Source: Bacteroidales bacterium
GTDB taxonomy: Bacteria > Bacteroidota > Bacteroidia > Bacteroidales > UBA932
Direction of reading: 5' to 3'
Assembly: GCA_017415715.1 (NCBI GenBank)
Contig: JAFQFD010000020.1
Coordinates: 1-64,000 of the forward strand
DNA: 64,000 bases
The translations under genes were made by a program, and so were the position numbers. Positions 1 through 64,000 of the stretch are shown piece after piece. The number at the start of each line of letters is the position of its first letter. Position 1 is the stretch's first letter. The notes under the pieces were generated by a model, which was not told the origin of the DNA, searched no databases, and saw only the letters and a list, made by a program, of their open reading frames with translations.

Positions 1-170
1 GCAGCAATGCCATTCTTATAGCGTGGGGTTATTGTCCGATTTCATTCCGTACAGTGGATTCGGTGGATTATAAGAAAGCGATGCTGATGTTCTATGAACA
101 GAACAATATTGCAGCATTCAAGCAGATTTTCATAGAGCAGTATGAGTTTGCTGTGAAAAATTACTTTTAA
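1..170 (+). CDS. Fic-like protein, C-terminal end only (partial)
   Basis: Frame 3 is open from the window edge to a TAA at 168-170, giving about 55 residues that end in QYEFAVKNYF. The pattern (a D-x-x-x-Y-K-x-A-M-L-x-F-Y-E block, then an IFIEQYEFAV block) resembles the C-terminal tail of Bacteroidetes Fic/DOC-family proteins, which transfer AMP or related groups to target proteins. The catalytic HxFx(D/E)GNGR motif would lie left of the window, so the call depends on the tail alone. It could be another helical protein with a similar ending. Confidence 0.45.
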   Translation, partial: SNAILIAWGYCPISFRTVDSVDYKKAMLMFYEQNNIAAFKQIFIEQYEFAVKNYF

Positions 171-293
171 TGCTTGATACTTCCACTTTTAGTTTTAGTA
201 TCCCAAAGAATATCCCAAAACAACTTCGGAAGCAGTAAGTCATTTGCAGGAAACTGCAAGTGGCTTTAATTGATATGACGGATTTATATAGTT

Positions 294-1499
294 TTACAGT
301 CCCTTGTTAAGAAACTCCCTCAAGGATATATGCTTGATTCCATTTTCATCCCTTGAGGTCAGGAAAGGAGTAGCGCTGATCACATATTTCGGATGATTGT
401 CACGGATCTTCTCCAACGGACCGAATTCCCTGTCTCTTGTAGACTGCTCGCCCATCAGATATGTTACCTGCACATATGCCGTTTCACCGGGCTTGGTGCA
501 GACAAAATCAACTTCTCCGGCTCCAAGGACACCCACTTGTACCTTATAGCCTAAAAAGCACAAATGTTTGTATACAGCATTCTCGATAACCTTTTCGATA
601 TATGAATCCAATCCACCCTCAGCCTTGAGATTACGGAGCCCCAGATCATCCCAATAGACCTTTTCGTTGGATTCAAGAATCTTCTTTCCGTGAATATCAT
701 AGCGAGAAGCCGAATTCAGCAGATAAGCCTCCTCGTAGAAACTTCTATACAGAAGTACCAGATTGCTTGATATGCTCTCTCCCTGCGACTTCATATACTT
801 GGAAATGCTGTTGGCAGATGTCAGTTTACCTGTAGTGTCAGCATAGAAAGCAATGAGATTATTCAGGAAAGGCACATTACGGATGTCGTGACGTTCGATA
901 ATATCCTTAAGCATTATGGTGTTGAATACACTTGATAGATATGCCCAGACGTGCTCATCGCTATCCAGTCCTATCCTGCGAAGACCAGGCAGACCACCGT
1001 AGTTCAGATATTTCATCAGCGACTCATCGCTGTCCTGAAGACTATGAAACTCAAGAAACTCCGGATAGGTCAATGGATGAACACGGATTTCTACATATCT
1101 GCCGGCCAATAACGTGGATAGATCACCGGACAGCATCTTGGAGTTACTTCCGGTGATGATCACATCTGTATTATCCTCAGTGTACCAGCTGCATATGCTT
1201 TCCTCAAACTTCTCTATCTGCTGGACCTCATCGACAAGAATACAGTTATGCTTGCCAGGCTGAAAAAGGTTCTCAATGTAATTGTCAAGATCATCCTTTG
1301 TCTTGATGTTCCCAAACGCCTTTTTCTCCTTATCTACATAGATGACATTTATATCCTCTTCCTTCGAATGCCTTTCGATAAAGTCCTTGAGAATATAACT
1401 CTTACCCACACGTCGAGGGCCAACAAGGACAATGATATTGCCCTTTCCGATCCAGGAATCAACCTTGTCAGCGTAGTGTCTTCTTGTTAAAATATCCAT
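294..1499 (-). CDS. AAA-family ATPase with DUF4143 C-terminal domain
   Basis: About 401 residues. A P-loop is visible near residue 30 (GPRRVGKS), a Walker B-like stretch (ILVDEVQQIE) near 95 and a sensor-like TGSNSKML near 120. The C-terminal half has the DUF4143 pattern, ending in a nuclease-like fold with GEVDFVC and an AYVQVTY strand. These ATPases are common in Bacteroidetes accessory regions; their substrate is not established. I chose ATG 1499 (MDILTRRHYADKV), because the 11 codons in front of it look like leader sequence. A truncated relative lies at 47638-48405. Both have short direct repeats upstream. Confidence 0.85.
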   Translation of the reverse strand: MDILTRRHYADKVDSWIGKGNIIVLVGPRRVGKSYILKDFIERHSKEEDINVIYVDKEKKAFGNIKTKDDLDNYIENLFQPGKHNCILVDEVQQIEKFEESICSWYTEDNTDVIITGSNSKMLSGDLSTLLAGRYVEIRVHPLTYPEFLEFHSLQDSDESLMKYLNYGGLPGLRRIGLDSDEHVWAYLSSVFNTIMLKDIIERHDIRNVPFLNNLIAFYADTTGKLTSANSISKYMKSQGESISSNLVLLYRSFYEEAYLLNSASRYDIHGKKILESNEKVYWDDLGLRNLKAEGGLDSYIEKVIENAVYKHLCFLGYKVQVGVLGAGEVDFVCTKPGETAYVQVTYLMGEQSTRDREFGPLEKIRDNHPKYVISATPFLTSRDENGIKHISLREFLNKGL

Positions 1500-1515
1500 A
1501 GTGTCATGTTTTATC

Positions 1516-1590
1516 GGTAACAAAAATAACACTTACGGACAACAAAAACAAGAGGAATGGGCATTTTATTGTTTTAAGACAACAAAAATA
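1516..1590 (-). promoter_or_regulatory. Promoter region of the DUF4143 gene with three AACAAAAA repeats
   Basis: On the minus strand TATTTTTG (1528-1521) matches the Bacteroidetes -7 box TAnnTTTG, with a CTTG at 1552-1549 about 20 nt upstream as a weak -33 element. AACAAAAA recurs at 1519-1526, 1541-1548 and 1581-1588; the last two are preceded by GAC. The repeats could be operator half-sites. The remainder of the 1500-1883 intergenic stretch holds no convincing gene; ORFs across it are AT-rich and lack homology signals. Confidence 0.4.
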
Positions 1591-1849
1591 ACGGATAATA
1601 TTGTGGTGGATTTGCTCTCGATTTTCACATATAACGTAACTTTTGTGGAAAGTTTACGTTTTTGCAGAATCGAATACGGCTTTAGGCTTATCTTCCTTTT
1701 TATTCTTTTCTGGTTCAGGCTGTTAAACTGTCGTCTCCGCAAAGGTGTAATCAGAGTGTTAGCTCTGGCCTTTCAGATTTGCAAATCCCTGAGAGTGAGA
1801 TCGCTGCTTGATATGCTGAAAATGTGATGCTGTTATTCCAGTAATTTAT

Positions 1850-1857
1850 TAAATTTG
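1850..1857 (+). promoter_or_regulatory. -7 promoter box for the RyR/channel operon
   Basis: TAAATTTG fits TAnnTTTG and lies 26 nt upstream of the ATG at 1884. No good TTTG -33 element is seen at the usual 19-21 nt spacing, so this is tentative. Confidence 0.4.
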
Positions 1858-1883
1858 TACTGCGATATCTAATAGAGTTAACC

Positions 1884-3914
1884 ATGAAGACATTCTGGAG
1901 AAAATTGAGGCAAGGTCTGGACAGGGCCATATATGAAGGACGCTTCAAGCAGTTCGTATGGCTGTCAGGGGTTTTGATCCTTGCGTTTCTCATTGTGCTG
2001 TTGCTTGCTGCTGTGTTCAGATTCGACCTGGTGGCTGCAGCCCCGGGTGTAGAGGCGTCATCTGGCTCCGCTCCTGTCCTGGTGAGACTGGTCGAGCTTC
2101 TTCTTGATCCGGGTGCATTCGTGGGCAGTGGAGCATATAACTATGTGTTCTTCCAGTTCCTGGTAGTGCTTGTCGGAGCTACTTTCTTCACCAGTTTCCT
2201 TATCGGCACGATCGGCAACCTGTTGAGCCGAAGAGTGGATTCGTTGACAGACGGAAGATACACCTATGCATTCGAGGACCATATCCTCATATTGGGAGCT
2301 GGCAGCGCCCTCAAGAATCTTCTTCACCAGATTTCGGAGACAGGGACGAAATGCGACATCGTGATCCAGACAACACAGCCTCCCGAGGCAGTAAGAGACC
2401 AGATACGCTCATTCAAGATCAAGCCATGCGAAAAGGACATATATGTCATTTATGGCAGCAGAACGGATATGACGGCTCTTGCAGACCTGCGGTTTAAAGA
2501 TGCCAGGGAAATATATATTCTGGGAGAAGACGATGAGCCTCAGCACGATGGTCTGAACCTGAAGTGCTGGAATCAGATAATGGAGGAATGCAAAGGAAAT
2601 CCTGGTGTGAAGCCTTGCTATCTTATGCTGGACCGCATCACTTCACATCATGCGTTTTCCTATAAGAAAGACAACGGATCCACACCGGAGCTCAGGCTTA
2701 ACGTCATCAGCGCGATCGAGAACGCCGTCCAGGGCGTGCTTGTCTCTGGTAAAGTAGGGAAAGTGGAATATCCTACGATGCTTGACAGGGATGGGATCGG
2801 CAAGGACAGCGATGTAAATGTGCATCTTATCGTGGTCGGCATGACGCAGACAGCTTATGCATTCGCTACAACGGCTGCTCACATCTGTCATTTCCCTAAT
2901 TTCAGGACAAAGAACAAGAGGACCAAGATCACATTCATCCAGAAGGATATCCAGGAGGAAATGGATTTCTGGATGGGTCACTACAGCACTTTGATGGATA
3001 TCTCTTATGCAGAGTACAGGAAGTGGGATGAGGCAGGTCAGCCGCAAGTCAAGAAGTTCTATCCGAAGCCGGAGTATATAAATCCTATTTATTCGGATAA
3101 GAAGGGATTCCTTGACGTGGAATGGGAGTTCATTGATGCCGGAGTCGAGGACGCTAACGTCCGCAAGTATATCCGTGAATGCGTGGCAAAAGACGGAATT
3201 TCTGAATATCTCTCATTTGCGGTGTGCGGCCATGATGCAGAGGCCAACGTGGCTGTTGCGATGTATCTTCCTGGCGAAGTATATGAAACAGACAAGATTC
3301 CGGTGTTTGTATATCAGCCGCTGACGCGATTTGTCATGTACCCTGCGAGTGAGACCGGAAGGTATCGCAACATGTATCCGTTCGGAATGAGGGGTGACTG
3401 CTTCGATCCGAAGCAGGAGCGTCTGCTTTGGGCCAAGAGGATCAAGTTCATATATGATATGAGCGGAAAGTATGGCAAGATGGAGGAAGGGGCGGCACTT
3501 GATGAAAGGTGGTATGACGCCGGGAATAAATACGCTCTCCAGTTGTCAAACATATATGCTGCCAATTCGATACCGGTGAAATTCAGAAGTATAGGTATTG
3601 ATCCGTCTGTCCGTTCAGGTCTGACTGCTGATGAGATCGAGATCCTCGCAGAAATTGAACATAACAGATGGAATGTAGAGAAGCTGCTTAACGGTTTCGG
3701 AGCTTTGCCGTTTGTCGACAGGATGGAAATTCTGAAAGGGCTGCTGTCATCTTCTGCGGCGGATCGGGGCGCGATGAAGACCAGGAAGAAACGTTTGAAG
3801 AATGAGTGCTTCCGCCATGCAGACATCGCTCCGTATGGGGAACTTCATCACGAATCCCTTAAATACGATTCAGATATAGTATCAAATTTGTTGGATGTCA
3901 TTAAAAATGAATAA
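1884..3914 (+). CDS. CASTOR/POLLUX-like ion channel with Rossmann (RCK) domains and a C-terminal RyR domain
   Basis: 676 residues. One membrane helix lies at about 22-46. A pore-like hydrophobic region and second helix (about 85-113) run into a linker LLSRRVDSLTDG and then DHILILGAG, closely following the CASTOR/POLLUX layout (helix, KVDSLR-G linker, then HxLILG of the first NAD-binding fold). A second Rossmann-like strand, VHLIVVGM, is near 312. Near the C-terminus, EIEHNRWNVEKLLNGF is the core of the RyR (ryanodine-receptor repeat) domain. In plants CASTOR/POLLUX channels shape calcium oscillations. Here the ligand and ion are unknown. The next gene overlaps it and a separate RyR protein ends the operon. 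A non-channel TrkA-N sensor protein is the main alternative. Confidence 0.7.
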   Translation: MKTFWRKLRQGLDRAIYEGRFKQFVWLSGVLILAFLIVLLLAAVFRFDLVAAAPGVEASSGSAPVLVRLVELLLDPGAFVGSGAYNYVFFQFLVVLVGATFFTSFLIGTIGNLLSRRVDSLTDGRYTYAFEDHILILGAGSALKNLLHQISETGTKCDIVIQTTQPPEAVRDQIRSFKIKPCEKDIYVIYGSRTDMTALADLRFKDAREIYILGEDDEPQHDGLNLKCWNQIMEECKGNPGVKPCYLMLDRITSHHAFSYKKDNGSTPELRLNVISAIENAVQGVLVSGKVGKVEYPTMLDRDGIGKDSDVNVHLIVVGMTQTAYAFATTAAHICHFPNFRTKNKRTKITFIQKDIQEEMDFWMGHYSTLMDISYAEYRKWDEAGQPQVKKFYPKPEYINPIYSDKKGFLDVEWEFIDAGVEDANVRKYIRECVAKDGISEYLSFAVCGHDAEANVAVAMYLPGEVYETDKIPVFVYQPLTRFVMYPASETGRYRNMYPFGMRGDCFDPKQERLLWAKRIKFIYDMSGKYGKMEEGAALDERWYDAGNKYALQLSNIYAANSIPVKFRSIGIDPSVRSGLTADEIEILAEIEHNRWNVEKLLNGFGALPFVDRMEILKGLLSSSAADRGAMKTRKKRLKNECFRHADIAPYGELHHESLKYDSDIVSNLLDVIKNE

Positions 3915-4323
3915 TATGAATAAAAGTCTAGTCTATCTGTTGCTGCTGTTGTCGTTTCTTGCACTCGCAGTATGTGTCGCAGCGTTATGCGATTTTGAAC
4001 TGACTGTCATGTCAGGGTCCATATTCTTTACGTTGTTAGGACTTGCTCTTTTCTTGTTCGTGTCTATGTGTCTGCAGTGTTGGAAAGAAGGATTGTTCGA
4101 GCGCAAGGCGAAACTTGAACAAACTCTCGCCGAGCTGGATAAAAGCATAGAGCAGAAGACGGCAGATAAGACGGACATGGAAAACAAACTCAATGAACTG
4201 AGAGATAAGATTGATGGCTTGAATAAAGACGATCTGTCAAAACGTGTCGAGGAACTTGAGCAGATTAATAAGGATCTTCAGGCACGGATAGATACGTTCA
4301 TGGCTGTTTTAGGAGAGAACTGA
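3907..4323 (+). CDS. Two-helix membrane protein with cytoplasmic coiled coil
   Basis: About 138 residues. Two hydrophobic segments (about residues 5-27 and 34-54) are followed by a heptad-rich coiled coil (about 60-130, with ELRDKIDGLN and RVEELEQINKD). No enzymatic motif is seen. It overlaps the end of the channel gene and its TGA overlaps the next ATG (TGATG at 4321-4325), so the three proteins are probably made in fixed ratio and may form one membrane complex. An in-frame ATG at 3895 is an alternative start. I do not recognise a named family. Confidence 0.8.
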   Translation: MNNMNKSLVYLLLLLSFLALAVCVAALCDFELTVMSGSIFFTLLGLALFLFVSMCLQCWKEGLFERKAKLEQTLAELDKSIEQKTADKTDMENKLNELRDKIDGLNKDDLSKRVEELEQINKDLQARIDTFMAVLGEN

Positions 4324-4613
4324 TGATGGATAAGGTTTATGTACCGCAGCCGATGGACACAGAAGATGTCCAGCTGCCAGAAGAATTGAACGAGCTCGTA
4401 GAGCAGATGGCGAAGAATGTCCATGAGGTATGGGCGCAGACGCGCATTCAGCAGGGCTGGACCTATGGTCCGGAACGCAATGACGCGCTCAAGCACCACC
4501 CTTGCCTTGTGCCTTATGAAGAGCTTCCGGAGTCAGAGAAGGAGTATGACCGAAACACTTCCATAGAAACTCTGAAGCTCATCTGTAAGCTGGGATTCAA
4601 GATATCAAGATAG
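4323..4613 (+). CDS. Stand-alone RyR-domain protein
   Basis: 96 residues, almost entirely one RyR (ryanodine-receptor repeat) domain: YVPQPMDTEDVQLPEEL, then NVHEVWAQTRIQQGWTYGP, then LVPYEELPESEKEYDR and LKLICKLGFKI are all hallmark stretches. In animals this domain is a structural/regulatory module of Ca2+-release channels. Prokaryotic copies are thought to bind ligands in signalling or conflict contexts. Translationally coupled to the coiled-coil membrane gene, and paired with a second RyR domain on the channel two genes upstream. Confidence 0.9.
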   Translation: MMDKVYVPQPMDTEDVQLPEELNELVEQMAKNVHEVWAQTRIQQGWTYGPERNDALKHHPCLVPYEELPESEKEYDRNTSIETLKLICKLGFKISR

Positions 4614-4617
4614 AGAA

Positions 4618-4650
4618 AGAGGCTGGTTCGTCTGACATGAACCAGCCTCT
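4618..4650. terminator. Hairpin terminator between convergent genes
   Basis: A perfect 12-bp stem (AGAGGCTGGTTC at 4618-4629 with 4639-4650) has a 9-nt loop. It sits between the RyR operon and the convergent SDR gene. No long T tract follows on either strand, so it may be a bidirectional, imperfect terminator. Confidence 0.6.
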
Positions 4651-4674
4651 CTCTGTTTATGACACTCTGTTTGT

Positions 4675-5445
4675 CTATACACAGGTGTATCCGCCGTCAA
4701 CCGCGATGTTCTGGCCTGTCACGTATGTGCTGGCCGGTGACGCGAGGAAGAGGGCGCATGTGTCGAGCTCGCCAGAGCGGCCATAGCGCTCGAGCGGAAT
4801 GCTGCGCTTTGCTATCGCCTGGAAATAGTCGCTGTCGAGGGTCTCGGTTGTGAGATCTGTATAGAAGTATCCAGGGCAGATCGAGTTGACTGTAACGCCG
4901 TATTTGCCCCATTCTGCCGCAAGTGCTCTTGTGAAGTTCACAACGCCGCCCTTAGCTGCGTGGTAAGGCGCGCTTCCTACAATCATATTTCCTACGAGAC
5001 CGTACATCGATGCGATGTTGATGATGCGGCCGTACTGAGCCTTTATCATCTCTTTTCCGAACTCTCTTGCGCAAACGAATGTGCCGAAGAGGTCTATGTT
5101 CATCTCATGTCTGAACTGTTCGTCTGTGATCTCCTCCGCAGGTCCGACGGCACCAGTGCCGGCGTTGTTCACGAGGATGTCTACGCGTCCGAATCTTTCC
5201 ATTGTGGCCTTTACTGCCGCCTCTACCATCTCGGTCTTGGTGATGTCGCAGGTGAACGGAAGCACTTCAACTCCGAACTCTTCTGTGATCGCCCTGGCAT
5301 TCTCTTCAAGGAGATTCATTCTGCGTGCGAGAAGTACGAGGTTGGCTCCCTGGCTTGCGAATGCCTTCGCCATCTGGAGTCCGAGGCCTGTGGATGCTCC
5401 TGTAACTACAGCAACATGTCCTTTAAGGTCAAAATAATTCTTCAT
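4675..5445 (-). CDS. SDR-family NAD(P)-dependent oxidoreductase, gluconate 5-dehydrogenase-like
   Basis: 256 residues, the usual classical-SDR length. The cofactor motif TGASTGLG is at 15-22, NNAG at 93-96, catalytic Ser146, Tyr161 and Lys165 (YHAAK), and the C-terminal substrate loop ends in NIAVDGGYTCV. The best match by eye is the group of gluconate 5-dehydrogenase/2-deoxy-gluconate 3-dehydrogenase enzymes, which interconvert sugar acids and keto-sugar acids. No sugar-acid neighbours are present, so the substrate is open. It is a single-gene unit with its own upstream -7 box. Confidence 0.85.
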   Translation of the reverse strand: MKNYFDLKGHVAVVTGASTGLGLQMAKAFASQGANLVLLARRMNLLEENARAITEEFGVEVLPFTCDITKTEMVEAAVKATMERFGRVDILVNNAGTGAVGPAEEITDEQFRHEMNIDLFGTFVCAREFGKEMIKAQYGRIINIASMYGLVGNMIVGSAPYHAAKGGVVNFTRALAAEWGKYGVTVNSICPGYFYTDLTTETLDSDYFQAIAKRSIPLERYGRSGELDTCALFLASPASTYVTGQNIAVDGGYTCV

Positions 5446-5473
5446 GTTTACGGTTATTGGTTTATGTGTTTGA

Positions 5474-5481
5474 CAAATGTA
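5474..5481 (-). promoter_or_regulatory. -7 promoter box for the SDR gene
   Basis: On the minus strand TACATTTG (5481-5474) fits TAnnTTTG, 29 nt ahead of the start codon. TGACAAAT occurs twice nearby (5471-5478 and 5492-5499), perhaps an operator or chance in an AT-rich stretch. Confidence 0.4.
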
Positions 5482-5690
5482 ATGAAAATATTGACAAATA
5501 CTCCGTCATCCCGAAGTTTTTCTTGGAATCAGCTTCAGAAAAAACTCTACAATTCCTCTCTGTAACCGAAAATTAATGAAAAATTAACACATTGTCAACT
5601 ACTTGATAATCAGTAATATCCGTTGTTGCTGTCGATGTTGCATATGCCTGGACAGATATCCCGATGTTCCTCTACATTGCGAAAAAATGA

Positions 5691-5698
5691 TATCTTTG
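5691..5698 (+). promoter_or_regulatory. -7 promoter box for the phosphate locus
   Basis: TATCTTTG fits TAnnTTTG and lies 28 nt before the ATG of the DUF47 gene at 5727. No clear -33 TTTG is found at standard spacing. Confidence 0.45.
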
Positions 5699-5726
5699 TT
5701 TCATGGATAACTAAAAATCCTTGGAA

Positions 5727-6374
5727 ATGTTCGGAAAAAAGAAGGCAAACAAGCTTATTGATGATATTGACAGATACTTCGATCTGATGGACCAGTCTGT
5801 CCTTGTCTTCAAGGAAGGAGTGCGCAATTATCTCAATTCAAACGCTGCGGATTTCAATGAAAATCTCGCCCGCCTCACTGCCGTTGAGGGAGAGGCGGAA
5901 GTGCTCAGAAGGGAGATAGAAAATGCGCTTTACACACAGACAGCCCTTGTGAGATCCAGGGGAGACATCATGCGTCTGTTCGAGAAGACAAGGAACATCA
6001 CCGACATCCTCAACGAAAGTCTCTTCCAGTTTGAGATCGAGACTCCGTTTGTCCCTTCTGACCTCAATGCAGAGTTCATCAAGCTGACTGAATTCTCTGC
6101 GCTTTCTGTCGAGGCGGTCATCCCTGCGGCCAAGGCATATTTCAGGGCTCCAGAGACTGTTCCTGACAAGATCAGCAGAGCTTATTTCTATGAAAAAGAG
6201 GCCGTGAAATACTCCCAGACCATCAAGAGGACGGTCTTCCACAGCATGCCGGCCCTCAAGCTCAGTGAGAAGTTCCACTTGAGATATTTCGCCCTTCATA
6301 TCGAGAACCTCGCCAAGGCGTCGGCTAATGTGGCCGACCAGCTGGCGGTAATGGCCATAAGAAGAACTCTCTAG
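5727..6374 (+). CDS. DUF47-family PhoU-like protein (phosphate transport accessory)
   Basis: 215 residues, all-helical, with the MFGKKKANKLIDDI start and the DLMDQSVLVFKEGVRNYL and EVLRREIENALY segments typical of the TIGR00153/DUF47 family. Such proteins are usually encoded beside PiT phosphate permeases and are thought to regulate them. Here the next gene begins 1 nt after the stop and encodes a PiT-like membrane protein, supporting that pairing. I chose ATG 5727 over TTG 5721. Confidence 0.85.
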   Translation: MFGKKKANKLIDDIDRYFDLMDQSVLVFKEGVRNYLNSNAADFNENLARLTAVEGEAEVLRREIENALYTQTALVRSRGDIMRLFEKTRNITDILNESLFQFEIETPFVPSDLNAEFIKLTEFSALSVEAVIPAAKAYFRAPETVPDKISRAYFYEKEAVKYSQTIKRTVFHSMPALKLSEKFHLRYFALHIENLAKASANVADQLAVMAIRRTL

Positions 6375-6375
6375 A

Positions 6376-8004
6376 ATGCAATCACTCTGCCTCATATTGT
6401 TCCTGTGTGCCGCTGCTCTTTGGTTCTTTACCAATGAGTATGACACTCTCTTCGGAGTGTTCAAGCCCACTTGTGCAGTGCGCAGAGGCAGTTTCATAGC
6501 CATAGTCTCAGTATTCCTGCTTTCAGCCATATGGTTCGGCAGAGACGGGGCTGTTGCAAACGCGGTCCAGGAGAGCCTTTCGTTCATGTCTCTTGACTGC
6601 AAGGATGTATTCATAGTCCTCCTTTCGTCTATGATCGTCCTCTCTACACTTCTGTTCTTCTCGGTGAAAGGCTCTGCGACTTATGCGCTTATCGGTGCGT
6701 TGTCCGCCTGCGCGATGATGCGTGTCGGCGACCTCCAGTGGTCATATGCCTTGCCTTTCCTGGCTGCACCGGTCATGGCCTTCGCGCTGTCCGCGCTCAT
6801 CAGGGCGGCCTTCAGACGCTTCCTTGCGGGAGCGAGAATCCATATGATCACGCTTTCATACTATATGCGTCACGCAGTGATAATCTGCATGGTGCTGACA
6901 TCTGTCGCCCTCGGACTCAACTGGGGAGGTCTTCTTACAGGGGTAGCCGGCTTGATCGGTACGTCGGAGTCATACGGGCTGGCTGCGGTCGTGATTACAG
7001 GCTTCATCATGCTGGCAGTCATGTATCTCACCCAGTGGGAAAGCGGTGAACCTTCGGGAATCTTTGCGGATTTCTCCATATATGCAGTCGTGTCGACAGG
7101 CTTTGCAGTGGCCTTGACAATGCTGTTCTTCTCGTTTGACGCGACGGCCTCGCTCATAGGCCTGCATCCTGCTCCGCTCTCGGTGTCGGCCCTTGTCATG
7201 GCCGCCGTAGCAGGAGCGGAACTCGCCCAGAAGTCGCGTCTTGTGGAGGACGAAGACTATTCCAAGGAGGTCGTAGGCATGGTCGTGGCACCGGCCGGTT
7301 CGCTGGCACTCGCTTGCCTGATGTTCTACATCATGGGAGCGGATCCGGAGAATCAGATGACTGACTTCGTCGTTCTTGCAGCATCGATCGTTGCGCTCTT
7401 GGCGCTGGCCTTTGTGCAGTATGCCAGGACGCAGAAGAGGCAGAGAGAGGCGACCGACCGCCTCGTGTATGCCCAGCAGCAGCAGATCTACGAGCACAGC
7501 CGCGCTCTGAATGACATGGAGCTGAAGGTCGTGCTCTCGGAGAATCAGGCCCTGCACAATGCCGTGGAGCAGAAGAGGCAGGAGGTGATGAACGTGGCCC
7601 TGAGCATCGTGGAGCAGAAGGAGTTCCTGGAGTCTCTGGACGCCATGGTGAAGCGTCTTGCGAAGACCGAAGACCCGAAGGAGAAGGATAGGATCATAGC
7701 AGAGCTGGGATCATCCATAAAGCAGAGACTGTCGTACGACCGCGATGTGGACTCGCAGTATTTCTATGCGCAGGCCGAGTCGCTGCACGAGGACTTCAAC
7801 GCAAAGCTTTCGGAGAATTTTCCGGACCTGACACAGCAGGAGAGACGCCTGGCGACCTTGCTCAGGCTTGGATTCTCCTCAAAATACATAGCAACCCTGA
7901 TGAACATAACCCCAAAGAGCGTCGAGATCAGCCGCTACAGGCTCCGCCAGAAGCTCGGCCTCGCCAAAGGGGATAACCTGGTGAATTTCATAAAATCAAT
8001 TTAA
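6376..8004 (+). CDS. PiT-like membrane domain fused to coiled coil and LuxR-type helix-turn-helix
   Basis: 542 residues. Roughly the first 350 contain about ten hydrophobic segments, with a stretch GSATYALIGALSA resembling the S-x-T-x-A-L-x-G-A motif of inorganic phosphate (PiT) permeases. The expected G-A-N-D-x-A-N motifs are absent (ALGLNWGGLLTG where a second copy would fall). Residues about 355-480 are polar and coiled. The end, LTQQERRLATLLRLGFSSKYIA then SVEISRYRLRQKLGL, is a LuxR/GerE-like DNA-binding domain. It probably works as a membrane-bound sensor-regulator rather than a transporter, which is inference. Directly follows the DUF47 gene; the porin begins 41 nt downstream. Confidence 0.7.
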   Translation: MQSLCLILFLCAAALWFFTNEYDTLFGVFKPTCAVRRGSFIAIVSVFLLSAIWFGRDGAVANAVQESLSFMSLDCKDVFIVLLSSMIVLSTLLFFSVKGSATYALIGALSACAMMRVGDLQWSYALPFLAAPVMAFALSALIRAAFRRFLAGARIHMITLSYYMRHAVIICMVLTSVALGLNWGGLLTGVAGLIGTSESYGLAAVVITGFIMLAVMYLTQWESGEPSGIFADFSIYAVVSTGFAVALTMLFFSFDATASLIGLHPAPLSVSALVMAAVAGAELAQKSRLVEDEDYSKEVVGMVVAPAGSLALACLMFYIMGADPENQMTDFVVLAASIVALLALAFVQYARTQKRQREATDRLVYAQQQQIYEHSRALNDMELKVVLSENQALHNAVEQKRQEVMNVALSIVEQKEFLESLDAMVKRLAKTEDPKEKDRIIAELGSSIKQRLSYDRDVDSQYFYAQAESLHEDFNAKLSENFPDLTQQERRLATLLRLGFSSKYIATLMNITPKSVEISRYRLRQKLGLAKGDNLVNFIKSI

Positions 8005-8045
8005 ACTATTATTAACAAACACATTAACCATTAAACCTTACAGAC

Positions 8046-9443
8046 ATGAAAAAGGTATTTTTAGTTTCGCTTTTCGCGCTTTTCGCGTCAGTCGCTGCTT
8101 TCGCACAGCAGGCTGAAGTGAACCAGTATGGTCAGAAGGTGAACTCCTATCCTATCGACGCTACAGTCCAGGACGGTATCCTTGTGTTCCAGAACAAGAA
8201 CCAGAACTACAAGATGTGGTTCGACATCCGCGTACAGGGTGATGCTGCCGTATTCTTCGGCTATGACAAGAACCTTACCCAGATCGGTAACGGCATGCAG
8301 ATGCGCCGTACCCGTTTCGCGGTGAAGGCTCAGCTCGACAAGAACTGGTACGGTGAGCTCGACACTGACTGGACCAGCGGTACTCCCGAGCTCAAGGACG
8401 CTTACATCGGATTCACTGGCGTGAAGGGCCTCGAGATCAAGGTCGGTAACTTCAAGGAGAACTTCTCTATCCAGAGAAACACCACTTCACGCTACCTCCA
8501 GTTCATGGAGCGTCCGATGGTGACTTATCTTGCTCCATCACGCCACATGGGTATCAACGTGAAGTATTCTATGCCGGCTCTCTGGGTGAGCGCAGGTGCA
8601 TTCGGTCCTGCTCTTGAGGACGCAGAGACTCACACCTTCATCGAGGACGGAAACAAGGACTACGGTCTGAACTGCGGTATGTCTTATACAGGAAAGGTGG
8701 TTTACCGTCCGCTCCACAAGATGAAGAACGCTTCTCTCCACATCGGCGCAGCTGTTTCTTACAGAAATCCTAAGACTTCTTCCACAGACGGTTACAACGC
8801 AGTACGTTACAGCACCCGTAACACTACAGCCATCAACCGCAAGAAGTTCCTCGACACTGACGCCATCAAGTATCTTGACCACGAGCTTGCTTGGACAGCA
8901 GAACTTGCAGGTCACTGGAAGGGACTCCGTTGGGAGGCTGCTTATCTCGCACGTCTTCCTTACGTAGATGCATCAAAGAGCCCTATGACTGACATCACTC
9001 CAGCTTGGGGATGGTATGTTCAGGCAGGTTACCTCCTCTTCGGCGGAAGCCAGAACTATGATGCAGGCGGAGCGAAGTATACTCGCGTGAACGCCGGCAA
9101 GGAGTGGGGTGACATCGAGCTCTGCGCTCGCGTCGAGTACCTCGACCTTAATATCTCTGACTACTGCATGGGTGGTTCTGCATATGCATACTCGCTCGGT
9201 CTCAATTTCCACGTTACAAGAAACGTGAAGTTCGTGATCAACTACCAGTACAACGACAACGACATCTTCGCAAACGGAAAGGGTGAGCAGGACGGAACCG
9301 ACAAGACTGCAAAGGGACCTTACAGAACAGGTTATGATGCAGCAGGCAACGTGACTTACTATCCGGGAGACATCGCACCAGACAGCAAGAGCAAGGGTAT
9401 CGACTACCACATGCTCGCATGCCGCTTCCAGGTAGCATTCTAA
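8046..9443 (+). CDS. OprO/OprP-family outer-membrane porin
   Basis: 465 residues with a signal peptide (MKKVFLVSLFALFASVAAFAQ). The conserved family blocks GNFKENFSIQRNTTSRYLQF and MERPMVTYLAPSRHMG identify the phosphate-selective porin O/P family (Pfam Porin_O_P). It forms a beta-barrel in the outer membrane and ends in aromatic-rich HMLACRFQVAF as expected for barrel assembly. The position behind DUF47 and PiT-like genes supports phosphate or polyphosphate uptake, although this family also includes porins of other specificity. Confidence 0.9.
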   Translation: MKKVFLVSLFALFASVAAFAQQAEVNQYGQKVNSYPIDATVQDGILVFQNKNQNYKMWFDIRVQGDAAVFFGYDKNLTQIGNGMQMRRTRFAVKAQLDKNWYGELDTDWTSGTPELKDAYIGFTGVKGLEIKVGNFKENFSIQRNTTSRYLQFMERPMVTYLAPSRHMGINVKYSMPALWVSAGAFGPALEDAETHTFIEDGNKDYGLNCGMSYTGKVVYRPLHKMKNASLHIGAAVSYRNPKTSSTDGYNAVRYSTRNTTAINRKKFLDTDAIKYLDHELAWTAELAGHWKGLRWEAAYLARLPYVDASKSPMTDITPAWGWYVQAGYLLFGGSQNYDAGGAKYTRVNAGKEWGDIELCARVEYLDLNISDYCMGGSAYAYSLGLNFHVTRNVKFVINYQYNDNDIFANGKGEQDGTDKTAKGPYRTGYDAAGNVTYYPGDIAPDSKSKGIDYHMLACRFQVAF

Positions 9444-9449
9444 TGCGCC

Positions 9450-9502
9450 TGTCATTTCGACCGGATCCTGTCATTTCGACCGAACGAAGTGAGTGGAGAA
9501 AT
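9450..9502. repeat. Interspersed intergenic repeat, TGTCATTTCGACCG type
   Basis: TGTCATTTCGACCG occurs at 9450-9463 and again at 9469-9482. The second copy continues as AACGAAGTGAGTGGAGAAAT to about 9502. A related copy (about 30 of 34 positions by eye) lies at 19891-19924 inside hutI. This looks like a dispersed non-coding repeat. Confidence 0.7.
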
Positions 9503-9547
9503 CTATAAACCAAAAACAAATATCAACCAATTAAACATCAAACAATC

Positions 9548-10171
9548 ATGAAAAAGTTTTTCGTATTCGCAGCAGCAGCTGCATTTGCTCTCGTAGCTTG
9601 TAACAAAGACAACCACACAGTACAGGGCAGTGGTAACCAGGGTGGCGATGCAAAGGTTGCAGGCCTCGTTCTCAACGAGCTTTCAGGTGCTGACAAGTAC
9701 ATCGAACTGTACAACACTACTGACAAGGAGATCAACCTTGACGGTGTTTACCTCGTTAAGTATGACTCTTCTAAGGAAGGTGGCCAGAGCACTACATGGA
9801 CTGGTAAGGGCGGTATCAAGATCGCTGCAAAGGGTTTCGTAGTTCTCGAGAGCTCTGACCTCGCTGACGAGGCAGAGGGTGGTGATCCAGCATACGCTTA
9901 TGAGAGCGCAAACCACGTGTTCAAAGGTGGTCTCTCAGGCAAGAAGAACGTATTCATCGAGCTCTACAGCGCAGCTGGTGAGAAGCTCAGCGAGTTCAAG
10001 AGAGGCGAAGAGGGTGCAGGCTGGAACCAGGTTTCAGGCTTCAACAACGACAAGAAGCACACTTTCTCACGCGTACCGGACGGAACAGGTGAGTTCGTAT
10101 ACGCTGACCCTACCAAGGGCGCTGCAAACGGTGCAAAGGTTGCTGACATCGAGCAGACTCCTGAAATGTAA
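9548..10171 (+). CDS. Lipoprotein with lamin-tail domain (LTD)
   Basis: 207 residues. A signal peptide ends in the lipobox LVAC (Cys18), so the protein should be lipidated and membrane-anchored. Residues about 35-150 form a lamin-tail-type beta domain: VLNELSGADKYIELYNTTDKE, then LDGVYLVKY, then IAAKGFVVLESSDL. Bacterial LTD domains are usually parts of secreted, often DNA-binding or nuclease-linked, surface proteins. Here the domain stands alone. It follows the porin after a 100-nt gap containing an interspersed repeat. Confidence 0.8.
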   Translation: MKKFFVFAAAAAFALVACNKDNHTVQGSGNQGGDAKVAGLVLNELSGADKYIELYNTTDKEINLDGVYLVKYDSSKEGGQSTTWTGKGGIKIAAKGFVVLESSDLADEAEGGDPAYAYESANHVFKGGLSGKKNVFIELYSAAGEKLSEFKRGEEGAGWNQVSGFNNDKKHTFSRVPDGTGEFVYADPTKGAANGAKVADIEQTPEM

Positions 10172-10196
10172 TAATTGCTGATAGTATAATAGAACT

Positions 10197-10835
10197 ATGG
10201 CAGAATTGAAGATCGGCGAGATCTCGAAGCCACGCTTCGAGTTCCGCTCTTTCGGACAGTGCTTCTGTGAGGCACACAAGAGAATGGCTCGTCTTTCCGT
10301 TCCTGTACCTGAAAAGGTATGGGAGCGTGAAAGCGACGAGATCTACATCATCTCACGCAAGAACGACATCAACAACACCAAGATCCGCAACGGAAAGATG
10401 GACATCAAGACTTATGTCCAGACAGTTGACGGCCTCGAGCAGTGGAACCCTCTCATGAAGGGCGAGTTCCCTATCTCCCGCACAGTGCTCGAGAACGAGG
10501 TTTTCCCTGCATTCATGGTGGAGATGCCTGCTCTTGACAAGGATGAGTACACTTATGACGAGTTCATCGCTATGGTGAAGGCTAACCCTGATCTCGCAGC
10601 TGTACGCGTGCACAAGCAGCGTTTCGGCTACATGGTGAACAACACCATCTGCGAGGTAGGAAACGTTCTCATCAACGGTGCGAAGGTGGTTACCATCAAC
10701 TCTGAGTCTACTGAGATCGAGGACATCAAGAAGACCATCGCTGACTGCGGTCTCGAGGGTGTTGAGAATATCAACTATCTCCAGGCTATCAAGCGTGTGA
10801 TCGGAATGTCTGACAAGCCACTTGCAAACGAGTAG
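10197..10835 (+). CDS. Conserved protein, possible divergent CYTH/triphosphate-tunnel fold
   Basis: 212 residues, no signal or membrane segment. The stretch NNTKIRNGKMDIKTYVQ then DGLEQWNPLMKGEFPI resembles the strand pattern (KIR, D-x-K, E-x-W) of divergent CYTH-superfamily proteins. The following gene is a clear CYTH protein 4 nt downstream, which makes a paired role plausible. Substrate unknown; the CYTH assignment is inference from pattern only. Confidence 0.6.
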   Translation: MAELKIGEISKPRFEFRSFGQCFCEAHKRMARLSVPVPEKVWERESDEIYIISRKNDINNTKIRNGKMDIKTYVQTVDGLEQWNPLMKGEFPISRTVLENEVFPAFMVEMPALDKDEYTYDEFIAMVKANPDLAAVRVHKQRFGYMVNNTICEVGNVLINGAKVVTINSESTEIEDIKKTIADCGLEGVENINYLQAIKRVIGMSDKPLANE

Positions 10836-10839
10836 TATC

Positions 10840-11313
10840 ATGGCACAGGAAATCGAAAGAAAATTCTTGGTTGCAGGCGACTTCAAGCCGTTTGCAAAGA
10901 AGGCGACCCGCATCACTCAGGGTTACCTCAGCTCTGTTCCTGAGCGCACTGTACGCGTACGCGTAAAGGGCGAGAAGGGATTCATCACTATCAAGGGCAT
11001 CGGCTCTGAGAGCGGCGCAAGCCGTTTCGAGTGGGAGAAGGAGATCCCTGTAGCAGAAGTTCAGGAACTTCTGAAGATCTGTGAGCCAGGCGTGATCGAC
11101 AAGACACGCTACCTCGTTGAGGCTGGTGAGCACACCTATGAGGTAGACGAATTCTACGGTGACAACGAAGGCCTTACAGTGGCTGAGGTTGAGCTTTCTT
11201 CTGAGGACGAGGCTTTTGTAAAGCCTGAGTGGCTCGGTGAGGAGGTTACCGGAGATGTGAAGTACTACAACTCTATGCTTATGAAGAACCCATATAAGAA
11301 TTGGGCGAAATAA
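10840..11313 (+). CDS. CYTH-domain protein (triphosphate tunnel metalloenzyme)
   Basis: 157 residues, the typical bacterial single-domain length. The N-terminus MAQEIERKF carries the ExExK signature, followed by RVRVKGEKGFITIKG, RFEWEKEIP, KTRYLVE and EVDEFYGDNEGLTVAEVEL, all standard CYTH strands lining the tunnel with acidic and basic residues. Family members hydrolyse inorganic triphosphate or related substrates with Mg2+/Mn2+. I chose ATG 10840; the upstream in-frame extension is inside the preceding gene. Confidence 0.88.
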   Translation: MAQEIERKFLVAGDFKPFAKKATRITQGYLSSVPERTVRVRVKGEKGFITIKGIGSESGASRFEWEKEIPVAEVQELLKICEPGVIDKTRYLVEAGEHTYEVDEFYGDNEGLTVAEVELSSEDEAFVKPEWLGEEVTGDVKYYNSMLMKNPYKNWAK

Positions 11314-11319
11314 TTTGAG

Positions 11320-11421
11320 ATTGCCGATCAAGCCGGCAATGACGTCTGTCGTAACCGGCAATGACGTCTGTCGTATGCTGCCAGGGGATGGCTCCACGTC
11401 ATCCCCGGCTTGACCGGGGAT
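11320..11421. repeat. Palindromic intergenic repeats plus 22-nt tandem repeat
   Basis: A hairpin of type ATTGCCGA-TCAAG-CCGGCAAT (11320-11340) overlaps two tandem copies of a 21-nt unit beginning CCGGCAATGACGTC (11333-11353 and 11355-11375). A second hairpin ATCCCCGG-CTTGA-CCGGGGAT follows at 11401-11421, 18 nt before the DASS gene. The two hairpin types are reverse-oriented versions of one family also present at 13060 and 24509-24574. Confidence 0.75.
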
Positions 11422-11439
11422 CTTTAAACACACAAAACC

Positions 11440-13050
11440 ATGACCGACAAGAACACTGAACTTCAGCAGGAGCAGGTCTTCGACCCGCTGGATATGAATA
11501 ATTATAAGGTCGAGAAACTCCCGAAGATGGAGAAATCCGGATTCGAGAAGTGGATGGCCCGTCTGGGCGGTCCTATAGCGGCTATCGTTTTCGTCCTCAT
11601 ATATTGGGTGATCGACATCCCGCTTTTCGACAACCTTGACTTCTCGGGACTTTCCGCCAAGGCGCAGGCAAGGCTCGCAGTCATCGGCGAGGCTGCCTTC
11701 ATCAGGGCATGCTATGCGATGCTCGCCATATTCTGTGCATCCATAGTATTATGGATCACTGAGGCGGTGCAGAGCTACCTGACCTCACTCATGGTGATCA
11801 TGGCCGTGATCCTTTGCGGCGTGACCACGCAGAAGGATGCCTTCGCGCAGCTCGGACATCCTGTGATGTGGCTCAACATCCTCTCTTTCGTTCTTGCCAG
11901 CATGCTTGTCAAGACAAGGGTTGCCAAGAGATTTGCCCTCTGGTTTGTGCTCAAGTTCGGAAAGAGCGCGGGCGGAGTGTTCTTCAGCTTCCTTGTCATC
12001 AATGTCGTCCTGTCGATGTTCATCTCGGCTACCACTGTGAAGGCTACCATCCTTCTTCCTATATTCATGGTAGTGGCGGCCATCTTCGGAGCAAGCCAGG
12101 GCAACCGCAACAATTTCGGACGCAACCTTGTGCTCCAGAACCTGTTCCAGATCAACATAGGCGCGAGCGCCTTCATGACCGGATCGGGAGCCAACCTTCT
12201 TGCAATATCACTCCTTACAGGCGCATATAGTTCAGTCACAATGCTTTATGCTGACTGGCTCGCTGCCGCATTCCCTCTCGCGATGATCCTGCTCCTCATC
12301 GGCTGGTTCATCGGCGTGAAGGTGATATTCCCTCTCAAGCCGGAGGAGAGGAAGCCACAGATCGAGGGCGGTATGGAACGCCTCCGTCAGGAACTCGATG
12401 CAATGGGCAAGATGACCAGAGAGGAATTCAAGGCCATAGCCATATTTGTCGGTGTACTCGTGATGTGGGTTACAGAGAGCCTGCATGACGTTTCGGCGGA
12501 AGTGGTGGTTCTCATAGGAGCCATCATATCCCTGATGCCTGGAATCGGTGTCGTCAAGTGGAACGATGTCGACATTCCATGGCATCTTATGATTTTCTCT
12601 GCAGGTGCATATGTGATCGGATCCGGCCTCAATGCCACCGATCTTCCTGCAATGATGGTCGGCGCTGGAATGGACGCGCTGGGCATCACGGCGGATACAC
12701 CGTTCATAGTTCTGTATATACTGCTTACAGGACTCATGCTCTTCAGTGCCCTGATCTTCCAGTCCAAGAACATGAGGGCGTTGGTATTTGTGCCTATCGC
12801 CATAGGTGTCGAGCAGCAGTTCGGCCTTCCGCCGCTCAGCCTCTCGTTCCCTGTGTCACTTTTGATTGAACATGTCTACGTGCTGCCGTTCAACAGCAAG
12901 CCGGCAGCGCTGCTATATACTACAAACCACTACAGCTGGAGCGATACCTTCAAGTTCGGCATCACCATGATGCTCATTGCATGGGTGATGATCCTCGTAT
13001 GGGGAGAAACGGTCCTCCACTGGTTAGGATATACTCCAGGCTTATTTTAA
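11440..13050 (+). CDS. DASS/SLC13-family anion:Na+ symporter
   Basis: 536 residues with a polar N-terminal 40 residues, then about a dozen membrane helices. Family traits include FISATTVKATILLPIFMV (SNT-like hairpin region), FMTGSGANLLAISL and the C-terminal LPFNSKPAALLYT with WSDTFKFG. Members import dicarboxylates, citrate or sulfate with sodium into the cytoplasm. Substrate cannot be told from sequence alone. It lies between two palindromic repeats and seems to be its own transcription unit. Confidence 0.85.
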   Translation: MTDKNTELQQEQVFDPLDMNNYKVEKLPKMEKSGFEKWMARLGGPIAAIVFVLIYWVIDIPLFDNLDFSGLSAKAQARLAVIGEAAFIRACYAMLAIFCASIVLWITEAVQSYLTSLMVIMAVILCGVTTQKDAFAQLGHPVMWLNILSFVLASMLVKTRVAKRFALWFVLKFGKSAGGVFFSFLVINVVLSMFISATTVKATILLPIFMVVAAIFGASQGNRNNFGRNLVLQNLFQINIGASAFMTGSGANLLAISLLTGAYSSVTMLYADWLAAAFPLAMILLLIGWFIGVKVIFPLKPEERKPQIEGGMERLRQELDAMGKMTREEFKAIAIFVGVLVMWVTESLHDVSAEVVVLIGAIISLMPGIGVVKWNDVDIPWHLMIFSAGAYVIGSGLNATDLPAMMVGAGMDALGITADTPFIVLYILLTGLMLFSALIFQSKNMRALVFVPIAIGVEQQFGLPPLSLSFPVSLLIEHVYVLPFNSKPAALLYTTNHYSWSDTFKFGITMMLIAWVMILVWGETVLHWLGYTPGLF

Positions 13051-13059
13051 GCCTATGTC

Positions 13060-13080
13060 ATCCCCGGCTTGGCCGGGGAT
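13060..13080. repeat. Palindromic intergenic repeat (ATCCCCGG type)
   Basis: ATCCCCGG-CTTGG-CCGGGGAT gives an 8-bp perfect stem with a 5-nt loop, immediately after the DASS gene and 16 nt before the next ATG. It differs from the 11401 copy only in the loop. Confidence 0.75.
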
Positions 13081-13095
13081 CTATAACATAATAAT

Positions 13096-14550
13096 ATGAT
13101 ATCAATACAGGCTAAGAAGCATGACAATTTCTCTGTTGAATTCAAGTTCGGATTCAACTGCAGCGAGGACGGAGTCCGCGATGACTTTTCAGTCAACGCG
13201 TGGATCTTCGTGCCCAACAGTCTTGACATCAATCCGGAGAACTACGGCAAGAAGCAGTTCTATCGTGATGTCAAGTCAAATGTCCGTCTGATCACGCCTG
13301 TATATCTTCTCAGAGACATCGCACAGGACAGCTCGCTTCCTCTCGTTTCCCTGAAACATGCCCTGGAGAGGGTGGTGGACAATCCGGTCCCGGAAGAACT
13401 GGATGCATACGAATACCACCTCAAGATGTTCGCGGCGATATTCAAGAGCGCCCTGCGCGACCAGGTGTCGCACATGCAGTCCGTCCGCTCCCTCGACTCG
13501 GCCGAATACCTCGTCGAGGACTATGTGGACAATGCAGCCCTGGTGCTGAAGAAGTTCCGCGCCCTTTATCGCATCATCGATGTCCCGACGGTCACGGAAA
13601 AGACCCGCGGCCTGTTCAGGATGTGCGACGAGTTCATGAGCCATGTCGTCGAACTGAGGACCATCCGTCTCATAAAGATGCTGGATTCGTCCATAAATGC
13701 GGAAGTCTATGCCGGCATCCGCAGGAAGTTCATGGATCTCATCATAGGGGAGCATAATTATAAGGTGTCGCAGGGCTATGGTGTCATGAAGAATGACGCG
13801 AAGCATGACCGCCAGCTCATCTACCACAGGGGAATGCTCAAGAAGTTCATCGAGAGCGAACTGTATATCCGTCTGGACAAGAAGAAAGACGGCGTCGCTG
13901 TCGAGCAGCTGTACTACAGCATCGCGGCGGGAGCGGCGATGATCTTTGCGACAGCCGTCGCGTGGTTCACCCAGGTAAAATATGGCAACATCACATGGCC
14001 GCTTTTCATAGTCCTTGTCATCAGCTACATGCTCAAGGACCGCATCAAGGACCTTCTGAGGTACTATTTCGCCCATAAACTTGGCAACAAGTACTATGAC
14101 AAGAAGGCTACGGTCACCATAGGTCATAACCGTGTGGGCGAGATCAAGGAGGGATTCGACTTCATCTCGTCATCGCGTACTCCTGCCGAGGTGATGAAAC
14201 TTCGCGAGGAGGCCTCATCGGTCGAGGATGAGTCGCGTATATTCGAGGAGAAGATACTCCTTTACAGAAAGCACGTCACAATAGATGACGTGGCTCTGTC
14301 GGAGAACGACGACTATCCGATGCGTGGCATCAACGAGATCATGCGTCTGCATCTGAACAGATTCACCCACAAGATGGACAATCCGGAGGTTCCTATCGAC
14401 TCTGTTGACGCCGAGGGCAACATATCCACCGTCAATGTCGCAAAAATTTACTATGTTTACGCAGTTTTTCAGTTACAGCACGACGATGTGACTGAATACC
14501 ACCGGTTCAGGATAACGATGAGCCGGGATGGAATCATCTCCATAGAATAA
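13096..14550 (+). CDS. Protein of unknown function with two central membrane helices
   Basis: 484 residues. The N-terminal 270 residues are soluble and helix-rich, then two adjacent hydrophobic segments (about 276-293 and 300-315) precede a short basic linker and a C-terminal domain of about 150 residues. No signal peptide and no recognisable catalytic motif. The gene ends 15 nt before the SGNH hydrolase gene, so the two may be cotranscribed. I do not recognise the family. Confidence 0.85.
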   Translation: MISIQAKKHDNFSVEFKFGFNCSEDGVRDDFSVNAWIFVPNSLDINPENYGKKQFYRDVKSNVRLITPVYLLRDIAQDSSLPLVSLKHALERVVDNPVPEELDAYEYHLKMFAAIFKSALRDQVSHMQSVRSLDSAEYLVEDYVDNAALVLKKFRALYRIIDVPTVTEKTRGLFRMCDEFMSHVVELRTIRLIKMLDSSINAEVYAGIRRKFMDLIIGEHNYKVSQGYGVMKNDAKHDRQLIYHRGMLKKFIESELYIRLDKKKDGVAVEQLYYSIAAGAAMIFATAVAWFTQVKYGNITWPLFIVLVISYMLKDRIKDLLRYYFAHKLGNKYYDKKATVTIGHNRVGEIKEGFDFISSSRTPAEVMKLREEASSVEDESRIFEEKILLYRKHVTIDDVALSENDDYPMRGINEIMRLHLNRFTHKMDNPEVPIDSVDAEGNISTVNVAKIYYVYAVFQLQHDDVTEYHRFRITMSRDGIISIE

Positions 14551-14565
14551 CCAAAATACATAAAT

Positions 14566-15666
14566 ATGAAAAGAATCTTTTTCTCCTTTGTCGTTCTGAT
14601 CGTTTCAGCAGCCTTTCTTGGTGCACAGACTCCGAAGGACGTTGTCTACGTGTATACTGAGGCTTCAGATCTCAATCTCATAGGAAAGATCCTTGAGGAT
14701 ACTCCTAATCCTTATCACAGAGTGGATACCGTGAAGTACAAGGGATTCACCAAGAGCGAGAACCGTCAGGTTCGCTGCTCTGCGGGACTTGCCGTGCTGT
14801 TCAAGACCAATTCGACCACCATTTCTGTGAAGACCGAGTATGGATGGCAGTATTCCAGTGTCAATACCATGGGCATAGCAACCCGTGGTTATGACCTTTA
14901 TATGAAGGACGGTGACCAGTGGCTGTGGGCCGCTTCGGGCGCGACACGTCCGGAGAAGGGAAGTGACAATCTCGTGCTCATCAAGAACATGGACGGCTCG
15001 GAGAAGGAATGCATGCTCTATCTCCCTATATATTGCGAACTCTATTCAGTGAAGATCGGCGTTCAGGAAGGAGCTGATATACAGGCGCTTGAGTCGCCGT
15101 TCAACTGTAGGATAGGCATATTCGGCTCAAGCTTCACCCACGGCATCAGCACGAGCCGTCCCGGCATGAGCTACCCTATGCAGCTCATGCGCAAGACCGG
15201 CCTGCAGTTCCTGAGCATCGCCTGCAGCGGCAATTGCAAGATGCAGCCATACTATGCGGATGTCCTCTGCGATGCAGACGTGGATGCCCTCGTCTTCGAC
15301 TCGTTCTCCAATCCTGATGCGAATATGATACGTGAAAGACTCTTCCCGTTCATCGAAAAGCTGCAGAAGGCGCATCCTGACATTCCGCTGATTTTCCAGC
15401 AGACGATATATCGCGAGAGAAGAAACTTCGACTGCGCGACCGAGCAGAAGGAAAGGGAGAAGCAGGAGACGGCTGCCGAGCTCATGAAGGAGGCGTGCAA
15501 GAAGTATGAAAACGTATATTTCATTCAGACCAATGCCACCGACGAGCTGCATGAAACTTCTGTCGACGGCACCCATCCGGGAGACTACGGATATACCCTT
15601 TGGGCGAATTCCATAGAGAAACCGCTTCTGAAAATACTCAAGAAGTATGGCATAAGGAAAAAATGA
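14566..15666 (+). CDS. Secreted SGNH/GDSL-family hydrolase
   Basis: 366 residues with a signal peptide (MKRIFFSFVVLIVSAAFLGAQ). The N-terminal 160 residues resemble the beta-sandwich that precedes many Bacteroidetes SGNH esterases. The catalytic domain starts at IGIFGSSFTHG (nucleophile Ser), with an oxyanion Gly/Asn region near ACSGNCKM and the Asp-His pair in DGTHPGDYG. Such enzymes deacetylate glycans or act as lipases in the periplasm or at the cell surface. Substrate unknown. Confidence 0.85.
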   Translation: MKRIFFSFVVLIVSAAFLGAQTPKDVVYVYTEASDLNLIGKILEDTPNPYHRVDTVKYKGFTKSENRQVRCSAGLAVLFKTNSTTISVKTEYGWQYSSVNTMGIATRGYDLYMKDGDQWLWAASGATRPEKGSDNLVLIKNMDGSEKECMLYLPIYCELYSVKIGVQEGADIQALESPFNCRIGIFGSSFTHGISTSRPGMSYPMQLMRKTGLQFLSIACSGNCKMQPYYADVLCDADVDALVFDSFSNPDANMIRERLFPFIEKLQKAHPDIPLIFQQTIYRERRNFDCATEQKEREKQETAAELMKEACKKYENVYFIQTNATDELHETSVDGTHPGDYGYTLWANSIEKPLLKILKKYGIRKK

Positions 15667-15705
15667 TTACCTTTGAGGGATTTCGAATATAAATAACTAT
15701 CACAT

Positions 15706-17955
15706 ATGGCATTAATCAATAGAGAAAAGAAGTACAAGTGGGAGTTCGCCAACATCGGTGGAGCATCTCGCGTGAAGATTACAACAGGTGAGGACATAGC
15801 TCATCTGGACGAACTTGATCCAAAGATGTGGACAGTCCTCTCATGCCCTGTAACAGGTCTTGAGATAGATGAGAAGAGCCTTGCATACATCGACGCTGAC
15901 GCTGACGGAAAGATCCGCGTGGCTGACGTGATCGCGACATCTCAGTGGCTCTCAGGTGCAGTGAAGAATCTTGATGTCCTCGTTGAGGGAACGGATTCCA
16001 TCGACATCGAGCACCTCGACCAGGAGAACGCAGCGGGACAGAAACTTTATAAGTCAGCAAAGCAGATTCTCGAAAACCTCGGAAAAGAGGGCACAGTGAT
16101 ATCGCTTGCAGACACAAAGGACATAGCCGCAATCTTTGCGAAGACACGTTTCAACGGTGACGGCATCATCACTGAGGCCTCTACAGACGATGCAGACGAG
16201 AAGGCTGCCATCGCCGCAGCTGTCGCTGCTTTCGGAGGCGTAGCCGACAGAAGCGGTGCTGCGGGCATCAATGCAGAGATGATCGAGAACTTCTACAAGG
16301 CTCTCGCCGAGTATGCAGCCTGGCAGGCAGCAGTGGTTGAGGCTCCTTTCGGAGACAAGACAGACGCAGCGATTGCTGCATACAATGCTCTTGACGCAAA
16401 GGTGAAGGACTTCTTCATGCGTTCGAAGCTCGCCGCTTTCTCGCCGGACAGCGCAGCGGCTCTCGACGTTCAGACAGCGAGCATCGCATCGATCAGCGCT
16501 GACAACCTCACAGGAAAGACTGAGGAAATTGCAGCATATCCTATAGCACGCATCACAGGCAAGCCTGAGATCGACCTCACTGCCCAGGTGAACCCTGCAT
16601 GGTCAGCTCAGTTCGATCTTATAAAGACAGTCGCACTCGAGGGCAAGACAGTGCTCACAGAGGCAGACTGGGCTGCAGTAGGCGCGCAGTTCGCTGCCTA
16701 TACAGGCTGGAAGGCTGCCAAGGCAGGCGCTGCTGTCGAGGCACTCGGCCTTGATGCAGTCAAGAAATTCATCGAGCAGGACAAGAAGGCTGCCCTTCTC
16801 GACCTCGTCGCTCAGGATGCAGCTCTTGCAGAAGAGGCTGCCAACATCGACATGGTGGACAAGTTCCTCCACATCCTCCGCGACTTCTACAGACTCGTGA
16901 GAAACTTCGTTACCCTTCACGACTTCTATGACAAGGACAAGAAGGTGAGCGCGATCTTCCAGTCAGGAAGGCTCATCATCGACCAGAGGGAGTGCCGCCT
17001 CTGCATGAAGGTTTCAGACATGGGCAAGCACAATGCATCAGCAGCAACCAGCGGCATGTTCCTCGTATACTGCGACTGCACCACCAAGACCAAACCTGGC
17101 AAGCTTACCATCGTGGCAGCTGTCACAGTAGGCGAGATCGGTGACCTCATCGTAGGAAAGAACGCCGTTTACTATGACAATGCAGGCTTGGAGTGGGATG
17201 CTGTCATCACCAAGATTGTAGACAATCCTATCAGCGTCGCTCAGGCATTCTGGTCTCCATACCGCAGAATGGCGAAGACTGTCGAGAACCTCATCAACAA
17301 GAGTGCGGCAGACAAGGACGCAAAGATGATGGCAGACGCGACTGCCAAGATCAATGCGGCTCCGGCAGCACTTCCTGCAGGCACAGACCCTAAAGCAGCT
17401 CCAGCTGCGGCACCTCCGTTCGACATCGCCAAGTTCGCCGGTATCTTTGCTGCAATAGGTATGGCTCTTGGTATGATCGGATCCGCTCTCGTTGTTATAT
17501 TCAAGGGTCTCAAGGCTATGGTATGGTGGAAGCTCATTCTCGTGTTCGTGGCTATCATGCTCGTCATTTCTGGACCTGCAATGGTACTCGCATGGCTCAA
17601 GCTCCGTCGCCGCAACATCGCTCCGCTCCTCAATGCAAACGGCTGGGCGGTCAATGCCGCATCGAAGATCAGCATACCTTTCGGCGAGACACTCACAGAT
17701 GTTGCAAAGTATCCGAAGATGAAGCTCACCGATCCATATGCAAAGGCTGGCCTCGCTCCTTGGAAGAAGTGGCTCATCTCACTCTCAGCTGTTATCGTAG
17801 CTGTTGGCGTCCTCTGGATCTTCAACCTCCTTGCATGGGCGAAGCTTCCGTCTCCGCTCCCTCGCTACCACAAGGCTGAGGCCGTAGAGGAAGTCGTTGC
17901 ACCGGCTGATAGCGTTGCGACTTCAGATACAGTCGTAGTTGCTGTGGTAGAATAA
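15706..17955 (+). CDS. Large alanine-rich membrane protein of unknown function with EF-hand-like loop
   Basis: 749 residues. Near residue 65 a CPVTGLE motif is followed by YIDADADGKIRVADV, an EF-hand-type DxDxDG calcium loop; a second candidate is FNGDGIIT near 150. A long helical region follows, then a Cys-containing stretch (QRECRLCMKV near 430) and three C-terminal hydrophobic segments (about 578-600, 605-628 and 688-708), ending in an acidic tail. No signal peptide is seen at the start. I do not recognise a named family. Confidence 0.85.
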   Translation: MALINREKKYKWEFANIGGASRVKITTGEDIAHLDELDPKMWTVLSCPVTGLEIDEKSLAYIDADADGKIRVADVIATSQWLSGAVKNLDVLVEGTDSIDIEHLDQENAAGQKLYKSAKQILENLGKEGTVISLADTKDIAAIFAKTRFNGDGIITEASTDDADEKAAIAAAVAAFGGVADRSGAAGINAEMIENFYKALAEYAAWQAAVVEAPFGDKTDAAIAAYNALDAKVKDFFMRSKLAAFSPDSAAALDVQTASIASISADNLTGKTEEIAAYPIARITGKPEIDLTAQVNPAWSAQFDLIKTVALEGKTVLTEADWAAVGAQFAAYTGWKAAKAGAAVEALGLDAVKKFIEQDKKAALLDLVAQDAALAEEAANIDMVDKFLHILRDFYRLVRNFVTLHDFYDKDKKVSAIFQSGRLIIDQRECRLCMKVSDMGKHNASAATSGMFLVYCDCTTKTKPGKLTIVAAVTVGEIGDLIVGKNAVYYDNAGLEWDAVITKIVDNPISVAQAFWSPYRRMAKTVENLINKSAADKDAKMMADATAKINAAPAALPAGTDPKAAPAAAPPFDIAKFAGIFAAIGMALGMIGSALVVIFKGLKAMVWWKLILVFVAIMLVISGPAMVLAWLKLRRRNIAPLLNANGWAVNAASKISIPFGETLTDVAKYPKMKLTDPYAKAGLAPWKKWLISLSAVIVAVGVLWIFNLLAWAKLPSPLPRYHKAEAVEEVVAPADSVATSDTVVVAVVE

Positions 17956-17989
17956 AAGCGTTTATTTTAACTATCTGATAAACAATCGA

Positions 17990-18037
17990 TTAAGGGGTTT
18001 AGTCTGCCTTCCTTTCCATACAGGCTAAACCCCTTAA
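17990..18037. terminator. Bidirectional hairpin between convergent genes
   Basis: A 17-bp stem (17990-18006 with 18021-18037, one G/T mismatch, core AAGGGGTTTAG) with a 14-nt loop separates the 749-residue gene from the convergent ferritin gene. Confidence 0.7.
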
Positions 18038-18068
18038 CTCGTTGTTGGTCAAGATGTTGTAGTTGACG

Positions 18069-18551
18069 CTATTTCCTGGTAGCCAGTTCGGCATCGAGGA
18101 AGAAAACGCCGGAGTCGCCAGCCTTCCTCAGCTTGTCGACGATGCCGCCGAAAAGAGCTTCTTCTTCAACCTGTTCGTCAACGAATTTGCGGAAGAAATT
18201 CTCTGTCGCGAAATCCTGCTCCTCGATTGCGTGCAGCACGATTGTGTTGATCATCTTCGAGACCATCTTCTCATGACTGAGGGCATGTTCGTACACTTCG
18301 AGTACTGAACCCCATCCCGTCGGTGCCACATCGATCATCTGCAGTTTCACCATGCCGCCCCTGTCGGTCATGTAGTCAGCCATCATGGTGGCATGTTTCC
18401 TTTCCTCCTCAGCATGGCATCTGAGCCAGTGAGAATATCCGTCCCATCCCTGGTGTTTGAGGTAGTATGACATCTGGAGATAGAGCTGTGAGGACCACAG
18501 TTCAGCAGTGATCTGATCATTGATCCCCTGCTGTAATTTGCTTGAAATCAT
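18069..18551 (-). CDS. ftnA: Bacterial ferritin (FtnA type)
   Basis: 160 residues, normal length. Ferroxidase ligands are visible: Glu17 in ITAELWSSQLYL, Glu50 and His53 in CHAEEERKHA, and a downstream Glu/Gln pair in IEEQDFATENFF and VDEQVEEE. It oxidises and stores iron in a cytoplasmic 24-subunit shell. It is transcribed toward the 749-residue gene and lies downstream of hutI with a 167-nt gap holding a conserved hairpin. Confidence 0.93.
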   Translation of the reverse strand: MISSKLQQGINDQITAELWSSQLYLQMSYYLKHQGWDGYSHWLRCHAEEERKHATMMADYMTDRGGMVKLQMIDVAPTGWGSVLEVYEHALSHEKMVSKMINTIVLHAIEEQDFATENFFRKFVDEQVEEEALFGGIVDKLRKAGDSGVFFLDAELATRK

Positions 18552-18646
18552 GTCTGTTTGTTTTAAAGTTCACACGCTGCATCTGCAAGACTGGTGCCGA
18601 AATCACCCGTGACGCCTATCGTGTTGATAACCAGGGATATAACCAT

Positions 18647-18678
18647 ATGCGCGTGCCGCCAAAGGGGAGCACGCGCAT
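18647..18678. repeat. Hairpin with conserved 12-nt loop, copy 1
   Basis: A perfect 10-bp stem (ATGCGCGTGC with GCACGCGCAT) encloses the loop CGCCAAAGGGGA at 18657-18668. The same loop in reverse orientation occurs at 26652-26663. Both copies lie just past the 3' end of a histidine-pathway gene (hutI here, ftcD there). Confidence 0.7.
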
Positions 18679-18718
18679 GCAGTTAAGGTATTGAGAGATA
18701 GCAGTTTATGTGTCACGG

Positions 18719-20086
18719 TTATTTTGTGACTGCTATGCCGTTGAGGATGACTTTTTCTATGATCGGGGTCTGGTGGCTGTATGGGATGAAGGCGAGGGAC
18801 GGGAGCGGCTTGGTGATGATGAGGTTGGCTTTTTTGCCGACCGTGATCGAGCCGAGCTGATCGCTCACGCCCATAGCGTATGCCGTGTTGATGGTGCAGG
18901 TGTTAAAGGACTGCTCCGGTGTGAGGCGCATCCTGATGCAACCCAGGGCCATTACGAAGCGCATGTTGCCGCTTGGACTTGAGCCGGGATTATAGTCGGA
19001 GGCCAATGCCACAGGCAGACCGGCCTCTATGTAATCTTTGGCGCGGCCGAACGGTATGCCGAGGAAGAATGAGCATCCCGGCAGCATTGTCGGCATGGTC
19101 ACGCTTCCGCGCAATGCCTCGATCTCCGCATCGGTAGTCATCTCGAGATGGTCGACCGAGAGGGCATTGTATTTCACACCGACCTGAACACCGCCTGAAA
19201 CTTCAAGCTCGTTGGCGTGTATCTTAGGGGTTATTCCATATTCTGCTGCCTTGCTGAGTATCTTCTCCGTATCTTCCACGGTGAAGAATCCTGCATCGCA
19301 GAATACGTCCACGAAGTCGGCGAGGCCTTCTTCGGCGACTCTTGGCAGCATCTCGTTGCAGACGAGGTCTACATATTCGGACTGGCGTCCCTTGTATGCG
19401 CGTCCGACTGCGTGTGCGCCGAGGAAGTTGGCCTTCACTGTGATCGGAGCGGTCTCTTTGATGCGTCTGATGACGCGCAGCATCTTGAGTTCGTCCTCCA
19501 CGGTCAGACCATATCCGCTCTTGATCTCCACGGCTCCTGTGCCCATGGCCATGATTTCGCGTACACGCACCATGGACTGCTCATAGAGCTCGTCCTCGGA
19601 GGTCGCGTGCAGCAGGTCGGCGGAATTGAGGATTCCGCCGCCTCTGGCAGCGATCTCTTCATAAGAGAGTCCGGCAATCTTGTCGCGGAATTCGCCGTCG
19701 CGGCAGCCGGCATATACAATATGAGTATGAGAGTCACAGAAGGCCGGCATCACAAATCCGCCCTGAGCGTCGATGAACTCTGCGTCAGTGCCGGCATCGG
19801 TATTAAAAACAACCCCTTTCGCTTCCTTCGGAATGCTCCTTCCCCCTGCGGCCAGGGGGGTAGCACGGTTTTTAATACCGACGCCGGCACTGTCATTTTG
19901 ATCGAACGAACTGAGTGAAGAACTGACAGCAGGACCATATTCAGTGATGATGCCGTCTTCGATCACGAGGTATGCATTTTCTATGCATTCCACGTGATTC
20001 ATCTGCTCTCCTTCCAGACGCCTGACATCCGAGGGCAGAATGCCCGCCAGCGTACCTATATTGTATATGATGATCTTCATTATCAT
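18719..20086 (-). CDS. hutI: Imidazolonepropionase (HutI) carrying an in-frame repeat-derived insertion
   Basis: 455 residues against a usual 400-420. It opens the imidazolone ring to N-formiminoglutamate, the third step of histidine degradation. Metal ligands are seen in FCDSHTHIVYAG (His120, His122) and downstream in ANFLGAHAVG, KIHANELE and LASDYNPGSSP. Residues about 54-101, between ITEYGPA and EFIDAQGGFVMPAF, are not expected in the family and are encoded by a palindromic element (19786-19892) plus an interspersed-repeat copy. The reading frame is intact, so the enzyme is probably active. An alternative ATG lies two codons downstream of the first. Confidence 0.92.
   Translation of the reverse strand: MIMKIIIYNIGTLAGILPSDVRRLEGEQMNHVECIENAYLVIEDGIITEYGPAVSSSLSSFDQNDSAGVGIKNRATPLAAGGRSIPKEAKGVVFNTDAGTDAEFIDAQGGFVMPAFCDSHTHIVYAGCRDGEFRDKIAGLSYEEIAARGGGILNSADLLHATSEDELYEQSMVRVREIMAMGTGAVEIKSGYGLTVEDELKMLRVIRRIKETAPITVKANFLGAHAVGRAYKGRQSEYVDLVCNEMLPRVAEEGLADFVDVFCDAGFFTVEDTEKILSKAAEYGITPKIHANELEVSGGVQVGVKYNALSVDHLEMTTDAEIEALRGSVTMPTMLPGCSFFLGIPFGRAKDYIEAGLPVALASDYNPGSSPSGNMRFVMALGCIRMRLTPEQSFNTCTINTAYAMGVSDQLGSITVGKKANLIITKPLPSLAFIPYSHQTPIIEKVILNGIAVTK
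19786..19924. repeat. Composite palindromic element inside hutI
   Basis: 25-nt inverted arms at 19786-19810 and 19868-19892 differ at one position and enclose about 57 nt, including a nested palindrome CCCCCTG-CGGC-CAGGGGG at 19842-19859. From 19891 to about 19924 it runs into a copy of the intergenic repeat seen at 9469-9502. The whole stretch is translated in frame within hutI. Confidence 0.85.
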
Positions 20087-20110
20087 ATTTCTTGATTAAC
20101 TTTTTGCGTG

Positions 20111-21193
20111 TCAGTATTGTTCTTCTTTGTCAAATTCCTGAATCCACTGTTGTAGTTTCTCCTGGAGTTCCTTCTTGTCCGGAAGATAGAGTGCGTATTC
20201 AGTAGCATAGATGTTGGCATCCTCCGGAAGGGTCAGTTTAATGAGAGCGTCCTTTTTCTCTTTGCAGAGGAGGATTCCGATGGTCGGTTTCTCCCATTCC
20301 TGCTTGACATATCTGTTATAGTAGTTTACATACATCTGCATCTGACCTAGATCCTGGTGTGTCAATTTGTCAATCTTTATGTCGATAAGGACATAGCATT
20401 GCATAAGACGGTTGTAGAAGACCAGGTCTACATAGTAGTTCTCTTCGTCGAAGGTGAAGCGTTTCTGTCTTGTCTCGAAGAGGAAACCCTTGCCTAGTTC
20501 AAGGAGGAACTGTTGCATCTTGCTGATGATCTTTCCTTCCAATTTGCTTTCAGAGTATGCTGCCTCAGGTTTGAGACCGAGGAATTCAAGAGTAATAGGA
20601 TTCTTGATGATATCTGTCGGTTTCTCAATCACTTGTCCTTCTGTCGCCAGGCGCATGACTTCATCTTTGTCCTTGCTGAGTGCAAGACGTTCGTAGAGAC
20701 TGCTGTTTACCTGTCGCTGGAGCCAACGGATGCTCCAGTTCTGCTTTGCACATTCAATCTCATAGAAACTGCGGGCATTGGCATCTTTGATGCGCATGAG
20801 GATAAGATAATGAGACCAGGAGAGGACGAATTTGTGAGGCTCGTGCGCTGTAGAGTTTTCTATCCTTAATTCGGTCAACGCTGCTGACCCAATTTGAGGG
20901 GTAGAATAAATACTGTAGAATTTACGACAACGCTTCAATGTTTCTACTGACCATCCCTCTCCAAAGCGTTCTTCAATCTTCTTTGAGAGTTGCTCGAGTA
21001 CTTGCTTTCCATAAGCAGCTCTTTCCTTTCCTTGCTGTTCGTCTTCCAAAATGTACCTACCGACGCTGAACTTTGCGTAAACCTCGGAAAGATTGATTGC
21101 TGTTGATGCTTTTCTTCTGGCCTCCTCAATTACGGAAGCAATTTTCTCAAAGAGAGAATTTATGTTTGTGCCGACGATCTCAGTTGTCTTCAT
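20111..21193 (-). CDS. DUF1016 / PDDEXK-family nuclease (YhcG-like)
   Basis: 360 residues. The N-terminal DUF1016 domain (about 1-170, with YAKFSVGRYILEDEQQGKERAAYG and FYEIECAKQNWSIRWLQRQV) is followed by a PDDEXK-like nuclease core (about 200-350): FTFDEENYYVDLVFYNRLM, then VLIDIKIDKLTHQDLGQMQMY, giving the D...(D/E)xK arrangement. Family members are common in accessory and defence regions. It sits between hutI and the remainder of the hut genes, on the same strand, 25 nt before hutI, in a locally AT-richer stretch. Confidence 0.88.
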   Translation of the reverse strand: MKTTEIVGTNINSLFEKIASVIEEARRKASTAINLSEVYAKFSVGRYILEDEQQGKERAAYGKQVLEQLSKKIEERFGEGWSVETLKRCRKFYSIYSTPQIGSAALTELRIENSTAHEPHKFVLSWSHYLILMRIKDANARSFYEIECAKQNWSIRWLQRQVNSSLYERLALSKDKDEVMRLATEGQVIEKPTDIIKNPITLEFLGLKPEAAYSESKLEGKIISKMQQFLLELGKGFLFETRQKRFTFDEENYYVDLVFYNRLMQCYVLIDIKIDKLTHQDLGQMQMYVNYYNRYVKQEWEKPTIGILLCKEKKDALIKLTLPEDANIYATEYALYLPDKKELQEKLQQWIQEFDKEEQY

Positions 21194-21260
21194 TATCCTA
21201 TTCCTTTATTACCCCTACATTGCAGCGGTTGCGAATTTAATCAAAATATCCGATGTAGGG

Positions 21261-21268
21261 CAAATATA
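21261..21268 (-). promoter_or_regulatory. -7 box upstream of the DUF1016 gene
   Basis: TATATTTG on the minus strand fits TAnnTTTG, about 70 nt ahead of the start codon. No -33 element seen. Confidence 0.35.
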
Positions 21269-21288
21269 CATTTTCTTTTGGTCCTATG

Positions 21289-21318
21289 CTTGCTTTCGTA
21301 ATATTTTTACTAATTTTG
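21289..21318 (+). promoter_or_regulatory. Promoter for the rod-like RNA candidate
   Basis: TAATTTTG at 21311-21318 fits TAnnTTTG, with CTTG at 21289-21292 giving an 18-nt spacer, close to the Bacteroidetes -33/-7 layout. Transcription would begin near 21324. Confidence 0.45.
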
Positions 21319-21323
21319 TGAGT

Positions 21324-21600
21324 GTAAATAGATATTGCCTATGAAACATTGCGTATAATTGATACGCACATTACATATTGGAAAAGCATTTTAGCTGTAT
21401 TCTGTCCTCTAAAGTTTGGCGACTAAAAGAAATCAACAGAAATAGTAGCGAAAGTGCTCGTGCATTGCTGCGCGGGCTTTTGGTTATTCTGTTGATAGGT
21501 TACGCCAAACACCTTGAGGACGGTACACTAAAAGTTCCGTGCTTTTTTATGTGCTTATCTCACGAGCTGACTTCAAGGAACGATATGGAGAAGCCGAAAA
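21324..21600 (+). ncRNA. Long rod-like structured RNA candidate, possibly 6S-like
   Basis: The non-coding stretch between the DUF1016 gene and 21640 folds on paper into one long interrupted hairpin. Stems from outside in: GATA 21361-64/21556-59; GCACAT 21366-71/21549-54; AAAAGCA 21382-88/21540-46; TTTTAG-c-TGTA 21389-99/21524-33; GTCCTC 21404-09/21516-21; TTTGGCG 21415-21/21503-09; ATCAACAG 21432-39/21489-96; and GCTCGTGC 21456-63/21470-77 with two G-U pairs and a 6-nt loop. About 200 nt with a promoter in front is the layout of 6S RNA, but I cannot confirm the family. Exact ends are uncertain. The 82-codon ORF across it is rejected. Confidence 0.55.
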
Positions 21601-21639
21601 TCCATAAGAGAGTAGGTAATGATTGAATACTAATAAGTT

Positions 21640-22083
21640 ATGAAACGATTATTCTTAATATCTGTTATCATATGTTTTACATTTACAGCAAAGGCAATAG
21701 AGAATAAAAATGTTACAGGTAATGATAATAGTGCCTTGACTGAAACCTCCTCAAGTGCTTCAGTAGCCGAAGTGCTGGTGTATGCTAACAATGCTGTTGA
21801 GGATTTCTGTAACTACTTTAATGGCAGTTGGGTAGATATCGGTTTAACGGTATATTGCTCTTTCGGTGGTGATGTTTATACTTGTACTGCATATAAAGTA
21901 CTTCAGGTTGCTTGTACTGTAAATGGTGCGGTAAAATTGTATATTGAGGGTGATATTGAGTCTGCTATTAAAAAGGCTTTGCAAGGTACATCAAAAATCT
22001 ATACAATGTCGAAGCTTAGTAGAACTGAATTCCAAATCTCAGACACCAGGGCAAATATGACCCCACGAAATGAGTGGTATTAA
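21640..22083 (+). CDS. Small secreted protein of unknown function
   Basis: 147 residues with a signal peptide (MKRLFLISVIICFTFTAKA). The mature part has three cysteines (FCNYFNG, VYCSFGG, VYTCTAY) and another in VACTVNG, suggesting disulfides in the periplasm. No family recognised. The gene is AT-rich and sits between the RNA candidate and two lipoprotein genes on the same strand. Confidence 0.7.
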   Translation: MKRLFLISVIICFTFTAKAIENKNVTGNDNSALTETSSSASVAEVLVYANNAVEDFCNYFNGSWVDIGLTVYCSFGGDVYTCTAYKVLQVACTVNGAVKLYIEGDIESAIKKALQGTSKIYTMSKLSRTEFQISDTRANMTPRNEWY

Positions 22084-22109
22084 TTTGAATTCTAACTAAA
22101 TTAAATATT

Positions 22110-22256
22110 ATGAGAAAGATTATTTCTGTTTTGTCTGTGGCGATGACAATGTTTATGGCTACATCTTGCGGCGCTTTCGCCAATATGTCTTATGAAGATG
22201 CTTATAATGTGGGATATGGCATCGGAACGGCTGCGCGGTATCTGCTTGATAACTAA
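22110..22256 (+). CDS. 48-residue lipoprotein
   Basis: The frame runs from ATG 22110 to TAA 22254-22256. A signal peptide MRKIISVLSVAMTMFMATSC gives lipobox MATSC, followed by a short mature part GAFANMSYEDAYNVGYGIG. Gly/Tyr-rich tails of this type occur in very small Bacteroidetes lipoproteins. It lies 26 nt after the secreted-protein gene and 14 nt before the SUMF1-like gene, so the three are probably one operon. Confidence 0.65.
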   Translation: MRKIISVLSVAMTMFMATSCGAFANMSYEDAYNVGYGIGTAARYLLDN

Positions 22257-22270
22257 GTAGATTGCTGCCT

Positions 22271-22993
22271 ATGAGAAGGATTACGATTCTTGCTCTTGGA
22301 GTTCTCTCCCTCTTCTCATGCAGCAATCCGATTAATGAGATTGAAATGCAATTGGTCGAGGGCGGGAACTTTCTTATGGGATCCGATGCAAAAGAGGCGG
22401 AAGATGATGAGAAACCTGTACATGTTGTTGGGGTGGATTCATTTTATCTCTGTAAATATGAGGTGAGTCAGAGACTTTGGAAGTATGTTATGGGCTTAAA
22501 TCCGTCCTATTTCCAGAATCCTGAATTTCCTGTAGAGTGCGTATCATATGATGATGTGCATATTTTTCTGAATAGGCTTAATACAATTACAGGTAAAAAG
22601 TATCGCCTTCCAACTGAAATAGAGTGGGAATATGCTGCTAAAGGTGGCTGTATGCAGAATGAGTATGTATACAGTGGAGATGACGATCCATTTGTGGTAG
22701 CCTGGTTTCTGGAAAACTCAAACGAACAGCCTCATTCTGTCGGACGATTGAAAGGGAATGCCCTGGGACTTTATGACATGACGGGAAATGTTCACGAGTG
22801 GTGTGAGGATTACTATGACGGAACAAATTACGCCAGAGATACAATAAATATGGAAACACATATTTCTTATGTGTTCAGAGGCGGCAGTTTTTATAGTGAT
22901 CGTCAGCACTGCAGAATTACTAATCGCAATCATGCCCCGTTTGATACACGTAATTTCAGTCTAGGTTTCAGACTTGCACATGATGTAGAATAA
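22271..22993 (+). CDS. SUMF1/FGE-like lipoprotein
   Basis: 240 residues from ATG 22271. The lipobox LFSCS is near residue 17. The rest is a formylglycine-generating-enzyme-like fold: VEGGNFLMGSD, then FYLCKYEVSQRLW, CVSYDDVHIFLNRLN, YRLPTEIEWEYAAKGG, TGNVHEWCEDYYDG, VFRGGSFYSD and the terminal FSLGFRLAHD. Members include sulfatase-activating enzymes and many structural relatives; a surface lipoprotein of this type is more likely a gliding/adhesion-style relative (GldK/J-like) or a stand-alone FGE fold. No sulfatase is nearby. Confidence 0.85.
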   Translation: MRRITILALGVLSLFSCSNPINEIEMQLVEGGNFLMGSDAKEAEDDEKPVHVVGVDSFYLCKYEVSQRLWKYVMGLNPSYFQNPEFPVECVSYDDVHIFLNRLNTITGKKYRLPTEIEWEYAAKGGCMQNEYVYSGDDDPFVVAWFLENSNEQPHSVGRLKGNALGLYDMTGNVHEWCEDYYDGTNYARDTINMETHISYVFRGGSFYSDRQHCRITNRNHAPFDTRNFSLGFRLAHDVE

Positions 22994-23019
22994 AAAGTCC
23001 CGACAATTCGGGACTTTTT
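22992..23019. terminator. Strong bidirectional terminator
   Basis: A perfect 12-bp stem AAAAAGTCCCGA/TCGGGACTTTTT with a 4-nt loop and U-tract character on both strands, overlapping the SUMF1-like stop and placed 3 nt from the convergent end of hutH. Confidence 0.9.
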
Positions 23020-23021
23020 AT

Positions 23022-24500
23022 TTATCTTATGAACTCTATAGACTTCTCGATGAGCGGGTGCATGTAGCGGTCGTCGTCGATGAATGGAACCACCTTGCGA
23101 TATTTTGCGAAGATCTTCTCAATCTCCCATGATGACCTGAGCGGACGGCGGAACTCGAATGCCTGGGCTGCATTGAAGAGCTCTATGGCGAGAACACGCT
23201 CGGTGTTCTCCACCACGCGTACGAGCTTGGTCGCAGCGTTGGCTCCCATGCTCACATGGTCCTCCTGACCCTGTGACGACGGGATAGAGTCTGCCGATGC
23301 CGGCATGCAGAGACCCTTGCTCTGGCTCACGATCGAAGCTGCAGTATACTGCGGGATCATGAATCCGCTGTTCAGACCTGGCTTCGCTACAAGGAAGTTA
23401 GGAAGGCCTCTCTGGCCGGAAATCAGCTTGTAGATACGTCTCTCTGAGATGTTTGCAAGCTCCGAGAGAGCGATTGTGAGCATGTCCATAGGGATGGCGA
23501 TAGGCTGTCCGTGGAAGTTGCCGGCTGAGATGATCAGATCCTCGTCAGGGAAGACAGTCGGGTTGTCGGTCGCGCTGTTGATCTCAATCTCGATGACAGA
23601 TTTCACATAGCGGATGGTATCCTTAGACGCTCCGTGCACCTGAGGGATGCAGCGGAAAGAATAAGGATCCTGTACATGCACCTTCTTCTGCTTGATGATC
23701 TCGCTGCCCTCGAGAAGCTGGCGGAAACGCGCAGCTGTCTCGATCTGGCCCTGATGTGCGCGCACCTCATGCACCTGCGGATAGAAAGGCTCGATGCGGC
23801 CGTCATATGCCTCGAGAGACATGGCGCCGATCTTGTCGGCCCAGTCCGAAAGCCTCTCGGCCTGGATCAATGACCACACTGCATGAGCGCTCATGAACTG
23901 CGTACCGTTCAGCAGCGCAAGGCCTTCCTTCGACTGGAGCTTCACAGGCTCCCATCCGAACTCGGCCCATACTTCAGCAGAAGGACGGACCTCGCCCTTG
24001 TAGTATACCTCTCCGAGTCCTATGAGGGGAAGGCACATATGCGCCAGCGGAGCGAGGTCGCCGGAAGCTCCGAGTGAACCTTGCTGGTATACAACAGGGA
24101 GGATATCGTTGTTGAACATGTCAATAAGGCGCTGCACTGTGACCAGCTGCACGCCTGAATATCCGTATGAGAGGGACTGGACCTTCAGAAGAAGCATCAG
24201 CTTTACGATCTCCGGACGTACAGTCTCGCCTGTGCCGCAGGCGTGAGACATCACGAGATTGTGCTGGAGCTGCGAGAGGTCCTCTGCAGGTATGGTGATG
24301 TTGCAGAGCGAGCCGAAGCCTGTGGTAACTCCGTATACAGGACGGCCGATGTCTTCCATCTTGCTGTCCAGGAACTTGCGGCATTTCACTATGGCTGCCT
24401 CGGACTCCTTGCTGAGCTCGAGCTTCTCGCCTTTGAGTATGATCTCATTGACCTTTTCGATGGTCAGTCGCTTGTTGGAAATTGTATGTGTCATAATCAT
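23022..24500 (-). CDS. hutH: Histidine ammonia-lyase
   Basis: 492 residues. It removes ammonia from histidine to give urocanate. The self-forming MIO cofactor triad Ala-Ser-Gly is at 145-147 in GSLGASGDLAPLAH. Other family blocks are YGVTTGFGSL, LLNGTQFMSA, QDPYSFRCIPQVHGA, NFHGQPIAIPMD and SMGANAATK. A second ATG two codons in (MTHTISNKR) may be the true start. It is followed in pathway and orientation by the upstream hutU gene; the 74-nt gap carries two palindromic repeats. Confidence 0.97.
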   Translation of the reverse strand: MIMTHTISNKRLTIEKVNEIILKGEKLELSKESEAAIVKCRKFLDSKMEDIGRPVYGVTTGFGSLCNITIPAEDLSQLQHNLVMSHACGTGETVRPEIVKLMLLLKVQSLSYGYSGVQLVTVQRLIDMFNNDILPVVYQQGSLGASGDLAPLAHMCLPLIGLGEVYYKGEVRPSAEVWAEFGWEPVKLQSKEGLALLNGTQFMSAHAVWSLIQAERLSDWADKIGAMSLEAYDGRIEPFYPQVHEVRAHQGQIETAARFRQLLEGSEIIKQKKVHVQDPYSFRCIPQVHGASKDTIRYVKSVIEIEINSATDNPTVFPDEDLIISAGNFHGQPIAIPMDMLTIALSELANISERRIYKLISGQRGLPNFLVAKPGLNSGFMIPQYTAASIVSQSKGLCMPASADSIPSSQGQEDHVSMGANAATKLVRVVENTERVLAIELFNAAQAFEFRRPLRSSWEIEKIFAKYRKVVPFIDDDRYMHPLIEKSIEFIR

Positions 24501-24508
24501 GTATTCAG

Positions 24509-24574
24509 ATTGCCGGTCAAGCCGGCAATGACGTTTAAATTGGCAATGACGTCATCCCCGACCTGATCGGGGAT
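24509..24574. repeat. Two palindromic repeats between hutU and hutH
   Basis: ATTGCCGG-TCAAG-CCGGCAAT (24509-24529) and ATCCCCGA-CCTGA-TCGGGGAT (24554-24574). Relative to the 11401 and 13060 copies the second has A:T in place of the innermost G:C pair, a compensated stem change. The second palindrome ends directly at the hutU stop codon (24577-24575). Confidence 0.8.
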
Positions 24575-26596
24575 CTATTTTAAACTATTACGTATCATTT
24601 CTTCATCTGCGATGTTAGGCAGGGTCACCTTAAGGCCCGGAGTGCGCTCCATTTCACGCTTGATGGCGTGTATTGCGCCCTCGTTGCGCGCCCAGCTGCG
24701 GCGTGCGATGCCGTTGTTGACATCCCAGAGGAGCATTTCCCTGATGTGACGGTCAGAGTCTGCGCTGCCGTCGATCACCATGCCGAATCCTCCGTTCATA
24801 ACCTCGCCCCAGCCGACTCCGCCACCGTTATGGATGGATACCCATGTTGCGCCACGGAATCCGTCACCGATGACGTTGTGCACTGCCATGTCTGCGCAGA
24901 ACTGCGATCCGTCATAGATGTTTGAAGTCTCGCGGAACGGAGAGTCTGTGCCGGATACGTCATGGTGATCACGTCCCAGAACAATCGGAGCAGTGATCTC
25001 GCCGCTGCGGATGGCCTCGTTGAATGCGAGGGCGATCTTCGTGCGGCCTTCGCAGTCAGCATAGAGGATGCGGGCCTGTGAGCCTACCACCAGATTGTTG
25101 CGGCCAGCCTCTTCGATCCATCTGATGTTGTCCATCATCTGGCCCTGGATCTCCTCCGGAGCCTGCTCCATGATCTCTCTAAGCACTTTCGCCGCAATGG
25201 CGTCTGACTTCGCGAGATCCTCAGGATTTTCCGACATGCAGACCCATCTGAAAGGACCGAATCCATAGTCGAAGAAGAGAGGTCCCATGATGTCCTGGAC
25301 GTATGAAGGGTAGCGGAAGCGGCCGTCCTCGCGGAGGACGTCGGCGCCTGCGCGCGACGCCTCGAGCAGGAAGGCGTTGCCATAGTCGAAGAAGTACATG
25401 CCCTTGTCGGCGAGCCTGTTCACTGCCGCAGCATGCCTGCGGAGCGACTCCTGCACGCACTCCTTGAACTTCTCCGGCTCTTCCGCCATCATCCTGTTGG
25501 ACTCTTCGTATGAATATCCCACAGGGTAGTATCCACCTGCCCATGGGTTATGGAGCGATGTCTGGTCAGATCCGAGGTCCACATGGATGTCCTCATCAGC
25601 GAGCCTCTCCCAGAGGTCTACGACATTTCCCTGGTATGCTATTGAAACGACTTCCTTGTCGGCAACAGCCTTGCGGATGCGTGGTATGAGCTCGTCAAGG
25701 TCAGTATGGATCTCGTCCACCCAGCCCTGGCTGTGTCTCTTGTGTGCGGCATGAGGATTGACCTCGGCGCATACGCTGACAACGCCCGAGATCACACCGG
25801 CCTTAGGCTGCGCGCCTGACATGCCACCGAGACCGGCGGTCACGAACAGCATGCCCTTCATGTTCTCCTCCGTGCCGGCGAGGCCGCGTGCCTTGAGCTG
25901 CTTGCGGGCAGCGTTCATCACGGTGATGGTAGTTCCGTGAACAATGCCCTGAGGGCCTATATACATATATGATCCTGCAGTCATCTGACCATACTGTGAC
26001 ACTCCGAGAGCATTGAATTTCTCCCAATGGTCAGGCTTCGAATAGTTCGGAATCACCATTCCGTTGGTCACAATCACGCGCGGAGCGTCCTTGTGGCTCG
26101 GGAAGAGACCCAGAGGATGGCCCGAGTACATCACGAGGGTCTGCTCGTCGGTCATGGTCGCGAGGTACTGCATCACGAGGCGGTACTGTGCCCAGTTCTG
26201 GAACACGGCTCCGTTGCCTCCGTAAGTGATCAGCTCGTGAGGATGCTGAGCCACGCGGTAGTCCAGGTTGTTCTGGATCATGGCCATGATCGCGGCGGCC
26301 TGCTTTGACTTTGCAGGATACTCGTCGATAGGACGTGCATACATCTCATAGTCCGGACGCAGACGATACATATAGATGCGTCCATACTCCTTCAGCTCCT
26401 GCGCAAATTCCTCTGCGAGCATCGCATGATGCTCCTGAGGGAAATACCTGAGGGCGTTCTTGATGGCCAGCACCTTCTCGGAGTCGCTGAGGATCTCCTT
26501 GCGCTTAGGAGCATGGCTTACTGTTGTGTCATAAGGCTTCGGCTCCGGAAGAACAACCGGAATGCCTGCCAATATATCTTCGTGGAATCTGTTCAT
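24575..26596 (-). CDS. hutU: Urocanate hydratase
   Basis: 673 residues from ATG 26596 (MNRFHEDILAGIP); the 11 codons further upstream are not family-like. It adds water to urocanate to form imidazolonepropionate using bound NAD+. Family blocks include YGGNGAVFQNWAQYRL, MYSGHPLGLFPS, AGSYMYIGPQGIVHGTT, the NAD-binding TAGLGGMSGAQ, GSDQTSLHNPW, and WVSIHNGGGVGWGEV. Length is within the longer Bacteroidetes form. Lies between ftcD and hutH on the same strand. Confidence 0.97.
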   Translation of the reverse strand: MNRFHEDILAGIPVVLPEPKPYDTTVSHAPKRKEILSDSEKVLAIKNALRYFPQEHHAMLAEEFAQELKEYGRIYMYRLRPDYEMYARPIDEYPAKSKQAAAIMAMIQNNLDYRVAQHPHELITYGGNGAVFQNWAQYRLVMQYLATMTDEQTLVMYSGHPLGLFPSHKDAPRVIVTNGMVIPNYSKPDHWEKFNALGVSQYGQMTAGSYMYIGPQGIVHGTTITVMNAARKQLKARGLAGTEENMKGMLFVTAGLGGMSGAQPKAGVISGVVSVCAEVNPHAAHKRHSQGWVDEIHTDLDELIPRIRKAVADKEVVSIAYQGNVVDLWERLADEDIHVDLGSDQTSLHNPWAGGYYPVGYSYEESNRMMAEEPEKFKECVQESLRRHAAAVNRLADKGMYFFDYGNAFLLEASRAGADVLREDGRFRYPSYVQDIMGPLFFDYGFGPFRWVCMSENPEDLAKSDAIAAKVLREIMEQAPEEIQGQMMDNIRWIEEAGRNNLVVGSQARILYADCEGRTKIALAFNEAIRSGEITAPIVLGRDHHDVSGTDSPFRETSNIYDGSQFCADMAVHNVIGDGFRGATWVSIHNGGGVGWGEVMNGGFGMVIDGSADSDRHIREMLLWDVNNGIARRSWARNEGAIHAIKREMERTPGLKVTLPNIADEEMIRNSLK

Positions 26597-26642
26597 GTTT
26601 TGAGTGTCATCTAATAAACTGATTATCAATGTCTTATATTAT

Positions 26643-26671
26643 CCCGCGTGCTCCCCTTTGGCGGCACGTGG
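26643..26671. repeat. Hairpin with conserved 12-nt loop, copy 2
   Basis: An 8-bp stem (CCGCGTGC 26644-26651 with GCACGTGG 26664-26671, one G-T pair) encloses TCCCCTTTGGCG, the exact reverse complement of the loop at 18657-18668. It sits between ftcD and hutU. The sequence TTATGTGTCACG is also shared downstream of both copies. Confidence 0.7.
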
Positions 26672-26707
26672 ATGTGGGTAAGTTGCTGGTAGTCAGTGCT
26701 TTATGTG

Positions 26708-28414
26708 TCACGATATTTTTCCGTTTACGATGGCGAGGATTTCTGCTTCTTCGGCTACGGCCTTCGCTGCAATCTCGGCAGCCTCGGCGCAGAGGCGCTC
26801 GGCGGCCTCGCGGTCGGCGAGGTTTGCGGCGTTGATGCGCACGTTGAGCTGTGCTCCGAGCACGGCGCTGCGTGCTGCAAGCGCGCCCACACCGGCGTCA
26901 GACACCGATGCCGGGTTGCCTTCAGAAGCCATTGCGCGTACGATAGGGAACACTTCCATTGCAGTCTTCATGGTCTTGAGAGGAACCTGTGTGGCATAGA
27001 GTGTCGCTGCCTCCATTGCCTCGGCGCGTGCCTTCTTCTCCTCGTCGGAGCCCTTAGGCATGCCGATGGCCGCCATGATCCTGTCGAATGCGGCAGTGTC
27101 CTCGTCAACCAGAGCAAGCAGTCTGCGCATCACGTCCTGACCCTTGTCTGCCCAGTCTGAGAACTCCTTCCAGCGGTCGTCCCAGCCAGCCTTGTGGGAC
27201 GAGAGGTTCGCCACCATTGTTCCCAGAGCAGCTCCGAGAGCTCCCATGTAAGCAGAAATGGATCCGCCTCCCGGAGCAGGGGACTCAGACGCAGTCTCAT
27301 ATGCAAATCCCTTGCAGGTCATGCGCACGAGCCTCTCGCGTGCCGCAGCCTCTGTCTCGTCCTCGATAAGATACTCGATGACCTTCTCGGCAGGGTTGAA
27401 AGGCTTCAGGTCGTCAAGACCCATAGACTTCACGGCGATCTTTATGATCTCCTCCTCTGAAATACCTGTCGAGCGCTGCTGCTTCTCAAGGAAGTAGCGA
27501 CCTGCCTCGATCAGCGTGCGCTTCGGAACGAGACCTACGATCTCCGTTCCGGTAACGCGCAGACCGCGCGCGTTCGCCGCCCTGCACACCTCGTCAAAAG
27601 CGACATGCAGAGGAGTGGTGTTGATGTCAGTAATGTTCATGGACACCTGAGCGATGCCATACTCATCGATGAACCAGCCGATCGCCTTGCAGCCCTTCAG
27701 GGTGCCTGGGATCATGACTGTCTTGCCGTTCTCGTCCTTCACGATCTTTCCTGTGATAGGGTTGCCCTCTCTCTTCGGGCGTCCCTTCTCGCGCACGTCG
27801 AACGCAATCGCGTTCGCGCGGCGGGTCGATGTGGTGTTGAGGTTATAGTTCACGGCGATGAGGAAATCTCGTGCGCCTACGTTGGTTGCACCGGCCTGCG
27901 CTGTGCGCTCGGTGTAGGTGCCAGGGCCGAAGTCCGGCTGGCGTGCAGGGTCTCCCATCTTCTCTGGAAGAGCCTCGTACTCGCCGGCACGGCATACCGC
28001 AAGGTTCTTGCGCTCAGGCCTCTGGGCTGCAGCCTCATAGCAGTAGCATGGGATCTCCAGTTCATTAAAAATGCGCTCCGCCAGCTTTCTTGCCAGTTCA
28101 GCGCACTCTTGGAGCGTAATGCCCGAAATAGGTATGAGAGGAAGCACGTCAGTCGCACCTGAACGCGGATGGGCGCCATGATGCTGTCTCATGTCGATAA
28201 GCTCTCCGGCGCGCTTCACGCCCTGGAATGCAGCCTCAAGGACAGCCTCCGGGCTTCCTACGAATGTCACTACGGTACGGTTGGTCGCTTCGCCCGGATC
28301 CACGTCGAGGACCTTGACTCCGCCGGCCTTCTGGATTGATGCTACAATCGAATCGATGACTTCCATGTTGCGGCCTTCGCTGAAATTAGGCACGCACTCG
28401 ATTATTCTTTCCAT
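26708..28414 (-). CDS. ftcD: Fused glutamate formimidoyltransferase / formimidotetrahydrofolate cyclodeaminase
   Basis: 568 residues. The N-terminal formiminotransferase (about 1-330) starts MERIIECVPNFSEGRN and has HHGAHPRSGATDVLPLIP. The C-terminal cyclodeaminase (about 360-568) has SESPAPGGGSISAYMGALGAALGTMVANL. It moves the formimino group of formiminoglutamate to tetrahydrofolate, yielding glutamate, then releases ammonia to give methenyl-THF. It is the first gene of the hut run and closes the pathway as the fused form seen in animals and Bacteroidetes. Confidence 0.96.
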   Translation of the reverse strand: MERIIECVPNFSEGRNMEVIDSIVASIQKAGGVKVLDVDPGEATNRTVVTFVGSPEAVLEAAFQGVKRAGELIDMRQHHGAHPRSGATDVLPLIPISGITLQECAELARKLAERIFNELEIPCYCYEAAAQRPERKNLAVCRAGEYEALPEKMGDPARQPDFGPGTYTERTAQAGATNVGARDFLIAVNYNLNTTSTRRANAIAFDVREKGRPKREGNPITGKIVKDENGKTVMIPGTLKGCKAIGWFIDEYGIAQVSMNITDINTTPLHVAFDEVCRAANARGLRVTGTEIVGLVPKRTLIEAGRYFLEKQQRSTGISEEEIIKIAVKSMGLDDLKPFNPAEKVIEYLIEDETEAAARERLVRMTCKGFAYETASESPAPGGGSISAYMGALGAALGTMVANLSSHKAGWDDRWKEFSDWADKGQDVMRRLLALVDEDTAAFDRIMAAIGMPKGSDEEKKARAEAMEAATLYATQVPLKTMKTAMEVFPIVRAMASEGNPASVSDAGVGALAARSAVLGAQLNVRINAANLADREAAERLCAEAAEIAAKAVAEEAEILAIVNGKIS

Positions 28415-28487
28415 AAATTATGTTTTGTGTTATTTAAATTCTCAAATCAATCTTTAAAGGTAGTGGTTTTGTTTGAATATACCAAGC

Positions 28488-29600
28488 CTATATCTGCCCC
28501 GTATATATGGCGTAAGAGAAGTATATGATGGCGGCTGTGAGCACTATGGTAAGGATGGAGACAATCCATTTGGCAGTAGGGGAGAGGTTGACTCCGAGGT
28601 ACTTGAAGTCCGCGAACTCCTTCCTTTTCCATACATGGATGTTGTCATAAAGCCAGTTCGCATAAGCCTCGAGATCCAGGACCGGATTGTTTATGAACCA
28701 TGTCTCGGTCGCAGACTCAAGATCCGGCGCGTCGCACCACGAGAACGCCTTGCACCACTTGACGTCGGTGCCGTTCTCGATGCCCAGACATACCGTGAAC
28801 TCATTCTTGTTCCCGCCGTGCCAGAACGACCGCTGCTTGAGCGCGGTGTCGATGCCTTTGGCAGCATCGAAAAGTATGATGAATATGTGTATCTGCTTCG
28901 ACTGGCCGAAATAGGCGTTGAGCCTCCAGAAATGCTCCTCTACACCCTCCGGAAGCGTGATTTCCAGCTTCGGAGACACAAGTATGGCATTCGTTTCAAG
29001 GTATCTTCTGCGAAAATCGGGATATTCCACCAGCCCATACTCTTCAGCCACTTCGTCGGAGACCTTCTCATGCCTGAAGATCGAGTCGGAATACTTCACA
29101 TAGTTGATGTACTTTCCCATATATGTGGCGGTCGCCATATTATCATATATGCCGTCCCACTCATACTGCTGGCCGCCTCCGCCGGAAACGCAGTTGGCGT
29201 GATATGGGTCTATGTATTCCATAGGGGTTCTCCACCTCAGGGCATAATGGTCATATGTGGACTCGGTAATTTCCACGCTGCGTCCGGTGTTCAGAGGAAA
29301 GAACCATTCATCGGGATGGTGTACATATGATACCCTGGTGCGGGTCTGCGTCCTGCCTTTGCTGTCGGTGTATGTCTCCGTGGTTATCACTTGTTCGGTC
29401 CATGGATTGTGATGGACCGCCCTCAGGGCGTAGCCGCTCAGGTATTCCTTCGTCCTGGTGACGCCTCTCATCGAGAGCCACAGGATGAGCACGCTGCCGG
29501 CCGCGGCGAGGGCATAGCCCCACCAGTTGACGTAGTCTTCGAGATACACCAACATGCCTGCCGCAGCGAGTACGGGGAATATGTACGCGATCTTATGCAA
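28488..29600 (-). CDS. Membrane-anchored protein of unknown function in LemA operon
   Basis: 370 residues. Two N-terminal hydrophobic segments (about 7-20 and 28-42) and one C-terminal helix (about 342-364) flank a large soluble domain with Tyr/Trp-rich blocks (YIDPYHANCVSGGGGQQYEWDG, LETNAILVSPKLEITLPEG). No enzyme motif recognised. It starts 2 nt after the LemA-like gene ends and is third in the operon. Confidence 0.8.
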   Translation of the reverse strand: MHKIAYIFPVLAAAGMLVYLEDYVNWWGYALAAAGSVLILWLSMRGVTRTKEYLSGYALRAVHHNPWTEQVITTETYTDSKGRTQTRTRVSYVHHPDEWFFPLNTGRSVEITESTYDHYALRWRTPMEYIDPYHANCVSGGGGQQYEWDGIYDNMATATYMGKYINYVKYSDSIFRHEKVSDEVAEEYGLVEYPDFRRRYLETNAILVSPKLEITLPEGVEEHFWRLNAYFGQSKQIHIFIILFDAAKGIDTALKQRSFWHGGNKNEFTVCLGIENGTDVKWCKAFSWCDAPDLESATETWFINNPVLDLEAYANWLYDNIHVWKRKEFADFKYLGVNLSPTAKWIVSILTIVLTAAIIYFSYAIYTGQI

Positions 29601-29602
29601 TA

Positions 29603-30121
29603 TTAGTTGAATAAATCGATGTCGTTCTCACGCCTTGAATTGATGACTCCCTCTGTCACGTCTGAAGATATCACCACATATTCGATCTTCTCAGTGTTTC
29701 TGATGAACCACTTCGAAGGCATCGACTCGAGGAGAGTCTCGCGCTCGCGGATGATGTCGAGCATGCGCTGCTGAGCTGTTGAGAATACGCTTCTCTGCAC
29801 TTCGATGGTCTGCATCAGCTTCTGATAGAGTGAAGTGTCAAACTCAGGGTTGGACTCCTGAATCATCTTGATGAGTGACTGGTTGTCACCCGAATAACGT
29901 CCTGCAATCAGCTCCGGGTATATCTTCTCGAATGTCTTCCTGTATTCGTCGGTCACACCTGCCTCCTGCTTGATGGTCTTCCACATGGTGTCGAATACTG
30001 ACTCGATCTTACCCTTCTGCGCCTCCGCTTCCTTGCGGAGAGCCACTTCCTTGTTGTTGTACGCAAAGTACATGATCACGAGAATGAGTACAATGACTCC
30101 GCCGATTATCAATCCTATCAT
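29603..30121 (-). CDS. LemA-like membrane protein
   Basis: 172 residues. An N-terminal membrane helix (about 2-20, IIGGVIVLILVIMYFAY) is followed by an antiparallel helical region with FDTMWKTIKQEAGVTDEYRKTF and STAQQRMLDIIRERETLLESMPSKWF, closely resembling the LemA family fold (LIEVVK, LIEAYPDL-like positions). LemA proteins are membrane-anchored helical bundles of unclear function. Second of a three-gene operon, 12 nt after the 351-residue gene. Confidence 0.75.
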   Translation of the reverse strand: MIGLIIGGVIVLILVIMYFAYNNKEVALRKEAEAQKGKIESVFDTMWKTIKQEAGVTDEYRKTFEKIYPELIAGRYSGDNQSLIKMIQESNPEFDTSLYQKLMQTIEVQRSVFSTAQQRMLDIIRERETLLESMPSKWFIRNTEKIEYVVISSDVTEGVINSRRENDIDLFN

Positions 30122-30133
30122 ATCAATTATGGT

Positions 30134-31189
30134 TTAAATTATTTCCTGTTCTTCTATCGCCTGTGTCTGGTTTATGACGTCCGCCAGCATGAGCATGTTC
30201 GACGCCACTACGGCGATCTGCCTGTCGGTGCTGCCGTCCCTGAGCGCATGCCATGTGAGCGTGCTTCCGAGGACCTCCTCGTCCTTGACGAACCTTATGA
30301 ACTTGAACTTCCTCGCCAGATTGCCCTGGAGCACGTCGGTGTACTGGCCGCATATCATCTCCACATCCTTCTCTATGGACTCGCGCGTCTCCTTGTCCTG
30401 GATCTCGCCATAAATCTTGATGAACTCGTCATATGCAAGGTCGGTCTCCAACTTCTTGCCGCCCTCAGTCTCGTTGATTATCAGGCTGTGCTCGATGTCG
30501 CTGCTGTCATGCTCCAGCTCGCTGGAGATGTCGTGCAGCTTGGTAAAGCGCACGCCTGCGAAATAGATGTAGTCACCGTCTATGGCATATTTGATCTTGC
30601 CGAAGTCTATGCCTATGGATGCCTTGTAGTATGCCTTCTTTATATATAGAATCTTCCTCATGCCCTTCTCCTTGAGCCTGATGAACTCGAGGAATCTGGT
30701 GAATCCTCCGCTCTGCGGGATCTTGTCCTTGAACTGCTCGTCCTCTATGAGGCTGTCGATCCCGGTCTCCTTGACGATGTATCCCTTCTTGGAATATTCC
30801 ATCTGCTCGAGCTTGAAGGTGAAGTTTACATTGCTGAGCATCGCGTCGGTCTGCACCCTGGTGTCCACCTTGCCGGCAAGCACGTCGTTCTCGCGCTCCA
30901 GCGCCTCTATGCGCTTCTGCAGCGACGCCTTGTCCTCCAGCTCGCGCTGCTTGCTGGCCAGCACTCTCTGGATCATCTCATTGGCCGGGGCGAACGCCAG
31001 GAACGTGAACACGACGGTAAGCACATTCGACACTATCAGGAGGAACGCTCCGCTACCTGAGGTCAGTAGTGCGAACCCGATAATGTTGCACACCACCAGA
31101 ATTACGCATCCTGCTATGGTCAGGCGGCTTTTCCAAAGCCCGCCCTTGTCCAGGAGCCCCTTGATTTCTTTCTTAATGAACAGTCCCAT
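30134..31189 (-). CDS. Two-helix membrane protein with coiled coil, unknown function
   Basis: 351 residues. Hydrophobic segments at about 21-42 and 46-68 precede a coiled coil (about 78-110, LQKRIEALERENDVLAGKV) and a C-terminal domain with YIKKAYYKASIGIDFGKIKYAIDGDYIYF. The latter resembles the strand arrangement of DUF4230-type domains, though this is not certain. First gene of the LemA operon. Confidence 0.75.
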   Translation of the reverse strand: MGLFIKKEIKGLLDKGGLWKSRLTIAGCVILVVCNIIGFALLTSGSGAFLLIVSNVLTVVFTFLAFAPANEMIQRVLASKQRELEDKASLQKRIEALERENDVLAGKVDTRVQTDAMLSNVNFTFKLEQMEYSKKGYIVKETGIDSLIEDEQFKDKIPQSGGFTRFLEFIRLKEKGMRKILYIKKAYYKASIGIDFGKIKYAIDGDYIYFAGVRFTKLHDISSELEHDSSDIEHSLIINETEGGKKLETDLAYDEFIKIYGEIQDKETRESIEKDVEMICGQYTDVLQGNLARKFKFIRFVKDEEVLGSTLTWHALRDGSTDRQIAVVASNMLMLADVINQTQAIEEQEII

Positions 31190-31308
31190 CTCCTTGATGT
31201 CTTATCAACTTGTAAATATAACAAATAATTGGCAAGATTGTTACAAATGAATTGGAATACTTTTTGGTGTGCGGAATTTTGTGTTAAACCATATAGTAGT
31301 GTAGTGTT

Positions 31309-31857
31309 ATGAAACAATTGATTTTCGCGGCTCTCGCCGCATGTGTCCTTCCTATGACTGCCTGCAGCAAGGACTTCGACAATTCCACAGTTGACACCTT
31401 CGACCTTTCGCGTTATCTCGGGCAGTGGTATGAGATCGCAAGATACAACCACAGTTTCGAGAGGGGAATGGACAACACCATGGCCGAATACATCCTCCAG
31501 GACGACGGCAAGGTGTTCGTCCTCAACACCGGATGGAAGAACGGCAAGTTCGAGGTTGCAGAGGGAAAGGCAAAGTACAAGGATCCGGAGGGCAATCCTG
31601 GCGCACTCAAAGTGTCATTCTTCCTCTTCTTCTACTCCGAGTACAACGTCATGATGGTCGACGAGAACTATCAGATCTCCCTCGTCGGCAGCAAGTCGGA
31701 CAACTACCTCTGGATCCTCTCACGCACACCGGTCCCTGACCCTGACCTCCTCGAAATGGTCCTCGCCGAGGCCGAAGCCCGCGGCTACGACACCTCAAAA
31801 CTCATCTGGGTCGACCAGAGCAGAAACATCGAGGCATGGGAAAATGAAAACAAGTAG
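31309..31857 (+). CDS. Lipocalin lipoprotein (Blc-like)
   Basis: 182 residues. The signal peptide ends at lipobox MTAC. The lipocalin signature is LSRYLGQWYEIARYNHSFERG, followed by VLNTGWKNGKFEVAEGKAKY and NYLWILSRTPVPDP, the three standard blocks of bacterial outer-membrane lipocalins that bind lipids. Stand-alone gene, 119 nt from the divergent LemA operon. Confidence 0.92.
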   Translation: MKQLIFAALAACVLPMTACSKDFDNSTVDTFDLSRYLGQWYEIARYNHSFERGMDNTMAEYILQDDGKVFVLNTGWKNGKFEVAEGKAKYKDPEGNPGALKVSFFLFFYSEYNVMMVDENYQISLVGSKSDNYLWILSRTPVPDPDLLEMVLAEAEARGYDTSKLIWVDQSRNIEAWENENK

Positions 31858-31860
31858 TCC

Positions 31861-32052
31861 ATGATCCACTTTGTCTTTGGACTGCCATGAGGTTGTAGTA
31901 TGCGCCTCCAGACAGAAACATGTCCACAGAAATGAAGCATTCTGTGGACATGCATTCTTTATGATGCACTTTGTCCACCCCAGACCCCCTTTCCGTGGAC
32001 AACTGCCTTATCTTTATTGCTCTGTCCACCAAATCCCGTCTTCCGGTGGACA
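31861..32052. repeat. Three consecutive GTCCAC/GTGGAC hairpins with a 100-nt direct repeat
   Basis: Hairpin 1: perfect 13-bp stem, 31919-31931 with 31940-31952 (core TGTCCACAGAA). Hairpin 2: TTGTCCAC 31971-31978 with GTGGACAA 31995-32002. Hairpin 3: TGTCCACC 32023-32030 with GGTGGACA 32045-32052. ATGATsCACTTTGTC occurs at 31861-31875 and 31961-31975, exactly 100 nt apart. The 316-nt gap before tRNA-Arg holds no gene apart from these and the tRNA promoter. Confidence 0.8.
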
Positions 32053-32098
32053 AAAGTTCCCTCCATACAGACGAACATTATCAAATTGTCCCTAAAAT

Positions 32099-32129
32099 TT
32101 TGACATTTCGAAGATTTAACCTATCTTTG
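32099..32129 (+). promoter_or_regulatory. Promoter of tRNA-Arg
   Basis: TTTG (32099-32102), 19-nt spacer, TATCTTTG (32122-32129). This is the full Bacteroidetes -33/-7 consensus (TTTG, 19-21 nt, TAnnTTTG), about 45 nt ahead of the mature tRNA. Confidence 0.75.
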
Positions 32130-32173
32130 CACCCACTTTCCGCGTCAGCCCCGCTGACCGGGAGAAAAGGACT

Positions 32174-32247
32174 GGTTCGGTAGCTCAGCTGGATAGAGCA
32201 ACAGCCTTCTAAGCTGTGGGTCTTGGGTTCGAATCCCAACCGAATCA
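32174..32247 (+). tRNA. tRNA-Arg (anticodon TCT)
   Basis: 74 nt cloverleaf: acceptor GGTTCGG/CCGAATC (one G-T pair), D arm GCTC-AGCTGGATA-GAGC, anticodon arm ACAGC-CTTCTAA-GCTGT with anticodon TCT, T arm TTGGG-TTCGAAT-CCCAA, discriminator A. The CCA end is not encoded. It reads AGA (and AGG by wobble) codons. It marks the left boundary of the accessory island. Confidence 0.95.
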
Positions 32248-32254
32248 CACTAAG

Positions 32255-32290
32255 CGCCATCCTAGATAGCTAGGATGGCGTTTTTGTTTT
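32255..32290 (+). terminator. Terminator of tRNA-Arg
   Basis: A perfect 10-bp stem CGCCATCCTA/TAGGATGGCG with a 6-nt loop is followed by TTTTTGTTTT. Confidence 0.9.
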
Positions 32291-32312
32291 ACTTGTTAAA
32301 CATTTTAAACCG

Positions 32313-32972
32313 CTATTCAGAACAAGCCGTAATCAAGCGACTTACCCATTCGGCGAATCGCGGACATTTGGCAAGCATTTCATTGATTCCGACTTCTAGC
32401 GCAATCATGTTTCCTTCCAGGACTTTATCGTATTTCTGATTGATTGCCAGCAATCTTTTTGACGGAGCAGTCTCAGGAGCGGAATTAATATCTTCAGGAT
32501 TTTCGAATGAATCGACAATACTTTTTGTCTTTGATGACATATCATCTTCCCAGAGATATTCAAAACCTTTGTTGTTGGAGAACAGCAAAGCCTCGAACTC
32601 GTGCAACTGGATGTACGGAATAAAGCGTCTGTCCGCTATCGATTCGCCTAATGCCTGCTGTAGGTTTTCGACTCTCTGCAAATCATCACCTGATCGCATC
32701 GCCTCGTCATAACCCGGCATATTATTCGGAATACGGAAAAAGTCCACGAAACTTGAGACCACAATATTTCCGTCGTGAGGATTACTCAATAATCCTTTTA
32801 TCGTATTATGGAGATGATGATAATTAACCAATCCTCCTCGTCCTGTCTTGCTGGTACAAATCAATCTAGGGATGATCAAGGACACACCATTATTCCTTAA
32901 ATATGGAGCCAACACCTCATTTACAAAACTCTGTTCTGTCTGTCCCTCGACAACAATATTCAACCTCTTCAT
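32313..32972 (-). CDS. DUF4276-family (TOPRIM-like) protein, partner of an AAA ATPase
   Basis: 219 residues from ATG 32972, whose A overlaps the TGA of the ATPase gene (TGATG). IVVEGQTEQSFV near residue 6 is a TOPRIM-type glutamate motif; VVSSFVDFFRIPNNMPG and QLHEFEALLFSNN are the DUF4276 hallmark blocks. With an overlapping AAA ATPase the pair resembles ATPase/TOPRIM anti-phage couples such as PARIS (AriA with AriB). The family domain differs from AriB (DUF4435), so equivalence is inference. The TOPRIM partner would be the nuclease effector. Confidence 0.85.
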   Translation of the reverse strand: MKRLNIVVEGQTEQSFVNEVLAPYLRNNGVSLIIPRLICTSKTGRGGLVNYHHLHNTIKGLLSNPHDGNIVVSSFVDFFRIPNNMPGYDEAMRSGDDLQRVENLQQALGESIADRRFIPYIQLHEFEALLFSNNKGFEYLWEDDMSSKTKSIVDSFENPEDINSAPETAPSKRLLAINQKYDKVLEGNMIALEVGINEMLAKCPRFAEWVSRLITACSE

Positions 32973-34069
32973 CACAGCTGTCCTCCTATAAGATTTGTCT
33001 CCCACATATCACTGATAGAGTAGTTATATTCATCCATCCACACAGACAGGTCGGCTGAATTCAAACGTTTGAAAACAGTCTGTTCGTCTTCCCTATCCAC
33101 TACGATGATATTCTCCGGCTCAAAGCAGTTAACCAGATTCGTTGACTGGGTTGACAGTATTATCTGACTGCTCTTGGATGCTCTCTTGATCAGAGCTGCC
33201 AACTTATTGATTGCTGCAGGATGAAGTCCTAGTTCCGGTTCATCGATAATGATGACTTCTGGAAGTTTTGACTGGAGCAGCAACGTAGCCAATGCAATAA
33301 AACGAATTGTACCATCAGAAAAGCTATAACCATTCAGATACATATCCGAATTTACCTCCTCCCACTCCAAAGATATCTTAGATGGGGTTACAGGATCCGG
33401 CCTCAAGTTAAACCTCTTGAAGTAAGGAGCGATTGAATGTATCGTACCTTCAATCAAGCGGAAAGCCTTTTCATCCGTCTGCTTGAGCATATAAAGATAT
33501 GCTGCCAGATTTGATCCGTTATCACGCAGGAATGAGTTGTCATTGATCTCGCACTGTCCTCGCATTGGAGAAGAGGAGCTTGTGTCGTGGAAATGATATA
33601 CGGTAAAGCTTCTGAGATAGGTTTTCAGATAAGTTGCCCGCCATTGCTTTTGAGTAATCAAGGCAGATTCCTCGACACCGGAATCCCAGAAAGTCCTATG
33701 CCACAATCCATAATAATCTTTATCTGGTTCTTGACGGTTATTGAAATAATCTCCAGTATTCTCAATGTAGCCTTTATTTGACTGAGCCGGCTTCAATGTA
33801 AAAAAGAACGCATTAGTATTCTTGAAATCCATCAAGCCATATATCTCTTTTGAAACCTTTCGACCCCGATACAGAAGATTATCGATTCCTCCCTTGTCCA
33901 AGGTATAACTGCCGAAACGCTGTTCGAAGATAGCCTTAGCCATCTCAAAGAATGTGATGAAATTACTCTTTCCCACACCATTTGAGCCAATCAGGACATT
34001 CAGATTGGTCAATGGCAACTCCAAGTCTCTGATCGACTTGAAATTCTTTATGATAACATTCTCTATCAT
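32972..34069 (-). CDS. AAA (ABC/OLD-like) ATPase, sensor half of an ATPase-TOPRIM pair
   Basis: 365 residues from ATG 34069. MIENVIIKNFKSIRDLELPL and Walker A IGSNGVGKSN near residue 30 are SMC/RecF/OLD-like. A signature-like SFSDGTIRFIALATLLL and Walker B VIIIDEPELGLHPAAINKLA follow near 250-280, with the sensor stretch IILSTQSTNLVNCF. There is no TOPRIM domain of its own, which instead is the next gene. Such ATPases sense phage proteins or DNA ends. AT-rich compared with backbone genes. Confidence 0.88.
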   Translation of the reverse strand: MIENVIIKNFKSIRDLELPLTNLNVLIGSNGVGKSNFITFFEMAKAIFEQRFGSYTLDKGGIDNLLYRGRKVSKEIYGLMDFKNTNAFFFTLKPAQSNKGYIENTGDYFNNRQEPDKDYYGLWHRTFWDSGVEESALITQKQWRATYLKTYLRSFTVYHFHDTSSSSPMRGQCEINDNSFLRDNGSNLAAYLYMLKQTDEKAFRLIEGTIHSIAPYFKRFNLRPDPVTPSKISLEWEEVNSDMYLNGYSFSDGTIRFIALATLLLQSKLPEVIIIDEPELGLHPAAINKLAALIKRASKSSQIILSTQSTNLVNCFEPENIIVVDREDEQTVFKRLNSADLSVWMDEYNYSISDMWETNLIGGQL

Positions 34070-34163
34070 ACTCAATAAATTTCTATCAGCAAATATAGCC
34101 TAATAATTCTAATTAACGCATAAAGGGAAGTTTCCTTTCCGGTCAAAACTATATACTCATATT

Positions 34164-34502
34164 CTACCTCTTGTCAAACGAGTTCATTATACCCACCAAC
34201 AAAGACACCCCATCAATAATAGACATCACGCCGTACTTGCTTACGCGATTCTGGCAGTCATTAATCTGACGTTGACATTCCATCACCAGATTATACTCCT
34301 GCTGGGTACAATATCCTCTCACTCTAGCATTAAAAGCGATATAATTACTGATCTGATACAGTTCCGTCATCATTGAGCGAAATCTGTTTATCTGAACAAC
34401 ATTATATGCCAGCGAAACCCCATCAACAGTCATTTTCGCTTTCTCATTTCCGATTGCCGCCACCTTTGTAGCCAGGAAGCCAAAGTCAACTAGTTCGTTC
34501 AT
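34164..34502 (-). CDS. Small helical protein of unknown function in defence island
   Basis: 112 residues, helix-rich, with a central basic/Gln stretch (RVRGYCTQQEYNLVMECQRQIND) and a C-terminal hydrophobic part (MSIIDGVSLLVGIMN). No family recognised. It lies between the FRG and ATPase genes on the same strand and could belong to either unit. Confidence 0.65.
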   Translation of the reverse strand: MNELVDFGFLATKVAAIGNEKAKMTVDGVSLAYNVVQINRFRSMMTELYQISNYIAFNARVRGYCTQQEYNLVMECQRQINDCQNRVSKYGVMSIIDGVSLLVGIMNSFDKR

Positions 34503-34626
34503 AAGTTATTATTTGTCCTTAGTACTATACAACAAAATATTTTGAGATTTCATCGGGCAATGTAGATTGGTCAATAGATGATATCGCAGGAGCATTCAGG
34601 CTATATGTTTGTATCTATCACAAGTT

Positions 34627-35553
34627 TTAGTCTTCATACATTAAATCCCTTAATTGTAAGACTGATAAGGATTTCGCCAAACCACCTAGACCAGGATACA
34701 ATGTTTCTGCCGTAATATTCATTTGATTAAGCAGTTGGGTCAGTTGCCATTTAAACTTTTTAGGTATAATGATTTTGAATAACACCAAATCACGGCATCC
34801 AGTTAATTTATATTGTGAATAACTTAGGTCTAATAAGTTCTTAATCGGGATTTCTATGGGTTGATCTTCAATCTCAAAAAACGAATTGAATACTTTCATA
34901 AACGGATTCCCCAAATCAGAGGCCATTAGGAATAGACCCTGTTGTATAGCTATTCTTTCATTGCACAATTTCGGATGTACTGGGATAATTTCTTGAGCAA
35001 CATTCTGTGTCGGAATCGTGCCGATAAAACTATTCCCTTTGTTATATATATATTCATCTATTACGGAGTGAGGAGTGCTTTTCAAATTATTTTCCGTCAT
35101 GTATTCGACTGTGTGTACACGTGTAGTAGCCTCTATGTTGACTCCCCATATCGCACAATTTTCGCTAAAAGAGTTATCCAAGGCCATATATAAGGCAACA
35201 AACAGAGATTTTGAGAAATCCAACAATCGGGTAGGGGCGCCATAATGCTGCATAAGAGCAAGCCATTCAAGATTTTCATCCTTTTCTGGCTGGATATTAG
35301 TTGAATATAATGGATATTTATATTTAAACTGCTCCAGCATATTAGATTCATAAATGTTTGGGAGCAACCTATCGATATAATTTGGATGATGTAAATTTAC
35401 TGTCCTCTCAAGGGAAGTTCTTAAATCCCACTCCGCATTAGCCTGGCCTCTAAATACGAAATGAGATAGAAATAATTGATTAAACGAAACCACATCATTC
35501 CAATGCTCCATTGTGGCAGAGACCACGATAGGCTTTCTTTCTCTATTTCCCAT
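34627..35553 (-). CDS. FRG-domain protein
   Basis: 308 residues. The FRG signature HFVFRGQANAEWDLRTSLER is near residue 32 and the companion block LALMQHYGAPTRLLDFSKSLFVALYMAL near 93. FRG proteins are frequent in defence islands but their reaction is not known. C-terminal 150 residues show no further domain that I recognise. Lies 58 nt downstream of the HNH gene. Confidence 0.85.
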   Translation of the reverse strand: MGNRERKPIVVSATMEHWNDVVSFNQLFLSHFVFRGQANAEWDLRTSLERTVNLHHPNYIDRLLPNIYESNMLEQFKYKYPLYSTNIQPEKDENLEWLALMQHYGAPTRLLDFSKSLFVALYMALDNSFSENCAIWGVNIEATTRVHTVEYMTENNLKSTPHSVIDEYIYNKGNSFIGTIPTQNVAQEIIPVHPKLCNERIAIQQGLFLMASDLGNPFMKVFNSFFEIEDQPIEIPIKNLLDLSYSQYKLTGCRDLVLFKIIIPKKFKWQLTQLLNQMNITAETLYPGLGGLAKSLSVLQLRDLMYED

Positions 35554-35610
35554 ATCCTCTTTCCTCTCTTTCTGTATTGATACTAAGGTATAAAATGTCT
35601 ATCATTAATC

Positions 35611-36327
35611 CTATTTCTCCTTTTGAATCAAATCCTTTAACTCTGAAATGGATAATATTGAATCGCATCGTCTATGAATCATCCTATGGCAATTTGAACA
35701 CAAGCAAACTAAATCATTATGTGGATCAATTTCCACCTCTTCATCTAAACTAGACAGCGGCTTTACATGATGAACTTCAATATAATCACGTCCTATATCG
35801 CCATATACTTCTTCAAAATTGAACCCGCAAACCATACAATTTAATCCATGAATTTGAATGGCCGCATCACGATTGGCCCGACTTCTTTCATATTTGGTTG
35901 TATAGTATTTTACTTCTCTTCCTTCATGGCGCTTATCTAAAACTAAACTATCACATTGAGTTATGTCTCCTTGAACATTAAGCATAAACACTTCAAAAGT
36001 ATCACACTCACATCTTTCGAATGCCATATCCGGGAAAGAGCCAGACTGACAATACAATTCTAACACAACACCTAATGACTTATCCCAATATATTTGAGAC
36101 AAGTCATTGGAATATATGTTTATTGTTGCCGGATATAATATGCCATTAAACTTTAAGGTGATTGGTTTGCGAGTACCTGTATCAGAGTTTTCTATCCCCC
36201 AGAACCATCTAGTCGGCTTAGGAACTGCCGAGCCATGGCGTCTAAACACAGATTGATCACAATGTTTGATTGCAAAATCATCTGAAACCATCTTCCAAGA
36301 GGAAAAATCACCCAACATCTTCTCCAT
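35611..36327 (-). CDS. HNH endonuclease (McrA-like C-terminus)
   Basis: 238 residues from ATG 36327. The C-terminal HNH domain reads GLNCMVCGFNFEEVYG, then YIEVHHVKPLSSL and DPHNDLVCLCSNCHRMIHR, with the zinc Cys pairs and the His-His-Asn-His core complete. The N-terminal 150 residues are a beta-rich unknown domain that might recognise modified or foreign DNA, as in McrA-type enzymes. It begins 13 nt after dptH, so it could serve as the nuclease of the Dpt unit. Confidence 0.85.
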   Translation of the reverse strand: MEKMLGDFSSWKMVSDDFAIKHCDQSVFRRHGSAVPKPTRWFWGIENSDTGTRKPITLKFNGILYPATINIYSNDLSQIYWDKSLGVVLELYCQSGSFPDMAFERCECDTFEVFMLNVQGDITQCDSLVLDKRHEGREVKYYTTKYERSRANRDAAIQIHGLNCMVCGFNFEEVYGDIGRDYIEVHHVKPLSSLDEEVEIDPHNDLVCLCSNCHRMIHRRCDSILSISELKDLIQKEK

Positions 36328-36339
36328 TTTAATGCTCAA

Positions 36340-39300
36340 TTATTTAAACCTCTCATCACTCTCAATCAACTTGAAGTACGGAACATCTTCAATGTAATTC
36401 ACCTGATTTCCAAGCTTACAGATACTCTGGAATGTTACTGCATTGGTAATATATGACATATAACGTTCAAGGTTAGGATCACTAGCTCCAAATATAGACG
36501 CAAGATCAGACTTAGTCGGATTTGTCACATTATGAACTACCCAACTCTTAATAAAGGTTGAATAGTCCTCATCTGTTTTAAAGTCTGACATTCCCTGCGT
36601 CGACAAGATCATACCAACGCCAAACATTCGGCCCTCACTGATAATCTTTCTAAGCGAATTGAATTTCATTTTCATAAACTGATGTGCCTCATCAACAAGG
36701 ATCATCGTACGAATTTCTCTAAATCCGTCTTTCTGATCGCTACCTTTCAGCTGCTTCATCTCAGCATAGAACACATCAAGTACCAATGAAACAATCAGCT
36801 TCTTTATATTATCCTCATATAAAGTCAAATCAATCACCTGGACACTCTTTAACCATTCAAACATAGTTACACAATTATTCATATCATTTGTAAAGATTTG
36901 ATAATCCTGTAACATACGGAATACAGAGTAGACTGTATCTTTCTTTACATCACCTTCTAGGTACTTATCCACAACGCGCTGCATTGTAGGCGCCGGACGC
37001 TCCCAAGTACTTGGGTCCCGAGTTATTCCCGCCTCATCATATGCGTCGAGAATAGCTTCAAAAATTGTACTTGCTTGGACATTACCTAATCCAAATGCCT
37101 TTGATATAGAATCCGCCACTCTATTGGCGGTAATCGAAGGTAAGTTCATAAACCTCATATCCTCCGTAACGCATAACTTCAGAGGATTAAACGGATAGTT
37201 AGCCTTATAACAGCGGCCACCCACAGTACTCAAGAATTCAGCATCGTTATAATCGCCCTTATAGTCAAAGACCAGCATTCCTATTGGCGTACCATTAACA
37301 TTATTGCAGCTTTCCTTAGAGAATTGTGCAATGACAGAACGAGCGAACTGGGTCTTTCCGGTACCCATTGTTCCAATAATTCCCAAATTAGGATGAGAAA
37401 CACATCGGGTATTATTCGGATAGAAATATACCGGCTGATTACCAAACTTGTTATTTCCCACCAACAAAGATATACCAGTAACGACCTTATCGGTTTCTTC
37501 GTTATCATACTCCGAATTCACATTCTCCACTTCATTAACAACAGACTGGAGTTCTACAATCACCTCTGATTTCGGCTCTATGGATTCTACAGGCTCTATA
37601 GTTGTAGGCTGAATTTCAGATTCATCTACATATTCAGAAGGTAAGTCTTCTTCCATGAAAGGATCTGCTTGCTCCAAGTTAATCATTTCATGAAGTTCTC
37701 CAAGGGCAGACATAAAATCCTCGCTAGTTGAAATACTGCTCATCAGCAATTCATTTAACTCATCAGCATTACCCCTGAGGAGATTCAGACAATTCGGCGT
37801 ATTGATATTTATATGACAAATAGGGACATTTTCCACTATCTCAGTATCAATCGCATTTGGCCCTGAATTAAATGTCACCAAAGAAGCAGCTCCCATTTGT
37901 TTAATAGGAAGGCCCTTTTCTAATTCAAAATCCGCGTTTAACAACTTAGCCCTAACCTCTTCTATTTTCTCGTAACTTGTATCTGGAACCATTCCGTTAG
38001 CCTTCATTTTATCCAGATTAGTTAAAAGTTGAGAAGCGAAAAAGACACGGTATACACTTCTGACAAAGTTTAAATCACCATATAATCTCTCTGCAAACAA
38101 TTTATATGTATTTGCCACCTGAATGCCACCCTTATCTGAGTGAATATCATCCTGGGAGAACTTGATCTCAATAGGATAAAGGTACACTTTTGGAGTAGCT
38201 TCTGTCACATCAACACCCATCATCAACAAATCGTCTGATATCGGCTTTCCATTTGCCTTTAACGCGTCCTTAGTAAACAGATAATCTTTAGGAAGTCCAA
38301 TTGCTCCTGTCACCCTCAATATCTCATCTAAAGATATTGGGATCCATATAATAGATTCATTTCGTCCAAGGAAAGTCTTCATTGCAAGTATAGTAGCCAC
38401 TATACTTAACTTTTCTCGTACCTGGAAATCAGTTTGTTTTGATATGTTCAGCAGCCACTGTCCATTCAAACAATTGAAATAATCAAGAAGAACCTTTGCC
38501 ACCTTATCGGTATCCAAAGAGTCCGCCAAGCCACCTTGATTGAACGTATTCAGTATTAGAGATTTATACCTATCAACATGCTTGGTTACAGTTATACTAT
38601 CATATTTGGCATTAATCGTATACTGATCGGTATAATGCACTATATATAAATCCTGTTTATAGAAAAACTCTAAGTCCACCTCCGGATTGAGGAAGGTAAC
38701 CCAATTTGAAGACTGATATATTGCATCCAGGAGATCCTTTTTGTCAAATCTATAGTCTTTTGTTATACAAGTTCCTCCTACAAATGGATTTGCCTTTCCT
38801 TCCCTTGCCTCATAAGCATAGAGAGCATTCATTGACTTAGCTGTCTCGCTGATAAGGTCTCCTCCTTGCTCACCATTCGTTCCAAATCCGACAAGATAAT
38901 TTAAGCCATCACAGTATGTTGCAGGAATGGAAATCAAACCATTCAACGAAAGTTCCGAACGCAATTTTGCAGTTTTTGTCCTACTGACATCTGTTCCAGT
39001 AGACATTTGGAAGAATGTAATATGGCTATACCTGATATTACTATAATCGCCATGCTTACTGATTCTATGCTTGTAAAATGCTACTTTTGAGAATATGCAT
39101 CGAACTAGTTCATGAGTGGTATAGTGATCTTTATCTGTAGCCTTAATCGAGATACTCTCAAGGCATCTTTTAATTGCATCATCAGAATTTAGACGATTAA
39201 GCTTCTCAAAGAAAGTTTCCTTGAGAAGATCGTCAACATATTCATGTATTTCAATTTTATGTACTTGCTGCTTCTTGTTGTTCTTTAGTTGATCAATAAT

Positions 39301-41604
39301 AAAATCGATAATACCTTTTATAACATTCGTATCATCCGTAGTACCAAAAGTATTGATTAGAATCGGGCATTCTTCGTCTGTGAAAAGGTATTCAAATTGA
39401 CTCACAAACGATTTCATTTTATTACAAACAGACTTAGATGTAATATTAAAGGCACGATCGTGACTATTCTTACCGATTGGCTCATAAATAAGCCACGTCT
39501 TAAGCTTTTCAGTAAAATCATCAATACAAGGTGCCATTATCTGATCATCAACAGAAATGTATGGCAACAAATAATGAGGACTGATCAGGCGCAACACATT
39601 ACTTTGATAATCCTTATTATCAAAGCGGCCAGCAAACTCCAATATAAAAGAGACCAGAGTCGGGTGAAATGGAGATAACAATGTCATGTTTTCACCCACT
39701 TTTACTGTGCCAATCTTCGTCAAAGCATACTCTTCACTGCTTAGCGTCTCTCCTGTCTCTATGTTAGACACCACTCCACTGACAGCCTGTAGATAGCTTT
39801 TATATAAGCTTAAAATCTCATCATCCAAGCATGTCAAAGATGGTATCAAAGCCTTATCGCGATAATACTTATATATCGCCTTCAAAGATGACATGACATT
39901 CTCAGGCACCTGTAGTTCCACCGGTATATAGTTGCCGAACTCATCCTTTGAATAAGCTAAAACATTTTCCCGAATGAATTGATCTTCTAATTGAAGTAAA
40001 GCACGATACTCCTTAGTTGTCGAGACTTCTATCATGCCATTAGAAATAACGGAATAAGCTTCTGGTCTTCTTGCATTTCTAAACGAATCTCCGTTCCTCC
40101 AAATCATTTCAAAGATATCAAAAGGAGTCTTAGGCGCTACTTTATTATTATCAAAAACGATCTGGAATTTCACCTTTTTACCTGAAAATCTTACCACTTG
40201 GTCTAGCTTGCCATCTTTTGCGTCACCACATCGAAACAGCACATTATATCCTGGCAACCACTCAATCTCAGCACCTGAAGATATAGTATTCTCGCCTATT
40301 CCGAGTTTGATTTCATCTCTATCTTCTGGAACATTTACAACTATGTCGCCCTTGTTTTTAAGCTTGATATATTCTACAAAATCACCGAACTCATCCTTGC
40401 GTACAGCTATTTTTGTGAAAGTCAACTCATGTACATTGGAATCCTTTCCAACCTCGACATTCACAACGTTATCTTCTAGATCAAACTGAATTGACCTATC
40501 AAATACCTTCTTGCCTTCAGGACACTCTCTTATCAGGTCCTTGATTGATTTATTAAAAGTTATCTTTACTCGAATAACTCCATCCTCTCGACATAGAATA
40601 TATGCGTTCTTAGTCTTTTTCTTCTGCTCAGGTTTGCTTCCAATATAGTCAACAGGCTTAATTTCTATTCCGTCTTTCGTGAAAAATTGAATATTTTCTA
40701 TAACTAATGTTGACCTTGCCTTCTTAGCATTTGCGCTTTCGCGTACTATAGAAAAGTCGAGTTTTTGCCAATTCTCGGGATCTTTAACAATCCTCTGTAT
40801 GAGTTTAGGCTCAAAATACTTAGACAAATCTTCTTCTCTAGCATCCTCATCCAGATTGGACATTATTCTTGAAATGATATCATAGTATTTAGCATTCTCC
40901 TCAATCCTCTTATCGATATCCTGCACACCTGTAACGCTATAAATAGCCTCGTCATTAAAATATGACAACTTATCAAATAAACCGCTCAAGGTATTGGCTC
41001 CAAGGACATCCATCACATTCTCAAAGTCAAAGAGATCGCTACTATCTTCGGATATTTGTTCTGTCAATCTAGTCAAATATGCTCTTAGATATTTAAGTTC
41101 ATTAGAGCTAAGATCGGATTGGTTTGTCACCCATTCATCTATATACTTACTTATCTCAACAGCGTTAAAAGCTTGTCCCACATCCTCCAAACTCACTACA
41201 GCTGTTGCCAAAGTCTCAAGCACTGAATAATCAGATAGAATAAACAATGTAGCATAATTAGAATAAGGGCGATTTACATTAACAGCATTTCTGATAGTAG
41301 GAAGATACTCCTTCCCACTATCATAATCCGCTATGATGAATGGCACAGAAACGCCATTATCATCTGCGTCAAACTCAACCGTCTCATACCGATCCAGGAC
41401 GTCGTCGGGTTTGGCACCGTCGTATATATCCTTAACAACAAGCGGCTTAGTATGGATTGAGGCTTTTATTGCATCAATAAAGTTCTTACGATTTACATCG
41501 TTCTCAATAATAATACTATAATGCTCACCTCTTTTAGCAATGTTCGCTTTAAAGAAGTCCGCTAGGATACGATCAATAAGGAAATTATAGAATGACTGTT
41601 GCAT
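36340..41604 (-). CDS. dptH: DptH-like protein, HerA/FtsK-type ATPase of phosphorothioation-dependent restriction
   Basis: About 1754 residues from ATG 41604, chosen because AGGAG lies 9 nt upstream; it overlaps dptG by 20 nt. The N-terminal 1350 residues are mixed alpha/beta with no motif that I can name. The C-terminal motor has Walker A NLGIIGTMGTGKTQFARS near residue 1410, Walker B MILVDEAHQFMKM near 1635 and a following STQGMSDF sensor. Size, order and this ATPase match DptH (also called DndH) of the DptFGH restriction complex, which attacks DNA lacking phosphorothioate marks. The motor may also be a relative from another HerA system. Confidence 0.78.
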   Translation of the reverse strand: MQQSFYNFLIDRILADFFKANIAKRGEHYSIIIENDVNRKNFIDAIKASIHTKPLVVKDIYDGAKPDDVLDRYETVEFDADDNGVSVPFIIADYDSGKEYLPTIRNAVNVNRPYSNYATLFILSDYSVLETLATAVVSLEDVGQAFNAVEISKYIDEWVTNQSDLSSNELKYLRAYLTRLTEQISEDSSDLFDFENVMDVLGANTLSGLFDKLSYFNDEAIYSVTGVQDIDKRIEENAKYYDIISRIMSNLDEDAREEDLSKYFEPKLIQRIVKDPENWQKLDFSIVRESANAKKARSTLVIENIQFFTKDGIEIKPVDYIGSKPEQKKKTKNAYILCREDGVIRVKITFNKSIKDLIRECPEGKKVFDRSIQFDLEDNVVNVEVGKDSNVHELTFTKIAVRKDEFGDFVEYIKLKNKGDIVVNVPEDRDEIKLGIGENTISSGAEIEWLPGYNVLFRCGDAKDGKLDQVVRFSGKKVKFQIVFDNNKVAPKTPFDIFEMIWRNGDSFRNARRPEAYSVISNGMIEVSTTKEYRALLQLEDQFIRENVLAYSKDEFGNYIPVELQVPENVMSSLKAIYKYYRDKALIPSLTCLDDEILSLYKSYLQAVSGVVSNIETGETLSSEEYALTKIGTVKVGENMTLLSPFHPTLVSFILEFAGRFDNKDYQSNVLRLISPHYLLPYISVDDQIMAPCIDDFTEKLKTWLIYEPIGKNSHDRAFNITSKSVCNKMKSFVSQFEYLFTDEECPILINTFGTTDDTNVIKGIIDFIIDQLKNNKKQQVHKIEIHEYVDDLLKETFFEKLNRLNSDDAIKRCLESISIKATDKDHYTTHELVRCIFSKVAFYKHRISKHGDYSNIRYSHITFFQMSTGTDVSRTKTAKLRSELSLNGLISIPATYCDGLNYLVGFGTNGEQGGDLISETAKSMNALYAYEAREGKANPFVGGTCITKDYRFDKKDLLDAIYQSSNWVTFLNPEVDLEFFYKQDLYIVHYTDQYTINAKYDSITVTKHVDRYKSLILNTFNQGGLADSLDTDKVAKVLLDYFNCLNGQWLLNISKQTDFQVREKLSIVATILAMKTFLGRNESIIWIPISLDEILRVTGAIGLPKDYLFTKDALKANGKPISDDLLMMGVDVTEATPKVYLYPIEIKFSQDDIHSDKGGIQVANTYKLFAERLYGDLNFVRSVYRVFFASQLLTNLDKMKANGMVPDTSYEKIEEVRAKLLNADFELEKGLPIKQMGAASLVTFNSGPNAIDTEIVENVPICHININTPNCLNLLRGNADELNELLMSSISTSEDFMSALGELHEMINLEQADPFMEEDLPSEYVDESEIQPTTIEPVESIEPKSEVIVELQSVVNEVENVNSEYDNEETDKVVTGISLLVGNNKFGNQPVYFYPNNTRCVSHPNLGIIGTMGTGKTQFARSVIAQFSKESCNNVNGTPIGMLVFDYKGDYNDAEFLSTVGGRCYKANYPFNPLKLCVTEDMRFMNLPSITANRVADSISKAFGLGNVQASTIFEAILDAYDEAGITRDPSTWERPAPTMQRVVDKYLEGDVKKDTVYSVFRMLQDYQIFTNDMNNCVTMFEWLKSVQVIDLTLYEDNIKKLIVSLVLDVFYAEMKQLKGSDQKDGFREIRTMILVDEAHQFMKMKFNSLRKIISEGRMFGVGMILSTQGMSDFKTDEDYSTFIKSWVVHNVTNPTKSDLASIFGASDPNLERYMSYITNAVTFQSICKLGNQVNYIEDVPYFKLIESDERFK

Positions 41605-43018
41605 ACTGAGCTTCTCCTGAATCACTTTTACGTTCTAACACATTCATTTTTTGTAGTTGCTGAGCTAACATCTCTTTAGTCTTCATATCGAAATAAATTC
41701 CGTATTCAGCAAACTTACTGTACAAGTCTTTCAACTTAGTGCGGCGCTCTCGTGTAAATAGGGCAATAAGGAAAGGTAGCATTTCTTCATCTAAAACTAA
41801 CACCGCATGTCCACGACCTCTACGTTGTTGAAGCAATCTAATCTTGAAGAGATCAACAATCTGGCTTGAAAACTTAGATTGATATGTTTGGGATTGTAGC
41901 TTCATACACAGAGATTCCAGCTTTTTAAAGAACTCCTCGTATGAACTTACTGTACAATCGAAATCTTCTCCTATATGGCCTCGATTCGTTTCCGAATCAC
42001 GGTTTTTCAAGATTTCAGATTTCTCCTTATTATAGTATTCCAGGACATTAAAACACATCTCTTCATTATCCACAAACGGCACTGAGGAGAATCTTTGCAG
42101 AAGATTTGGATAGAGTCCAACTATCTCATCTTCACATTCCTTTGCGATAGTATTAAGGATATCAACCGCTTGCATCCTGCCATACATTTTCTCAATAAAA
42201 CGCGACTTAAATCTTGAAGACCAGCCATGCGTAACAGCATACCTCTTCTCGGATGCAGGTTCGTCTGCCAAGACGAAATAACACGACTCCGGCTGCTCAA
42301 GATCCTTTGTCACTTTATTGCAAGCATCCAACGACATAATAGTTTGAGCAACTGAATAGCACACATAGAAATATAAGAACAGATCGATATATTTGATTAT
42401 CACATAGTCATCTTTGCTCAAAAACCATTTTAAGTCTTCTTCAAACTGCTTTCTGATAAATGGCAGAATGTAGTAAGAGTCTTTTTTTTCTTTAGCTGGC
42501 TGCTCCACACTATCTAACGCATTCTTAATAACCTGACTGAGTAAATTGGATGGCGTCGTGATTCCGTCATATACACTTTTGTCTAAAACCATCGAAGACA
42601 GGTAAGTCGCTATTCTACGTTGACCTGCACCGTATTTGCTAACCTTTCCATTCTCTTTTGTATCCAACGAGTAGTACTGAAGAAACGAGGCCTCAATAGG
42701 GACAAACTGATTATCTGATGACATCAAGTCCTTCATGATATCCTTAAACCTTTCAATCGTAGATAAGGATACATCTTTGCTCTTCAGTTCGTTTACAACT
42801 TTTGCCTCTGCATCTCTCACATAATCACCAATTGACGTATCTGTCCCTCTTAGATCCCTAAAGAACTCCCCGGTAATTCCTTTCAAACCACATGTGCCAT
42901 CAAACTTAGACGTTGAGACATTGGTAATGAACGGAAGTAAATTAATTGAAACGTTATATGGATCTCTCTCCTTCTCAGAGTGATTCAAGTATTTATCGTA
43001 AAATCTTTGAAAGTCCAT
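41585..43018 (-). CDS. dptG: DptG-like restriction protein
   Basis: 477 residues from ATG 43018, which follows the dptF stop by 1 nt. The start MDFQRFYDKYLNHSEKERD and the region VSTSKFDGTCGLKGITGEFFRDLRG match my picture of the DptG family. No enzymatic motif is evident. In characterised Dnd systems DptG (DndG) works with DptF and DptH in cleavage of unmodified DNA. The assignment leans on gene order as much as on sequence. Confidence 0.72.
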   Translation of the reverse strand: MDFQRFYDKYLNHSEKERDPYNVSINLLPFITNVSTSKFDGTCGLKGITGEFFRDLRGTDTSIGDYVRDAEAKVVNELKSKDVSLSTIERFKDIMKDLMSSDNQFVPIEASFLQYYSLDTKENGKVSKYGAGQRRIATYLSSMVLDKSVYDGITTPSNLLSQVIKNALDSVEQPAKEKKDSYYILPFIRKQFEEDLKWFLSKDDYVIIKYIDLFLYFYVCYSVAQTIMSLDACNKVTKDLEQPESCYFVLADEPASEKRYAVTHGWSSRFKSRFIEKMYGRMQAVDILNTIAKECEDEIVGLYPNLLQRFSSVPFVDNEEMCFNVLEYYNKEKSEILKNRDSETNRGHIGEDFDCTVSSYEEFFKKLESLCMKLQSQTYQSKFSSQIVDLFKIRLLQQRRGRGHAVLVLDEEMLPFLIALFTRERRTKLKDLYSKFAEYGIYFDMKTKEMLAQQLQKMNVLERKSDSGEAQYATVIL

Positions 43019-43019
43019 A

Positions 43020-44708
43020 TTAGTGCAATTGAATCTGGTTATACTTATTGGTAAGCTTTTGTTTGTGGTTGTCGCTATCAACAATCGTTAAAGACTTTTT
43101 AGCATCGCTAAACTTGGACAACTTCCTCACAAAATTGCTGAACTGCAAGTTCTTCTCTCCATCAAAATGCGAAGAAAGTTTTCCGTTCCTTAACTCGTAC
43201 ATATGTTCATACAGCGGAAAATCAATTTTTAGAGGTATCTGCTCTGTACTAAAATCCCATTCTGTATTAAAATACAAGTCAAAGATGAACGGATATTCTA
43301 CATTAAATGGTTCGCGCGGCACTATATCAGCATCCGGAATTTGCAGAGATGTAAAGATCTTGTAATTACTTCCTTGCATATTAAGTGGGACAAAGTCAGG
43401 TTCCTCTATATATGAGCCATACAGTCTTGGTACTGACATCTTTACCATTTCATTAATCTCACGCAACACAGCCGCTTTTGAAGCATAGTATCCTGTAATG
43501 TCTTTCAAGAACTTTTTGTATGGTTCTGAGTACGATTGATATTCAAGCAATCTATTAAGTTTAAATATCAAAACTGCGATATTGCCTTTATTATTCCTTT
43601 CACTCAGACCGGAACTTGCATTATACAGTTGCGATAAAGTACTAGTATAATAGTCTACAATGTCCTGATCCAACAATTCTGAATTGATGCAACTTCTGTC
43701 AAATTCAAAAGACGCATAGAACTTAGACAATTCGTTATCATGAAGCAAGCTGCTATATTTGAGGGGATCCAACCTTGAAATAGCTTGCTGAATTTTACCA
43801 CCATTGGAATCAAACAAAAGAGATGGTAATTGAGACGTAAAGAAATCAGAACGTCTCCTGTATTTACTCCACTTTGGGGGCACTAATATGCAATAGATAA
43901 AGTCCAAGAACTCTCTTGGCGTCAAGACTAACTTAAAACGAACTATAGCCTCAATGATCAGATTAACTATCGTCTTACGAATATTCTTATGCATAAGAAG
44001 CCTATAATTCATAGCTACAACCTCGTGTACATCATGGGTCCCTGAAGTAGCTTTAGTCTCCAGATAAGCGCTATAAAAAGGGTTTGTTGATAAAGGTTGA
44101 GTTATTCTAGACAAAATCTCAGACATAAAATCCGACTTAACTGGGTAGTCCACACCATCATCCAATACCAATTCAAACGCCTGGCGATGGGCAAAGGAAA
44201 CAACCTTTATTCTACGATGCGAGTGGAATGCATCATTATTAGCTATTGCATCAGCTACAGTATACAGCTCAGTAAATTCCTCTCTGAATTCATCATTTTC
44301 AACTAAATCCTGAAGTTTACCAATGTTGACAGCCAAGACTGTTTTTGAAGTCGTTTCATGAAGTGTTGTATTTCTATAATCTCTCAACGCAAACTTCAAC
44401 GTTTCCACAGCTGAAAGTTGCGGCGAGCATCCCTCAGTTGCATCATTATAAAAAACAAACTCCTTATACTTCTCAATATTTTTCAGATAACTAATCATAT
44501 GAGACTTTCCATCTCCGGCACTTCCCACCAGAAGCAGAATACCTCCTCCTACACACAGAATATCATCCATATGATCACAAACCTCATTGTCTATCGGACG
44601 ATTTACGTGCAAGTATTTATCCAGTTCACTGAAATGAGTACCACTCTGCACGGCCTCTTGTGAGCCATGGCAGAGTGCTTTTAATTGGTTAAGCAGGCAG
44701 TCTCTCAT
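43020..44708 (-). CDS. dptF: DptF-like ATPase of phosphorothioation-dependent restriction
   Basis: 562 residues from ATG 44708. The P-loop GGGILLLVGSAGDGKSHMISYLKN is near residue 60 and a conserved FYNDATEGCSPQLSAVETLKFALRDYR block follows, both typical of DptF. It starts 5 nt after the radical SAM gene. As the first protein of dptF-G-H it probably loads or regulates the HerA-type motor DptH. Confidence 0.8.
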   Translation of the reverse strand: MRDCLLNQLKALCHGSQEAVQSGTHFSELDKYLHVNRPIDNEVCDHMDDILCVGGGILLLVGSAGDGKSHMISYLKNIEKYKEFVFYNDATEGCSPQLSAVETLKFALRDYRNTTLHETTSKTVLAVNIGKLQDLVENDEFREEFTELYTVADAIANNDAFHSHRRIKVVSFAHRQAFELVLDDGVDYPVKSDFMSEILSRITQPLSTNPFYSAYLETKATSGTHDVHEVVAMNYRLLMHKNIRKTIVNLIIEAIVRFKLVLTPREFLDFIYCILVPPKWSKYRRRSDFFTSQLPSLLFDSNGGKIQQAISRLDPLKYSSLLHDNELSKFYASFEFDRSCINSELLDQDIVDYYTSTLSQLYNASSGLSERNNKGNIAVLIFKLNRLLEYQSYSEPYKKFLKDITGYYASKAAVLREINEMVKMSVPRLYGSYIEEPDFVPLNMQGSNYKIFTSLQIPDADIVPREPFNVEYPFIFDLYFNTEWDFSTEQIPLKIDFPLYEHMYELRNGKLSSHFDGEKNLQFSNFVRKLSKFSDAKKSLTIVDSDNHKQKLTNKYNQIQLH

Positions 44709-44713
44709 ATTTA

Positions 44714-46117
44714 TTATCTTTTCCACAAACTAGGATCCTTTAAATCCTTTAATTTGTAGTTAAACATCTCAAGTAGTTCTTCTCTATGGTCATCAAACCT
44801 ATCCAGGAAATTAAGCAGTGTCTGAAGAGTTTTACATATTTTTATATCATTGTAGTAACCATTCTCATAGTCTACCAAGAACTCCTCATATGACTTAATA
44901 TTTGGTACATCAACTCGTTTGAGGGTCCTCTGTTCCCAAAATGACTGATTTCTATAGCAATACTCCCAAAAAGACATATATCTATAAAACTGCGGCTGAT
45001 TACACCACCTAGCCAACTGCACATAGATATTGGAAAGTTCATGATTATGGTAATCTTCATGCCTCATTACATATCCAAAACAGCCATACTGCATAAGGAT
45101 TTTTATCCTTTGAAATAATTCCCAAACATCTTTGTATAGTCTAGCATCATCACCAGGCTTTAACATAAACCCACAGAAAAGATAAAACTTTGTCGGTTTC
45201 TTAGGATTGTAATGTTTCCATATCTTTAGAGCCTTAACTATCTTATCACGATCTCTCCAATTGTCAAATGCAAAGATAAAATCACCCTTATATCTGCAAT
45301 TAGAGAGCATTTCCGCAATTCTTTCTCCATCTGGACTTTCTGCTAGAATTCTCTCGTCTAATCCTTGTCTAAACTGAAAAGGACGCTTTGAATTAATTAA
45401 ATCTTGTAACAAAGGCTCCCATACATTGCGTGGAGCAGCAAGGAAGTTATCATCCCACAGATATATGTATGGACGAACTAATTTACCCTTCTCATCTACT
45501 TCGTCATCCAGGAAAGACTCAAGTTTTGAATATGGTTTCACTTGACCTTCAAGTTTGTTTACGCAAAATGGGCAATGCCTAAAGCATCCTCGAGTTAAAA
45601 ATCCTATAGAATAATACCTATAGTCATCGTAATATGATGACTTTCTACCTTCCGCTACCTTTTTATCGATATATGTATCGTACAACCGATAATATGGCAT
45701 CTGGGCAGCCATGTCTATTCCATGAGTTTTCTCTTCACTCCTGAAATTTCTAAGTCTATTGAGAAATCTATCATTCTCTAGGCTTGACATATCCGCCTTG
45801 CGTTTTTCTACAAACTCTTTAATATCCTTAGTCGCAGCGTAGGTACCCGTTCCACCTAATCGAAATTTCTTCCTATTCGATCCAGCATTTATATATAACG
45901 GGGGATCCGGTGTAAATGTAAACACTTTTGACATATAGATGTAATCATACCCATCTATATCAGCATTAGGGTCGATAATCAGATCAAACTCAACTTTGTT
46001 ATCTTTCAAATAACCGGCTATTTTAAGCAACACCAGGTTAGGATGACGAGTACCTCCGTTAAGCAAATCCGCATCTACAAGTCCTATTTTATATGATTTT
46101 AAGGCCTTATTTGCCAT
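44714..46117 (-). CDS. Radical SAM protein with N-terminal B12-binding-like domain, coupled to dptFGH
   Basis: 467 residues. The iron-sulfur cluster motif is FLTRGCFRHCPFC near residue 180 (Cys-x3-Cys-x2-Cys). The N-terminal 170 residues start IGLVDADLLNGGTRHPNLVLLKIAGYL, a Rossmann-like fold resembling the front domain of B12-type radical SAM enzymes; no DxHxxG cobalamin motif is visible. Substrate unknown. It is sandwiched between the XRE regulator (2 nt upstream) and dptF (5 nt downstream), so it is almost certainly expressed with the restriction genes. A role in DNA marking is speculation. Confidence 0.82.
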   Translation of the reverse strand: MANKALKSYKIGLVDADLLNGGTRHPNLVLLKIAGYLKDNKVEFDLIIDPNADIDGYDYIYMSKVFTFTPDPPLYINAGSNRKKFRLGGTGTYAATKDIKEFVEKRKADMSSLENDRFLNRLRNFRSEEKTHGIDMAAQMPYYRLYDTYIDKKVAEGRKSSYYDDYRYYSIGFLTRGCFRHCPFCVNKLEGQVKPYSKLESFLDDEVDEKGKLVRPYIYLWDDNFLAAPRNVWEPLLQDLINSKRPFQFRQGLDERILAESPDGERIAEMLSNCRYKGDFIFAFDNWRDRDKIVKALKIWKHYNPKKPTKFYLFCGFMLKPGDDARLYKDVWELFQRIKILMQYGCFGYVMRHEDYHNHELSNIYVQLARWCNQPQFYRYMSFWEYCYRNQSFWEQRTLKRVDVPNIKSYEEFLVDYENGYYNDIKICKTLQTLLNFLDRFDDHREELLEMFNYKLKDLKDPSLWKR

Positions 46118-46119
46118 AC

Positions 46120-46317
46120 TTATCTCTCGACTTTACTATCAATTAAATCTTTTACGTCCACATCAAGGACACGCGCAATCTCAAACAACATCTCAAGACT
46201 AGGCTGACGACGGTTGCATACATAAGCATTAGTCTGGCTAAAGCTCTTACCTATCTGCTCAGCCAACCATGTCTGCTTAATACCTTTCTGATCAAGCACT
46301 TCCTTTATCCTATTCAT
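46120..46317 (-). CDS. XRE-family transcriptional regulator
   Basis: 65 residues, a single helix-turn-helix: IKEVLDQKGIKQTWLAEQIG, then TNAYVCNRRQPSLEMLFEIARVLDV. This is the Cro/C1 type, common as controller of restriction systems. It is the first gene of the run leading to the radical SAM and dpt genes and may repress them. Confidence 0.92.
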   Translation of the reverse strand: MNRIKEVLDQKGIKQTWLAEQIGKSFSQTNAYVCNRRQPSLEMLFEIARVLDVDVKDLIDSKVER

Positions 46318-46350
46318 AACTTATCCACTAAATAAAGATTCATTATCTCT

Positions 46351-46358
46351 CAAAGTTA
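46351..46358 (-). promoter_or_regulatory. -7 box ahead of the XRE-rSAM-dptFGH operon
   Basis: TAACTTTG on the minus strand fits TAnnTTTG and lies 34 nt ahead of the XRE start codon. No well-spaced -33 TTTG is seen. The remainder of 46318-46603 is AT-rich with no gene that I can support. Confidence 0.45.
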
Positions 46359-46603
46359 TGAAAAAATATGCTATAAATAAATGCAATTACATAATATTAT
46401 TATTGATTCACCTCATAGGAGTAATTTAACTACACTAACTCTACATTGAACAGAGGCAACTTATGGCATTACTGTTATTCTGCACACCCGATTATATGTA
46501 ATCTCAACCCGTTGAGTTTTCTTGCTCTTGCAAACCTCGCATACTTCAGCTATTGTTTCATAAATTGATCTTTTTACAACTAAGAGTATACAATTATTAT
46601 CTA

Positions 46604-47092
46604 TCATAAACATAATCTTAATGTAACCGTAAGCACCACAATAACGATCACAACCAGAAAGAACATAGCAAATATGAGTTTATAGTTAGACTCGATGTTT
46701 TCTGCGTTCTCTTTGATTGCTGTCATCATATCTTCCGATGCTTTATTTTGTTTGGTCTGATCTTTCTTGATGATTTCTAATGCTGATTTGACGTGCCTGA
46801 TATCTGAAACGATGTCGTTCAAAATATTCTTCTGCTCAGTCAATACCATACACGCCTCAATGGACTTGACCAATGCGCCATAGATACAGGTGTCGCGGGA
46901 GTGCTCTCGGGAATGTCCTGGGTTTAGGATTGTATCCGTTACTTCCATTGGTTCTTTCAACCGCTCTTCTATCTTCCGTAATCTTGTTGAGATGGTTCCG
47001 ACTTCCTTTGCGAGATTATCAATAGTTGAAAGGTGTTCATAAATGCCTTCGAGGGCTTGGAGTTCTGTGAGTGAGTTGTTTTGCTTTGCCAT
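46604..47092 (-). CDS. Coiled-coil protein with C-terminal membrane anchor
   Basis: 162 residues. Heptad-like helices (IYEHLSTIDNLAKEVGTISTRLRKIEERL; ILNDIVSDIRHVKSALEIIKK) and one C-terminal hydrophobic helix (about 139-160). Proteins of this form often follow relaxase genes in Bacteroidetes mobilisable elements, and it lies 37 nt downstream of a relaxase remnant, so it may be mobile-element cargo. Function unknown. Confidence 0.65.
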   Translation of the reverse strand: MAKQNNSLTELQALEGIYEHLSTIDNLAKEVGTISTRLRKIEERLKEPMEVTDTILNPGHSREHSRDTCIYGALVKSIEACMVLTEQKNILNDIVSDIRHVKSALEIIKKDQTKQNKASEDMMTAIKENAENIESNYKLIFAMFFLVVIVIVVLTVTLRLCL

Positions 47093-47129
47093 AATTGTCT
47101 GGGATTTATATGTTTATAATCTTATAATT

Positions 47130-47534
47130 CTATAGTCTTGGACCTCGTTTCTTATTTGGTGCGAGGTCTTGTTCCTTGGATTTCTTTTCCTGACCGGAGG
47201 CTATGAGACCGATGGCGAGGTCGGCTAATAGCATTGAGAGGTCGGTGGTCAGGGAGTGGTCCTGGTCGTTTGAACGGGATTCGTAGGCAGAATGGCCTTG
47301 GGCTTGGCCGCCAGTGGCGATGTTCATACCGTCTGTGAGGGCTTTGTCGATCTTGGAGAAGCTGAGGCTTCTGTCTAGGGAGGAGCCTTTGAATGTCGTG
47401 CCGTATCGGGTGAAGGAGATGCCTTGTGGGATGTGAGTGCCGCTTCTGAATTTGATTTCGGCTCTGATGCCATAAGCCTTCAGGTTGTTGGAGAAGTCTT
47501 TCCAACTGTGTGCGTCCTTCGTATTCTCTCTCAT
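47130..47534 (-). pseudogene. C-terminal remnant of a Bacteroidetes relaxase (Mob protein)
   Basis: About 134 residues in frame: DAHSWKDFSNNLKAYGIRAE, IPQGISFTRYGTTFKGSSLDRSLSFSKIDKAL match the tail of Bacteroidetes relaxase/mobilisation proteins (the block F-x-G-S-x-I/L-D-R-S-L-S-F). The catalytic N-terminal half is missing; the open frame runs on to 47648 but turns into the promoter region of the next gene. A decayed mobilisable element is the natural reading. Confidence 0.7.
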
Positions 47535-47557
47535 CGATAAGGACTCAGATCTATACT

Positions 47558-47606
47558 TTTGTCCCTCAATGAGAACTATTTTTATTGAGATTTGTCCCTC
47601 AATGAG
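47558..47606. repeat. Two 16-nt direct repeats upstream of the truncated ATPase
   Basis: TTTGTCCCTCAATGAG occurs at 47558-47573 and 47591-47606 (33-nt period), just ahead of the ATG at 47638. Each contains the near-palindrome CCTCAATGAG. This could be an operator pair or the end of a mobile element. Confidence 0.7.
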
Positions 47607-47637
47607 GGGTTTTTGGATATTTGCAAAAATTGATGTT

Positions 47638-48405
47638 ATGATAGACAATACACTAATCTCTTACATGGAAGAAATGCTGAAAAACACTCCTACAGCATTT
47701 AAAAGATACGCTTATTCTGAGATCGACTGGAATCAGAGGATGATAGGAATTGTTGGCGCAAGAGGTATCGGAAAATCAACAATGGTGAAACAATACATCA
47801 TTGAGAATCGAGAGCAATTCAATGTACTATATACATCTGCAGATCATACATATTTCTCTAACCATAGCATCTCTGACCTTGCAGACAATCTCGTAAAGTC
47901 CGGATATAATGCTCTAGTTATTGATGAAGTTCATAAGTATGAAAATTGGTCGCGCGAACTGAAACAGATTTATGACATTCATTCTGAACTGAAGGTAATA
48001 CTAACCGGTTCCTCAATACTTGACATTCAAAAAGGAGAAGTAGATCTTTCCCGAAGGATTGTCATTTATGAAATGTATGGTCTATCATTCCGCGAATATC
48101 TTAAGATGTTCCATAACATCAACGCGGAAACCTATTCATTAGAAGACATACTTAACCATAAAGTTTCATTAAAGGAACTTGCCCACCCATTGCCATACTT
48201 CAAGCAATATCTCAAAGAGGGATATTATCCGTTCGCTATTGAAGGTAGCTTCAGCTTAAAGATGCAACAAGTCGTAACCCTATACCCATACACGGTAATT
48301 AAAATTCCTTTAATTACCATAGTGGCCTGTGCAAAACATGCACAAGCCAATCAACGTCACCCCATAAGAATTATGCTCCCAGAACATAATGTTCCAAGAG
48401 CATAA
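47638..48405 (+). pseudogene. Truncated AAA/DUF4143-type ATPase
   Basis: 255 codons from ATG 47638. The ATPase half is intact (Walker A GIVGARGIGKSTM, Walker B ALVIDEVHKYENW, sensor ILTGSSILDI). After GYYPFAIEGSFSLKMQQVV the family similarity stops near 48275 and the frame continues through a cluster of hairpins to a stop at 48405. Full-length relatives are about 380-400 residues, so the DUF4143 domain is largely gone. A deletion or insertion at the hairpin cluster is the likely cause. Confidence 0.75.
48294..48405. repeat. Cluster of three hairpins at the broken end of the ATPase gene
   Basis: IR1: GGTAATTAAA-ATTCC-TTTAATTACC (48294-48318). IR2: GGCCTGTGCA-AAACA-TGCACAAGCC (48324-48348, one G-T). 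Both are 25 nt with 10-bp stems and 5-nt loops, 5 nt apart. IR3: TTATGCTC (48371-48378) with GAGCATAA (48398-48405), containing an inner GAAC-ATAAT-GTTC hairpin. Confidence 0.8.
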
Positions 48406-48407
48406 TC

Positions 48408-49994
48408 TTACTTCTGCTTTTTACGATATTTCTGTTTAGGACTCCTCGGTTTGTCTGGTTCTGTAGGTTCCAAGTATCCCATATCCAACAATGGGGTTAT
48501 AAACCTAAGCACATTTTTAGAATGATTTGAATACCCTATATAAGCTAGGATTTCCCTAGCACTTCGTGGTATACTACAATATTGTATTATGTTTTTCTGT
48601 ACGCCTGGCAACTTAGCATATGGGATACGTTCCGAATGTTTTTCGCCTTCAACACCAGCTTCGACACTGCCTTTATCCCTTACTCCACTTCCTTTATCTA
48701 TATCCCTAACATTCAAGCCTTTATCTTCGACATCTTCAACACTAGCTTCGACACCAACCTCGTCACTTTCTCTCCATATAGTAACAACAAATTCTTTAAG
48801 TCTTTCATCGTTCTCGAACTTGATGTTTGGAGTATTAAGCTGAGCTCTTGTCAAACCGCTACCGGCTCCCGTATAAGGGAGGAGATGGATACCATTGCTG
48901 AAGAGCAGTTTGTTTCTTGGAACAGAAACTCCGTGGGTAGCATCTTCGACAGTAATACCCTGTGGCAAGAGTCCTGGACTATGGATCTCAATCCTATTGT
49001 CAAATATGAAGATTCTTAACGGAGAATCAGCAGCATATGACCTATGCAGGATACAGTTCACGACCACTTCTGAAAGTGTGGTTGTAGATACCTCAAGTTC
49101 ACCAGGGCTGTTGAAATCGGCCTCTACCTGTTTGCGTCTAAGGTTACGCATCAAGAAAGTCATAATGAACTTATACAGATGAACGGCATTTCCATCGGCA
49201 TCAGAGCCACTCTTATCCCTGAATTCAGATCCTCCGATGCTATTTCCTATGTAACTGATACATCTGGCCGTGAATACCGGCAGCCACCTTTGAGGATATT
49301 CTCCCATCAACACAACAGCGGCGACAGTAAGGGTACCATCCGCCAGAATAAGGCCTACATTCTTAAGAACATTCTCTACGGTCTGCTCCGCGCCTATAAC
49401 CTTAACCACCTCTTCTGCTGACATCTTGTGCAATTCATCTGCAGATATATTCTGAAGACTGAATACCGGAGCAAATCTCTTGGCAAGATATTCCTTAACG
49501 ACTTCCATATTGAGATCCTTAATAGAAGTACCTCTAACAGGAAGGGTATCCGGATACATCTGACCATTATCAGCCAACATCGCTATAAGTTCGGAGTTAT
49601 CAAACACCTTGCGTTTATCAGCTCCTTGTTTTACCCAAACTACACCATTGTTGTCGTGATATGGTTTGTTTAAGCCTTGCTTTATGGTTGCAACCACAAG
49701 AGTGCCACCTTCTGCCTGAACATTAACAACATCAACCAAAATACCAGGGATGACATTATCTGTAGCCAAATTACCCAACAGGGCTGTCACTTCCTGCGTC
49801 TCTTTATATGACAACGGATTAAGCCTTCCTGTCTTATCATCAATTCCCACAACGAGCATTCCGCCACGAGTATTACTCATAGCAACCATCTCAGCAACGA
49901 CCTCAGACTTATTTTCCTTCGTCACACGCTCCTTGAACTGAACACCTGTATGTTCAGCCATATCCCTCAACCTCAATATTTCCTCCAATGTCAT
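48408..49994 (-). CDS. AlbA/Schlafen-type ATP-binding protein with winged-helix tail
   Basis: 528 residues. The N-terminal AlbA_2 (Schlafen-like) domain reads EHTGVQFKERVTKENKSEVVAEMVAMSNTRGGMLVVGIDDKTG (about 13-55). The middle part (about 190-410) is the HATPase-like region found in this family (VVNCILHRSYAADSPLRIFIFDNRIEIHSPG). A linker of Val/Glu/Gly repeats leads to a C-terminal winged-helix (IPRSAREILAYIGYSNHSKNVLRFI). These proteins are thought to be regulators or nucleases of stress and phage response. Right end of the AT-rich island. Confidence 0.87.
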   Translation of the reverse strand: MTLEEILRLRDMAEHTGVQFKERVTKENKSEVVAEMVAMSNTRGGMLVVGIDDKTGRLNPLSYKETQEVTALLGNLATDNVIPGILVDVVNVQAEGGTLVVATIKQGLNKPYHDNNGVVWVKQGADKRKVFDNSELIAMLADNGQMYPDTLPVRGTSIKDLNMEVVKEYLAKRFAPVFSLQNISADELHKMSAEEVVKVIGAEQTVENVLKNVGLILADGTLTVAAVVLMGEYPQRWLPVFTARCISYIGNSIGGSEFRDKSGSDADGNAVHLYKFIMTFLMRNLRRKQVEADFNSPGELEVSTTTLSEVVVNCILHRSYAADSPLRIFIFDNRIEIHSPGLLPQGITVEDATHGVSVPRNKLLFSNGIHLLPYTGAGSGLTRAQLNTPNIKFENDERLKEFVVTIWRESDEVGVEASVEDVEDKGLNVRDIDKGSGVRDKGSVEAGVEGEKHSERIPYAKLPGVQKNIIQYCSIPRSAREILAYIGYSNHSKNVLRFITPLLDMGYLEPTEPDKPRSPKQKYRKKQK

Positions 49995-50024
49995 ACCCTT
50001 AATATTTTGCTCAAAGTTATAAAA

Positions 50025-50870
50025 CTATTTGCCTCCCTCCAAAATCCTCACAAGATCCTTCTTCATGTCGATGTCGATCGTGCGGTAACGGTTGAAGGCG
50101 CGGCTACCTTCGACGTGACCGGTGAGGGCTGAGACGAGGTTCGGGTCCTTCTTCGACCTCATAACCTCTCTGACGAAGGTGAGGCATTGGGTGAGTTCGG
50201 AGAAGCGGGTGTATTCGCTGTTGTTGTGGGCGTTGTAGTAGCCGCAGCTTATGTTACAGACGGGAATTTCGAGACCTCGCATCTTCAGCTCCACCACGTC
50301 GGTCTTGCCGCCTCGTACCATTTCATAACCGTATTTATGGAGTATGTCCTCAGGGATGAAGTCCGGCGGGCAGAGGACCGTGTCGCCCTTGCCGATGGAC
50401 ACGACGTCCGACGAGCCTTTGCGGTCGCATTCGAGGATGTATGCGACGTCGTCGAAGAACGACAGGTCGCATGCCCTCGCGCCGCGGCATCCGGCCATGT
50501 CGCCGGAGCGCTCCTCCTGCACGAACAGGGCCGCCTTCAGCACCGGCTCGCTGTGCAGCAGGTGCAGTATGACCCACAGGCCGTTCTTGTCGTCGGCCCC
50601 GCACCCGACCCTGTTCCACAGCCGGTCTACGGCGAACACGTTGTCGCCTTCGACCACAATCTCGCGATCGCAAGGAGAGTGAATCTCGTCCAGATGGGCC
50701 GCCACGCATGGGTATACGTCGGCTGTGCCCTTGGTGATGAACAGGTTGCCGATTTTGTCTGTGGCTATGGTCAGCGGCACATCGCCCAGACGGTCAAGCA
50801 CGAAAGACTTGATCCTGTCTTCCATGCCTGACTTTGATATGATCTTGTATAGCTGCTTCAGCAGTTCCAT
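50025..50870 (-). CDS. Zinc metallopeptidase, M20/M42-like
   Basis: 281 residues, cytoplasmic. Metal and catalytic positions typical of the co-catalytic peptidases are present: VAAHLDEIHSP (His, Asp), VGCGADDKNGLW (bridging Asp), LFVQEERSGDMAGCRGA (catalytic Glu-Glu), ILECDRKG (Asp) and the final HNNSEYTRFSE (His). It is shorter than M42 aminopeptidases (about 350). Probably cleaves small peptides. It starts 2 nt after the channel gene in a tight four-gene operon. Confidence 0.82.
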   Translation of the reverse strand: MELLKQLYKIISKSGMEDRIKSFVLDRLGDVPLTIATDKIGNLFITKGTADVYPCVAAHLDEIHSPCDREIVVEGDNVFAVDRLWNRVGCGADDKNGLWVILHLLHSEPVLKAALFVQEERSGDMAGCRGARACDLSFFDDVAYILECDRKGSSDVVSIGKGDTVLCPPDFIPEDILHKYGYEMVRGGKTDVVELKMRGLEIPVCNISCGYYNAHNNSEYTRFSELTQCLTFVREVMRSKKDPNLVSALTGHVEGSRAFNRYRTIDIDMKKDLVRILEGGK

Positions 50871-50872
50871 GG

Positions 50873-52615
50873 TTATTCTTCCTGCAGGTAGAGCTCTCTC
50901 CAGTAGCCCTTTTCGACAGGGCGTCTGCCGTAGTGCTCTTTGTGCAGCCCATGTGGCTTGCGGGTCTCCAGGTTTCTGTTGAGGACGGTTGCGGCCTGCA
51001 GGATCGCCTCTTGGACATTCTTGTTGAATATCATCAGGTCGTATGAAACCGTGATGAGAAGGACGTTTGCCTCGGTCTTGGTCTTGAGGTAGCGGGCGAT
51101 GTTCTGCTTGCCGACCTTCGGCTGTATCTGATGAGCGTCGGTCCTGATCTGCAGGGTCTCCTCGAGAGTGTTGGAGAAGTCTGCGAAGAGGCGCTTGACT
51201 GTCTCCATGTCATTAGGTATGGCACCCTCGAAGTCCAGTGACGTCTCTCCCTTCTCGCCGCCCAGCTCGAAATGGAAATCGTATGGCGAATTCTTCACGA
51301 TCTGTTCTCCGGCAATGACGACAATCCAGTCGTTCTTGCCGCGTCCCTTCGTGATGTCATCGATAAACTGCTGGAACACAGGGTTTTCGTCGTCAAGGAC
51401 TGTGTAGAAGTTGCAGCGCAGGTCCGGATTCGGATTTGTTCTGGAGAACAGCTCGTTAGCGACATAGTTGAATCCTCCTAGCTGCGCAATGTGCCAGTCA
51501 AAGTAGCTCAGTCCGTTGTCGCCCCTTCCGAGAGGATTGACTATGGTGACTGATGACTCTCTTTCTATATGACATCCATATGCGGTATTGACAAAGAACT
51601 GATTGACCACAATCATGTCCGTCTTCGGCCCGTTGCTGATAGCCGCAGCAAGGTTCTTCATGCGAAGGTTATTCGAGCTTGCCACAGCCTTGGTGACCTC
51701 CGCATCGGTCAGGCCTAACTCATACTGCAGGTCTCCGGCGCTGATGTTCTTGGCCGGGAAGAAAATGCCTCCGCGCTTGATGCTCTTGACAAGCATGAAC
51801 TCATTGATCTTCCAGGCATTCTCCTTAAGCTCCTCCTCCTTGGCGTCCTCGTCCATGACCTCGGTGAACGCGGAGCCTATGAGTCCGGCAGGGACGGCGA
51901 AAATAGCGATACCGAGCACGCCGATGATGCAAGCGATGATGCGTCCGGTGAAGGTGATCGGGGGAGTGTCGGCGAATCCGCCCGGATCGCCGATGTACTG
52001 CGCGAACGCCCATACGACCGATGTCCAGCCGTTGTCGTATACCTCAGGCTGGGCGGCATGCTCCACGAAGAAGAGGATGAACGAAAGTATGAGGGTCACG
52101 ATGGTGAGGAACTGCAGCGACACGACCATCTCCTGCTTCTTCGCCCTGATGGCGCGCGAGAGGATGCTGAACGCCTTCATATACCTGAATATACGCAGCA
52201 GGCGGGCTATTCTGAGGGCCTTGAGCGCAGAGTAAGGCACTTTCATGAAGAACTGCAGGTAGAACGGATATGTAGACAGTATGTCTATAAGTCCATAGAA
52301 CGAGAAGCAGTACCTGAGTCGTCCCTTGAAGCCTTTATACTTCTCATCGAGAAGGTCGGCGCACCATATGCGCAGCGACACCTCTATAGTGAAGAAGATG
52401 GTAGTGAAATAGTCCACGAAATGCAGCCACTTGCCATACCTCTCGACTATCCCGTCATATGTCGACAGAAAGACCTCGAGGGTCGATATCACAATAAGTC
52501 CGATTATGGCATAATCAACATAGTTATGCCACTGCTTTGTGTGCAGATTGTCATCGAAAACGCGGTTAAGCTCCTGCCTGAACAGCTCGATCCTAGATGG
52601 TTTAGTTTCGGTCAT
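50873..52615 (-). CDS. Voltage-gated-like ion channel with non-canonical selectivity filter
   Basis: 580 residues. Six-helix voltage-gated topology: S1 near 26-47, a charged S4 ALRIARLLRIFRYMKAFSILSRAI with regularly spaced Arg, S5 after, and S6 ACIIGVLGIAIFAVPAGLIGSAF. Where potassium channels have TVGYGD this has WAFAQYIGDPGGFADTPP. The C-terminal 300 residues are soluble with several domains of unknown type (EYELGLTDAEV-like and DWIVVIAGEQI stretches). Ion selectivity is therefore unclear. Second-last gene of the vsr-nudix-channel-peptidase operon, 2-nt gaps. Confidence 0.82.
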   Translation of the reverse strand: MTETKPSRIELFRQELNRVFDDNLHTKQWHNYVDYAIIGLIVISTLEVFLSTYDGIVERYGKWLHFVDYFTTIFFTIEVSLRIWCADLLDEKYKGFKGRLRYCFSFYGLIDILSTYPFYLQFFMKVPYSALKALRIARLLRIFRYMKAFSILSRAIRAKKQEMVVSLQFLTIVTLILSFILFFVEHAAQPEVYDNGWTSVVWAFAQYIGDPGGFADTPPITFTGRIIACIIGVLGIAIFAVPAGLIGSAFTEVMDEDAKEEELKENAWKINEFMLVKSIKRGGIFFPAKNISAGDLQYELGLTDAEVTKAVASSNNLRMKNLAAAISNGPKTDMIVVNQFFVNTAYGCHIERESSVTIVNPLGRGDNGLSYFDWHIAQLGGFNYVANELFSRTNPNPDLRCNFYTVLDDENPVFQQFIDDITKGRGKNDWIVVIAGEQIVKNSPYDFHFELGGEKGETSLDFEGAIPNDMETVKRLFADFSNTLEETLQIRTDAHQIQPKVGKQNIARYLKTKTEANVLLITVSYDLMIFNKNVQEAILQAATVLNRNLETRKPHGLHKEHYGRRPVEKGYWRELYLQEE

Positions 52616-52617
52616 GT

Positions 52618-53004
52618 CTATATATTATCTTTTATATTATCTACCAGGCCCGCGTCTGCCGGCAGCCACTTGACGGAGTCCAGCGTGTCGCGGGTCAGCC
52701 AGGCTGACGCCTCGTGCTCATTCAGGTGCATGGACTCCGACAGGAGGGTGCACATGAAGCAGTGCATGGTCAGATGGAAGGCAGGGTAGTCCCACTCCAC
52801 AGTCTCCAGCAGCCCGCCGACCTCGATCTCGGCGTCGAGCTCCTCCCGGATCTCGCGCACGAGAGCCTCCTGCGGGCATTCCCCGGGCTCGATCTTCCCG
52901 CCGGGGAACTCCCACCAGCCCCGCCACTCGCCATACCCGCGCTGCGTGGCGAACACCTCTCCGTCCCGGACAATTATCGCTGCTACAACTTCGATTGTCT
53001 TCAT
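52618..53004 (-). CDS. NUDIX hydrolase, MutT-like
   Basis: 128 residues. The Nudix box GGKIEPGECPQEALVREIRE then EL is complete (Gly36 to Glu55). The start VVAAIIVRDGEVFATQRGYGEWRGWWEFP matches (8-oxo-)dGTP diphosphatases and CTP pyrophosphohydrolases that clean up damaged nucleotides. Lies 4 nt after vsr and 2 nt before the channel gene. Confidence 0.92.
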   Translation of the reverse strand: MKTIEVVAAIIVRDGEVFATQRGYGEWRGWWEFPGGKIEPGECPQEALVREIREELDAEIEVGGLLETVEWDYPAFHLTMHCFMCTLLSESMHLNEHEASAWLTRDTLDSVKWLPADAGLVDNIKDNI

Positions 53005-53008
53005 TTCC

Positions 53009-53584
53009 TTACTCCTTTGACTCCTTCTTTATCCGTTTCGGGATAGGGTAGAGGGCGTTGATCTCCGCTTCAAGCGCTGCCTGACGCGCAAGCATCGCCT
53101 CCCGTTCACGTCTTGCCTCCAGGCGGCTCTGCCGCTTGCAGGCTTCGCGCTCCCGTCTCAGCTCTCCGGCCCTGCGGATTTCATCCGCCAAGGCCTCCAG
53201 CCTCGCCTGCGCCGCTCCGCCCCGCAGCTCACACTCCCATATCGTGATCACGGTCCATCCCAGAGCCTCCAGATGCGCCTCCGTCACCTCGTCCCGATGC
53301 CGGTTCCTCGCGATCTTCGCCTCCCAGAACTCCTCGTTCGTCTTCGGTCTAGTCGCATATCTGCACCCCTTGTGCCCATGCCAGAAGCATCCGTTCACCA
53401 TGATCGCGACTCCATACTTCGGCAGCACGACATCAGGCCTCCCCGGCAGCCTCCGGTCCTGCAGCCGGAACCTGAACCCACGCGCATGCAACCCCTTCCG
53501 AACCAGAATCTCCGGCTTGGTATCCTTCCCGCGGATGCGGGACATGCACACATGGCGCTGTGCGGGGGTGAGGGGGTCGGGCAT
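53009..53584 (-). CDS. vsr: Very short patch repair endonuclease (Vsr) with long C-terminal tail
   Basis: 191 residues from ATG 53584. The Vsr signature is complete: LTPAQRHVCMSRIRGKDTKPE, then GFRFRLQDRRLPGRPDVVLPKYGVAIMVNGCFWHGH with the Asp/His/Cys catalytic and zinc residues. It nicks 5' to T:G mismatches made by deamination of 5-methylcytosine. Residues about 135-191 are an Arg/Glu/Ala-rich helical extension absent from the standard 135-155-residue form. No cytosine methyltransferase is in the window. First gene of a repair-flavoured operon. Confidence 0.93.
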   Translation of the reverse strand: MPDPLTPAQRHVCMSRIRGKDTKPEILVRKGLHARGFRFRLQDRRLPGRPDVVLPKYGVAIMVNGCFWHGHKGCRYATRPKTNEEFWEAKIARNRHRDEVTEAHLEALGWTVITIWECELRGGAAQARLEALADEIRRAGELRREREACKRQSRLEARREREAMLARQAALEAEINALYPIPKRIKKESKE

Positions 53585-53605
53585 GGGGTTATATGTCAAA
53601 GATAG

Positions 53606-53713
53606 CTACGACAGGTACTGTTTTATATCCGTCCTCAGTGCCTCAATTGAAGAGTCAATAAAGGCTTTGTGATATCCATCAACAAGTCGTCGAGTAGAGA
53701 AATTTTCCTGCAT
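53606..53713 (-). pseudogene. 35-codon fragment just upstream of vsr
   Basis: From ATG 53713 to TAG 53608-53606 the frame encodes MQENFSTRRLVDGYHKAFID plus 15 more residues. The sequence looks like the N-terminus of a larger protein (an NFSTRRLVDGYHKAFID start) rather than a complete small protein, and lies where a restriction or methylase partner of vsr would be expected. It could also be a genuine short peptide. Confidence 0.35.
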
Positions 53714-53968
53714 GAGAATTATAATAATCAAACATACGAAGTTACATATTTATTTTATTTATTCGCCTGTTTGAGTATGTAAAATCATTTGTTTTCAATG
53801 ATGCCCTTCTATTGGCGGGTATCGGGGACGGTAAGGCGCGATATCGTCCATGATGCTCCACGTTTTAAGGGTATCGAGTACGATGTCGCCGGGAATCGTT
53901 CCGGATATCGCCATATTATCGTAACACTCCTCTGGTTTCTATTGTATTCCTGTAAAATTGTTTGTGGT

Positions 53969-54826
53969 ATGACTGATTTTACTGGTGGTGGTCTTTTCGG
54001 GATGCGGGATGTTGTGGTTCCGGCGTGGAGGAAGAAGACTGTGAGTGCTGAGGAGTTGCGGGAGGCGGGGATTGAGCGTCTGGTCACCGAGTGCGGGGAG
54101 GTGCTGCGTGCGAAGTATGTGAAGCAGGCTTTGGGGAGCATGTCGAAGCCGACGTTCCTGCAGGACATGTTGGGGAAGGAATACATTGTCATGGTGATTG
54201 ACAAGGCGGTGGAGATGCATGGCTGTCCGGAGTCGGAGAGGCTCTGTTATGCGGAGGTTGTGGACTATCTGTCTCAGTATGAGAGGCATGGCATGCTTGA
54301 GTGCACACGCTTCTGCGTGTCGACGGAGATCAAGATGAATCTGTTCGAGTTGGATGTGTATGAGGATGACCTGAGCTTGCGCCTGAAGTTCAATGGCCGT
54401 TATCTGCCTGTCAGAGAATATGAAAATCCGGACATGGGCCTGCTTAAGGCCATAGTCTATGTGGATGCGGCGATTGACCTGATTAGGATGGGACATGAGT
54501 CCATAATGCGCGAGCTGGAGTCGGTATACATGTCCCAGGAGATATACCATGGATTCGCTCCGCGTGTCATAGAGCCGTTCGTGTCGAAGTACAAGGGACG
54601 CAAGAGTGTCAGGTACAAGGGCAACAGATGCACCATACACTTCTATCTTTCGGATGAGGACAAGGCTGTCATATCATTCTTCAGGGACCGTATGCCTTGG
54701 GACATGCCGGAGCCGCCGACCGACCCTGAAAGCCTCAGGGCGGCCTGTGCGGAGGAGGGGTCTCCATACTTCATAGTAAAGCTGAGCAGGAAAGACCGCA
54801 GACTGCTGAAGCTCCCGAAGCCTTAG
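53969..54826 (+). CDS. Protein of unknown function
   Basis: 285 residues from ATG 53969 (MTDFTGGGLFGMRDVV). An in-frame open region reaches back to 53789, but those 60 residues are low-complexity/hydrophobic and unlike a coding start. No signal peptide, membrane helix or motif is recognised; the middle is rich in acidic and aromatic residues. Its stop overlaps the end of the convergent DUF368 gene by 4 nt. Confidence 0.7.
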   Translation: MTDFTGGGLFGMRDVVVPAWRKKTVSAEELREAGIERLVTECGEVLRAKYVKQALGSMSKPTFLQDMLGKEYIVMVIDKAVEMHGCPESERLCYAEVVDYLSQYERHGMLECTRFCVSTEIKMNLFELDVYEDDLSLRLKFNGRYLPVREYENPDMGLLKAIVYVDAAIDLIRMGHESIMRELESVYMSQEIYHGFAPRVIEPFVSKYKGRKSVRYKGNRCTIHFYLSDEDKAVISFFRDRMPWDMPEPPTDPESLRAACAEEGSPYFIVKLSRKDRRLLKLPKP

Positions 54827-55731
54827 TTTTCTTTTTTCTTTCCGATGAACTTTCCGGCTATCTCTATGCCGGTGACAAGGCAGAAGCCTATGAGGGCGAA
54901 GAGGATGGCCCAGCCTATCTGGAGGCCGCCGGCCCTCTCGGCCTGTGCAAGCGCTTCGGCGTTGCTCCAAGGCCAGACCTTGACGAGCGAGCCGATGATG
55001 AATCCGGCCAGCACGATCAGTGTTTCCTTGTTCCAGCGGGCCAGGAGCCAGTGCAGGAACTTTGAGAAACCGAGGATGCCGACCACTGCTCCGACGAGGA
55101 ATACGCAGAGAATGAGGAGGTTCTGGCCGAAGTTCTCTCCGGCCACCAGGCCTGAGATCGCTGCCATGATATACTGGTATTTGCCGAGGATCAGCAGTAT
55201 GAAGCTGCCGGAAATGCCCGGGAGAATCATGGCGCATATGGCTATCGCTCCGCTGAGGAATATGAACCAGAGAGCGTCCGGTGTCTGGGTAGGCGAGAGG
55301 GTGCATACGGTCACGCCGAGCACGCCGCCGAGGATCACGAACAGTATCTCACGCAGCTTCCATCCTGAAATCCCACGAAGGATGAAGATGGACGATGCCA
55401 CGATGAGGCCGAAGAAGAATGCCCATGTCTGGATGGGGTAGGCTGTGAGCAGGGTCTGCATGAGTCCTGCGAGGAGGACGACGCTGATGCCGATACCGAG
55501 CACGATTGAAACCAGGAATGTGCCGTTGATGTGCTTCCAGAAGGCTTTGAACTGGCCTTTGAAGAGAAGCTTCATGGCTTCCGCGTTGATAGATGCTATC
55601 GAGCCGACGAACTCGTCGTATATGCCCATTATGAATGCTATGGTGCCTCCTGACACGCCCGGGATGACGTCAGCCGCTCCCATGCAGGCGCCCTTGAGAG
55701 TCACCATGAGGTATTTCTTGAGATTGTTCAT
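54823..55731 (-). CDS. DUF368-family membrane protein
   Basis: 302 residues with about eight helices. The family start LKGACMGAADVIPGVSGGTIAFIMGIYDEFV is unmistakable, and CAMILPGISGSFILLILGKYQYIM is the inverted-repeat counterpart. Relatives have been linked to lipid-carrier (undecaprenyl phosphate) recycling; that function is not shown here. Its start codon overlaps the stop of the DUF6913 gene at 55731. Confidence 0.92.
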   Translation of the reverse strand: MNNLKKYLMVTLKGACMGAADVIPGVSGGTIAFIMGIYDEFVGSIASINAEAMKLLFKGQFKAFWKHINGTFLVSIVLGIGISVVLLAGLMQTLLTAYPIQTWAFFFGLIVASSIFILRGISGWKLREILFVILGGVLGVTVCTLSPTQTPDALWFIFLSGAIAICAMILPGISGSFILLILGKYQYIMAAISGLVAGENFGQNLLILCVFLVGAVVGILGFSKFLHWLLARWNKETLIVLAGFIIGSLVKVWPWSNAEALAQAERAGGLQIGWAILFALIGFCLVTGIEIAGKFIGKKKEN

Positions 55732-56270
55732 TATCCTATTCTGTTTATGAAATCAGTCATGGCTTCGAATATTCTCCTTGAGTCGGAGCGCAGGTCTTCG
55801 GTCTGGTTGCCGGTGATCACGAGGTCATAGACATGGCCGGGGAAGCTGCGGCGGCCGATCTTGAACCGGGCCTTGGCGCATTTGCTGACGAACTCGATAG
55901 GGAAGTCTCCGTTGTCGATGAGTGATATGAAGAGGTCGCTCTTCTCTCCGACAAGGCCTATGACCTTGCTCAGGTCAGGCGTGCCGATCCAGTCCAGCTC
56001 CTTCTTGAGGATGGTGGTCTGGATGCTGGTGATGAGGAGTTCCTCCTTGTCGAGTCTCCTGAAGTCGAAGAAATAGATGTTGACTTTGACTCCGGTCTTG
56101 CGTCCCCATTCGAGGATGTCGGCCCTGAGCTGGTCGAAGCGAGGCTCCTCCACGTCCATGACCACATTGGCCGTAGTGATCTCCCTCATCGGGAGAAGAC
56201 CTGTCGGCTCGCTGCTGATGAACTTTGCGAGTTTCCTCTTTCTGAATATGTTTTTGATCTTGTCGAACAT
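55731..56270 (-). CDS. DUF6913-family protein
   Basis: 179 residues, soluble, with a basic start (MFDKIKNIFRKRKLAKFI). The blocks VKVNIYFFDFRR, KVIGLVGEKSDLFISLIDNGDFPIEFVSKCAKARFKIGR and HVYDLVITG are typical of this Bacteroidetes family of unknown function. Between the PfkB kinase (2 nt) and DUF368 (1-nt overlap) in one operon. Confidence 0.82.
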   Translation of the reverse strand: MFDKIKNIFRKRKLAKFISSEPTGLLPMREITTANVVMDVEEPRFDQLRADILEWGRKTGVKVNIYFFDFRRLDKEELLITSIQTTILKKELDWIGTPDLSKVIGLVGEKSDLFISLIDNGDFPIEFVSKCAKARFKIGRRSFPGHVYDLVITGNQTEDLRSDSRRIFEAMTDFINRIG

Positions 56271-56272
56271 GA

Positions 56273-57277
56273 TTATCTGACTGTTGGGGTGTTGGCGGCT
56301 ATGAGCTCACGGATCTCCTGCTTTGCGGCCTTCCAGCGAGGGATGTCGATCTTGGTGCCGACTACTTCCACGACCTTTGCCGCGATGATCGAACCGACCT
56401 CTCCGCAGACCTTCAGCGGCATGCCGAGCGAGTGGGCGTAGAGGAAGCCTGCGGCGTATGTGTCGCCGGCTCCGGTTGCGTCGACCGGTGTTGCAGGCCA
56501 TGCATTGATGAAGTGGCTCTCGTCGCCGCTCTTGACCATGGAACCTTCCTTGCCGACCTTGACGACTGCGATCTTGCAGTGTCTTGCGATCTCGTCAAGC
56601 GCCTCCTTCGGATCGCACTTGGTATATGCCTTCGCCTCTGTCTCATTGGCGAATACGATGTCTACATAGTTCTCTACGATGTCATGAAGGAAAGCGTCGT
56701 TCGACTCCACCACGTTGTATGATGCCATGTCCAGGGATATGATGCATCCGGCTTCTTTCGCAAGCTCTACGGCTCTGCGGATAGTGGCCTGGTTCTGAAC
56801 AAGATAGCCCTCGATGTGGAAGTAGTCGTAACCCTGGAAATACTCGGGCTTGAGGTCTTCGGGAACAAGCTCCAGAGCTGCTCCGAGGTATACTGCGAAT
56901 GTCCTTTCTGCATTAGGTGCGGTGATGAACACCATCGCTCTTCCCGACGAGTTGACTCCCTTCAGGAGCATCGACTTGATGCCGTACTGGGCCTGGTCGC
57001 TCTTGAACAGATGTCCCAGGTCGTCGTCTCCGACCTTGCCGATGAATCCGGACTCCATGCCGAAGATGGCTGTGCCTGTGATGGTGTTGGCGGCTGAGCC
57101 GCCGGCCACGAGCTGCACGCCCATCGGCTTGAGTGTTCTCCATATCTTGTCTCCGGTCTCCATGTCGACGTGCTGCATGCTTCCTTTCGGAAGATGGAAT
57201 TCCTTGAGAAACCTGTCATCTGGAAGGACGGCCAGAATGTCCGTCAGAGCATTGCCTATACCTAAAATGGACGCCAT
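56273..57277 (-). CDS. PfkB-family sugar/nucleoside kinase, adenosine-kinase-like
   Basis: 334 residues from ATG 57277 (MASILGIGNALTDILAVLPDD). Signatures are the N-terminal VAGGSAANTITGTAIFG and the C-terminal ATP-site VDATGAGDTYAAGFLYAH with catalytic Asp. It resembles the Bacteroidetes adenosine-kinase branch, phosphorylating a nucleoside or sugar with ATP. Exact substrate cannot be told. First gene of the operon with DUF6913 and DUF368. Confidence 0.9.
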   Translation of the reverse strand: MASILGIGNALTDILAVLPDDRFLKEFHLPKGSMQHVDMETGDKIWRTLKPMGVQLVAGGSAANTITGTAIFGMESGFIGKVGDDDLGHLFKSDQAQYGIKSMLLKGVNSSGRAMVFITAPNAERTFAVYLGAALELVPEDLKPEYFQGYDYFHIEGYLVQNQATIRRAVELAKEAGCIISLDMASYNVVESNDAFLHDIVENYVDIVFANETEAKAYTKCDPKEALDEIARHCKIAVVKVGKEGSMVKSGDESHFINAWPATPVDATGAGDTYAAGFLYAHSLGMPLKVCGEVGSIIAAKVVEVVGTKIDIPRWKAAKQEIRELIAANTPTVR

Positions 57278-57304
57278 AACTTTCAATTATTATATATGAA
57301 CTTA

Positions 57305-57333
57305 CAAAGTTATAAAACTTTTGGATAAATTTG
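57305..57333. promoter_or_regulatory. Overlapping divergent promoters
   Basis: On the minus strand TAACTTTG (57312-57305) fits the -7 consensus for the kinase operon; on the plus strand TAAATTTG (57326-57333) fits the -7 consensus for the flippase-like gene. The two boxes are 13 nt apart, so binding of polymerase to one may exclude the other. Confidence 0.5.
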
Positions 57334-57343
57334 CAGTCTTGCA

Positions 57344-58366
57344 ATGACAGCACACATGAATCCTACGATAAAGAAAACATTGAAATATCTGGCATCGGCT
57401 GCTGTTGCCGTTCTGCTTCTGTGGTTCTCGTTCCGAGATGTGGAATGGGCGTCATTCGCGGCAGTGCTGAAGGAGTGCCATTGGGGCTATGTGGCCCTGT
57501 CCATGGCGGCGGGCTCATTCGCCTTCCTGCTTCGCGCCCTGCGCTGGCGCAGGCTCCTGATGCCGATAGACGAGAGCATCTCCACGCTCACTACGTTCAA
57601 CGGAGTGAACATAGGAATGATATCCAATTTCGTCTTCCCGCGCATCGGCGAATTTGTCCGCTGCGGCGTGATCACACGCCGCTCGGCGCCGGTCGATCCG
57701 GAGCATCCTGACAAGAAGAAGGCTTCATATGACAAGGTGCTCGGAACTGTCGTCCTGGAGAGGAGCTGGGAGCTTCTGGTCATGCTCCTCCTGCTTGCAG
57801 TTGTGGTGATTGCGGGCTTCAAGAGGTTCGGCGGATTCTTTGTCGAGCAGATATGGAACCCTATGGCCCAGAGGCTGGATTTCAGCATCTGGTGGATAGT
57901 CGCATTGCTTGTCGCTGTTTCTGTTGCCGGACTGTGGCTTTTATGGCGCTATAGAGAGTCAAATGCCTTCTGCAGCAAGGTATGGGGCATATTCAAGGGC
58001 ATACTCCAGGGCTTTGCAAGCTGTCTGAATATGGATAAGAAATGGCTGTTCTTTGCGTACACAGCATGCATCTGGCTCACATACTGGCTGATGGCTGCCA
58101 GCACTGTCTGGGCTGCGCCGTTCCTTGAACATCTTGACATCATAGACGCGCTCTTCCTGTCGCTGGTCGGCGGCATCGGCTTCGCCGTGCCCGTCCCGGG
58201 CGGCATCGGCGCCTTCCACTTTGTGATCAGCCTGGCGCTCTCCATGGTGTATGGCATACCTATGGAAATGGGTATAATATACGCCACTCTCTCCCACACA
58301 TCACAGGCCATCACGCAGATCTTCTTCGGTGCCGTGTCATATGTAGTCGAGGCAGTAAGGAAGTAG
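57344..58366 (+). CDS. Flippase-like / lysylphosphatidylglycerol-synthase-type membrane protein (UPF0104)
   Basis: 340 residues with about eight helices. LLLWFSFRDVEWASFAAVLKECHWGYVALSMAA, LLRALRWRRLLMP, NGVNIGMISNFVFPRIGEFVRCGVI and the C-terminal GGIGFAVPVPGGIGAFHF are the standard blocks of the AglD/MprF-transmembrane family. No synthase domain follows, so it is a lipid-flippase-like membrane unit. ATG 57344 is close to the predicted transcription start; ATG 57356 is an alternative. Confidence 0.87.
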   Translation: MTAHMNPTIKKTLKYLASAAVAVLLLWFSFRDVEWASFAAVLKECHWGYVALSMAAGSFAFLLRALRWRRLLMPIDESISTLTTFNGVNIGMISNFVFPRIGEFVRCGVITRRSAPVDPEHPDKKKASYDKVLGTVVLERSWELLVMLLLLAVVVIAGFKRFGGFFVEQIWNPMAQRLDFSIWWIVALLVAVSVAGLWLLWRYRESNAFCSKVWGIFKGILQGFASCLNMDKKWLFFAYTACIWLTYWLMAASTVWAAPFLEHLDIIDALFLSLVGGIGFAVPVPGGIGAFHFVISLALSMVYGIPMEMGIIYATLSHTSQAITQIFFGAVSYVVEAVRK

Positions 58367-58411
58367 CTGCTGGCATTCGTTTTGAGATGCGATTGTCAAA
58401 AGGACAATACA

Positions 58412-58669
58412 ATGAAAACGAACATCAAGCATCTTGAGAAGGAACGCCGTTTCTCAACAGTAGTCGATGGCCACGAGGCTCATGTGGATTATGTCATCAG
58501 TGAAGGAGCGCTGGTTGTCACCCATACATTCGTACCGAAGCCCATCAAGGGCCGGGGCATCGCGTCGGACCTGGTCCGCGAAGCATACCGCTTCGCCGAC
58601 CTGAACGGCCTCCGCTGTAAGGCCACATGCTCCTACGCCCTCGCATGGCTTGCCCAACACCCTGATTAA
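58412..58669 (+). CDS. Small GNAT-type acetyltransferase-like protein
   Basis: 85 residues from ATG 58412. EAHVDYVISEGALVVTHTFVPKPIKGRGIASDLVREAYRFA is the acetyl-CoA-binding core of the one-domain GNAT family (YjdJ type). KATCSYALAWLAQHPD is the expected ending. Substrate unknown. 45 nt after the flippase gene. Confidence 0.9.
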   Translation: MKTNIKHLEKERRFSTVVDGHEAHVDYVISEGALVVTHTFVPKPIKGRGIASDLVREAYRFADLNGLRCKATCSYALAWLAQHPD

Positions 58670-58703
58670 CGCGCTGGTGCTCAACACGTTATGCTAGACG
58701 CCA

Positions 58704-59492
58704 CTAGGCGATGACAAGCTCCACAGGGCAGTGGTCCGAGCCGAAGATCTCCGTGTGGATCTTCGCTCCGGCCAGGCGCGGACGCAGCGATTCGCTGACT
58801 ACAAAGTAGTCGATGCGCCACCCTGCGTTCTTCTGGCGTGCCTGGAACCTGTATGACCACCAGGAGTAGATGTCCGTCATGTCAGGATAGAAATATCTGA
58901 AAGTATCTATGAAACCTGCATCCAGCAGGGTAGTGAACTTGGCTCTTTCCTCGTCAGTGAAGCCGGCGTTCTTCCTGTTTGTCTTCGGATTCTTCAGGTC
59001 GATCTCCTTGTGGGCGACGTTGAGGTCACCGCAGACTATGACTCCCTTGCGGAATGTCTGCCCGTCAGCACCGGTGAACTCTCTGGCCTCCAGAGCGCAC
59101 AGATATGCTCTGAAGTCATCTTCCCACTTCATCCTGTAGTCCAGTCTCCTGAGCTCGTCCTGTGAGTTGGGGGTGTATACGCAGACCAGGAAGAAATCCT
59201 CCATCTCCATGGTGATGACTCTTCCCTCGTGGTCATGCTCGTCGATGCCCATTCCATATGTCACAGCTAAAGGCTCATGCCTGGTGTAGATAGCCGTTCC
59301 CGAATATCCCTTCTTGTCGGCATAGTTCCAATATGACTTGTATTCCGGGAACTCCAGATCCAGCTGTCCCTCCTGCATCTTGGTCTCCTGCAGACAGAAG
59401 AAATCAGCATCAAGCTCAGTAAAGATATCGGCAAACCCCTTGCCGCACACAGACCTCAGGCCATTCACATTCCAAGAAATGAACTTATACAT
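58704..59492 (-). CDS. xth: Exodeoxyribonuclease III (Xth family)
   Basis: 262 residues. All family motifs are visible: [18 protein letters not shown] (catalytic Glu), [34 protein letters not shown] and the final [11 protein letters not shown]. It cuts DNA at abasic sites and degrades strands 3' to 5' in base-excision repair. Confidence 0.95.
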
Positions 59493-59569
59493 ACTTAATC
59501 AAAATTACCAACCGCTAATATAACTCTTTTCCCCGACAGGTTGCAGAGACCAAGAGCAAAAACACACAT

Positions 59570-59615
59570 AAAATGCTCTCGGTTCCCTTCATTTTGGGGA
59601 TACCGAGAGCATTTT
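59570..59615. terminator. Terminator between cysS and xth
   Basis: AAAATGCTCTCGGT (59570-59583) pairs perfectly with ACCGAGAGCATTTT (59602-59615) across an 18-nt loop, with A/T-rich flanks usable on both strands. On the minus strand it ends the cysS transcript. Confidence 0.85.
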
Positions 59616-59636
59616 TATAGCAAAACTGCGCGTGGT

Positions 59637-61175
59637 CTACATCAGTGTCCACTCTGTGCCGTCTTTGGTGTCTTTGATCTGGATGCCGAGTGCCTTGAGC
59701 TCGTCGCGGATGCGGTCGCTGGTCGCCCAGTCCTTGGCGGCCTTGGCGGCCTTCCTCTGCTCGAGTACCATCTGCACGAGTCCGTCGATGGTCTCTGTGG
59801 CCTTTCCGCCTTCGTTGTCCTCGTCGCGAAGTCCGAGAACTCCGAACACAACATTGTCAAAGAGATCTACAAGTGCCTTGTAGTCAGCAGCGTCGAGTGT
59901 CATCTTCTTGTCCTTGGCAGTGTTGATGATGCGCACGGCGTCGAAGATGTGAGACAGTGCGATAGGCGTGTTGAGGTCGTCGCAGAGAGCTTCATATACC
60001 TTTTCAACAAGCTCGCGGACCTCAGCGTTGGATGCAGTCACAGTGTCAGGAGCGACAGCTGAGACGAACTCTCCGTACGCAAGCGACGGAGCGGCCTGCA
60101 CACCTGCAGCCGCAGCCAGCGCACGAAGATCCTTCGCTGCCTGCAGGATCCTCTTCAGACCTTTCTCTGCAGCCTGCAGAGCTTCGTTGCTGAAGTCGAG
60201 TGTTCCGCGATAGTGTGCCTGGAGGATGAAGAAGCGCACGGTCATCGGGGTGTATGCCTGGTCAAGCTTCGGATGATTGCCGGCAAACAGTTCCGGAAGG
60301 GTGATGAAGTTGCCCAGCGACTTGCCCATCTTCTTTCCCTCGATGGTGATCATGTTGTTGTGCATCCAGTAGCGGACACCGCTGCAGCCGCGTGAAGCGG
60401 TGTTCTGCGCGATCTCGCACTCGTGATGCGGGAAGAGCAGGTCCATTCCGCCTCCATGCACGTCGAACTCCTTGCCGAGATACTTCTCACTCATGGCAGA
60501 GCACTCGAGATGCCAGCCTGGGAATCCGTCGCTCCAAGGTGACGGCCAGCGCATGATGTGCTCCGGTGACGCCTTCTTCCAGAGGGCGAAGTCGTACGAA
60601 GCACGCTTGTCCTGCTGTCCGTCCAGATCGCGTGTGCCTTCCTTCACCTCGTCCAGAGTGCGGCCCGAAAGGATGCCGTACTTGTGGTCCTTGTCATACT
60701 TGAGGACGTCAAAATATATGGATCCGTTGCTCTCATATGCATATCCTGCATCAAGAATCTTCTTCACAAGGTCGATCTGCTCGATGATGTGTCCCGAAGC
60801 GCGAGGCTCGATCGATGGCGGAGCCACGTTGAGCATCCTCATGGCCTCATGGTAGGCGAGTGTACATCTCTGCACCACTTCCATAGGCTCGAGCTGCTCC
60901 AGGCGAGCCTTCTTTGCAATCTTGTCCTCTCCTTCGTCAGCATCATGCTCGAGATGTCCTACATCTGTGATGTTGCGGACATAGCGCACCTTGTAGCCAA
61001 GGTGGCGGAGGAGTTTCACAAACACGTCGTATGTCACGCCCGGCCTTGCGTGTCCGAGGTGCGCGTCGCCGTAAACGGTAGGACCGCAGACATAAAGTCC
61101 GACGTGTCCCTCATTGATAGGCTTGAAGATCTCCTTCTTTCTCGAAAGCGAATTGGTTATATATAAATCTCTCAT
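59637..61175 (-). CDS. cysS: Cysteinyl-tRNA synthetase
   Basis: 512 residues. HIGH-type [13 protein letters not shown] near residue 35, zinc-site residues in GWHLECSAM and [13 protein letters not shown]-type [12 protein letters not shown] near 270, and a DALR-like C-terminal helical domain. It charges tRNA-Cys with cysteine. Single gene with an upstream -7 box. Confidence 0.97.
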
Positions 61176-61198
61176 ATCCTGTTGTTTTACACAATCTG

Positions 61199-61206
61199 CA
61201 AATATA
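61199..61206 (-). promoter_or_regulatory. -7 box for cysS
   Basis: TATATTTG on the minus strand, 23 nt ahead of the start codon, fits TAnnTTTG. The nearest TTTG upstream is only 12 nt away, so the -33 is unclear. Confidence 0.45.
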
Positions 61207-61228
61207 GTGAAATATTGTCAAATCCCCG

Positions 61229-61804
61229 TCAGAAGCAGTAGCGGATTGACAGGGACGGCACGAAGCCGAGCAGGCCGTTGTCGTAGAAGCCTGTCTTGCC
61301 GCCATAGTTGACTGTCAGGCCGGTCTCGTGGTCGCGGAATTTGCCGTCGTTGACATGCAGTCCGAAGCACGGCCTCACCTCCAGAGCAAGTTGGAGAGGG
61401 AAGCGGAAGGTGTATTCGACTCCTACCTGTCCGACAACTCCGATCATGAATCCGTTGTCGTAGTGACCGATTATAGCGTTACCGATCTCATACGGAACCT
61501 GGTCGTCCACAAATCCGAGACTCAGTCCGGGACCTGCATATATGGCCCATGAGCCTTGCGTGGTCCAGTTTGGACGTGCCCATATGAAATTATATACGGC
61601 GGTGGCCCTGACACCAGGCCTTCCGTTCACATTATATCCGAAATCCATACCAAGGTCTCCCTGGATGAACTGCACAGGACTCATGGAATGCTCGTATGAG
61701 GCCTCCAGGCCGGTGGCTCCGACCCTTAACCCCATGGCTCTCGGCTGCGCGTATGCGCATGCGGTCAGAACCGAAAGAATGATAATGAATATTAATCTTT
61801 TCAT
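61229..61804 (-). CDS. Outer-membrane beta-barrel protein, paralog A
   Basis: 191 residues with a signal peptide (MKRLIFIIILSVLTACAYAQ). The mature part alternates short strands (RAMGLRVGATGLEASYEHSM, WAIYAGPGLSLGF, VGVEYTFRFPLQLALEVRP) and ends in an aromatic SLSIRYCF as expected for barrel insertion. Closely related to the next protein upstream (QPRAxGLRxG, FPLQLxLExxP). Function unknown. Confidence 0.85.
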   Translation of the reverse strand: MKRLIFIIILSVLTACAYAQPRAMGLRVGATGLEASYEHSMSPVQFIQGDLGMDFGYNVNGRPGVRATAVYNFIWARPNWTTQGSWAIYAGPGLSLGFVDDQVPYEIGNAIIGHYDNGFMIGVVGQVGVEYTFRFPLQLALEVRPCFGLHVNDGKFRDHETGLTVNYGGKTGFYDNGLLGFVPSLSIRYCF

Positions 61805-61844
61805 AGACAGTACGTCCGGACTTGCCGGACTTATGCAAAGATAT

Positions 61845-61876
61845 GAAAAAACGGCGGTCAGTTGCCTGATCGCCGT
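61845..61876 (-). terminator. Terminator of the upstream beta-barrel gene
   Basis: An 11-bp stem (61851-61861 with 61866-61876, one mismatch) with loop TTGC ends, on the minus strand, in a run of six Ts (61850-61845). It follows the stop of paralog B by 20 nt. Confidence 0.8.
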
Positions 61877-61896
61877 ATAAATCTTTAGGTCAGATA

Positions 61897-62355
61897 TTAG
61901 AATCTGTAACGGATGCCGAATGCTGGCATTACGCCCCAGTGGAATCCATGACCGAATCCGAATCCGAGTGTAGGCTTGAGGTCGAGTGAAAGCTGGAGAG
62001 GGAACCAGAATGTGTACTCGAGACCAACCATACCTGCAGCTGCAACGTGGAAGTAACCGTCATTGTTGCCAGTGCCGAATGACATACCTACAGCGGCACC
62101 AGGACCTGCGTAGAATCCCCACTCACCTCTTGAAGTCCATGCTGGCTGAGCGATCATGAAGTTGTAGATTACTGAACCGTGAACAGAGTTGAATGTGTTG
62201 AGTCCGAGATCTGCCTGGAGGAAGTCTGCGCCGAAACCGTGCTGGTAAGAGAGCTCTGCGCCCCATCCACCTCTAAGACCGAGAGCTCTTGGCTGAGCTG
62301 ATGCAGCTACTGCGAAACCGAGCACGAGAGCTGCTACGAGAATGATTTTTTTCAT
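61897..62355 (-). CDS. Outer-membrane beta-barrel protein, paralog B
   Basis: 152 residues with a signal peptide (MKKIILVAALVLGFAVAASA). Strands RALGLRGGWGAELSYQHGF, WGFYAGPGAAVGMSF, LEYTFWFPLQLSLDLKP and the final MPAFGIRYRF parallel paralog A, pointing to tandem duplication; it lacks an insert of about 35 residues. Codon use looks highly biased, suggesting strong expression. Function unknown. Confidence 0.87.
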   Translation of the reverse strand: MKKIILVAALVLGFAVAASAQPRALGLRGGWGAELSYQHGFGADFLQADLGLNTFNSVHGSVIYNFMIAQPAWTSRGEWGFYAGPGAAVGMSFGTGNNDGYFHVAAAGMVGLEYTFWFPLQLSLDLKPTLGFGFGHGFHWGVMPAFGIRYRF

Positions 62356-62435
62356 AATTAATGGTATTTTGGTTAATGTTTCTTACACGTAGTCTTTGCA
62401 AAGATAAGAAAAACTTTCATAGTTGCACAATAAAA

Positions 62436-64000
62436 CTAATTCTTTACAATTCTGCCGTCTTTCGCTGCTGTGATCTTGCCTCCGTTCTCCTCTGCCAGAT
62501 GACGGAAGTAGTCAACGAAGCAGTCTCTGATGATGTCAGGGGAGTCGTTTCGGGAAGTCGCGTTCTGCAGACCATACCTACCGAGGTTCATGAGGTAGTC
62601 TATGGTTGCTATCTTATAGTCCTTGCTGTCCTCGATCTGCCTGCCGTTGACGGTCACGGACTTCACCTTACCGCCGCTGATGACCAGCCTGACTCCGGCA
62701 TTGACCGGCATTCCTCCGCTGGATGCCACATAGTCGAAAAGGGTCTTGAGATCCTTTCCCTTCAGGGTGGCGACTGAGAGCACGTTGTCAAAAGGGTAGA
62801 CGGCATAGACGTCGCCGATGGTGAGGTCCCCGGCGGAGATCTCCGCCCTTATTCCTCCGGTGTTGTATAGGCTGACATCTGCATCGACATCATAATACTC
62901 CTTTGCCATCCAGATCAGGGCGTCGGCCGTGAGATTGCCCAGCGGGCTCTCAGGGCTGCCTTTCCTGATGGCTGACGGGCATGTTCCTATGACTTCGTCC
63001 ATCTTTGCCGAAACTGTGGCCGAATAGGCGTCGATCATGTCGGAGAAAGCCCTGTCCAGCTTGCTGTCCAGGTGGCTCTTCACAGGGATGAGCTTATAGT
63101 TGAAAGACAGCTTGCCTTCCTTGGATATCTTGATTTTAGCATAACCGAGACAAATTCCCTTGCTGCCGGTCTGGACGACAGGTACTTTGTCGCCGTCGAG
63201 GTTGGTGACATAGTCCGCATAGTTGAGGAATGTGTGGCTGTGCCCGCCGATGATCATGTCTATGTGGCGGGTGTTCATGACTATGCCCCTGTCATAATAT
63301 TTAAGGTCACTGTTCTTCTCATACCCAAGATGAGAAAGGGCTATGACCATGTCGGCTCCCTGGTCGCGAAGCTTCTTCGCTTCGCTGTCCGCCACATTGA
63401 TGGCGTTCTGCCACACGACGCCTTCGCATGCCTTCGGATCCACGAGGTTTTCAAGCCTTACGTTCAGGCCTATGAAACCCACCTTCACGTCTCCTGCCTC
63501 CAGGATGACTGAATTGCCTACATAATCGGCAAGACTGGTGCTGCTGAAGTCATAGTTGGAGGCCACGACAGGCACTGAACTGAGCGCCAGCATGTCTCCC
63601 AGGCCGACCATCTTCTTATCGAACTCGTGATTGCCTAATGTACGCACATCATATCCGAGCTCCTCCATGGCCATCATCTCCACCATGCCGTTGAGCAGGC
63701 TGAAGTAGTATGTGCCCTGCACGAAGTCGCCGGCGTCGGCCAGCAGGACCGCCTTCTCGGCCGTCCTGACGCTGTCCACCAGCGCCTTGATCCTCTTGAT
63801 GCCTCCACGGTCGGCATTGTAGGTCTCCTCCTTGCTGAGCGGCTCGATCTGGCTGTGGAAGTCATTGGTAAACAGGATGACGAACTCCCTGTCCTTCGGT
63901 TCCGAAGGCTCTGACGGTTCTGACGGATTTTCAGGTTCTGATGGTTTCTGCGGCTGCTGTGGAGCCTCTGGCTTTTCGCATCCGGTCAGGAAGAGGCTGA
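62436..64000 (-). CDS. 5'-nucleotidase/UshA-family lipoprotein (partial, N-terminus beyond the window)
   Basis: The frame is open to the right edge, giving 521 visible residues. The first visible part, SLFLTGCEKPEAPQQPQKPS, contains a lipobox (LTGC), then a Pro/Ser/Glu spacer (SEPSEPSEP), so this is a surface or periplasmic lipoprotein. Metal-site motifs: ILFTNDFHSQIEPL, LLADAGDFVQG, TLGNHEFD, IIGGHSH. The C-terminal substrate domain has LYNTGGIRAEISAGDLTIGD and VYPFDNVL. It removes phosphate from nucleotides or cleaves 2',3'-cyclic nucleotides. Confidence 0.93.
   Translation of the reverse strand, partial: SLFLTGCEKPEAPQQPQKPSEPENPSEPSEPSEPKDREFVILFTNDFHSQIEPLSKEETYNADRGGIKRIKALVDSVRTAEKAVLLADAGDFVQGTYYFSLLNGMVEMMAMEELGYDVRTLGNHEFDKKMVGLGDMLALSSVPVVASNYDFSSTSLADYVGNSVILEAGDVKVGFIGLNVRLENLVDPKACEGVVWQNAINVADSEAKKLRDQGADMVIALSHLGYEKNSDLKYYDRGIVMNTRHIDMIIGGHSHTFLNYADYVTNLDGDKVPVVQTGSKGICLGYAKIKISKEGKLSFNYKLIPVKSHLDSKLDRAFSDMIDAYSATVSAKMDEVIGTCPSAIRKGSPESPLGNLTADALIWMAKEYYDVDADVSLYNTGGIRAEISAGDLTIGDVYAVYPFDNVLSVATLKGKDLKTLFDYVASSGGMPVNAGVRLVISGGKVKSVTVNGRQIEDSKDYKIATIDYLMNLGRYGLQNATSRNDSPDIIRDCFVDYFRHLAEENGGKITAAKDGRIVKN

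Follow-up and report, generated by a model that had tools for sequence, protein, structure and literature searches.

The window, that is, the whole stretch of 64,000 nucleotides of DNA analysed here, from a gut bacterium of the Bacteroidales, carries near its start a predicted compact operon that pairs a CASTOR-like channel with RyR domains, and we regard it as an evenly balanced proposition that this operon encodes an ion channel gated through its RyR domains by an adenine nucleotide, whether derived from NAD or not. Three ORFs are present on the plus strand at positions 1884..4613, as first described, and the following features were recognised:

1884..3914, plus strand: gene 1 (P0001), encoding a predicted 676-aa CASTOR/POLLUX-like RCK channel with a diverged C-terminal RyR domain
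1953..2021, plus strand: first hydrophobic helix of P0001 (about residues 24-46), read from the sequence and aligned with the family
2106..2114, plus strand: D75-P76-G77 of the pore loop, aligned with the D-(S/A/P)-G motif found in CASTOR-like proteins from the same order
2145..2219, plus strand: second hydrophobic helix (about residues 88-112), read from the sequence and aligned with the family
2271..2624, plus strand: first RCK/Rossmann domain (about residues 130-247), from Pfam and profile comparisons
2820..3323, plus strand: possible second Rossmann-like domain, weak (about residues 313-480), with a VHLIVVGM-type motif read in the sequence
3636..3911, plus strand: putative diverged C-terminal RyR domain (about residues 585-676), with H593, W596, H645 and D662
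about 3916..4323, plus strand: gene 2 (P0002), encoding a small, fast-evolving protein with two hydrophobic helices followed by a coiled coil
4323..4613, plus strand: gene 3 (P0003), encoding a free 96-aa RyR domain (PF02026), with H34, W37, H59 and D76
4618..4650, plus strand: predicted intrinsic terminator closing the operon, a hairpin with a T-rich tail

The ORF of gene 2 is listed from position 3895, but the start that aligns with its sole detectable relative is at 3916, which leaves a one-base gap between genes 1 and 2. The three genes had been described as overlapping; this holds for genes 2 and 3, which share one base (TGATG, 4321-4325) when 4323 is taken as the start of gene 3, and not for genes 1 and 2. 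The next ATG of gene 3 is at 4326. The hairpin located 3′ of gene 3 has a folding energy of -28.2 kcal/mol (z -6.45) and is followed by the T-rich tail; since a scan of the region found only a small excess of terminator-like sites (4 versus 2.2 in shuffled sequences), the terminator call leans on the hairpin fold. The operon recurs at a second locus, L017, where the channel is 89% identical and the RyR protein 92% identical. The borders of the cassette are sharp, and this recurrence between adjoining flanks that differ in the window and L017 makes a chance occurrence unlikely.

The pore and first RCK domain of P0001 are related to those of CASTOR/POLLUX. The 17-row family profile (A1) matched the structures of CASTOR (5e-7), DMI1 (7e-7), the TrkA-domain channel 4gx0 (6e-5) and BK (6e-4), and an hhalign comparison of the family with CASTOR-type proteins gave P=6.6e-21 over positions 4-247, the match stopping at about residue 247. 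With P0001 alone, the Slo-like_RCK match (E=0.024) falls under the Pfam cut-off. The D-(P/S/A)-G motif is in register with eight of nine CASTOR-like proteins, and the aspartate is present in 28 of the 35 rows covering the pore column; three A1 rows (L028-L030) lack it. The motif reads FADSGNQ in the relative L022, and the filter of plant CASTOR is given as AD265S(A)GNHA in PMC6697748. The TVGYG filter was not found in the pore segment of P0001, and a plain K+ channel identity was rejected for this reason. Full membership in the CASTOR/POLLUX family was also rejected, because the Pfam scan did not find the CASTOR domain PF06241 in P0001 (it is present in L034, a CASTOR-like protein from the same order); what remains of the channel assignment made in the preliminary description is thus the homology of the pore and first RCK domain. 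That description had also read two helices and tandem Rossmann folds in gene 1: the helices and the first RCK domain stand, whereas the second Rossmann fold has a weak signal (P=0.0035 when the RCK1 and RCK2 profiles are compared, with 18 columns aligned).

Gene 3 was rightly described as almost purely a RyR domain, PF02026 spanning residues 6-95 of its 96 residues (E=9.3e-39; 132 bits against a cut-off of 27.4), and P0003 aligns with the first RyR repeat of RyR1 with a domain E-value of about 1e-23. The C-terminus of P0001 is, as judged from its relatives, a diverged RyR domain. P0001 itself has no match to PF02026 at E<=1 in the Pfam scan, and comparing a profile of the diverged channel C-termini directly with free RyRs gives a weak match (P=0.0025, probability 12%), so that the C-terminal RyR motif originally claimed for gene 1 is upheld through intermediates and residue conservation rather than by a direct match. 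Among nine profile-matching proteins scanned, five have PF02026 above the cut-off at their C-terminus (L084, L088, L090, L094 and L093); in L032, L092 and L095, as in P0001, it is below the cut-off or absent. L084 matches the family profile across the pore, the RCK and the C-terminus, and a local RyR HMM matches the C-termini of the full-length proteins L070, L033 and L032 at 3e-6 or better. L088 and L094 each carry two RyR stretches in a single protein (Pfam), as does L093 (local HMM). No match to the pore portion of the family profile is seen in L088, L093, L094 or L090; these four proteins have hydrophobic helices at the N-terminus, with TrkA_N above the cut-off in L088, L093 and L094, and therefore may be more distant channels. 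A match to the pore portion is also missing from 12 of the 47 C-terminal rows. The RyR proteins of L068 and L026 do not match the family profile and were left out of the channel family.

The putative ligand pocket is conserved in both RyR domains of the operon. In the 2026 RyDEP preprint (PMC13232231), phage RyR domains bind cADPR isomers, and the RyDEP residues contacting 3′cADPR are H75, W78, H100 and D117. These residues align with H34, W37, H59 and D76 of P0003 and with H593, W596, H645 and D662 of P0001. In proteins matching the family profile to the C-terminus, counting only rows that cover each column, H593 is conserved in 45/47, W596 in 47/47, H645 in 44/45 and D662 in 44/44, and this pocket is kept even though 15 of the 16 other A1 members are only 22-33% identical to P0001.

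Gene 2 is poorly conserved and fast-evolving: a single relative was detected, in L017, among 6888 ORFs from 92 loci, some of them overlapping. Its assignment to a named family was rejected, as all matches are below cut-off and confined to the membrane and coiled-coil region. The same region gave its only matches to the anti-phage system models of PADLOC 2.0.0 (best E=1.5e-4; PADLOC gives no cut-off), none of which matches gene 1 or gene 3 at E<=1. Eight neighbours of the family, of the DUF4062, SLOG-like and STAND types, were compared with PADLOC as well, and only one matched, via TPR repeats.

In the 39 genomes carrying the family, 27 of 35 RyR matches lie inside a family gene or within 5 kb of one, for 0.15 expected. 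No PF02026 match is present within 5 kb of 17 of the 40 family loci, and gene 2 is nearly unique, so that what is conserved is a channel bearing a RyR domain of its own, with a free RyR as an optional partner, and not the set of three genes initially proposed. A first protein without a PF06241/TrkA-N match, or homologues lacking the two partner genes, had been named at the outset as refuting the proposal; judged in this way, the result is mixed. Genes encoding TIR domains are also enriched around the family: 14 of 62 TIR matches in the same genomes have a family locus within 5 kb, for 0.30 expected under a uniform null that ignores the clustering of accessory genes, and TIR genes are found within 5 kb of 13/40 family loci versus 0/13 in a small control set of DUF4062 loci (Fisher P=0.014). 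At L081, for example, channel, RyR and TIR genes form one operon. The TIR glutamate that we take to be the catalytic residue is kept in all 29 rows covering it. RyR genes located away from the family are also frequently close to TIR (5 of 8 within 5 kb). The nucleotide-signalling or conflict context suggested at the outset is thus seen in the neighbours of relatives, which include TIR, DUF4062 and SIR2-TIR proteins, but not around the window's own operon, which has no TIR or DUF4062 nearby; the channel family probably works in TIR-type defence, and for the window's locus this role is inferred from the family. TIR_2 matches in the window's genome are found only on contigs C5 and C34, one of these TIR domains being fused to a macro domain. 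Searches of viral contigs and of plasmids with P0001 gave no match. A phage origin of the system was rejected: L036, an unannotated faecal record labelled 'Bacteriophage sp.', has neighbouring gene families in common with L069, a locus of chromosome size, so it is probably bacterial DNA and was treated as such. A second 'Bacteriophage sp.' record, L099, has RyR only.

In the mechanism that we propose, the channel-fused RyR and the free 96-aa RyR subunit would form a two-repeat sensor, comparable to animal Repeat12. The signal would be an adenine nucleotide, most likely derived from NAD and akin to ADP-ribose or cyclic ADP-ribose, which a TIR or comparable enzyme would produce upon infection or damage. 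At the window's locus such an enzyme could act only in trans; the two TIR genes of the genome are on other contigs. Binding of the nucleotide in the H-x-x-W ... H ... D pocket would lead the RCK ring to open the pore, and the resulting cation flow would depolarise or poison the cell. The membrane coiled-coil protein encoded by gene 2 may be a fast-evolving accessory that serves as an anchor or tuner.

The free RyR could instead be an off-switch that sequesters or hydrolyses the signal, as does phage RyDEP, and so limits channel activity, a reading that we find unlikely while giving it serious weight. The RyDEP dyad H75/D117 is kept in P0003 as H34/D76. Free RyRs 54-75% identical to P0003 occur on 11 viral contigs (two pairs being apparently identical over the stretch compared); a match to the channel-family profile accompanies them in that stretch on only one of these contigs, and this distribution fits the phage sponge role described in PMC13232231. 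In the same preprint, none of the eight homologues tested beyond the DyoEdafos RyDEP was catalytic, and the presence of two RyRs with TrkA_N in one protein in relatives favours a structural pair. The operon might also encode a housekeeping metabolic channel, in which RyR and RCK would sense adenine nucleotides or NAD(H) to keep ions in balance, without any part in defence. Gating by metabolites is classical for RCK channels, and neither TIR nor DUF4062 is found within 5 kb of 23 of the 40 family loci. Animal R12 binds AMP-PCP and ADP, according to PMC12627627. A housekeeping function is nevertheless improbable in view of the patchy presence of the family (13 of 101 relatives, including two CASTOR-like N-terminal matches), the strong divergence inside one genus, the sharp cassette borders with differing flanks and the TIR enrichment.

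Other neighbours suggest a module for envelope or stress signalling: RyR proteins would control transcription via sigma/anti-sigma partners, with the channel as the sensor. A sigma-like gene of about 190 aa is conserved at seven family loci (L018, L019, L020, L022, L028, where it is on the other strand, L074 and L082), and is followed in L018, L020, L022, L074 and L082 by a protein of 328-383 aa with an anti-sigma-like start and a RyR domain; the sequences of L019 and L028 stop too early to show this. This module is a quite improbable explanation for the window's operon, from which, as from most loci, the sigma-like gene is absent; two copies scanned have no Pfam match at E<=0.001, and the sigma and anti-sigma nature of these proteins is a reading of their sequence. 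Together with a plasmid-borne RyR gene that follows a cyclase gene, these seven loci indicate that output and ligand may differ within the family. Finally, the single relative of gene 2 and the loci devoid of a nearby PF02026 match would be expected if the three genes were neighbours without joint function, but their tight spacing and single terminator, the concentration of RyR matches at family genes and the presence of RyR inside family proteins make this very improbable.

The nucleotide-gated channel that we favour resembles several known systems without coinciding with any of them. It shares a pore followed by Rossmann/RCK domains with RCK-gated K+ channels such as Kch and BK, to which MthK and GsuK also belong, but P0001 lacks the TVGYG filter and has an added RyR domain. 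The plant nuclear channels CASTOR/POLLUX/DMI1 and their bacterial PF06241 relatives have the same two-helix pore, the D-(S/A/P)-G motif without TVGYG and RCK1, whereas P0001 lacks the PF06241 middle domain and its C-terminal half is unrelated and RyR-bearing. Repeat12 (R1-R2) of animal ryanodine receptors corresponds in its RyR domain and ligand residues, and some relatives have two RyRs per protein, but the pore and body of these receptors are unrelated, and here one RyR is on the channel and one is a separate protein. In Thoeris, a TIR producer is likewise coupled to an effector of the NAD signal, as the proximity of TIR to family loci would suggest here, but the receptor would be a RyR and the effector a channel, and the window's copy has no adjoining TIR. 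The phage anti-Thoeris RyDEP proteins have the same four ligand residues and, according to PMC13232231, are encoded in a phage NAD+ salvage operon, unlike the host operon with a channel described here. A full-text search of one open-licence library found no description of the combination of RyR with a CASTOR-like channel; the text examined of PMC7016017 contains nothing on prokaryotic RyR domains, and the term RyR does not occur in PMC9503650 or PMC7159879.

A RyDEP-type pocket present both on and beside a small bacterial channel may provide a compact model for the gating of channels by NAD signals through RyR, and a channel gated in this way is a candidate effector class for defence by TIR. 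The operon would also point to a setting in which RyR domains served before their adoption by animals. The direct action of cADPR on ryanodine receptors has long been in question. This question is reopened by the finding that phage RyRs bind cADPR isomers, as reported in PMC13232231. The operon could be a bacterial counterpart of cADPR-controlled Ca2+ release, with a TIR-made cyclic ADP-ribose isomer, a split Repeat12 and a Ca2+-permeable CASTOR-type antiviral channel. This more specific reading is doubtful; if true, it would unite in a single bacterial module parts that animals (cADPR, RyR) and plants (TIR signalling/Ca2+ influx, CASTOR) use separately.

Three genes on the same strand make up the operon, as follows.

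1884-4613 (+): the three-gene operon
Gene 1 (P0001): 676-aa membrane protein
Gene 2 (P0002), start at 3916: small protein combining a coiled coil with two hydrophobic helices
Gene 3 (P0003): 96-aa free RyR domain (PF02026, E = 9.3e-39)
4618-4650: intrinsic terminator, 3′ of gene 3

The start of gene 2 is backed by its only relative and leaves a one-base gap after gene 1, and a single base is shared by genes 2 and 3. Promoters of Bacteroidota differ from the sigma-70 type; our search for a sigma-70-type promoter at the operon found none.

Searched alone, gene 1 gave weak matches to Slo-like_RCK (0.024), TrkA_N (0.15) and the Kch model (3e-4), and the CASTOR/POLLUX middle domain PF06241 was absent in a single-sequence search. 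When the family profile A1, built from 17 gene 1 family members, was compared with all PDB sequences, CASTOR (5e-7) and DMI1 (7e-7) ranked first, followed by the TrkA-domain channel 4gx0 (6e-5) and BK (6e-4). Positions 4-247 of A1 align with nine CASTOR-like proteins of the same order (P = 6.6e-21; PF06241 was confirmed in L034, the one checked), whereas the comparison of RCK2 with these nine gave no match (P = 0.28). The pore loop D75-P76-G77 of gene 1 is in register with the D-(S/A/P)-G of eight of the nine, and the aspartate column is conserved in 28 of 35 family rows, L028-L030 lacking it. Plant CASTOR carries AD265S(A)GNHA, has no TVGYG and is Ca2+-selective (PMC6697748). The PDB ranking, the alignment over positions 4-247 and the register of the pore loop, together with the lack of PF06241 and of an RCK2 match, indicate that gene 1 is CASTOR-like in its pore and RCK1, yet is not a CASTOR.

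A local HMM derived from free RyR sequences matches the C-termini of many family proteins, including the full-length L070, L033 and L032 (3e-6 or better). PF02026 passes the cut-off at the C-terminus in five of the nine Pfam-scanned profile-matching proteins (L084, L088, L090, L094 and L093), but not in L032, L092, L095 or P0001 itself; the last miss speaks against a C-terminal RyR domain, as does the weakness of the direct profile comparison made without intermediates (P = 0.0025). L084 covers A1 over the pore, RCK and C-terminus, while the other four match A1 only from around position 127, with N-terminal hydrophobic helices and, in three of them, TrkA_N above cut-off. Two RyR stretches are present in each of L088 and L094 and, by the local HMM, in L093. 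The phage anti-Thoeris protein RyDEP contacts its ligand through H75, W78, H100 and D117, and six of eight further phage homologues bound 2′/3′cADPR while none cleaved it (PMC13232231). These four residues are shared with P0003 (H34, W37, H59, D76) and with the C-terminus of P0001 (H593, W596, H645, D662), falling in the same columns of a 16-row alignment, the exceptions being K for the first H in two channel rows and S for the second H in one. Among the 47 proteins matching A1 to the C-terminus, 12 of them without the pore part, the columns of H593, W596, H645 and D662 hold H in 45/47, W in 47/47, H in 44/45 and D in 44/44 covering rows (60 alignment rows, some proteins being split, with 13, 13, 15 and 16 gap rows dropped, respectively). 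Two further proteins close to a family gene have an RyR-like C-terminus and no channel-profile match: L068:6367-8547, which has five hydrophobic stretches and passes the PF02026 cut-off, and L026:3585-5495, which falls below it.

Of 101 genomes around the host, 13 match P0001, two of them (G086 and G095) by CASTOR-like N-terminal matches, and A1 matches 52 of the 393 genomes of the order. We dropped 21 of the 52, where the match covers the N-terminal part only (CASTOR-like and others), and added to the remaining 31 eight genomes from the P0001 search. The resulting 39 genomes, related to each other and many of them incomplete, carry 40 family loci, 12 of which miss the pore part of A1. PF02026 has 35 matches over cut-off in this set, 27 of them inside or within 5 kb of a family gene (0.15 expected under a uniform Poisson null). 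By Pfam, 17 of the 40 loci have a stand-alone RyR gene within 5 kb, five an RyR inside the family protein only, one has both and 17 have neither. In genus g261 of the same phylum (L144, L146, L148 and others), 20 genomes encode PF02026, mostly twice in one frame of ~880-940 aa; an 896-aa tandem-RyR protein in L093 gave a weak NTPase match.

TIR genes also cluster with the family. Of 62 TIR_2 matches over cut-off in the 39 genomes, 14 flank 13 of the loci at a distance of up to 5 kb, against 0.30 expected. DUF4062 has 20 matches, five of them within 5 kb of the family, against 0.10 expected; both expectations use the same uniform null. Nine of the 13 TIR-flanked loci belong to the 28 with the pore part. 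A small clustering control consisted of 13 DUF4062 genes located over 10 kb away from any member of the family; none had a TIR within 5 kb, versus 13 of the 40 family loci (Fisher P = 0.014). Of eight RyR genes lying beyond 5 kb from the family, five had a TIR within 5 kb. The Pfam cut-off was passed by nine of ten hand-picked TIR candidates, the tenth (L088) having TPR only, and the glutamate that we take to be catalytic is present in 29 of 29 covering rows (33 rows in all, two being the same protein). Other settings include a STAND NTPase and a SIR2-TIR protein close to a free RyR (L134) and, on a Priestia plasmid, a Pycsar-type effector, a cyclase, an RyR and an opposite-strand TIR gene, all within ~8 kb. 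One viral-flagged contig (L194) combines two serine recombinase genes with genes for a free RyR, for a protein containing two stretches of TIR and for another protein that has no Pfam match and matches family positions 447-653. A conserved ~190-aa sigma-like gene occurs in seven family loci, with an RyR fusion behind it in five (L018:8546-10079, L020, L022, L074 and L082), a 328-383-aa protein with an anti-sigma-like start and an RyR; the L018 fusion has a weak C39-peptidase-like match mid-protein, below cut-off. On a Methylobacterium plasmid, a 910-aa RyR-domain protein (L200:3550-6282) lies close to a large SIR2 family protein. PADLOC matched neither gene 1 nor gene 3, and yielded little when run on eight neighbours.

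Judged by its DNA matches to two related loci, the operon acts like a cassette placed in a variable site. L017, from a Bacteroidales MAG of roe-deer rectum, is the closest (89% identity) of seven named loci matching gene 1. It matches the window over 1884-3925 (86.7%) and 4316-4610 (86.5%), with no match between these blocks or in the adjoining flanks except 38 bp (5537-5574), until similarity picks up again at 5667; in L017, a tRNA-Ser gene (5836-5921) precedes the operon by 79 bases. L184, from a genome (G026, 84% complete) where the search did not detect gene 1, aligns to the window from 4642 on, 29 bases past gene 3, its contig stopping ~660 bases further out. Gene 2 has either been replaced or diverged too far for DNA alignment, its protein being 27% identical to its L017 relative while the neighbouring genes are still ~90% identical.

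The window copy has no TIR or DUF4062 gene nearby. The window genome (86% complete) gave no match in a DUF4062 profile search and encodes two TIR genes, both outside the operon's contig. One, a macro-TIR fusion (L130:7457-8545, contig C5) adjoining a polyA-polymerase-like gene and a low-molecular-weight phosphatase gene, is a possible signal source in trans for the operon. Just upstream of the operon lies an AAA_14/DUF4143 ATPase gene (294-1532, -), where L017 has no DNA match. Elsewhere in the window are a candidate defence protein of PDC-S02 / PD-(D/E)xK type (20111-21193, -), an Rfam DUF805b motif (21585-21618, +) and, ~28 kb from the operon, a defence island (32313-44726, -) with DndF, DndG and DndH-like genes, a HEC-01A/B pair (PADLOC), and FRG-domain and HNH genes.

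The free RyR may alternatively be an off-switch that sequesters or hydrolyses the signal, rather than half of a sensor pair. Free RyRs on viral contigs, 54-75% identical to P0003, would fit such a role: in 10 of 11 contigs the 5-10 kb stretch examined has no family-profile match, as expected for decoys or sponges. On L190-L193 and L197, an adenylosuccinate-synthetase-like gene follows the free RyR at ~1.5 kb; it was Pfam-checked in L190, which also encodes an S-adenosylmethionine synthetase and is apparently identical to L191 over the stretch examined. The sensor-pair reading draws on animal Repeat12, whose pseudosymmetric cleft (Trp880/Trp994) accommodates adenine nucleotides and dantrolene and which shows clamshell-like closure (PMC12627627). 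Two-RyR proteins and operons of a channel plus a free RyR would be two ways to build a Repeat12-like pair. Taken together with the TIR neighbours, an NAD-derived nucleotide would be the likeliest ligand; as output, an RCK ring opening a cation pore would be likeliest.
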